From: Thermofilum sp.
GTDB lineage: Archaea > Thermoproteota > Thermoprotei > Thermofilales > Thermofilaceae
Length of the DNA stretch: 19,852 nucleotides
NCBI GenBank assembly: GCA_020832965.1
Contig: JAJHRM010000017.1
Coordinates: 1-19,852, forward strand
Direction: 5' to 3'
The notes below the pieces were generated by a model, which was given only the letters and a program-made list of their open reading frames with translations, was not told the DNA's origin and searched no databases. Numbering within the stretch: position 1 is the stretch's first letter; each line of letters opens with the position of its first letter. Positions 1 through 19,852 of the stretch are shown piece by piece. The position numbers and the translations under genes are program-made.

Positions 1-668
1 GCGATTATCCTCGCTACGAGGCCTGGGGGTCCAACGTACCTCACACATGTCCTCTTTTCATCTATCCTGAAGACCTCGGAGTTGAGGTTTTTGAAGAGGC
101 TGATCATTCTCGGGGCGTCCTCCTTATCTGTGATCCTCACGTGGACGTCGAAGACTAGGGTCGTTGTGTGGGGCTTTAGGACGGCGTTGTGCATCAGGGT
201 GTTTGGGACCATGTATTTCTCGCCGAAGGCGTCCTCGACTATGCAGTGAGACGATAGGATGTCCGTCACCCTGCCGTAGAGGGGCTTGCTGTACCCCGGT
301 AACCTTATCTCGTAGGTTTTGTCCAGCATCTTTCTCTCCATTCGAAGGGAGAGGTAAGCAGTGAACTCTCTCAACTTGTCGATCAGCAGCATGGTCATCA
401 CTAGACCCAGGATGCCGAGAGCCACTAGAGCCGTGTGCACCTCGATGAACTGCCCCATGATCGTGAGGAAGGAGATCACTATGATCGATGCATCGAGAAG
501 CCTCAGCACAGTCTCCTTGCCCGCCGTGGAGATCGTGCCGCGCGCCGTCAGAGCGTCGAGGAACCTCTTGAATAGCACTCTGACTATGATCAGCGTTGTG
601 ATGATTACTACTGGCGCTTCTATCCTCGTCAGCACTTCTTGGACTAAGCTGGGGTCCTCCATTCTCAT
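1..668 (-). CDS. MscS-like small-conductance mechanosensitive channel family protein (partial, C-terminus outside window)
   Basis: The visible 222 residues begin MRMEDPSLVQEV. About three hydrophobic stretches follow, at roughly residues 17-33, 54-70 and 77-95. After them comes a beta-rich segment containing IVEDAFGEKYMVPNTLMHNA, which matches the cytosolic beta domain of MscS channels (a sequence of the type 'v.d.fG....vPN..l......n'). MscS proteins open under membrane tension and release solutes on osmotic downshock. The ATG at 668 overlaps the trkA stop as ATGA, implying translational coupling; a second in-frame ATG is at 662. Co-transcription with trkH and trkA fits an ion/osmotic role. 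The gene continues beyond base 1, so its C-terminal domain cannot be judged. Other proteins of this superfamily have poorly defined substrates, so channel activity is an inference. Confidence 0.75.
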   Translation of the reverse strand, partial: MRMEDPSLVQEVLTRIEAPVVIITTLIIVRVLFKRFLDALTARGTISTAGKETVLRLLDASIIVISFLTIMGQFIEVHTALVALGILGLVMTMLLIDKLREFTAYLSLRMERKMLDKTYEIRLPGYSKPLYGRVTDILSSHCIVEDAFGEKYMVPNTLMHNAVLKPHTTTLVFDVHVRITDKEDAPRMISLFKNLNSEVFRIDEKRTCVRYVGPPGLVARII

Positions 669-1312
669 CCCTTGATGTAGCTGACGAAATCCTTGCTTGG
701 AGCGAGCACGAAGAGGATGTCGCCGGGCTTTAAAACCTCCTCGCCGCTGGGTACTTTGAACCGGTCGCCGTCGAACATGAGTATTATCTTGCCCACGTCC
801 TCGTCCATCTCGAGGTCGCTTATCCTCGCCCCGGCAGCCCTGTCTCCCTCTGCTACTCCCAGGAGGTACAGGTCTGAGTGCCCTATCTTGCCGAGGGGCG
901 TTGGGAGTAGAACTGATGACATGTAGTTCGCGACGATGTTTGCCAGGACTTTGGGTTGCGTGATTGGGATGCCGAGCTTTAGCTCCCTGACGAGCTCCCC
1001 GATCTTCTCCTCTTCGAACCGACCGATCCTTATCGGGATGTTGTGGAGCTTCGCCACTGCCAGCACCAGCATGTTTATCTCGTCGCTGCTTGTTAGCGCT
1101 AGAACCGCGTCGAGCTCGTCCATATTAACCTCGCGCGTGTAGATGTCCACGTCTGTTGCGCTTCTGGCCATCACTAGCACGTCGTACTTGGACTCCAGCT
1201 CCCGCTTCCTAGCCTCGTCCTTCTCGATGACTATGATCTCATGCTCCTTTTGGCTGAGCATCCTTATCAGGTTCTCGGCGAACTCGCCCCCGCCGACGAT
1301 GAGTATCTTCAT
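665..1312 (-). CDS. trkA: Trk/Ktr potassium uptake regulatory subunit (RCK_N plus RCK_C)
   Basis: This 215-residue cytosolic protein gates the membrane subunit TrkH in response to nucleotide. It starts MKILIVGGGEFAENL, a Rossmann turn in which the third glycine of GxGxxG is Ala. An acidic stretch (IVIEKDE) follows at the end of beta-2, as in NAD-binding RCK domains. The TrkA-C domain covers about residues 135-215 and includes FKVPSGEEVLKPGDILFVLA. The length equals one RCK unit, like KtrA or archaeal TrkA and half of E. coli TrkA. The ATG at 1312 is preferred over an in-frame GTG at 1321, because GAGGTG lies about 6 bases before the ATG. It is 72 bases downstream of trkH and overlaps the MscS-like gene by ATGA. 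The family assignment is secure; the bound nucleotide is not known. Confidence 0.93.
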   Translation of the reverse strand: MKILIVGGGEFAENLIRMLSQKEHEIIVIEKDEARKRELESKYDVLVMARSATDVDIYTREVNMDELDAVLALTSSDEINMLVLAVAKLHNIPIRIGRFEEEKIGELVRELKLGIPITQPKVLANIVANYMSSVLLPTPLGKIGHSDLYLLGVAEGDRAAGARISDLEMDEDVGKIILMFDGDRFKVPSGEEVLKPGDILFVLAPSKDFVSYIKG

Positions 1313-1384
1313 GACGCCCACCTCTGCACACTTGCCGCGACTATATGTATCTTACCTGACACTCCCCCTCATATTACTTTCTTA

Positions 1385-2842
1385 CTACTTTAATAGCTTA
1401 ATGATTCTCCTGCCCACAGTCCACCCGATCAGCATTAGTACTGGGAGGTACTCAAGCCTACCCAGAACCATTAGCGCCATTAAAACAGCCTTGACGCCCA
1501 GCGGGGCCAGCGGCGAAGTTATCCCCGCCGACAACCCGACACAGCTCGCAGCAGATGCTGCTTCGAAGAGTGCGTCGGCGAAGTCGAACCCCGGGAGCAT
1601 GGACTTTATCAGCGTGGCCCCCGTGAAGATTGCTATGAAGTGTATTGCTGTGAGCAGGAGGGCTGAGGCGACCTCTGAGTCGTCAATCACGCTTCCCCCC
1701 AGCTTGACTTCAGCCTTCACCCTCCCCCCCGTTATTATGCTTATCGAAGATTCCTTGAGCTTCTTTAAGAGGACGAGGAACCTGAGCACCTTGATCCCTC
1801 CGACCGTCGCAAAGGTCATCCCCCCGATGAACATCGAGAATGTGAGGACAAGCTTGGTGGGGTAGGGTAGTTGGGCGATCACGCCTATGTTAAACCCCGT
1901 CGTCGTCATGGCTGACACGGCGTTGAAAACGCCGGATGCGATGATCCCCGGGATGCTTGCCAATGGCGCGTTGGGGGCGAGCATGCTCGCGGTAGTTGCC
2001 GCTGAGAAGATAGCTAGAAGGGCGATGTACAGCTTGAACTCCTCGTTGCCAGCTACCTCCCTCACCTCTCCTCTCAGAAGCTTATCCAGGAGGAGGAAGT
2101 TCGTAGCGCCGAGCACCATTACCGCGGTCAGGGGGATTGATGTCCACGGCGAGGTGCGGTAGATGGCGTCGTAGTTTGCATCGTAATTGCTCATGCCCCC
2201 AGTGGCGATGCCCGTCATCGCGTGGGTAACTGCGTCGAACAGGCTCATGCCTGTGTAGTAGAGGGCGAGCGCTCCGGTCAGCGTCAGTATGAGGTATATG
2301 TTGAAGAGCCTCCTCGCCGTCCTGTACATCGACGCCTCTATCCGGACAGGCCTCTCGATGCCGTACACCAGGAAGCCGTACCTGTAGAAAAAGGGGAACA
2401 GCACCATTGCGAAGACCACGAACCCCAGCTCCCCAACCCACTGCATTAGGGCCCTCCAGAACAGGATGCTCGGCTTCAAGCGCTCCAGGCCTGTTAGGAC
2501 CGTTAACCCCGTGCCCGTGAAGCCGGAGATGCACTCGAAGAGGGCATCGTAGTACGGTATCCCCAGCTCCAGGGAGAGAGGGACCGCAGAGACTGCCGGG
2601 ATGATAGTCCACGCCAGCGCAGAGGAGAGCACGGCTTCAGCGGAGGATAAGCCGTCAGTCGTGCTGACTCTCGAAGCCAGGAAGCCGCCAGCCATGAGTG
2701 CGACCGAGAATGCAAGGAATTGTCTGGACAGCCCCGCCCCGCTTACGACGTCTATCAGGGGGACACTCAGCATGAGCACGCCGAGCAGTAGCAACAGGGT
2801 TCCCACAACTTTCAGAACACTGAGCGCTCTTGTCATGACCAT
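1385..2842 (-). CDS. trkH: Trk-type potassium transporter membrane subunit TrkH
   Basis: This is a 485-residue integral membrane protein of the TrkH/TrkG/KtrB superfamily, which conducts K+ (or Na+) through a pore built from four repeats. The four pore loops are visible with their filter glycines: SGFTGTGLTVL, TGIATGGMSNYD, SAMTTTGFNIG and AASCVGLSAGI. Other family marks are WVGELGFVVFAMVLFP (usually W.GG.G, so the second Gly is Glu here), RYGFLVYGIERPVRIEA between repeats, and the C-terminal LGRLEYLPVLML. The ATG at 2842 follows a GGTGAG ribosome site about 9 bases upstream, with a TATA-like box beyond it. It is first in the leftward operon trkH-trkA-mscS-like. The family is certain; ion selectivity is inferred. 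Confidence 0.95.
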   Translation of the reverse strand: MVMTRALSVLKVVGTLLLLLGVLMLSVPLIDVVSGAGLSRQFLAFSVALMAGGFLASRVSTTDGLSSAEAVLSSALAWTIIPAVSAVPLSLELGIPYYDALFECISGFTGTGLTVLTGLERLKPSILFWRALMQWVGELGFVVFAMVLFPFFYRYGFLVYGIERPVRIEASMYRTARRLFNIYLILTLTGALALYYTGMSLFDAVTHAMTGIATGGMSNYDANYDAIYRTSPWTSIPLTAVMVLGATNFLLLDKLLRGEVREVAGNEEFKLYIALLAIFSAATTASMLAPNAPLASIPGIIASGVFNAVSAMTTTGFNIGVIAQLPYPTKLVLTFSMFIGGMTFATVGGIKVLRFLVLLKKLKESSISIITGGRVKAEVKLGGSVIDDSEVASALLLTAIHFIAIFTGATLIKSMLPGFDFADALFEAASAASCVGLSAGITSPLAPLGVKAVLMALMVLGRLEYLPVLMLIGWTVGRRIIKLLK

Positions 2843-2875
2843 AGGGATAAGCTCACCAAAAACGGCTACTAAAAT

Positions 2876-2885
2876 GTTTTTATGT
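2876..2885 (-). promoter_or_regulatory. TATA-like box of the trkH operon
   Basis: On the minus strand the sequence is ACATAAAAAC, centred about 38 bases ahead of the trkH ATG. That predicts a short leader of about 12 bases carrying GGTGAG. A TAGCGCGCG element lies roughly 17-25 bases further upstream. Assigned by spacing only. Confidence 0.4.
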
Positions 2886-2900
2886 GTTTTTGGCTACTGC

Positions 2901-2909
2901 TAGCGCGCG
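2901..2909 (+). promoter_or_regulatory. TAGCGCGCG intergenic motif, copy 1
   Basis: TAGCGCGCG lies just upstream of the TATA-like box of trkH, which is read leftward. It is one of four near-identical intergenic copies in the window (others at 4102, 15025 and 16200). Function unknown. Confidence 0.35.
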
Positions 2910-3204
2910 ACCTGGCTTATCGCATTGCGCAGGAAGGCTGCGGAGCCTAAACCGGGCGCGCTTCCAGCAGCATGTATGGGGATTGCTTTGGTGTGTAGAC
3001 CCCCTTATAAGCTCCGCTATCAGCTCCTCCTTTTGAGCCTGTAGACGAGCTGCTTCGCGTAGCCCTTCCCGCACTTGGAAGCCACTATGCCGAAGGAGAG
3101 TATGCTGGCGCTTAAGAGCCTGTCAACGAAAAGCGTCGTACTTTCGCTGAGGCATACTTCTCAGCGCGCCCTGGTAAGCGGAAATGCACGGGGTGCTTGT
3201 CGGG

Positions 3205-4023
3205 TTAGCCGCGCCTCCTCTCCTCAATGTACTTCCACAAGTCCTCGAAGCTGGATCGCGGGGGCTCCCTGGGGACGCCGATGGGTATGATGTACATTGG
3301 CACCTCCTCGCGCCCAGCACTAATAGCGGCTTGCACCATGTCATCGTGGAAGGCACCTACAACGACTGCCCCGTAGCCGAGGGCAGTGGCCATCAGGTAC
3401 ACGTTTTGACCGAGGTGTCCGACCTCCATGGGCACGTACCTCACCCTTCCCCTCTCGCCGTACCGCGAGGTCGTCCTCCCGAAGACAGCGCAGACTACTA
3501 GGTCTACTGGAGCCTCTTCGACCCACTCTTGGCCGAGGGCTGCCGCGGCAAGCTCCCTCCTTAAGTCGCCGGGCTTTACAAGGCTGAGTAAGTGCCTGTA
3601 CTCGTCATACTTGTACACGCCCGCTCGCAGGTAACCCCCGCCCTCCAGCAGGACGCGCCCCTCCCCAACGACCACGTAGACCTTCAGGGGGTACGTTGCG
3701 CCAGCGCTCGGGGACGCTTTGAGGCCCCACTTCGGCTCCGTCACACCGCAGGCGGCCCACAGCATCATGGCTAGGTGCTCCAGCCTGACGGGGTCTTTGG
3801 TGTACTCGCGAATGCTTCTCCTGCGTAGCACCGCCTCCTCGACACTTACATTGGTGATTTTCCTGGGCAGCGGGAGGTAAACTACTTCGTCGCCAGCCGC
3901 TGCCTGACTGGGAGCATTTTCCCCGCGCTCTACCCGAAAAACACGCCACAACACATACAAAGCCGCAAGGGCTACCAAGACCAGTATCAGCAACGCATGC
4001 ACATGGCTGCTGCTGGCAACCAC
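3205..4023 (-). CDS. SagB-type nitroreductase-fold FMN protein with N-terminal membrane anchor
   Basis: This 272-residue protein has one N-terminal membrane segment (residues 9-28) followed by a nitroreductase fold. Family motifs in order are LRRRSIREY (66-74, FMN phosphate/ribityl contact), the alanine-rich KASPSAGATYPL (102-113), AALGQEWVEEAPVDLV (161-176), RYGERGRVRYVPMEVGHLGQN (187-207) and YGAVVVGAFHDD (217-228). These match the SagB-type dehydrogenase subgroup, whose characterised members oxidise azolines in peptide natural products. No precursor peptide or cyclodehydratase is visible beside it, so that role is not supported here and a general flavin oxidoreductase is equally possible. 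The GTG start at 4023 has GGTGAG about 5 bases upstream and a TATA box near 4060. It is transcribed divergently from the ATPase gene. Confidence 0.88.
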   Translation of the reverse strand: MVASSSHVHALLILVLVALAALYVLWRVFRVERGENAPSQAAAGDEVVYLPLPRKITNVSVEEAVLRRRSIREYTKDPVRLEHLAMMLWAACGVTEPKWGLKASPSAGATYPLKVYVVVGEGRVLLEGGGYLRAGVYKYDEYRHLLSLVKPGDLRRELAAAALGQEWVEEAPVDLVVCAVFGRTTSRYGERGRVRYVPMEVGHLGQNVYLMATALGYGAVVVGAFHDDMVQAAISAGREEVPMYIIPIGVPREPPRSSFEDLWKYIEERRRG

Positions 4024-4055
4024 GCCTGCTCACCGGTTAAAGACAGAAAACTCGG

Positions 4056-4063
4056 AAATATAG
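4056..4063 (-). promoter_or_regulatory. TATA box of the nitroreductase gene
   Basis: On the minus strand it reads CTATATTT, centred 37 bases before the GTG. This leaves a leader of about 12 bases containing the GGTGAG ribosome site, the same arrangement as trkH. Confidence 0.5.
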
Positions 4064-4101
4064 ACTTTTGGTGTATAGGACGGCGTAGGAGGCGCTTGTT
4101 T

Positions 4102-4110
4102 TAGCGCGCG
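4102..4110 (+). promoter_or_regulatory. TAGCGCGCG intergenic motif, copy 2
   Basis: TTTTAGCGCGCG sits about 32 bases upstream of the ATPase-gene TATA box, in the divergent region between nitroreductase and ATPase. It shares its T-tract and orientation relative to the downstream gene with copy 3. Confidence 0.35.
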
Positions 4111-4141
4111 TGCAACTGCGAAATGTGGCCGCTAATAAGAC

Positions 4142-4149
4142 TTATAAGT
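4142..4149 (+). promoter_or_regulatory. TATA box of the ATPase gene
   Basis: TTATAAGT is centred about 23 bases before the ATG at 4168 and 35 before the in-frame ATG at 4180. Either start would be leaderless or nearly so, since no good Shine-Dalgarno site precedes 4168. Confidence 0.6.
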
Positions 4150-4169
4150 ATAATACTTTAAAGTATAAT
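4146..4169. repeat. 14-base palindrome flanked by 9-base direct repeats at the ATPase start (candidate operator)
   Basis: ATACTTTAAAGTAT (4153-4166) is a perfect palindrome. AAGTATAAT occurs twice, at 4146-4154 and 4161-4169, with a 15-base period. The array covers the space from the TATA box to the start codon, exactly where a bound repressor would block initiation. Confidence 0.5.
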
Positions 4170-5568
4170 GATTTGGAGTATGATATTCGTCGATAGAGAG
4201 GAGGAATTAAGAGTGCTACGTGAAGCTTTGAGTAGCGCTAGGGCTGAGCTAGTCCTCCTTTATGGTAGGAGGAGGATTGGTAAGACCTTCCTCGTATCAA
4301 GGCTGCTGAGGGAGGTGGATGGAATCTACCTGTGTGTTAACCACGAGGAAAGGGATCTCGCTTTAAGGGACCTTGTAGAGCAGTTTCTTTCTCAGGTATC
4401 GTTGCCCGTTAAGCCAAGCGTTTCAAGCTTTAGGGAACTTTTCAAGCTACTCGCTATTTCGGGCAGGAGGCTCATCGTGATTGACGAGTTTCAGAGGCTT
4501 TTAAGGGCGGGGGGAATTACGGAGCTCCAGCATCTCTGGGACCTGGAGTTATCCAGGAGCGGCACGGTTCTCGTTCTCTCCGGCTCTGCCGTTGGGGTGG
4601 CGGAGCGGATCGGGCTTTCCCATGCATCCCCCCTCTTCGGCAGGTTTACGAGGGTTATTCGGCTCGAGGAGTTTAGCTACAGCGTTGCTAGGGCGTTTAC
4701 ACCCAGCTACAGCGAGGAGGACAAGGTGAGGACCTACAGCGTTTTCGGTGGTGTGCCCGGGTACCTTTCCCTGCTTAAGCCTACGAAAAACTTGCTGGAG
4801 AACATTACGAGCCTTGTCCTCGGTCCCGGTGCACCGCTCAGGGAGGAGCCCTTAACGGCTCTGAGGCTCGAGCTGAGGAATCCTTCGAGGTACATCGAAG
4901 TGCTGAGGGCTGTGGCCATGGGTGCTACCCAATTCGGAGAGATAGCTGACAAAGCAGGCTTGAGGGTGACTGAACTGCCAAAATATTTGAGGATCCTCGA
5001 GGAGGATCTGCGCCTTGTAGAGCGCAGGTACCCGCTGCTGGAGGAGGGGTCTCGCCGGAGAGCCAGGTACTATGTGCGGGACCACTTCACAAGCTTCTGG
5101 TTCAACGCTGTCTACCCGAACAGGCCCCTTCTGGAGCTAGGCATGTACAGAGAAGTCGCCGGGAGAGTGCCGGAGGTGGTTGAGAGGCTTGCATCAGCGG
5201 TCTTCGAGAAGGTTGCCATGGAGCACTTTGCTACCCTAGCTAAGAGTGGTGAAGTATCCTTCACGAGGATGGGGAAGTGGTGGAGCGGCGAGACTGAGAT
5301 AGACTTCATTGCCATCGACGAGAAATCGAATACAGCGTACTTCGCAGAGGTAAAATGGACCAACGAGAGGGTCCACAGGAAAGTTTTGTACAGGCTTATG
5401 GAGAAAGCAGCCGAGTTTCCATGGAGAGAGAAGGACAGGAAAGAGGTCTACGTAGTATACAGCAGGAGCGGCTTCACATTCGAGCCGGAGGAAGGCCTGC
5501 GGCTCTACACGTTGGCGGATCTCCGAGAGGCATTTGAAAAGGTAAAACCCCAGGTCACTGAGCTCTAG
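4168..5568 (+). CDS. Archaeal STAND/MNS-clade ATPase with C-terminal DUF234 nuclease-like domain
   Basis: This 466-residue protein has an N-terminal P-loop ATPase domain. The Walker A motif is GRRRIGKT (33-40), Walker B is RLIVIDEF (101-108), a sensor-like LVLSGS lies at 136-140, and PLFGRF at 155-160 is typical of the archaeal ATPase_2 family. A winged-helix-like region spans about 245-290. The C-terminal DUF234 part contains YYVRDHFTSFWF (301-312) and a PD-(D/E)xK-like core: EIDF at 377-380 and AEVKW at 393-397. Such proteins are common, often multicopy, in archaea. Their task is not established; defence or mobile-DNA roles have been suggested because of the nuclease-like domain. The first ATG (4168) fits a leaderless transcript, although MIFVDREEEL from 4180 resembles the usual family start. 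It ends tail-to-tail with oppF, sharing the bases CTAG. Confidence 0.88.
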   Translation: MIWSMIFVDREEELRVLREALSSARAELVLLYGRRRIGKTFLVSRLLREVDGIYLCVNHEERDLALRDLVEQFLSQVSLPVKPSVSSFRELFKLLAISGRRLIVIDEFQRLLRAGGITELQHLWDLELSRSGTVLVLSGSAVGVAERIGLSHASPLFGRFTRVIRLEEFSYSVARAFTPSYSEEDKVRTYSVFGGVPGYLSLLKPTKNLLENITSLVLGPGAPLREEPLTALRLELRNPSRYIEVLRAVAMGATQFGEIADKAGLRVTELPKYLRILEEDLRLVERRYPLLEEGSRRRARYYVRDHFTSFWFNAVYPNRPLLELGMYREVAGRVPEVVERLASAVFEKVAMEHFATLAKSGEVSFTRMGKWWSGETEIDFIAIDEKSNTAYFAEVKWTNERVHRKVLYRLMEKAAEFPWREKDRKEVYVVYSRSGFTFEPEEGLRLYTLADLREAFEKVKPQVTEL

Positions 5569-6527
5569 GCTTTCCCATGCAGCCAGCAGGCAACGGGGTG
5601 CCCCGGCTCGGCTTCTAGTAGCGGCGGCTCAGCTATCCTGCATTTTTCTGTGGCGAAGGGGCATCTTGGGTGGAACCTGCATCCCCTTGGTATATTTATG
5701 GGAGAGGGTGGCTCTCCCTGTATGGCTAGCCTCCTGCGCGTCTTGGCGTACTTCGGGTCCGGTACTGGAATTGAGCTTAGCAGGAACTTGGTGTATGGGT
5801 GCAGCGGGTTTTCGAATATGCGGTCTGACTGTGCAATCTCGACGATTTTGCCGAGGTACATCACTCCTATTCTGTGGCTCATGTACTTTACAACCCCGAT
5901 GTCATGGGATATGAAGAGGTAGGATATTTTCCTTTTTTCCTGTACGTCCTTAAGCATGTTCAGTATCGCGGCCTGAACAGAGACGTCCAGGGACGAGGTA
6001 GGCTCGTCCAGGACTATAAATCTTGGGTTTAGTGTTAGTGCCCTTAATATTGCCACTCTCTGTTTTTGACCACCGCTGAGCTCGTGGGGGTACCTGTACA
6101 GGTGCTCCTTTCCGAGCCCAACGCTTTCCAGCTGCCCGACTATGTACCCCTCCGGGTCTCCAACCGGGATGTTGTGCTCGAAGAGCGGCTCGGAGAGTAT
6201 CTCGAAGATCGTCATTCTCGGGTTTAGGGATGTGTTTGGGTCTTGGAAGACTATCTGCGCGCTTCTCCTGAACCGCTTCAGCTCCTCCCCCTTAAGCGAG
6301 AGAACGTCCTTGCCGTTGAAGAATATTTTCCCAGAGGTGGGCTCAAGCAGCCGTATAACGACTCTTCCAAGGGTGGATTTCCCACAACCACTCTCACCCA
6401 CGAGCCCGAAGGTCTCGCCCTGCTCGATAGCGAAGTTTACGCCGTCAACAGCTTTCACCGCCTTGAACAGGGATCCCCTGACCTTGAAGTACTTCTTCAC
6501 GTTTTCAACCCTAACGAGCTCAGGCAT
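5565..6527 (-). CDS. oppF: Peptide/oligosaccharide ABC transporter ATP-binding protein OppF/DppF
   Basis: This is one of two nucleotide-binding subunits that power import through OppB/OppC. From the ATG at 6527 (MPELVRVENV) it is 320 residues. Motifs are Walker A GESGCGKS (44-51), the Q-loop Gln95, signature LSGGQKQR (150-157), Walker B IVLDEP (171-176) and the switch His208. The C-terminal oligopeptide/dipeptide domain carries four cysteines (283, 289, 296, 314) with the same spacing as in OppD, a set that can hold an iron-sulfur cluster in some homologues. The open frame extends 41 codons further upstream into oppD, but the chosen ATG has GGTGAGG just before it and lies 5 bases after the oppD stop. 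It is last in the operon and ends convergently with the ATPase gene. Confidence 0.95.
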   Translation of the reverse strand: MPELVRVENVKKYFKVRGSLFKAVKAVDGVNFAIEQGETFGLVGESGCGKSTLGRVVIRLLEPTSGKIFFNGKDVLSLKGEELKRFRRSAQIVFQDPNTSLNPRMTIFEILSEPLFEHNIPVGDPEGYIVGQLESVGLGKEHLYRYPHELSGGQKQRVAILRALTLNPRFIVLDEPTSSLDVSVQAAILNMLKDVQEKRKISYLFISHDIGVVKYMSHRIGVMYLGKIVEIAQSDRIFENPLHPYTKFLLSSIPVPDPKYAKTRRRLAIQGEPPSPINIPRGCRFHPRCPFATEKCRIAEPPLLEAEPGHPVACWLHGKA

Positions 6528-6532
6528 CCCCC

Positions 6533-7534
6533 TCACCCCTTCACGAGTAGCCAGCAGTGAACGAGGTGATTGTTCCCGAGGTCTACTCGTGGCGGGTTTT
6601 GGCTTCTGCAGATATCCCTCACGAGTGGGCACCTCGGAGCGAAGGGGCACCCAGGCTTCATATCGATCAAGTTCGGCACAGTGCCGGGTATTGATTCAAG
6701 CTTCTCTATCCTCTTAAGCGGGTTGGGGACGGCCCTCAAAAGCAGCTGAGTGTAGGGGTGCATAGGCGACTCGAAGATCGTGTATATGTCTGCTGTTTCA
6801 GCTATTCTTCCACCATACATCACGTACACTCTCTCAGCGGTCTCGGCGACCACTCCCAGGTTGTGCGTAATGAGCAGTAGGCTCATCCTGTACTTCTCCT
6901 TCAACTCTCTGAGGAGGTCGAGGATCTGCGCCTGGACAGTAACGTCCAGGTTCGTTGTGGGTTCGTCAGCGATCAGGAGCCGTGGCTTGTTAGCAATAGC
7001 AGTGGCGATGACAACTCTCTGCCTCATCCCTCCACTGAGCTCGTGCGGGTAGTTCTTTATCCTCACCTCCGGGTTTGGGATCAAGACGTCCCTTAGTAGC
7101 TGCAGCGCCTCCGCAGACGCGTCTCTGGAGGAGACTGCCCTATGCTCGGTGATCGTCTCAACTATGTGGTCCCCAGCCGTGTAGAGGGGGTCGAGGGCGC
7201 TCGAGGGGTCCTGAAAGATGTAGGAGATCTCGTTGCCCCTTATTTCCCTTATTTCCTCAGGGGGTAGCCTGATAAGGTCCACGACCGCTCCGCTCCTCCT
7301 CCTGAATAAAACTCTTCCCGACTCTATCCTGCCTGGAGGGTCTATGAGTCCGGTAATTGCCTTTGTGAAGACGGTCTTGCCGCAGCCGGTCTCGCCCACG
7401 AGTGCAATGCTCTCCCCCTCAAAGACGTCTAAGTAGGCTTCTGAAACAGCGTGGACAACGCCCGCATAGGTGTAGAACCTGACGGTCAAGTCTCTAACTG
7501 CCAGTACCTGGTTGCCGGGCATGCTGTCGCTCAT
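6533..7534 (-). CDS. oppD: Peptide/oligosaccharide ABC transporter ATP-binding protein OppD/DppD
   Basis: This 333-residue ATPase is the partner of OppF on the inner face of the membrane. Motifs are Walker A GETGCGKT (47-54), Q-loop Gln108, signature LSGGMRQR (166-173), Walker B LLIADEP (186-192) and switch His224. The C-terminal domain has cysteines 296, 302, 309 and 327, with spacing identical to OppF. The ATG at 7534 overlaps the oppC stop as ATGA, which fixes the start and implies coupling; MPGNQ four codons later is a less likely start. Residues 19-68 are 45/50 identical to a broken fragment at 15915-16067 in this same window. Confidence 0.96.
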   Translation of the reverse strand: MSDSMPGNQVLAVRDLTVRFYTYAGVVHAVSEAYLDVFEGESIALVGETGCGKTVFTKAITGLIDPPGRIESGRVLFRRRSGAVVDLIRLPPEEIREIRGNEISYIFQDPSSALDPLYTAGDHIVETITEHRAVSSRDASAEALQLLRDVLIPNPEVRIKNYPHELSGGMRQRVVIATAIANKPRLLIADEPTTNLDVTVQAQILDLLRELKEKYRMSLLLITHNLGVVAETAERVYVMYGGRIAETADIYTIFESPMHPYTQLLLRAVPNPLKRIEKLESIPGTVPNLIDMKPGCPFAPRCPLVRDICRSQNPPRVDLGNNHLVHCWLLVKG

Positions 7535-8637
7535 TTCCTCACCTCTATTTTCGCCCTTAACTCTATGGAGCGCCTAGTTCTCGGGTCGAAAACGTCTCGG
7601 AGAGCGTCCCCGACGAGGTTCCAGCCCAGCGATATGAGGAGCAGCGCTGTTCCGGCTTCCACCACTATCCACCAGCTCCTCTCTGGGAAGAACTGCCCAG
7701 CCTGTGAAATTATTAGCCCCAGGTCGGGTACGGGTGGCTGAGGGCCAAGGCCGAGGAAGGATAGGGCAGCTGAACTCAGAGTCGCAGTTGCAAAGTCGAA
7801 CGTCACCATCACTAGCAGCGGGGACAAGATGTTGGGGAGGATGTGTCTCAGGAGTATTTTCCACGATGAAAGACCAAGCGCCTTAGCAGCCTCAACGAAC
7901 CCCTGCTCTTTCGCGGAGAGCACCGACCCCCTAACGACTCTAGCGTAGGGAGGCCACCAGACGAGTATGAGTGCCAGGAAAACTGAGAGGAGGTTTGCAA
8001 GGTTGGGGGCGTCCTTTGGATTTAGCGCGAAGAGAGAGGCGACGACGCCCGTCGCTGCGGGGTTCGCCATTAAGTAGTCTCTTAGGGATAGCCTGAGCGT
8101 CAAGCTGAATGCTATAGCTAGAACTAGCCCTGGGAATGCGAGCATCATGTCAGTAAACCTCATCAACACTTCATCCACTACGCCTCCGAAGTACCCCGAG
8201 ATCAGCCCGATCAGTATGCCAATAACAGAACTCGTTAGAACGATTATCAGGCTCATTACTAGTGAGATTCTAAACCCCCTGGTGACTAGGCTTAAAACGT
8301 CTCTGCCGTAGTGGTCCGTGCCGAAGGCTGGGAGACCCCCGCAGCTCCCATAGCACGGCGGGTGGGGTAGCTTTCCAGCTAGTTCTGGCCTCTGCAGTAT
8401 TGGGTAGACGTCGTAAGGCTCCCAAGCAATTAAGGGTCCGAAAAGCGCCAGGAACAACGTGACGAGGACAAGCACAAGTCCCGTGAGACCTATAAGTGAC
8501 GAAGTGAAGACGTAGAGGGAGAGCTTTGTTTCGACAAGCTTCGACCTGTTCTTCTCGAGCCAGCCAGGACTGATCCTTTCCCGCAGCCCTGCATATCTGT
8601 CAACGATCCAGCTTCCAAGCCTATAGAAGGGGTTCAT
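7531..8637 (-). CDS. oppC: Peptide/oligosaccharide ABC transporter permease OppC/DppC
   Basis: This 368-residue membrane protein forms half of the translocation pore. A cytosolic N-terminus of about 40 residues precedes the first membrane span (about 45-70). The extracytoplasmic loop includes HPPCYGSCGG (two cysteines that could form a disulfide) and the family motif FGTDHYGRDVLS (105-116). Further spans lie at about 123-149, 163-183, 215-233, 272-296 and 325-345. The EAA loop that docks with the ATPases is VEAAKALGLSSWKILLRHIL (248-267), followed by PNILSPL. The C-terminus DVFDPR is typical of OppC. It starts 12 bases after oppB and overlaps oppD by ATGA. Confidence 0.95.
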   Translation of the reverse strand: MNPFYRLGSWIVDRYAGLRERISPGWLEKNRSKLVETKLSLYVFTSSLIGLTGLVLVLVTLFLALFGPLIAWEPYDVYPILQRPELAGKLPHPPCYGSCGGLPAFGTDHYGRDVLSLVTRGFRISLVMSLIIVLTSSVIGILIGLISGYFGGVVDEVLMRFTDMMLAFPGLVLAIAFSLTLRLSLRDYLMANPAATGVVASLFALNPKDAPNLANLLSVFLALILVWWPPYARVVRGSVLSAKEQGFVEAAKALGLSSWKILLRHILPNILSPLLVMVTFDFATATLSSAALSFLGLGPQPPVPDLGLIISQAGQFFPERSWWIVVEAGTALLLISLGWNLVGDALRDVFDPRTRRSIELRAKIEVRK

Positions 8638-8649
8638 TCACTCTACCAC

Positions 8650-9708
8650 CTAGTATCTCACCCTTGGATCGATCAATGCGTAGACCAGGTCAACGATCAG
8701 GTTCATGACGATGTATATTATTGAGAAGAGGAATGTACCAGCAATGATTATCGGGAAGTTGAGCCTCGTTATCCCCTGATACATGTAGAGACCCATCCCG
8801 GGAATGTTAAAAACTGTTTCAGCTATTATTGCCCCCGTGAGAAGCCCTGCAAAATTTAGCCCGAGGATAGTCACTATGGGGGCGAACGCGTTCTTCAATG
8901 CGTGACGCCACACTCTTTGACTTGTTAAGCCTCTCGCCCTCGCAAACAGTATGGAGTCGGAACTCAAGGCGTCCAGCAAGCTGTTCCTAACAATCCTCGC
9001 TATAAACCCGCCGGAAAGAAGACCTAGGGCTAAGCCGGGAAGCCACATCCTAATGAAGGTATCACCTAAAACGTTGAATTCCCCACACATTGGCCCGCCG
9101 AAGATCGGAACCTGGCCAACAGCCCAAACGAGGTAGCCCAGCAGCGGTACCGAGTCCCTTATTGAGTCGAGATGCGCCATGCAGGAGGGAGAGTAGGAGG
9201 GGACGCCCGCCATGAGTGACGCCCTTATGTAGACGTAGAATGCGAGGATGAGGAAGTAGTATAGGACAAATGCGGGCATGGAGCTTCCAAACAGGGCGAA
9301 TACCCTCACAAAGAAGTCTATCGCGCTATCCTTCTTCGCTGCTGCGATTATCCCCAGAGGGATACCTATAGCAACCGTAAACAGCATCCCGAAAATTGCT
9401 AATTCAACTGTAACTGGGAACCTCTGCGCCACCTGCAGAACAACCGGGGTCCCTCTAACCGGATCTATGAGCGTGCCGCTCATCAGCTTCTGAACAAGAA
9501 AAGCGAACTGCTCGTACCAAGGTGCATCAAACCTGTACTCTTTTCTCAATCTGTCGAGCGTGGAAGGATCCATCAGTTTTTCTCCAACCCACGCTCTCAC
9601 AGGGTCTGTCGGTATCACGTAGGCGATTAGGTAAGTAATTAGCAATGCACCTATAACACTGGGCAAGAAAGTCAGCAACCTCCTTACAAGATAACTGCCC
9701 AGTCCCAT
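8650..9708 (-). CDS. oppB: Peptide/oligosaccharide ABC transporter permease OppB/DppB
   Basis: This 352-residue membrane protein is the OppC partner. It begins MGLGSYLVRRLLTFLPSVIG, the usual OppB first helix, then has the large external loop with RLRKEYRFDAPWYEQF (53-68). Family marks further on are RFPVTVELAIFGM (96-108), the EAA loop RARGLTSQRVWRHALKNA (257-274), IIAETVFNIPGMGLY (294-308) and the C-terminus YALIDPRVRY. AGGTGA lies 7 bases before the ATG at 9708. It follows the binding-protein gene after a 42-base T-rich spacer, the only sizeable gap in the operon. Confidence 0.96.
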   Translation of the reverse strand: MGLGSYLVRRLLTFLPSVIGALLITYLIAYVIPTDPVRAWVGEKLMDPSTLDRLRKEYRFDAPWYEQFAFLVQKLMSGTLIDPVRGTPVVLQVAQRFPVTVELAIFGMLFTVAIGIPLGIIAAAKKDSAIDFFVRVFALFGSSMPAFVLYYFLILAFYVYIRASLMAGVPSYSPSCMAHLDSIRDSVPLLGYLVWAVGQVPIFGGPMCGEFNVLGDTFIRMWLPGLALGLLSGGFIARIVRNSLLDALSSDSILFARARGLTSQRVWRHALKNAFAPIVTILGLNFAGLLTGAIIAETVFNIPGMGLYMYQGITRLNFPIIIAGTFLFSIIYIVMNLIVDLVYALIDPRVRY

Positions 9709-9750
9709 GCTGGTTCACCTGAAGAAAAAAGAAAAATAATTTTAAAAGTT
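9709..9750 (-). terminator. T-rich spacer after the binding-protein gene, possible partial terminator
   Basis: On the minus strand, directly after the oppA stop, the spacer contains TTATTTTTCTTTTTTCTTC followed by the oppB ribosome site AGGTGA. Archaeal RNA polymerase terminates at T-runs, so this could let some transcripts end after oppA and give more binding protein than permease. Inferred from composition only. Confidence 0.4.
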
Positions 9751-11898
9751 TTAGGGTTTAAAGCCGTAGAGTTGCTGCCACAGGGTCGCGTTCCAGTAGT
9801 ATGGGTTGTACTTTAGGAGGATGTAGCTGTCCTCCTTGTAGTCTGCGACGTAGTATGGTCCTGTCGAGACGGGCTTCGTGGAGAGGAGCTTAAAGGTTGC
9901 GTCCTCCTCGCCTACGCCGACGTACTTTGCCCACGCAGCCGGGTTCCTGCCGTTGTTCGAGTCAGCCAGAGCTGCCTGGTACTTGTCTCCCAGAGCGTAC
10001 TGCATCGGGATTACTGAGCCAACACCCGTAACGAATATCTGGAGGATTGGGACGTATGGGTAGCGTAGCTTAAACTTCACTACACCGGCTGTTGGCCCGG
10101 TGTACTTGAAGAAGCTTAAAAGCTCACTCAAGCTGTGAATTTCCGCAGACTTGCCGAGGTAGAAGGTAACTAGCCCACTTGTCTTAGCAATGCTGTCTAG
10201 CTCGTCCTCGGTCAGTACGCTTGAAGCATTAACATCAATATAGCTGTCAATCATCCACTGGGGTCCGCCGGGCAGGTTTAGCCTAACAGCGCGCCACACG
10301 CTAAACAAGGCATCAACAGCTGTTACTGGGTAGGTCTTGTTGCTCCAGGGGTCATATGCTTTAACGTTGCCCCTCATAACGAAGTATAGGTCTGTCAGGT
10401 CCCTGCTGAACGCCCAAGCAGCACTAAGCTCAGGAATGGGCTCCGTATCCTCCTTCCACATTGTGACAAGCCTCCCATACACGTGCCAGAATATCTCCCA
10501 GCCAAAGCTCTCATAGGACTTAGCGGGGTCAAACGTGTCTGGCCACCCAATATCACCTATAACCATCGTCTCAGGGCTGTTCTTTATGCCGGCTACACCT
10601 GTATCAACGACGGGGGCCTTCGGATCCTCCCAGACTAGGTCATACCTGGCAAACGTTGCAAGCGGATAGTACATGTCGTGGACCCATGAGCCATAGTTCT
10701 CACCTGTCATTAACTGTCCTAGCATGAGTAGGGTTGCCTGCTTGTTAAAGTAGATCGTTGCTGCCTGAAGAACCGCCTCCCTAACCGTTGGGTCTACGAT
10801 CCTCTGTGCAGCCTTGCACAGAGCGCTCAGAGCAACATCTTTCAGCCCCCCAGTACCCAGTGTAACCATGTTTACTGGCTCCTCCCAGTTGCTCTTTGTC
10901 TTATCCCAATCTACCTCGTACCCCACGGTTACTATCGGCTTGTTTGCCGGACCGGTATACTTTGCCCCCGTCCCTTTCTCCCCAGCAACAACTATGAACT
11001 TCTCTGTTTCAACGGTCATGTTTACGTTTGCGAGGTATTTTCCAACGTCGCCCGGAGCAACATTGCTGTTGACCTCTATGGACTTAAATTCTGCTCCACC
11101 CCAAACAAAAGGCATCAGGTAGTCGTCTGGGTCGAAGTAGTCAGGGATCCACCCCAAGAGCATGACCTGGTACTGGAAGTGGTCAACGAGGTCTAAATAC
11201 TTGGGCCACGAGTAGGATTCGACCGTGACTCTGAACCCTAGCTGGCTCCAGGACTGCTGTAGGAGAGTGGATATCTGCTGCCGGGCAGTGTTCCCCTCGT
11301 TGAAGATTATTGTGATGACGTACTTGCTTGGGTCGAAACCCTTGGCCTTCAGCTGGGAAATTATTTGCTGCGCCTTAGACATATCATACTCATACTTGTT
11401 TATCCCGAACTCTGTGTAACCAGGCATCCCCCTTGGAATAATCGTGTATAGCCTGGTGTAGAGTCCGCCGAAAACTTGCTTCAATATGACGTCATAAGGT
11501 ACAGCGTAAGCTAGAGCCTGTCTGACCTCTGGAATGTTGAAAGGCTCCTTCATGGGGTTAAGTCCAACGTATTGAATCGTGAGCTGAGGCTTGTCTGGTC
11601 TCCGCACAAGGTGCAGTGTGAAGTTGCCTACAGGGGTGTTGTTCACGTCAGGCCATCGGGCAGGAGTCACAACAGCAATATCGAAGACGCCAGTCTTGTA
11701 CATGTTTATCCTCGTCCCCTCATCATTAACAATAATGTAGAGAATTTGCTTGTGGAAAGGCCTCGCCTGAACGGCTGGACCAGTTGGCGCCGGTCCTCTT
11801 AGGAGGAGTGCGAACGCTACTATTATTATGAGTATGACCGCTATAATGACACCATACAACGCGCTCTTGCTGATCCCTTTTTTCTTGGCCTCTTGCAC
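9751..11898 (-). CDS. oppA: Family 5 substrate-binding protein of the opp-type ABC transporter, circularly permuted domain order
   Basis: This 715-residue protein captures substrate outside the cell for OppBCDF. An uncleaved-looking hydrophobic anchor covers residues 14-33 and there is no lipobox cysteine. Residues about 48-440 correspond to the normal C-terminal half of family 5 proteins: YKTGVFDIAVV (67-77), VGLNPMKEPFNIPEVRQALA (111-130), LGWIPDYFDPDDYLMPF (248-264). Residues about 443-700 correspond to the normal N-terminal half: MVIGDIGWPDTFDPAKSYES (445-464), PIPELSAAWAFSRDLTDLYF (487-506), PVSTGPYYVADY (676-687), LLKYNPYYWN (694-703). In ordinary relatives the 'NPxYW' segment comes immediately before the segment that starts this protein, so the order is rotated. 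The frame is continuous and the gene heads an intact operon. The GTG start at 11898 lies 26 bases from a TATA box and is probably leaderless. Substrate could be peptides or oligosaccharides. Confidence 0.92.
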   Translation of the reverse strand: MQEAKKKGISKSALYGVIIAVILIIIVAFALLLRGPAPTGPAVQARPFHKQILYIIVNDEGTRINMYKTGVFDIAVVTPARWPDVNNTPVGNFTLHLVRRPDKPQLTIQYVGLNPMKEPFNIPEVRQALAYAVPYDVILKQVFGGLYTRLYTIIPRGMPGYTEFGINKYEYDMSKAQQIISQLKAKGFDPSKYVITIIFNEGNTARQQISTLLQQSWSQLGFRVTVESYSWPKYLDLVDHFQYQVMLLGWIPDYFDPDDYLMPFVWGGAEFKSIEVNSNVAPGDVGKYLANVNMTVETEKFIVVAGEKGTGAKYTGPANKPIVTVGYEVDWDKTKSNWEEPVNMVTLGTGGLKDVALSALCKAAQRIVDPTVREAVLQAATIYFNKQATLLMLGQLMTGENYGSWVHDMYYPLATFARYDLVWEDPKAPVVDTGVAGIKNSPETMVIGDIGWPDTFDPAKSYESFGWEIFWHVYGRLVTMWKEDTEPIPELSAAWAFSRDLTDLYFVMRGNVKAYDPWSNKTYPVTAVDALFSVWRAVRLNLPGGPQWMIDSYIDVNASSVLTEDELDSIAKTSGLVTFYLGKSAEIHSLSELLSFFKYTGPTAGVVKFKLRYPYVPILQIFVTGVGSVIPMQYALGDKYQAALADSNNGRNPAAWAKYVGVGEEDATFKLLSTKPVSTGPYYVADYKEDSYILLKYNPYYWNATLWQQLYGFKP

Positions 11899-11918
11899 AA
11901 GGATTCTAGACTCTACAG

Positions 11919-11930
11919 CTATTTAAATAG
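11919..11930 (-). promoter_or_regulatory. Palindromic TATA box of the opp operon
   Basis: CTATTTAAATAG is a perfect 12-base palindrome centred about 26 bases before the GTG start of oppA. It predicts a leaderless mRNA for the first gene of the operon. Confidence 0.6.
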
Positions 11931-12141
11931 TACTCCTAGACAAACGACAAAAGGCTCTAAAAAATTCCTTAGAAAAATATTTAAAATTTAAAATTCTTTA
12001 ATTTCTAATCTTTATTTCCTTTTCATATGTCAAGAAGTCTGTTACGAATGAATGTTCATACAGCAAATGCATAATTTTGTCTTAATAAGTTTAACTCGTT
12101 CTCTTTTATTGATTCTCAATAAGTAATTTTCGTGAACACGG
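11931..12141. other. A+T-rich divergent intergenic region between the opp operon and the 12142 gene
   Basis: About 210 bases with long A/T runs (for example around 11975-12010) lie between the opp promoter and the rightward genes. Small inverted repeats occur (ATGAATGTTCAT near 12047-12058, and 12106-12122). A shared control region is the simplest reading. No coding frame here is convincing. Confidence 0.45.
12106..12122. repeat. Inverted repeat in the divergent control region
   Basis: TTATTGA-TTC-TCAATAA has perfect 7-base arms around a 3-base centre. It lies about 20 bases before the ATG at 12142, so it is a candidate operator for the rightward genes. Confidence 0.35.
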
Positions 12142-12384
12142 ATGTTAAATGCGAGGGATTTATCAAAGGGAAAAGGATCGCGAGCCCCGTCTCTGTGGAT
12201 TTCAGAGGATCTTAATACCTTCGATTGCTCTCCGTTTTCCGCATATGAGAAGCTTACTATGGCTCGCGTCTTCCTGAGATCTTTCCCGGAAGAGAGTCGC
12301 AAGGTGATGCTTTTGAGAACTAGGAGGACTTTGCTACTTGTGCAGCGGGAGGATTTATCTTCGGGACAAGGCTCGAGCGCCTAA
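12142..12384 (+). CDS. Possible small protein, unrecognised (80 residues)
   Basis: The frame encodes 80 residues and ends 13 bases before the frame of the next gene. I do not recognise it with confidence. The region LLRTRRTLLLVQREDLSS (57-74) has a strand-turn-strand pattern ending in a DLSS-like motif. By eye this faintly recalls the KEOPS subunit Pcc1, but the usual Pcc1 C-terminal helix (LR..LNSYLRW) is missing: the frame ends GQGSSA. There is no clear ribosome site. A TTATTGA inverted repeat lies just upstream. The opposite-strand frame (12302-12042) is open too but looks less protein-like. It may be a true small gene, a truncated one, or non-coding. Confidence 0.35.
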   Translation: MLNARDLSKGKGSRAPSLWISEDLNTFDCSPFSAYEKLTMARVFLRSFPEESRKVMLLRTRRTLLLVQREDLSSGQGSSA

Positions 12385-12397
12385 ACTTTAACTATAT

Positions 12398-13015
12398 GTG
12401 GCCCCTCTTTACCTTGTGTACTACATATTTGTGTCTGAGAAACTGCTGAACAAAGTCAGGGATCACAGAAAGGCGTGGTTCCCAGGCATTCTTTACCTGG
12501 GCAAGGGCGACTCAAGGCATGTCTACCTGTTTGACTGCGTTATATCCGGTAGGCTGAATGACAAGAGTCTGAGCCTCCTCCTTTCGAGGCGCCTAGGAGC
12601 AGAACACCTGAAATCGTCAGAAGTGCTCCCCTACAATTTCCCAGTCCTCTCAAGCGAACACTGTGCGGGGGACATTTTAAGTGACTTGCTGGAGTCAAGA
12701 AAAGGTCCCGCTGAGCCGCCTACGTCCCCGCTATTCGACCAGGCAGACTATTTCGCCGTTAGGCTTCTCGGTGTTAGGGGTGCGATGAGGAGGATGGAGG
12801 GATGCTTCAGGGAAGCTGTCCGGAGGCGGAGTGGCGTATCGCTGCTGCTTGAAGAGCTGTCTGCAAGAGAACTTTGCTACGCTGGAGTCGCCTACCAGCT
12901 GGTTACGTGTAAGGATTCAAAGGTCTTTTACGCAGTTGGAGAGAAGCTAGAGAGGGCAATGCTCCTCGAAAAGTACCTGGCTTCAAGTCAGCTGCTCACC
13001 GAGTTTTTCAAATGA
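12398..13015 (+). CDS. Uncharacterised protein with a C-terminal region resembling KEOPS subunit Cgi121
   Basis: Up to 205 residues. Residues 1-115 are unrecognised. From about 119 to the end the order of motifs resembles Cgi121, the tRNA-binding accessory subunit of the KEOPS tRNA threonylcarbamoyl complex: LLGVRGAMRRMEGCF (compare GIRGARI in the M. jannaschii protein), then VSLLLEELSA, then LERAMLLEKYLASSQLLTEF in place of the EIL...SG.RQI.EA helix. The spacing also fits, but the characteristic SG.RQI is not present and the protein stops at that helix. This is a by-eye comparison, so treat the function as unproven. The start is uncertain: GTG codons at 12398, 12416 and 12431 are possible, and 12416 best fits leaderless transcription from CTTTAACTATATG (12386-12398). 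Its codon use looks native. Confidence 0.7.
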   Translation: MAPLYLVYYIFVSEKLLNKVRDHRKAWFPGILYLGKGDSRHVYLFDCVISGRLNDKSLSLLLSRRLGAEHLKSSEVLPYNFPVLSSEHCAGDILSDLLESRKGPAEPPTSPLFDQADYFAVRLLGVRGAMRRMEGCFREAVRRRSGVSLLLEELSARELCYAGVAYQLVTCKDSKVFYAVGEKLERAMLLEKYLASSQLLTEFFK

Positions 13016-13057
13016 GCTGTTATGGCTGCATTCCCAGGTGGTTTAGCGTATCCATGC

Positions 13058-13504
13058 TCATGTCCTCTTGGCGTCGAGGCTTTTAAGGTGCTCGATGTTC
13101 TCCCTTTCTGATGGGTCCGGCTCCTCTACTGAGAACCACTCGTCGAGTATCTCTTTCGCTACCTCCTCTGATAGCAGCCTTGCGCTAAGCGCCAGTACGT
13201 TGGCATCGTTCCAAAGCCTCGCGCCTCTAGCGTTCTTTGCATCTGTGCATAGCGCTGCTCTTATTCCCTTTACCTTGTTGGCCGCTATGCTTACACCTGT
13301 CCCCGTATAGCACATAACTATGCCTGTGTCAGCCTTACCAGATGCTACTAGCTGTGCGACTTCCTGCCCGACCCTTGGCCATGGATACGGCTTGCCTGTC
13401 AGCGCCGAGCCGACCAGGATTACTTCGTGCCCCCTCTTTTTCAGCTCCTGAATGATGAAGGCTACAATAGAGTAGTTGTCGTCGGAGCCAAAAGCTACCC
13501 TCAT
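13058..13504 (-). CDS. RpiB/LacA/LacB-family sugar-phosphate isomerase with altered active-site histidines
   Basis: The protein has 149 residues counted from a GTG at 13507, or 148 from the ATG at 13504, which fits the leaderless promoter better. It has the RpiB fold signature: VAFGSDD near the N-terminus, then ADTGIVMCYTGTGVSIAANK (59-78) with the catalytic Cys66, GIRAALCTD (81-89) and NDANVLALSAR (100-110). Two residues that act in RpiB differ. The His after GCD is Asp10, and the ring-opening His of 'HNDxNVL' is Trp99. RpiB isomerises ribose 5-phosphate and ribulose 5-phosphate; relatives act on other aldose phosphates. These changes make a different substrate or a changed mechanism likely. 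Its neighbour upstream is a phosphohexomutase, 61 bases away, with a separate TATA box between. Confidence 0.85.
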   Translation of the reverse strand: MRVAFGSDDNYSIVAFIIQELKKRGHEVILVGSALTGKPYPWPRVGQEVAQLVASGKADTGIVMCYTGTGVSIAANKVKGIRAALCTDAKNARGARLWNDANVLALSARLLSEEVAKEILDEWFSVEEPDPSERENIEHLKSLDAKRT

Positions 13505-13527
13505 CACTTAGAAGTATAGCTTTCCCC

Positions 13528-13535
13528 ATTTATAG
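13528..13535 (-). promoter_or_regulatory. TATA box of the RpiB-family gene
   Basis: The minus strand reads AAAGGCTATAAATG, with the box CTATAAAT centred 27 bases before the ATG at 13504 and a BRE-like AAAGG in front. It predicts a leaderless message separate from the upstream phosphomutase transcript. Confidence 0.6.
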
Positions 13536-13565
13536 CCTTTACTCTGAAGCTAATGACTACGTTTT

Positions 13566-14966
13566 CTAGCCGATTGTTTTCTCTACTATTCTTCCTCCAA
13601 GCTTCTTCGTGAGCTCGAATATCTTTGCCTCCACACTTGAAACTATTTCTCGCAGTCTCTCATTGGTTTTAGCCTCCGAGTAAATCCTAAGCTTTGGCTC
13701 TGTCCCGCTCCTCCTCACAAGCACCCAAGACTCGTCTGGGTACTCGTACCTAAAACCATCTATGTCTATAATCCTTGAAGGCTCGCCCAGCAGGCCTTTA
13801 AGCTCTTCTACCAGCTCTTGGTAAAGCTTGTCTCTTATCTCCATAGGTTCCAGGATATAGCTTCTCCTGTCCCACGGATAGTCTGGGATATTTTCTTCCT
13901 CAAGTATCCTTGAGAGAGGCTTCCCGGTTTCGACCATGCTCCTTAATATTATTGCTACCTGTAGCAGGCCATCGACCCAGGGTCCCCAGGAGGGGAGGAT
14001 GAGCTTCCAAGGCTCGCATGCAACTGCAACATTGCCAAGCCCAAGCTCCTTTACGCGTTCATGGGTCTTTCCAAGAGCATATCTCTCCAGCCTCCCGCCA
14101 TGCCTCTCTACGACCTCGTCTAGAGCCCTTCCAGTATCGATGCTCGCTATGACGATGCCAGACTTGTCCCTGAGCACCAAGTGCGCATAGTAGGCTAGTA
14201 GCCTGTCCAGCTTTATGTATCCACTCTTCGAGTCAAGAACCGCAAGCCTGTCTCCATCCCCGTCATGCGCCAGCACAAGTGAAGCATCTACAACGCTGGC
14301 AATCCTCGAGTACTGTTCAAGCACGTCTTTCCTAGGCTCAGGCAAACGGGCCGGGAAATGCCCGTCAGGGTTACAGTTCAGGGTAACGGGTCTCGCACCT
14401 AGCATCCGTGCTATTCGAGGCGAGACGTCAAAGGTAGCACCGTTCGCACAGTCGATAATTACTATGGGTCTCCAGGTTGTCCTTGACGGAGCAAACCTTT
14501 CTAAAAGCTGTGCAACGTATTCCTCGACGACTAAGCTGTCACGGGAAAACCTCCCGACTTCTTGCCAGGAAACAGGCCTAAAGCTTTCATCAAGTAAGAG
14601 CTCGATTTTCTCCTCGAGATCCCGCGTTGACTCAAAGCCGTCAGGCGTGTATAGCTTAAAGCCATTATATTCGGGAGGATTATGGCTAGCAGTTACACTT
14701 ATGCCTAGGCTTTTCCTCCTAAACGCGGCGAAGCCTGCTATAGGTGTAGGGGCGAGCCCTACCTCGTACACGTCCATCCTGGTTGCCTGCATCCCGACTG
14801 CTAACGCATACATGACTAGCTGGCTCGTAGTTCTAGAATCGTAGACGATATGGCTCGTCCTAGAAACGCCTAGATTGCCCAAGACGAGCCCCACGCGGTA
14901 AAGCAAGATCGGGTCTAGCTCGTCGGGGAACCTTAGCCGGACACCGGCTGTCCCAAATATCCTCAC
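13566..14966 (-). CDS. Phosphohexomutase (phosphoglucomutase/phosphomannomutase/GlmM family)
   Basis: This 466-residue alpha-D-phosphohexomutase moves phosphate between C1 and C6 of hexose phosphates. It begins MRIFGTAGVR as usual. The phosphoserine loop is TASHNPPEYNG (92-102, Ser94), the Mg site DGDGDR (235-240) and the phosphate-binding loop RRSGTEPKLR (418-427). The sugar-specificity loop, usually GGE.SGH or GEENGG, reads ACEPWKLILPSWGPWVDGL (316-334); only the Glu is kept, so the substrate among glucose, mannose and glucosamine phosphates cannot be named. The start is GTG (14966); a nearby ATG at 14973 is out of frame. It is upstream of the RpiB-family gene in the same direction. Confidence 0.93.
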   Translation of the reverse strand: MRIFGTAGVRLRFPDELDPILLYRVGLVLGNLGVSRTSHIVYDSRTTSQLVMYALAVGMQATRMDVYEVGLAPTPIAGFAAFRRKSLGISVTASHNPPEYNGFKLYTPDGFESTRDLEEKIELLLDESFRPVSWQEVGRFSRDSLVVEEYVAQLLERFAPSRTTWRPIVIIDCANGATFDVSPRIARMLGARPVTLNCNPDGHFPARLPEPRKDVLEQYSRIASVVDASLVLAHDGDGDRLAVLDSKSGYIKLDRLLAYYAHLVLRDKSGIVIASIDTGRALDEVVERHGGRLERYALGKTHERVKELGLGNVAVACEPWKLILPSWGPWVDGLLQVAIILRSMVETGKPLSRILEEENIPDYPWDRRSYILEPMEIRDKLYQELVEELKGLLGEPSRIIDIDGFRYEYPDESWVLVRRSGTEPKLRIYSEAKTNERLREIVSSVEAKIFELTKKLGGRIVEKTIG

Positions 14967-15024
14967 AAGACATGAATAACCGGTGCCTGATTTTAGTCTT
15001 CCGGTCGAGCAACCCTGGACGACC

Positions 15025-15035
15025 AGCGCGCGCTA
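15025..15035 (-). promoter_or_regulatory. TAGCGCGCG intergenic motif, copy 3
   Basis: Read on the minus strand it is TTTTTTAGCGCGCGCTGG, about 60 bases ahead of the phosphohexomutase start and upstream of a weak TATA-like CTAAAATC. The match to copy 2 includes the preceding T-run. Confidence 0.35.
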
Positions 15036-15080
15036 AAAAAGGGCGCTCTATCGATTTAACCTTTCACGGGCGAGGGAAGA

Positions 15081-15500
15081 CTACGATTCTTTAGGGGAGA
15101 GGCTTTTGGGCCATACTCTTTTTATCCAGGCGACCTTGTCGAAGTCCTTATCCTCAGAGACTATTAGAGTTGCTCCTGCCTTCTCCATAGTGGCTATGTG
15201 AAAAGCATCAGAAGGCTTAAAGCCGTAATTGACTAGGTATTTTTCCGCCGCATAGAGATCCTCAGCGTCAAGGGGGACAATCTCAACAAAGGGTAACACT
15301 ACACGCCTTAAGAACTCAAAAGTATCAGAGTAGGGTACGCCGTATCTCCGCGAGATATAAAGAGTCTCGTCCACCACAATCACGTTTAAGATAAGCTCCT
15401 CCTCGATCAGATTCCCCCAGAACTCTTCCAGTGGTTTTCTCCTCTCACCCCGCAACGTGTTTAAGTAGACAAGAAAGTTCGCATCAACGAAGGCTTTCAT
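15081..15500 (-). CDS. vapC: PIN-domain ribonuclease toxin VapC
   Basis: This is a 139-residue PIN-domain endoribonuclease, toxin of a type II pair. The four acidic metal-binding residues are present: Asp6 (MKAFVDANFLVY), Glu45 (VIVVDETLYISRRYG), Asp98 (FKPSDAFHIA) and Asp117 (VSEDKDFDKV). The start at 15500 (MKAFVD) is chosen over in-frame ATGs at 15509 and further upstream. GGAGG lies 9 bases before it but directly abuts the ATG at 15509, and PIN proteins usually start two or three residues before the first strand. It overlaps the end of vapB by 17 bases, indicating tight coupling. Confidence 0.9.
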   Translation of the reverse strand: MKAFVDANFLVYLNTLRGERRKPLEEFWGNLIEEELILNVIVVDETLYISRRYGVPYSDTFEFLRRVVLPFVEIVPLDAEDLYAAEKYLVNYGFKPSDAFHIATMEKAGATLIVSEDKDFDKVAWIKRVWPKSLSPKES

Positions 15501-15756
15501 TGTACTCATCCTCCATAGACAGTTTAGCAAGCTCTCCTGGCAACGGCTCCCTAGCCCCCAGTGCTCGCAACTTCTCTTCGTGTTGCTTTAGATACTCAAA
15601 TACCTCTTCCAGCGAAGGCCTGCCTCTGAGCAGTATCCCATCTGGTCTAAGCTCAATGGTTACAAAGCCACCCTCCTTGATGCCGTACCTTTCTCTAATT
15701 ATCTTCGGGATCAGCACCTGTCCTTTCGGCCCAACTTTTATCCTCAGTTCTACCAT
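15484..15756 (-). CDS. vapB: AbrB/SpoVT-type antitoxin VapB
   Basis: This 90-residue protein has an N-terminal swapped-hairpin DNA-binding domain: MVELRIKVGPKGQVLIPKII, then RERYGIKEGGFVTIELRPDG. The C-terminal acidic helical tail (SLEEVFEYLKQHEEKLRALG and onward) is expected to wrap the VapC active site. Such antitoxins neutralise the toxin and repress their own operon. The ATG at 15756 lies 27 bases from a TATA box, so the mRNA is probably leaderless. vapC follows with a 17-base overlap. Confidence 0.92.
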   Translation of the reverse strand: MVELRIKVGPKGQVLIPKIIRERYGIKEGGFVTIELRPDGILLRGRPSLEEVFEYLKQHEEKLRALGAREPLPGELAKLSMEDEYNESLR

Positions 15757-15777
15757 GTGTTTTCAAAAGTAATATCA

Positions 15778-15786
15778 AAGTATAAC
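15778..15786 (-). promoter_or_regulatory. TATA box of vapBC
   Basis: The minus strand reads GGTTATACTTTG, centred about 27 bases before the vapB ATG. Spacing predicts a leaderless transcript, and vapB autorepression would be expected here. Confidence 0.55.
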
Positions 15787-15914
15787 CTTTATGTTTTTCT
15801 CTTTTTATTTTTGCTTTAACGCTTCATAGGTGAAAAGATACATAAAAATAGAAAGTCTAAAATAAACGGTTTAAAAACAGCCCGTGCTAAATCTAAGAGA
15901 GTAGTTATTGAGCA

Positions 15915-16073
15915 ACCGGGGGGTGCTATCAGGCCAGTAATCGCCTTCGTGAAGACAGACTTCCCACAGCCCGTCTCTCCAACCAGGGCTACTGTTTCCC
16001 CTTCGAATACATCTAGGTAAGCCTGCGAAACAGCATGTACAACACCGGCATACGTGTAGAACCTCACTGCACG
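15915..16073 (-). pseudogene. Broken oppD-type ATPase fragment (Walker A region only)
   Basis: On the minus strand about 50 codons, RFYTYAGVVHAVSQAYLDVF onward through GETGCGKS to GLIAPPG, are 45/50 identical to residues 19-68 of the OppD in this window. An in-frame TAG (16074-16076) precedes it and the similarity stops abruptly after PPG, so the rest of the ATPase is absent. The frame then runs through unrelated sequence to a stop near 15816. The DNA differs from oppD at many synonymous positions (roughly four in five bases match, by eye). It therefore derives from a separate, long-selected paralogue, not a fresh local copy. The fragment cannot make a working ATPase. Confidence 0.88.
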
Positions 16074-16082
16074 CTACGTCGA

Positions 16083-16135
16083 GAGAGTGTTCTACCACCT
16101 ACACGAGCCAGGAGAGTGGAGGTGACAACACCCTC
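16083..16135. repeat. Imperfect inverted repeat beside the oppD fragment
   Basis: The left arm GAG-a-GTGTT-cta-cCACCT can pair with the right arm AGGTG-ac-AACAC-c-CTC across a loop of about 20 bases, giving 13 pairs. It begins 7 bases outside the boundary TAG of the oppD fragment. It could be an RNA hairpin, the scar of a mobile element, or chance. Confidence 0.35.
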
Positions 16136-16199
16136 ACTAGAAGAAAAGCCCAGAAAAAAGGTTTATTTATTAAGATTATTTGGTGGCCTTTTTCCCTCC

Positions 16200-16210
16200 T
16201 AGCGCGCGCT
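16200..16210 (+). promoter_or_regulatory. TAGCGCGCG intergenic motif, copy 4
   Basis: TAGCGCGCGCT lies in the gene-poor stretch 16136-16328, about 90 bases upstream of the TATA box of the orphan antitoxin. Nothing else in this stretch is recognisable. Confidence 0.35.
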
Positions 16211-16294
16211 TTAACACGGTTAAAAGTTTTCTCATAGAGCTTCCAAGCAAAAACTCAGGCTAACAGTTCGAGAACGCAAGTTAATGAAAACCTT

Positions 16295-16306
16295 TTTTAT
16301 ACTTTT
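16295..16306 (+). promoter_or_regulatory. TATA box of the orphan antitoxin gene
   Basis: TTTTTATACTTT is centred about 29 bases before the ATG at 16329, leaving little or no leader. Confidence 0.5.
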
Positions 16307-16328
16307 TGGAGTAGTTAAGGTGAAGAGC

Positions 16329-16496
16329 ATGAGTGAGAAAGTGAAAACGAGCCTGCTGATCAATCGAGCTCTATGGGAGGAGTTTAAGCTCAAAGTGGGA
16401 GGCCGTGTTGGGCTGAGAGCTTTGAGCAGAGCTGTGGAGGAAACTGTTAGCGAGATTACCTGCCATAACCTGGCTACGAGGATTATTTCCGTTTGA
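16329..16496 (+). CDS. Small ribbon-helix-helix antitoxin-like protein without adjacent toxin
   Basis: This 55-residue protein begins MSEKVKTSLLINRALWEEFK. A beta strand is followed by two helices (ALWEEFKLKVGGR and LRALSRAVEETVSEI), the pattern of MetJ/Arc-type antitoxins of archaeal VapBC pairs. AGGTGA lies 5 bases before this ATG. An in-frame ATG at 16284 would add 15 hydrophobic residues and would start ahead of the TATA box, so it is less likely. The tail CHNLATRIISV is unlike the usual acidic neutralising tail, and no PIN toxin follows within the next 100 bases. It may be a truncated antitoxin left after loss of its partner. Confidence 0.65.
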   Translation: MSEKVKTSLLINRALWEEFKLKVGGRVGLRALSRAVEETVSEITCHNLATRIISV

Positions 16497-16595
16497 AAAA
16501 TGAGGACTGGACTTTTGCCATATGTCAACTTCAACCATTTTCCCTAATGGCAGATAACATTTTTTATGCTGAGAATAACAAAAGTATTGAGAATT

Positions 16596-16853
16596 ATGGA
16601 CGTGAAACTAGTGAAGAAGGGCCTAGAGGAACTAGTTAAAAGTATTGATTTGGAGCTAGCAAAAATTGAGACAAGATTAGAGGGCATGGCCGAAAAATTT
16701 GGACTAAGCTCTTGGAAGGAACTAGAAGATTTTTTCAAGGAAGGCAAAGACCTCCCAGAGGTAGATCTTGCATGGGCTGAATATCTCTACTTGAAGAATA
16801 GACGTGAAAATCTCCTAAAGGAAAGAGAAGAGGTATTAAAGCTATTATCGTAG
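16596..16853 (+). CDS. Antitoxin partner of the TumE-type toxin
   Basis: This is an 85-residue, Lys/Glu-rich, mostly helical protein starting MDVKLVKKGLEELVKSIDLE, with coiled-coil-like heptads and a middle segment EKFGLSSWKELEDFF. Small helical proteins of this kind regularly precede TumE (DUF6516) genes in archaea and are taken as their antitoxins. The ATG at 16596 is preferred to 16566, because the T-rich TATA-like element TTTTTATGC (16561-16569) then lies about 30 bases upstream. The stop is 13 bases before tumE. Base composition is clearly more A+T rich than the flanking housekeeping genes, suggesting acquisition. Confidence 0.7.
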   Translation: MDVKLVKKGLEELVKSIDLELAKIETRLEGMAEKFGLSSWKELEDFFKEGKDLPEVDLAWAEYLYLKNRRENLLKEREEVLKLLS

Positions 16854-16866
16854 CTTGAGGTTTAAA

Positions 16867-17238
16867 ATGGCTAGATTAGACGAAATTCTTGGCTTTATAA
16901 AAGAATATCTTTCAGAGTTCAAGCCAATTATTATTGTCTCAGAGCACTCTTTAGAGGAAGAAAGAGAATATATAAATCTCAGTATTATTATTGAGCAACT
17001 GAGGGTGCTTATAATAATTAGAGAATACTTGGTCAGAGGAAATGTAATAGCATACGGCTATTACTTTAGGACGAGAACCCATGAAGAATGGTGGGATAAC
17101 AGACCACACCACCCAGAAATATCTACGTACCCCCACCATAAACATATAAGCGGAAAAATCGAGCCTCTAAAAACACCGTCTTTGGAGTCCTTTCTAGAAC
17201 ACATAAAAAAGTTTCTGGAGCACTTCTTAAGTTTGTAA
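16867..17238 (+). CDS. tumE: TumE-family (DUF6516) toxin
   Basis: This 123-residue protein begins MARLDEILGFIKEYLSEF. Conserved features of the family are YGYYFRTRTHEEWWDN (about 59-74) and the histidine-rich motif RPHHPEISTYPHHKH (75-89), then the C-terminal helix SLESFLEHIKKFLEHFL. TumE proteins are annotated as toxins of a type II pair; the paired histidines suggest a metal or RNA-cleaving site, though the mechanism is not settled to my knowledge. The ATG at 16867 has GAGGTTT about 6 bases before it and is better than a TTG at 16855. It follows its presumed antitoxin and ends 16 bases from the convergent thymidine kinase gene. Confidence 0.82.
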   Translation: MARLDEILGFIKEYLSEFKPIIIVSEHSLEEEREYINLSIIIEQLRVLIIIREYLVRGNVIAYGYYFRTRTHEEWWDNRPHHPEISTYPHHKHISGKIEPLKTPSLESFLEHIKKFLEHFLSL

Positions 17239-17254
17239 ACTTAAAGGAGGCCAT

Positions 17255-17809
17255 CTAGGGGACTATATGGTGTTCTCTGCATCTAGCCTCGTATGTTTCT
17301 GAGCCACCCACGAGGACTCTTGGGCTGTCTCTTGGTGCAGGCTTGCCGTTTATGAGCCTCTGGGTCCTCGTCGCGGGCTTTCCGCAGACCTTGCATACAG
17401 CTGTCAGGCTTACGACCTTGTCTGCGTAGGCTAGGAGCCTCATCGTCGTTTCGAATGGCTCACCCTTGAAGTCTAGGTTGAGCGCAGAAACTACTACCAT
17501 TTTCTCAGCGGCTAGCTTGTTGAGCTCGTCTGCAAGTATCGGTGGGAAGAACTGCCCCTCATCTATGCCTATAACGTCGTAGTTTGCGCTTTCACTAGTG
17601 ATCCTTCTTACCCCTTCTTCGTCCGGAGGGACGACCACGGCGTTTATCTTTAGCCCGTTGTGCGAGGTTACGCTTGCCGGATGGTACCTGGTGTCGATGC
17701 TCGGCTTATATATCACGACTCTCCTGCCGGCTATCATCTGCCTCTCGATGCGCCTGATTAGCTCGGTCGTCTTCCCTGAGAACATTGGGCCAGTAACTAC
17801 GACCAGCAT
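17255..17809 (-). CDS. tdk: Thymidine kinase (type II)
   Basis: This 184-residue enzyme phosphorylates thymidine to dTMP in nucleoside salvage, using ATP. It has the P-loop GPMFSGKT (7-14), RVVIYKPSIDTRY (30-42), SHNG (49-52) and the catalytic acid in GIDEGQFF (81-88, Glu84). The C-terminal zinc-binding lasso carries Cys139-x2-Cys142 and Cys177-x2-His180, with the thymidine-binding RVLVGGSETYEARC between. The start is the ATG at 17809, 27 bases from a TATA box, so leaderless; a TTG at 17818 would start upstream of the predicted mRNA start. It is a single-gene unit convergent with the toxin locus. Length and motifs are standard. Confidence 0.96.
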   Translation of the reverse strand: MLVVVTGPMFSGKTTELIRRIERQMIAGRRVVIYKPSIDTRYHPASVTSHNGLKINAVVVPPDEEGVRRITSESANYDVIGIDEGQFFPPILADELNKLAAEKMVVVSALNLDFKGEPFETTMRLLAYADKVVSLTAVCKVCGKPATRTQRLINGKPAPRDSPRVLVGGSETYEARCREHHIVP

Positions 17810-17832
17810 CAAAGTCAAGACTCTACGGGAAG

Positions 17833-17840
17833 ATATATTT
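17833..17840 (-). promoter_or_regulatory. TATA box of the thymidine kinase gene
   Basis: The minus strand reads AAATATAT, centred 27 bases before the tdk ATG, in the 79-base gap after the fucose-isomerase-like gene. Confidence 0.55.
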
Positions 17841-17888
17841 CAATCCTTTAAGAATAAGGTATCTTCAGCCTTTGACTCCTCTCCCCCC

Positions 17889-19103
17889 TCAGTATATCTC
17901 TAGGTTTAAACCCAGGAGGCTTGCCAGGATGGATAGTTCCTGCAGGTGATCACCGAGAATCAGTGCGTAGTGGTTTCCAATGCTTTTCTCCAAAATTATT
18001 TTCGGCTGTGAAATTTTGACTCTTACTTGGGTCCTGCAGTGCCTCTCGCTCCAAGGAGCATCAACTATCGTCCCAGCGAATATTCTTATCGTATCTAGTC
18101 CTGGATTTACCCTGAAAATGGTGACTTTTTCTCCAGCTGGGTAGTCTACCCTTATTCCCACCCCTCTGCCGCTCTCGAAATGCGTCATCAGGGAGTATGT
18201 TGAGGTTAACGGCGCTGTGCAGTGTGTAAAGAGAACACTATCTTCCCGTATGATAGCTGGGTTGGCCATAAAGGCAGGTTGCCCCGTAGCCCACTCCCCG
18301 AGAAGCATTGAGACTAGTAGGGGGACATCCCCTTCACAAGCTGCTGGAAAACCGTTCGTATTGAGCAATGAGAGGGCGAGGCATGCGGTAGTGTCAAGTT
18401 CCTTTATTATGTCGAAGCACTTTACAGTTAGACCGTCCAGACGCCTTTCCTCTACGATTTTCATGAGGGCGAGGTAGAGCCGGTAGGCTTTCTCTAACTC
18501 CGCCCCGGGTATCCTTACTTCTAGTGCTCTTGCTACGAGCTCTTTGGGAACCGCTACGTTTCTAGTAGAGTTGAATACTTTTACGAGTTCCTCTAGTGAA
18601 ATCTCCACGAGCTCGGCGCCTACTCTTTCACGCAGGGTTAAGGGATCAACCCTGCTGTAGACTAGCCATGGACTTACTTCTCCAACCAGGCCGAGCCTTG
18701 CACTCTTAAGCCTTCCGAGAGTTTTTTCAAGGAGTTCAAGTCTCTGCAGGATGCTTCTCACATGCTCTGACCCCTGCAGCTTCTCAACGAAGAAGTTTCT
18801 ACCACTTGCTCTCAGGTAGCCCGCCGCCTCAATTACTGCTGGCAAGCTGTTGTATTCCTCGATGTACAGCAAGTAGATGATCCTGGACTTCTCCGCGAGC
18901 GAGGTTATCGTTTCCTCGGTCCCGCCGGTTGCGACGAGGACGACTCTGGATAGACAGCTGGAAGCTTTCTCGGCTGAAGTCAGAACACCCTCATAGGCAA
19001 CTCCCCTTAAATCCCTCAACACTGGTGACAGGTACTCCGCCTCCATCCTGAGGCCTTGCTCCACGCCGAGCGTAGAAACCGCAATGCTTAGGCACGGCGC
19101 CAT
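17889..19103 (-). CDS. L-fucose/L-arabinose isomerase family protein
   Basis: This 404-residue protein has the C-terminal features of the L-fucose isomerase family: GFPAACEGDVPLLVSMLL (about 261-278), ANPAIIREDSVLFTHCTAPL (about 289-308) with metal-site Glu and His candidates, then HFESGRGVGIRVDYPAGE and a beta-rich ending. The N-terminal region (VVLVATGGTEETI) forms a Rossmann-like first domain. It is shorter than E. coli FucI (about 590) and similar to the many archaeal 'fucose isomerase-like' proteins, few of which have been tested. An aldose-ketose isomerase role is therefore inferred and the sugar is unknown. The ATG at 19103 lies 26 bases from a TTAATTAA box, so the mRNA is leaderless. 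It is divergent from the TrpF-fold gene. Confidence 0.82.
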   Translation of the reverse strand: MAPCLSIAVSTLGVEQGLRMEAEYLSPVLRDLRGVAYEGVLTSAEKASSCLSRVVLVATGGTEETITSLAEKSRIIYLLYIEEYNSLPAVIEAAGYLRASGRNFFVEKLQGSEHVRSILQRLELLEKTLGRLKSARLGLVGEVSPWLVYSRVDPLTLRERVGAELVEISLEELVKVFNSTRNVAVPKELVARALEVRIPGAELEKAYRLYLALMKIVEERRLDGLTVKCFDIIKELDTTACLALSLLNTNGFPAACEGDVPLLVSMLLGEWATGQPAFMANPAIIREDSVLFTHCTAPLTSTYSLMTHFESGRGVGIRVDYPAGEKVTIFRVNPGLDTIRIFAGTIVDAPWSERHCRTQVRVKISQPKIILEKSIGNHYALILGDHLQELSILASLLGLNLEIY

Positions 19104-19125
19104 GTGAAAAACTGTCCTCGGGCAG

Positions 19126-19133
19126 TTAATTAA
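19126..19133 (-). promoter_or_regulatory. TATA-like box of the fucose-isomerase-like gene
   Basis: TTAATTAA, a palindrome, is centred about 26 bases before the ATG at 19103 in the 117-base divergent region. Confidence 0.5.
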
Positions 19134-19189
19134 GTTTGTTTCAGGGTAAGGGGTGGGATTTCAGCTTCCAGGTGCGGTTAAGTTTATGT

Positions 19190-19197
19190 GTTAATTG
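19190..19197 (+). promoter_or_regulatory. TATA-like box of the TrpF-fold gene
   Basis: GTTAATTG is centred about 27 bases before the ATG at 19221. AGTTTATG a few bases earlier is an alternative. Confidence 0.4.
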
Positions 19198-19220
19198 AGC
19201 AACGTCCACCATTGATAGGG

Positions 19221-19852
19221 ATGGATAGGGTTATACAGATCTACGCTATGGTTAGCTTGGAGGATGCCGTCTCCGTTGCGGAGCTGGGGGCAAACCACGT
19301 CGGCATGATGGTTTCTGAGGAAGGCTTGCCCTACTCTGTTAATGCTGAACTTGGGAGAAAAATCTGCAGAGCCATCAGGGGACGTGCCAGGTGCGTAATG
19401 CTGCCGCTCACGCATGAAGCACGGGAGATCGTTGATCTCGCGCTAAAAGTTGAGGCGGATGTTGTGCAGATTGCAAGCTATGAGGAGTATCTCCCCTACG
19501 AGATATACGCGGAGCTGTTCGACGAGCTGCGGAGACACGGCTTATCCGTCATCAAGGTAATTCCGGTGGGCTATGGCAATGAGCTGGAAGCCTCTAGGCG
19601 CTACTCCTCACTATGCGACTATTTGATGCTGGATACGCACGGCGAGCCTCCAAGCCCGCTGCTTAGAGGGTTCATAGGTGGGACTGGGAGAGTGCATGAC
19701 TGGAGTATTAGCAGGCTTATAGCAGGAGAGTCGCCCAAGCCCGTTATTCTTGCGGGCGGCTTAAACCCCAGCAACGTCTCTGAAGCCATTAGAACTGTTA
19801 GGCCTCAAGGTGTAGATGCTGCAACATCGCTGGACATACCTGGCTCAGGCGG
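19221..19852 (+). CDS. TrpF-fold (phosphoribosylanthranilate isomerase-like) protein, partial, catalytic Cys absent
   Basis: The 210 visible residues form a (beta/alpha)8 barrel of the TrpF family: SLEDAVSVAELGANHVGMMV (12-31), then CDYLMLDTH (132-140) with the expected catalytic Asp138, then FIGGTGRVHDW (151-161) and VILAGGLNPSNVSEAI (175-190). TrpF converts phosphoribosylanthranilate in tryptophan synthesis. However, the general-base Cys of 'KICG' is Tyr8 (QIYA), the 'SPR' loop reads EGLPYSV, 'VQLHG' reads VQIAS, and 'DVSSGVE' reads DAATSLD. No other trp gene is near. A different aldose-phosphate isomerisation is more likely than tryptophan synthesis, though the true activity is unknown. 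The gene runs past the right edge. Confidence 0.85.
   Translation, partial: MDRVIQIYAMVSLEDAVSVAELGANHVGMMVSEEGLPYSVNAELGRKICRAIRGRARCVMLPLTHEAREIVDLALKVEADVVQIASYEEYLPYEIYAELFDELRRHGLSVIKVIPVGYGNELEASRRYSSLCDYLMLDTHGEPPSPLLRGFIGGTGRVHDWSISRLIAGESPKPVILAGGLNPSNVSEAIRTVRPQGVDAATSLDIPGSG

What the first reader, a model, noticed from the sequence alone, without database searches (positions are those of the whole stretch)
9751..11898. Circularly permuted substrate-binding protein at the head of an opp operon
The 715-residue protein carries the canonical C-terminal half of family 5 binding proteins first (residues about 48-440, for example FNIPEVRQALA and GWIPDYFDPDDYLMPF) and the canonical N-terminal half second (about 443-700, for example DTFDPAKSYES, PELSAAWAFS, PVSTGPYYVADY, KYNPYYW). 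The new ends fall exactly where ordinary family members continue from 'NPxYW' into the next strand. The rotation therefore seems clean, with old N- and C-termini joined near residue 440 (about base 10575). The frame is unbroken and four intact transporter genes follow, so it is likely functional. The permutation would move the membrane anchor to a new lobe, changing how the protein is tethered relative to the permease. I am not aware of a description of this, but cannot search.
Basis: partly seen in the sequence, partly recalled or inferred. Interest (0 to 1): 0.85.

Follow-up and report, generated by a model that had tools for sequence, protein, structure and literature searches.

The report
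Peptide-binding protein with rotated sequence
This archaeal nutrient-binding protein appears to have the same fold as ordinary bacterial ones, but its chain starts in the middle and its old ends are joined, and relatives start at several other points, so the chain seems to have been cut open and rejoined repeatedly in evolution.

Summary
The 715-residue product of window 9751-11898 (minus strand) is a family 5 (DppA/OppA type) substrate-binding protein with swapped halves. In natural order it aligns to an ordinary-family profile in two pieces, DppA 239-533 then 28-236; rotated, it aligns in one piece over 488 columns. The model is confident (mean pLDDT 93.6). DppB-, C-, D- and F-like genes follow.

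It is not unique: 91 of 121 proteins, query included, share the order; 29 open the same circle elsewhere. Further lineages open near DppA 85, 270-300 and 370-389, two of them with ordinary-order sisters about 70-74% identical. In the family tree the opening changed at least four times; one origin of 40 permuted rows is rejected (p-AU 0.0002). In 36 archaeal genomes, of 72 frames 33 are ordinary, 12 permuted, 21 C-half first, 6 unclear.

I found one natural permuted ABC binding protein in print (MglB-2, another fold cluster).

The parts
9751..11898 (-). Circularly permuted family 5 substrate-binding protein, 715 aa, order C1-C2-N
11800..11868 (-). N-terminal hydrophobic helix (residues about 11-33), presumed anchor; preceded by KKG, a class III-like signal motif (motif recalled)
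   Evidence: helix 11-32 in the model; hydrophobicity census
11071..11757 (-). C1: canonical C-terminal half, first part (residues 48-276); holds D253 = DppA D436
10603..11070 (-). C2: canonical C-terminal end (residues 277-432; DppA 458-533 = residues 348-423), preceded by an insert of some 70-80 aa relative to DppA
10576..10629 (-). Joint (residues 424-441): linker between old C-terminus and old N-terminus
   Evidence: similar in types A and B by eye (sequences)
9790..10575 (-). N: canonical N-terminal half (residues 442-703 = DppA 28 to about 235)
9754..9789 (-). New C-terminal tail (residues 704-715, ending LYGFKP), one side of the cut loop after NPYYW
8650..9708 (-). DppB-like permease
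7531..8637 (-). DppC-like permease
6533..7534 (-). DppD-like ATPase
5565..6650 (-). DppF-like ATPase

Best explanation
The protein is a genuine, working, circularly permuted cluster C (DppA/OppA-type) substrate-binding protein. Its chain enters the fold at the loop after the NPxYW motif, runs through the canonical C-terminal half, crosses an 18-residue linker that joins the old ends, and finishes with the canonical N-terminal half. It is tethered by an N-terminal helix, captures peptides (or another oligomer) by the usual flytrap closure, and hands them to the DppB/C/D/F importer encoded next to it. Shown: order, completeness, one colinear alignment after rotation, confident model, operon, conserved ligand aspartate. 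Inferred: tether, ligand and transport. Inferred origin: in-frame tandem duplication of an ordinary gene, then loss of the outer parts. Within this protein's own family the circle was later re-opened at other loops (type B at least twice, type C once).
Against: No experiment. The tools gave no coordinates, so closeness of old and new ends was not measured. The structural aligner covered only the first half of the window protein. The second ligand-binding residue of DppA, R383, falls in a gap, so the substrate need not be a dipeptide. In 5 of 49 loci no DppB-F gene was found in the stretch held; one of these (L039) has about 9 kb after the gene. No double-length intermediate was found, though only a few long frames were looked at. 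Type C in this family rests on one locus, in a metagenome bin (L048). The switch back from B to A in Thermococci is not secure (p-AU 0.06).
Confidence: 0.93

Rival explanations
1. Fission and fusion: the rotated gene arose by fusing two half genes from different ordinary genes rather than by tandem duplication of one.
For: The same final order would result. MglB-2's authors raised a similar possibility for its permuted part (PMC4990184, passages). N-terminal starts are exchanged in at least one case: type E has a twin-arginine-like start, its ordinary sisters do not (motif recalled).
Against: Both parts are similarly close to the same sisters in most pairs: type E L233 with L234 and L236 73-74% and 68-71%; type D P0216 with P0223 71% and 72% (but 67% and 54% with P0230); Thermococci A/B pairs 74-76% and 70-78%. 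That fits rotation of one gene better than a mosaic.
Confidence: 0.12
2. The protein works as a domain-swapped dimer: the C-half of one chain completes the N-half of another, so the rotation changes quaternary structure rather than only topology.
For: Not excluded; only monomers were modelled.
Against: A single chain gives a confident model and the old ends are joined by only about 18 residues, which fits intrachain pairing.
Confidence: 0.05
3. Artefact of assembly or gene calling.
For: The window's own genome is not held.
Against: 91 of 121 proteins share the order, some on megabase contigs; in 34 of 49 loci the operon follows.
Confidence: 0.01
4. A decayed copy without function.
For: None found.
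Against: Intact frame, 68 invariant columns across 79 rows (list), operon kept.
Confidence: 0.01

Closest known systems
E. coli DppA / OppA, cluster C substrate-binding proteins (Pfam PF00496)
   Same: Fold, all parts, ligand aspartate, gene order with DppB, C, D, F
   Different: Chain opened after the NPxYW loop; old ends joined; N-terminal helix; extra segments that make it 715 instead of 535 aa
Treponema pallidum MglB-2 (Tp0684), 'Type Ic / Cluster Bc' glucose-binding protein (PMC4990184)
   Same: A natural circular permutation of an ABC binding protein; its authors also suspected a link to membrane tethering (passages)
   Different: Cluster B sugar-binding fold, one rotation described in the passages read; here cluster C, several opening points and repeated changes
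Thermococcus / Pyrodictium relatives (type B here, e.g. P0089, P0114)
   Same: Same family, same joint of old ends; 30-58% identical to the window protein by segment
   Different: Opened at DppA about 450-460, order C2-N-C1

Membership tests
PF00496 / cluster C substrate-binding protein | Profile match above the curated cut-off | tested here: met
   184.4 bits against 32.4, two stretches
PF00496 / cluster C substrate-binding protein | Fold of DppA over the C-half | tested here: met
PF00496 / cluster C substrate-binding protein | Fold of DppA over the N-half of this protein | tested here: inconclusive
   Not spanned by the aligner for this model; met in the type B relative; profile alignment found it
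PF00496 / cluster C substrate-binding protein | Ordinary linear order N-half then C-half | tested here: not met
   Order reversed; therefore filed as a circularly permuted relative, not as an ordinary DppA
PF00496 / cluster C substrate-binding protein | Gene beside DppB, C, D and F genes | tested here: met
   (below the curated cut-offs of the single models)
PF00496 / cluster C substrate-binding protein | Binds peptide and drives import | not testable with these tools
   Ligand aspartate conserved, R383 in a gap
Natural circular permutation | Every part once, one wrap, new ends abutting in the parent's coordinates | tested here: met
Natural circular permutation | Ordinary-order relatives exist | tested here: met
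   33 of 72 frames in the sample; none inside the window's own family (177 sequences); close sisters of types D and E
Natural circular permutation | Old ends close in space | tested here: inconclusive
   Joined by about 18 residues in a confident model; distance not measured
MglB-2-type permuted cluster B protein | Cluster B fold | not tested
   No cluster B structure was compared

The most novel reading that the evidence does not exclude
Family 5 binding proteins behave in evolution like a closed circle that can be opened at almost any surface loop. In archaea, and probably some bacteria, the opening point has moved many times (openings near DppA 85, 130-147, 236, 270-300, 370-389 and 450-460), including between proteins still about 65-78% identical. 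Re-siting of the membrane anchor relative to the two lobes is a candidate driver.
Probability: 0.75. Interest if true: 0.88.

Novelty: new variant of a known kind. Interest (0 to 1): 0.8.

Why it matters
Natural circular permutations are, to my knowledge, mostly described as single old events. Here one protein family, mostly in one recurring operon, shows several opening points, repeated changes on a tree, and close pairs that differ mainly by rotation. That makes open questions testable: how permutation happens at the DNA level, which loops tolerate it, whether folding path or anchor position is selected, and how a binding protein docks on its permease when tethered elsewhere. It also matters for annotation: a profile reports these proteins as double or partial hits, sources call some of them 'hypothetical protein' or 'DNA-binding protein', and alignments that assume one order will be wrong.

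Tried and rejected
Fusion of two copies of the same half was rejected: each half occurs once. The 29 proteins first sorted as 'canonical' turned out to be a second rotation once the query was cut in three. A first whole-family tree had poorly filled rows because whole-sequence alignment lost parts; it was replaced by a tree on merged domain alignments. A first divergent-subfamily profile held three window-family rows by a filter slip and was redone without them; its N-half score fell from 75-83 to 50-62, still in the right order. Type E looked doubtful at a contig start and was then confirmed by a second genome inside a contig. For a double-length precursor I looked only at a few long frames; the 2059-aa frame is a different multi-domain fusion. 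Structural matching of the window model covers residues 44-427 only. The rule calls a frame ordinary when the model's hits run in order over at least 330 positions; a type B frame whose C2 part escapes detection would pass as ordinary. Literature: ten searches, open-licence papers only; seven asked for permutation in binding proteins and one for SBP_bac_5 with 'permut' (73); MglB-2 is the only natural case I recognised in the listings; the other papers were judged by title and start of abstract.

Full report
1. The observation. Window 9751-11898 (minus strand) is an unbroken frame of 715 codons. PF00496 matches it twice, and the best stretch of the protein (49-265) matches the second half of the profile (148-361). 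Against a solved dipeptide-binding protein (8z1y_F) the pieces come in the order C-half, N-half start, N-half end, the last two weak on their own. A profile from the 79-row alignment A1 against an ordinary-order profile (E. coli DppA plus 33 archaeal proteins) gives two hits in natural order, DppA 239-533 and 28-236, and a single hit over DppA 28-533 (488 columns, E 1.8e-71) once rotated. Each part is present once.

3. Surroundings. DppB-, DppC-, DppD- and DppF-like genes follow on the same strand; their best NCBIfam matches are below those models' curated cut-offs. In 49 related loci, 34 have DppB and DppC as the next detected genes on the same strand, 4 have the operon facing away, and 1 has it upstream. 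Of the other 10, four hold operon genes but no classified binding protein (L003, L017, L025, L027), one holds neither (L050), and five hold the binding protein without an operon gene in the stretch (L016, L034, L039, L045, L047), L039 with about 9 kb after it. Nearest named relatives are from Infirmifilum and Thermofilaceae and Thermofilum sp. NZ13, so the window is probably from that group.

4. How common. With the protein cut in three (C1, C2, N), 121 proteins (the query and the 120 listed of 140 found) sort as 91 C1-C2-N like the window (query included), 29 C2-N-C1 and 1 fragment. With family-specific segment models, 177 sequences (duplicates between loci and proteins included) sort as 124 type A, 51 type B and 2 type C, the two being one locus fetched twice; none has the ordinary order. 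So the window's family, as sampled, is permuted throughout, with three opening points.

5. Beyond the family. A DppA-anchored model was run over frames of the loci fetched up to then. Where both ends are detected, last and first aligned DppA positions abut or nearly so: 234-238|235-242 (A), 265-269|293-299 (D), 367-373|373-389 (C), 448-458|448-467 (B), and 83|88-89 (E). Loci cut at contig ends or with an undetected last piece give wider gaps and are left out (in one search: L007, L017, L034, L038, L047, L068, L072, L073, L179, L181, L182, L186). For 134 of 150 drawn Thermoproteota genomes that have a match, the PF00496 matches were listed in four batches. I fetched the frames of the first batch of 36 genomes: 72 frames, of which 33 are ordinary, 12 permuted with both halves found (7 A, 3 C, 1 D, 1 B), 21 belong to a divergent group that begins with the C-half, and 6 are unclear or cut; 28 of 36 genomes have at least one of the 12 or 21, 8 have neither. 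For the divergent group (62 sequences, window-family rows removed) the C-half is strong (scores 222-226) and the N-half follows in the right order but weakly (scores 50-62 and 40-42), so its permutation is likely rather than proven.

6. Close pairs. Type E (L233, L232) carries about 60 residues of the old N-terminus at the end of the chain, while ordinary sisters L234, L235 and L236 carry them at the start; identity is 73-74% over the long part (L233 with L234 and L236; L235 aligns over a longer stretch with its linker at 61%) and 68-75% over the moved part; a further ordinary relative, L238, is at 51% and 57-59%. Type D (P0216) and five ordinary-order relatives are 65-71% identical over one part and 62-72% over the other, 54% in one case. 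In Thermococci, P0083 (order A) and four order-B proteins are 74-76% and 70-78% identical over the two parts.

7. History. In a 97-row tree of the family with ordinary outgroups, A, B and C need at least 4 changes. Holding the 25 B rows as one clade costs 296 log units (p-AU 3e-67). In a careful 27-row tree, type A branches come first, B arises in Thermococci and again in the Pyrodictium group, C once; whether the Thermococci A pair is a return from B is open (p-AU 0.06). In an 87-row tree across the superfamily the permuted lineages (window family, A3, C2, D, E) stand apart among ordinary proteins, with 5 changes between permuted and ordinary and 9 between opening types; one clade of the 40 permuted rows (E left out; the divergent group is not in this tree) is rejected, p-AU 0.0002. 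These are quick trees with long, weak deep branches, so the counts are a guide.

8. Wider still. Searches with an A3 and a D protein (of 387 D hits 120 were listed) brought 213 listed proteins, 57 of them permuted by the same rule (34 of 93 and 23 of 120, some cut or marginal). They include openings near DppA 370 in Methanomassiliicoccales-named entries (P0271, P0305, P0314) and, in proteins with bacterial-looking signals, near 129-147 and 300. Hosts of the latter were not established.

9. Interpretation. The best reading is rotation of one gene, most simply by in-frame tandem duplication and trimming, followed in this family by further rotations of the same joined circle. Function as tethered importer receptor is inferred from intactness, conservation and operon. 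In print I found one natural permuted ABC binding protein, MglB-2, whose authors also suspected tethering (PMC4990184, passages). The searches cover open-licence papers only.

Noticed in passing
L116:5941-12120 (+): A 2059-aa frame with an ordinary-order SBP_bac_5 domain followed by CBM96, redoxin/AhpC-TSA, PQQ_2 propeller and a papain-like peptidase domain.
   Followed up: partly
P0170, P0181, P0196, P0185: Proteins with bacterial-looking lipoprotein or signal starts opened near DppA 129-147 or 300, which suggests permuted family 5 proteins in bacteria too; hosts not established.
   Followed up: partly
L068 and the stretch before it (genome G001, contig C1, 13416-15113): A C-half-first gene in the genome of Thermofilum sp. 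NZ13 whose match carries one in-frame TAG; a 492-aa end piece also stands in another source (P0145). Not examined for decay or recoding.
   Followed up: no
L233, L232 N-termini: Type E proteins start with a twin-arginine-like motif while their ordinary sisters do not; the export route may have changed with the rotation (motif recalled).
   Followed up: no
window 665-2842 (-): TrkA- and TrkH-like potassium uptake pair.
   Followed up: no
window 3205-4023, 13058-14966, 15081-15530, 17255-17818 (all -): Nitroreductase-family protein; LacAB/RpiB isomerase next to a phosphoglucomutase/phosphomannomutase; PIN domain; thymidine kinase.
   Followed up: no
window 12398-13015 (+): 205-aa frame diverging from the binding-protein gene, without a Pfam match.
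   Followed up: no
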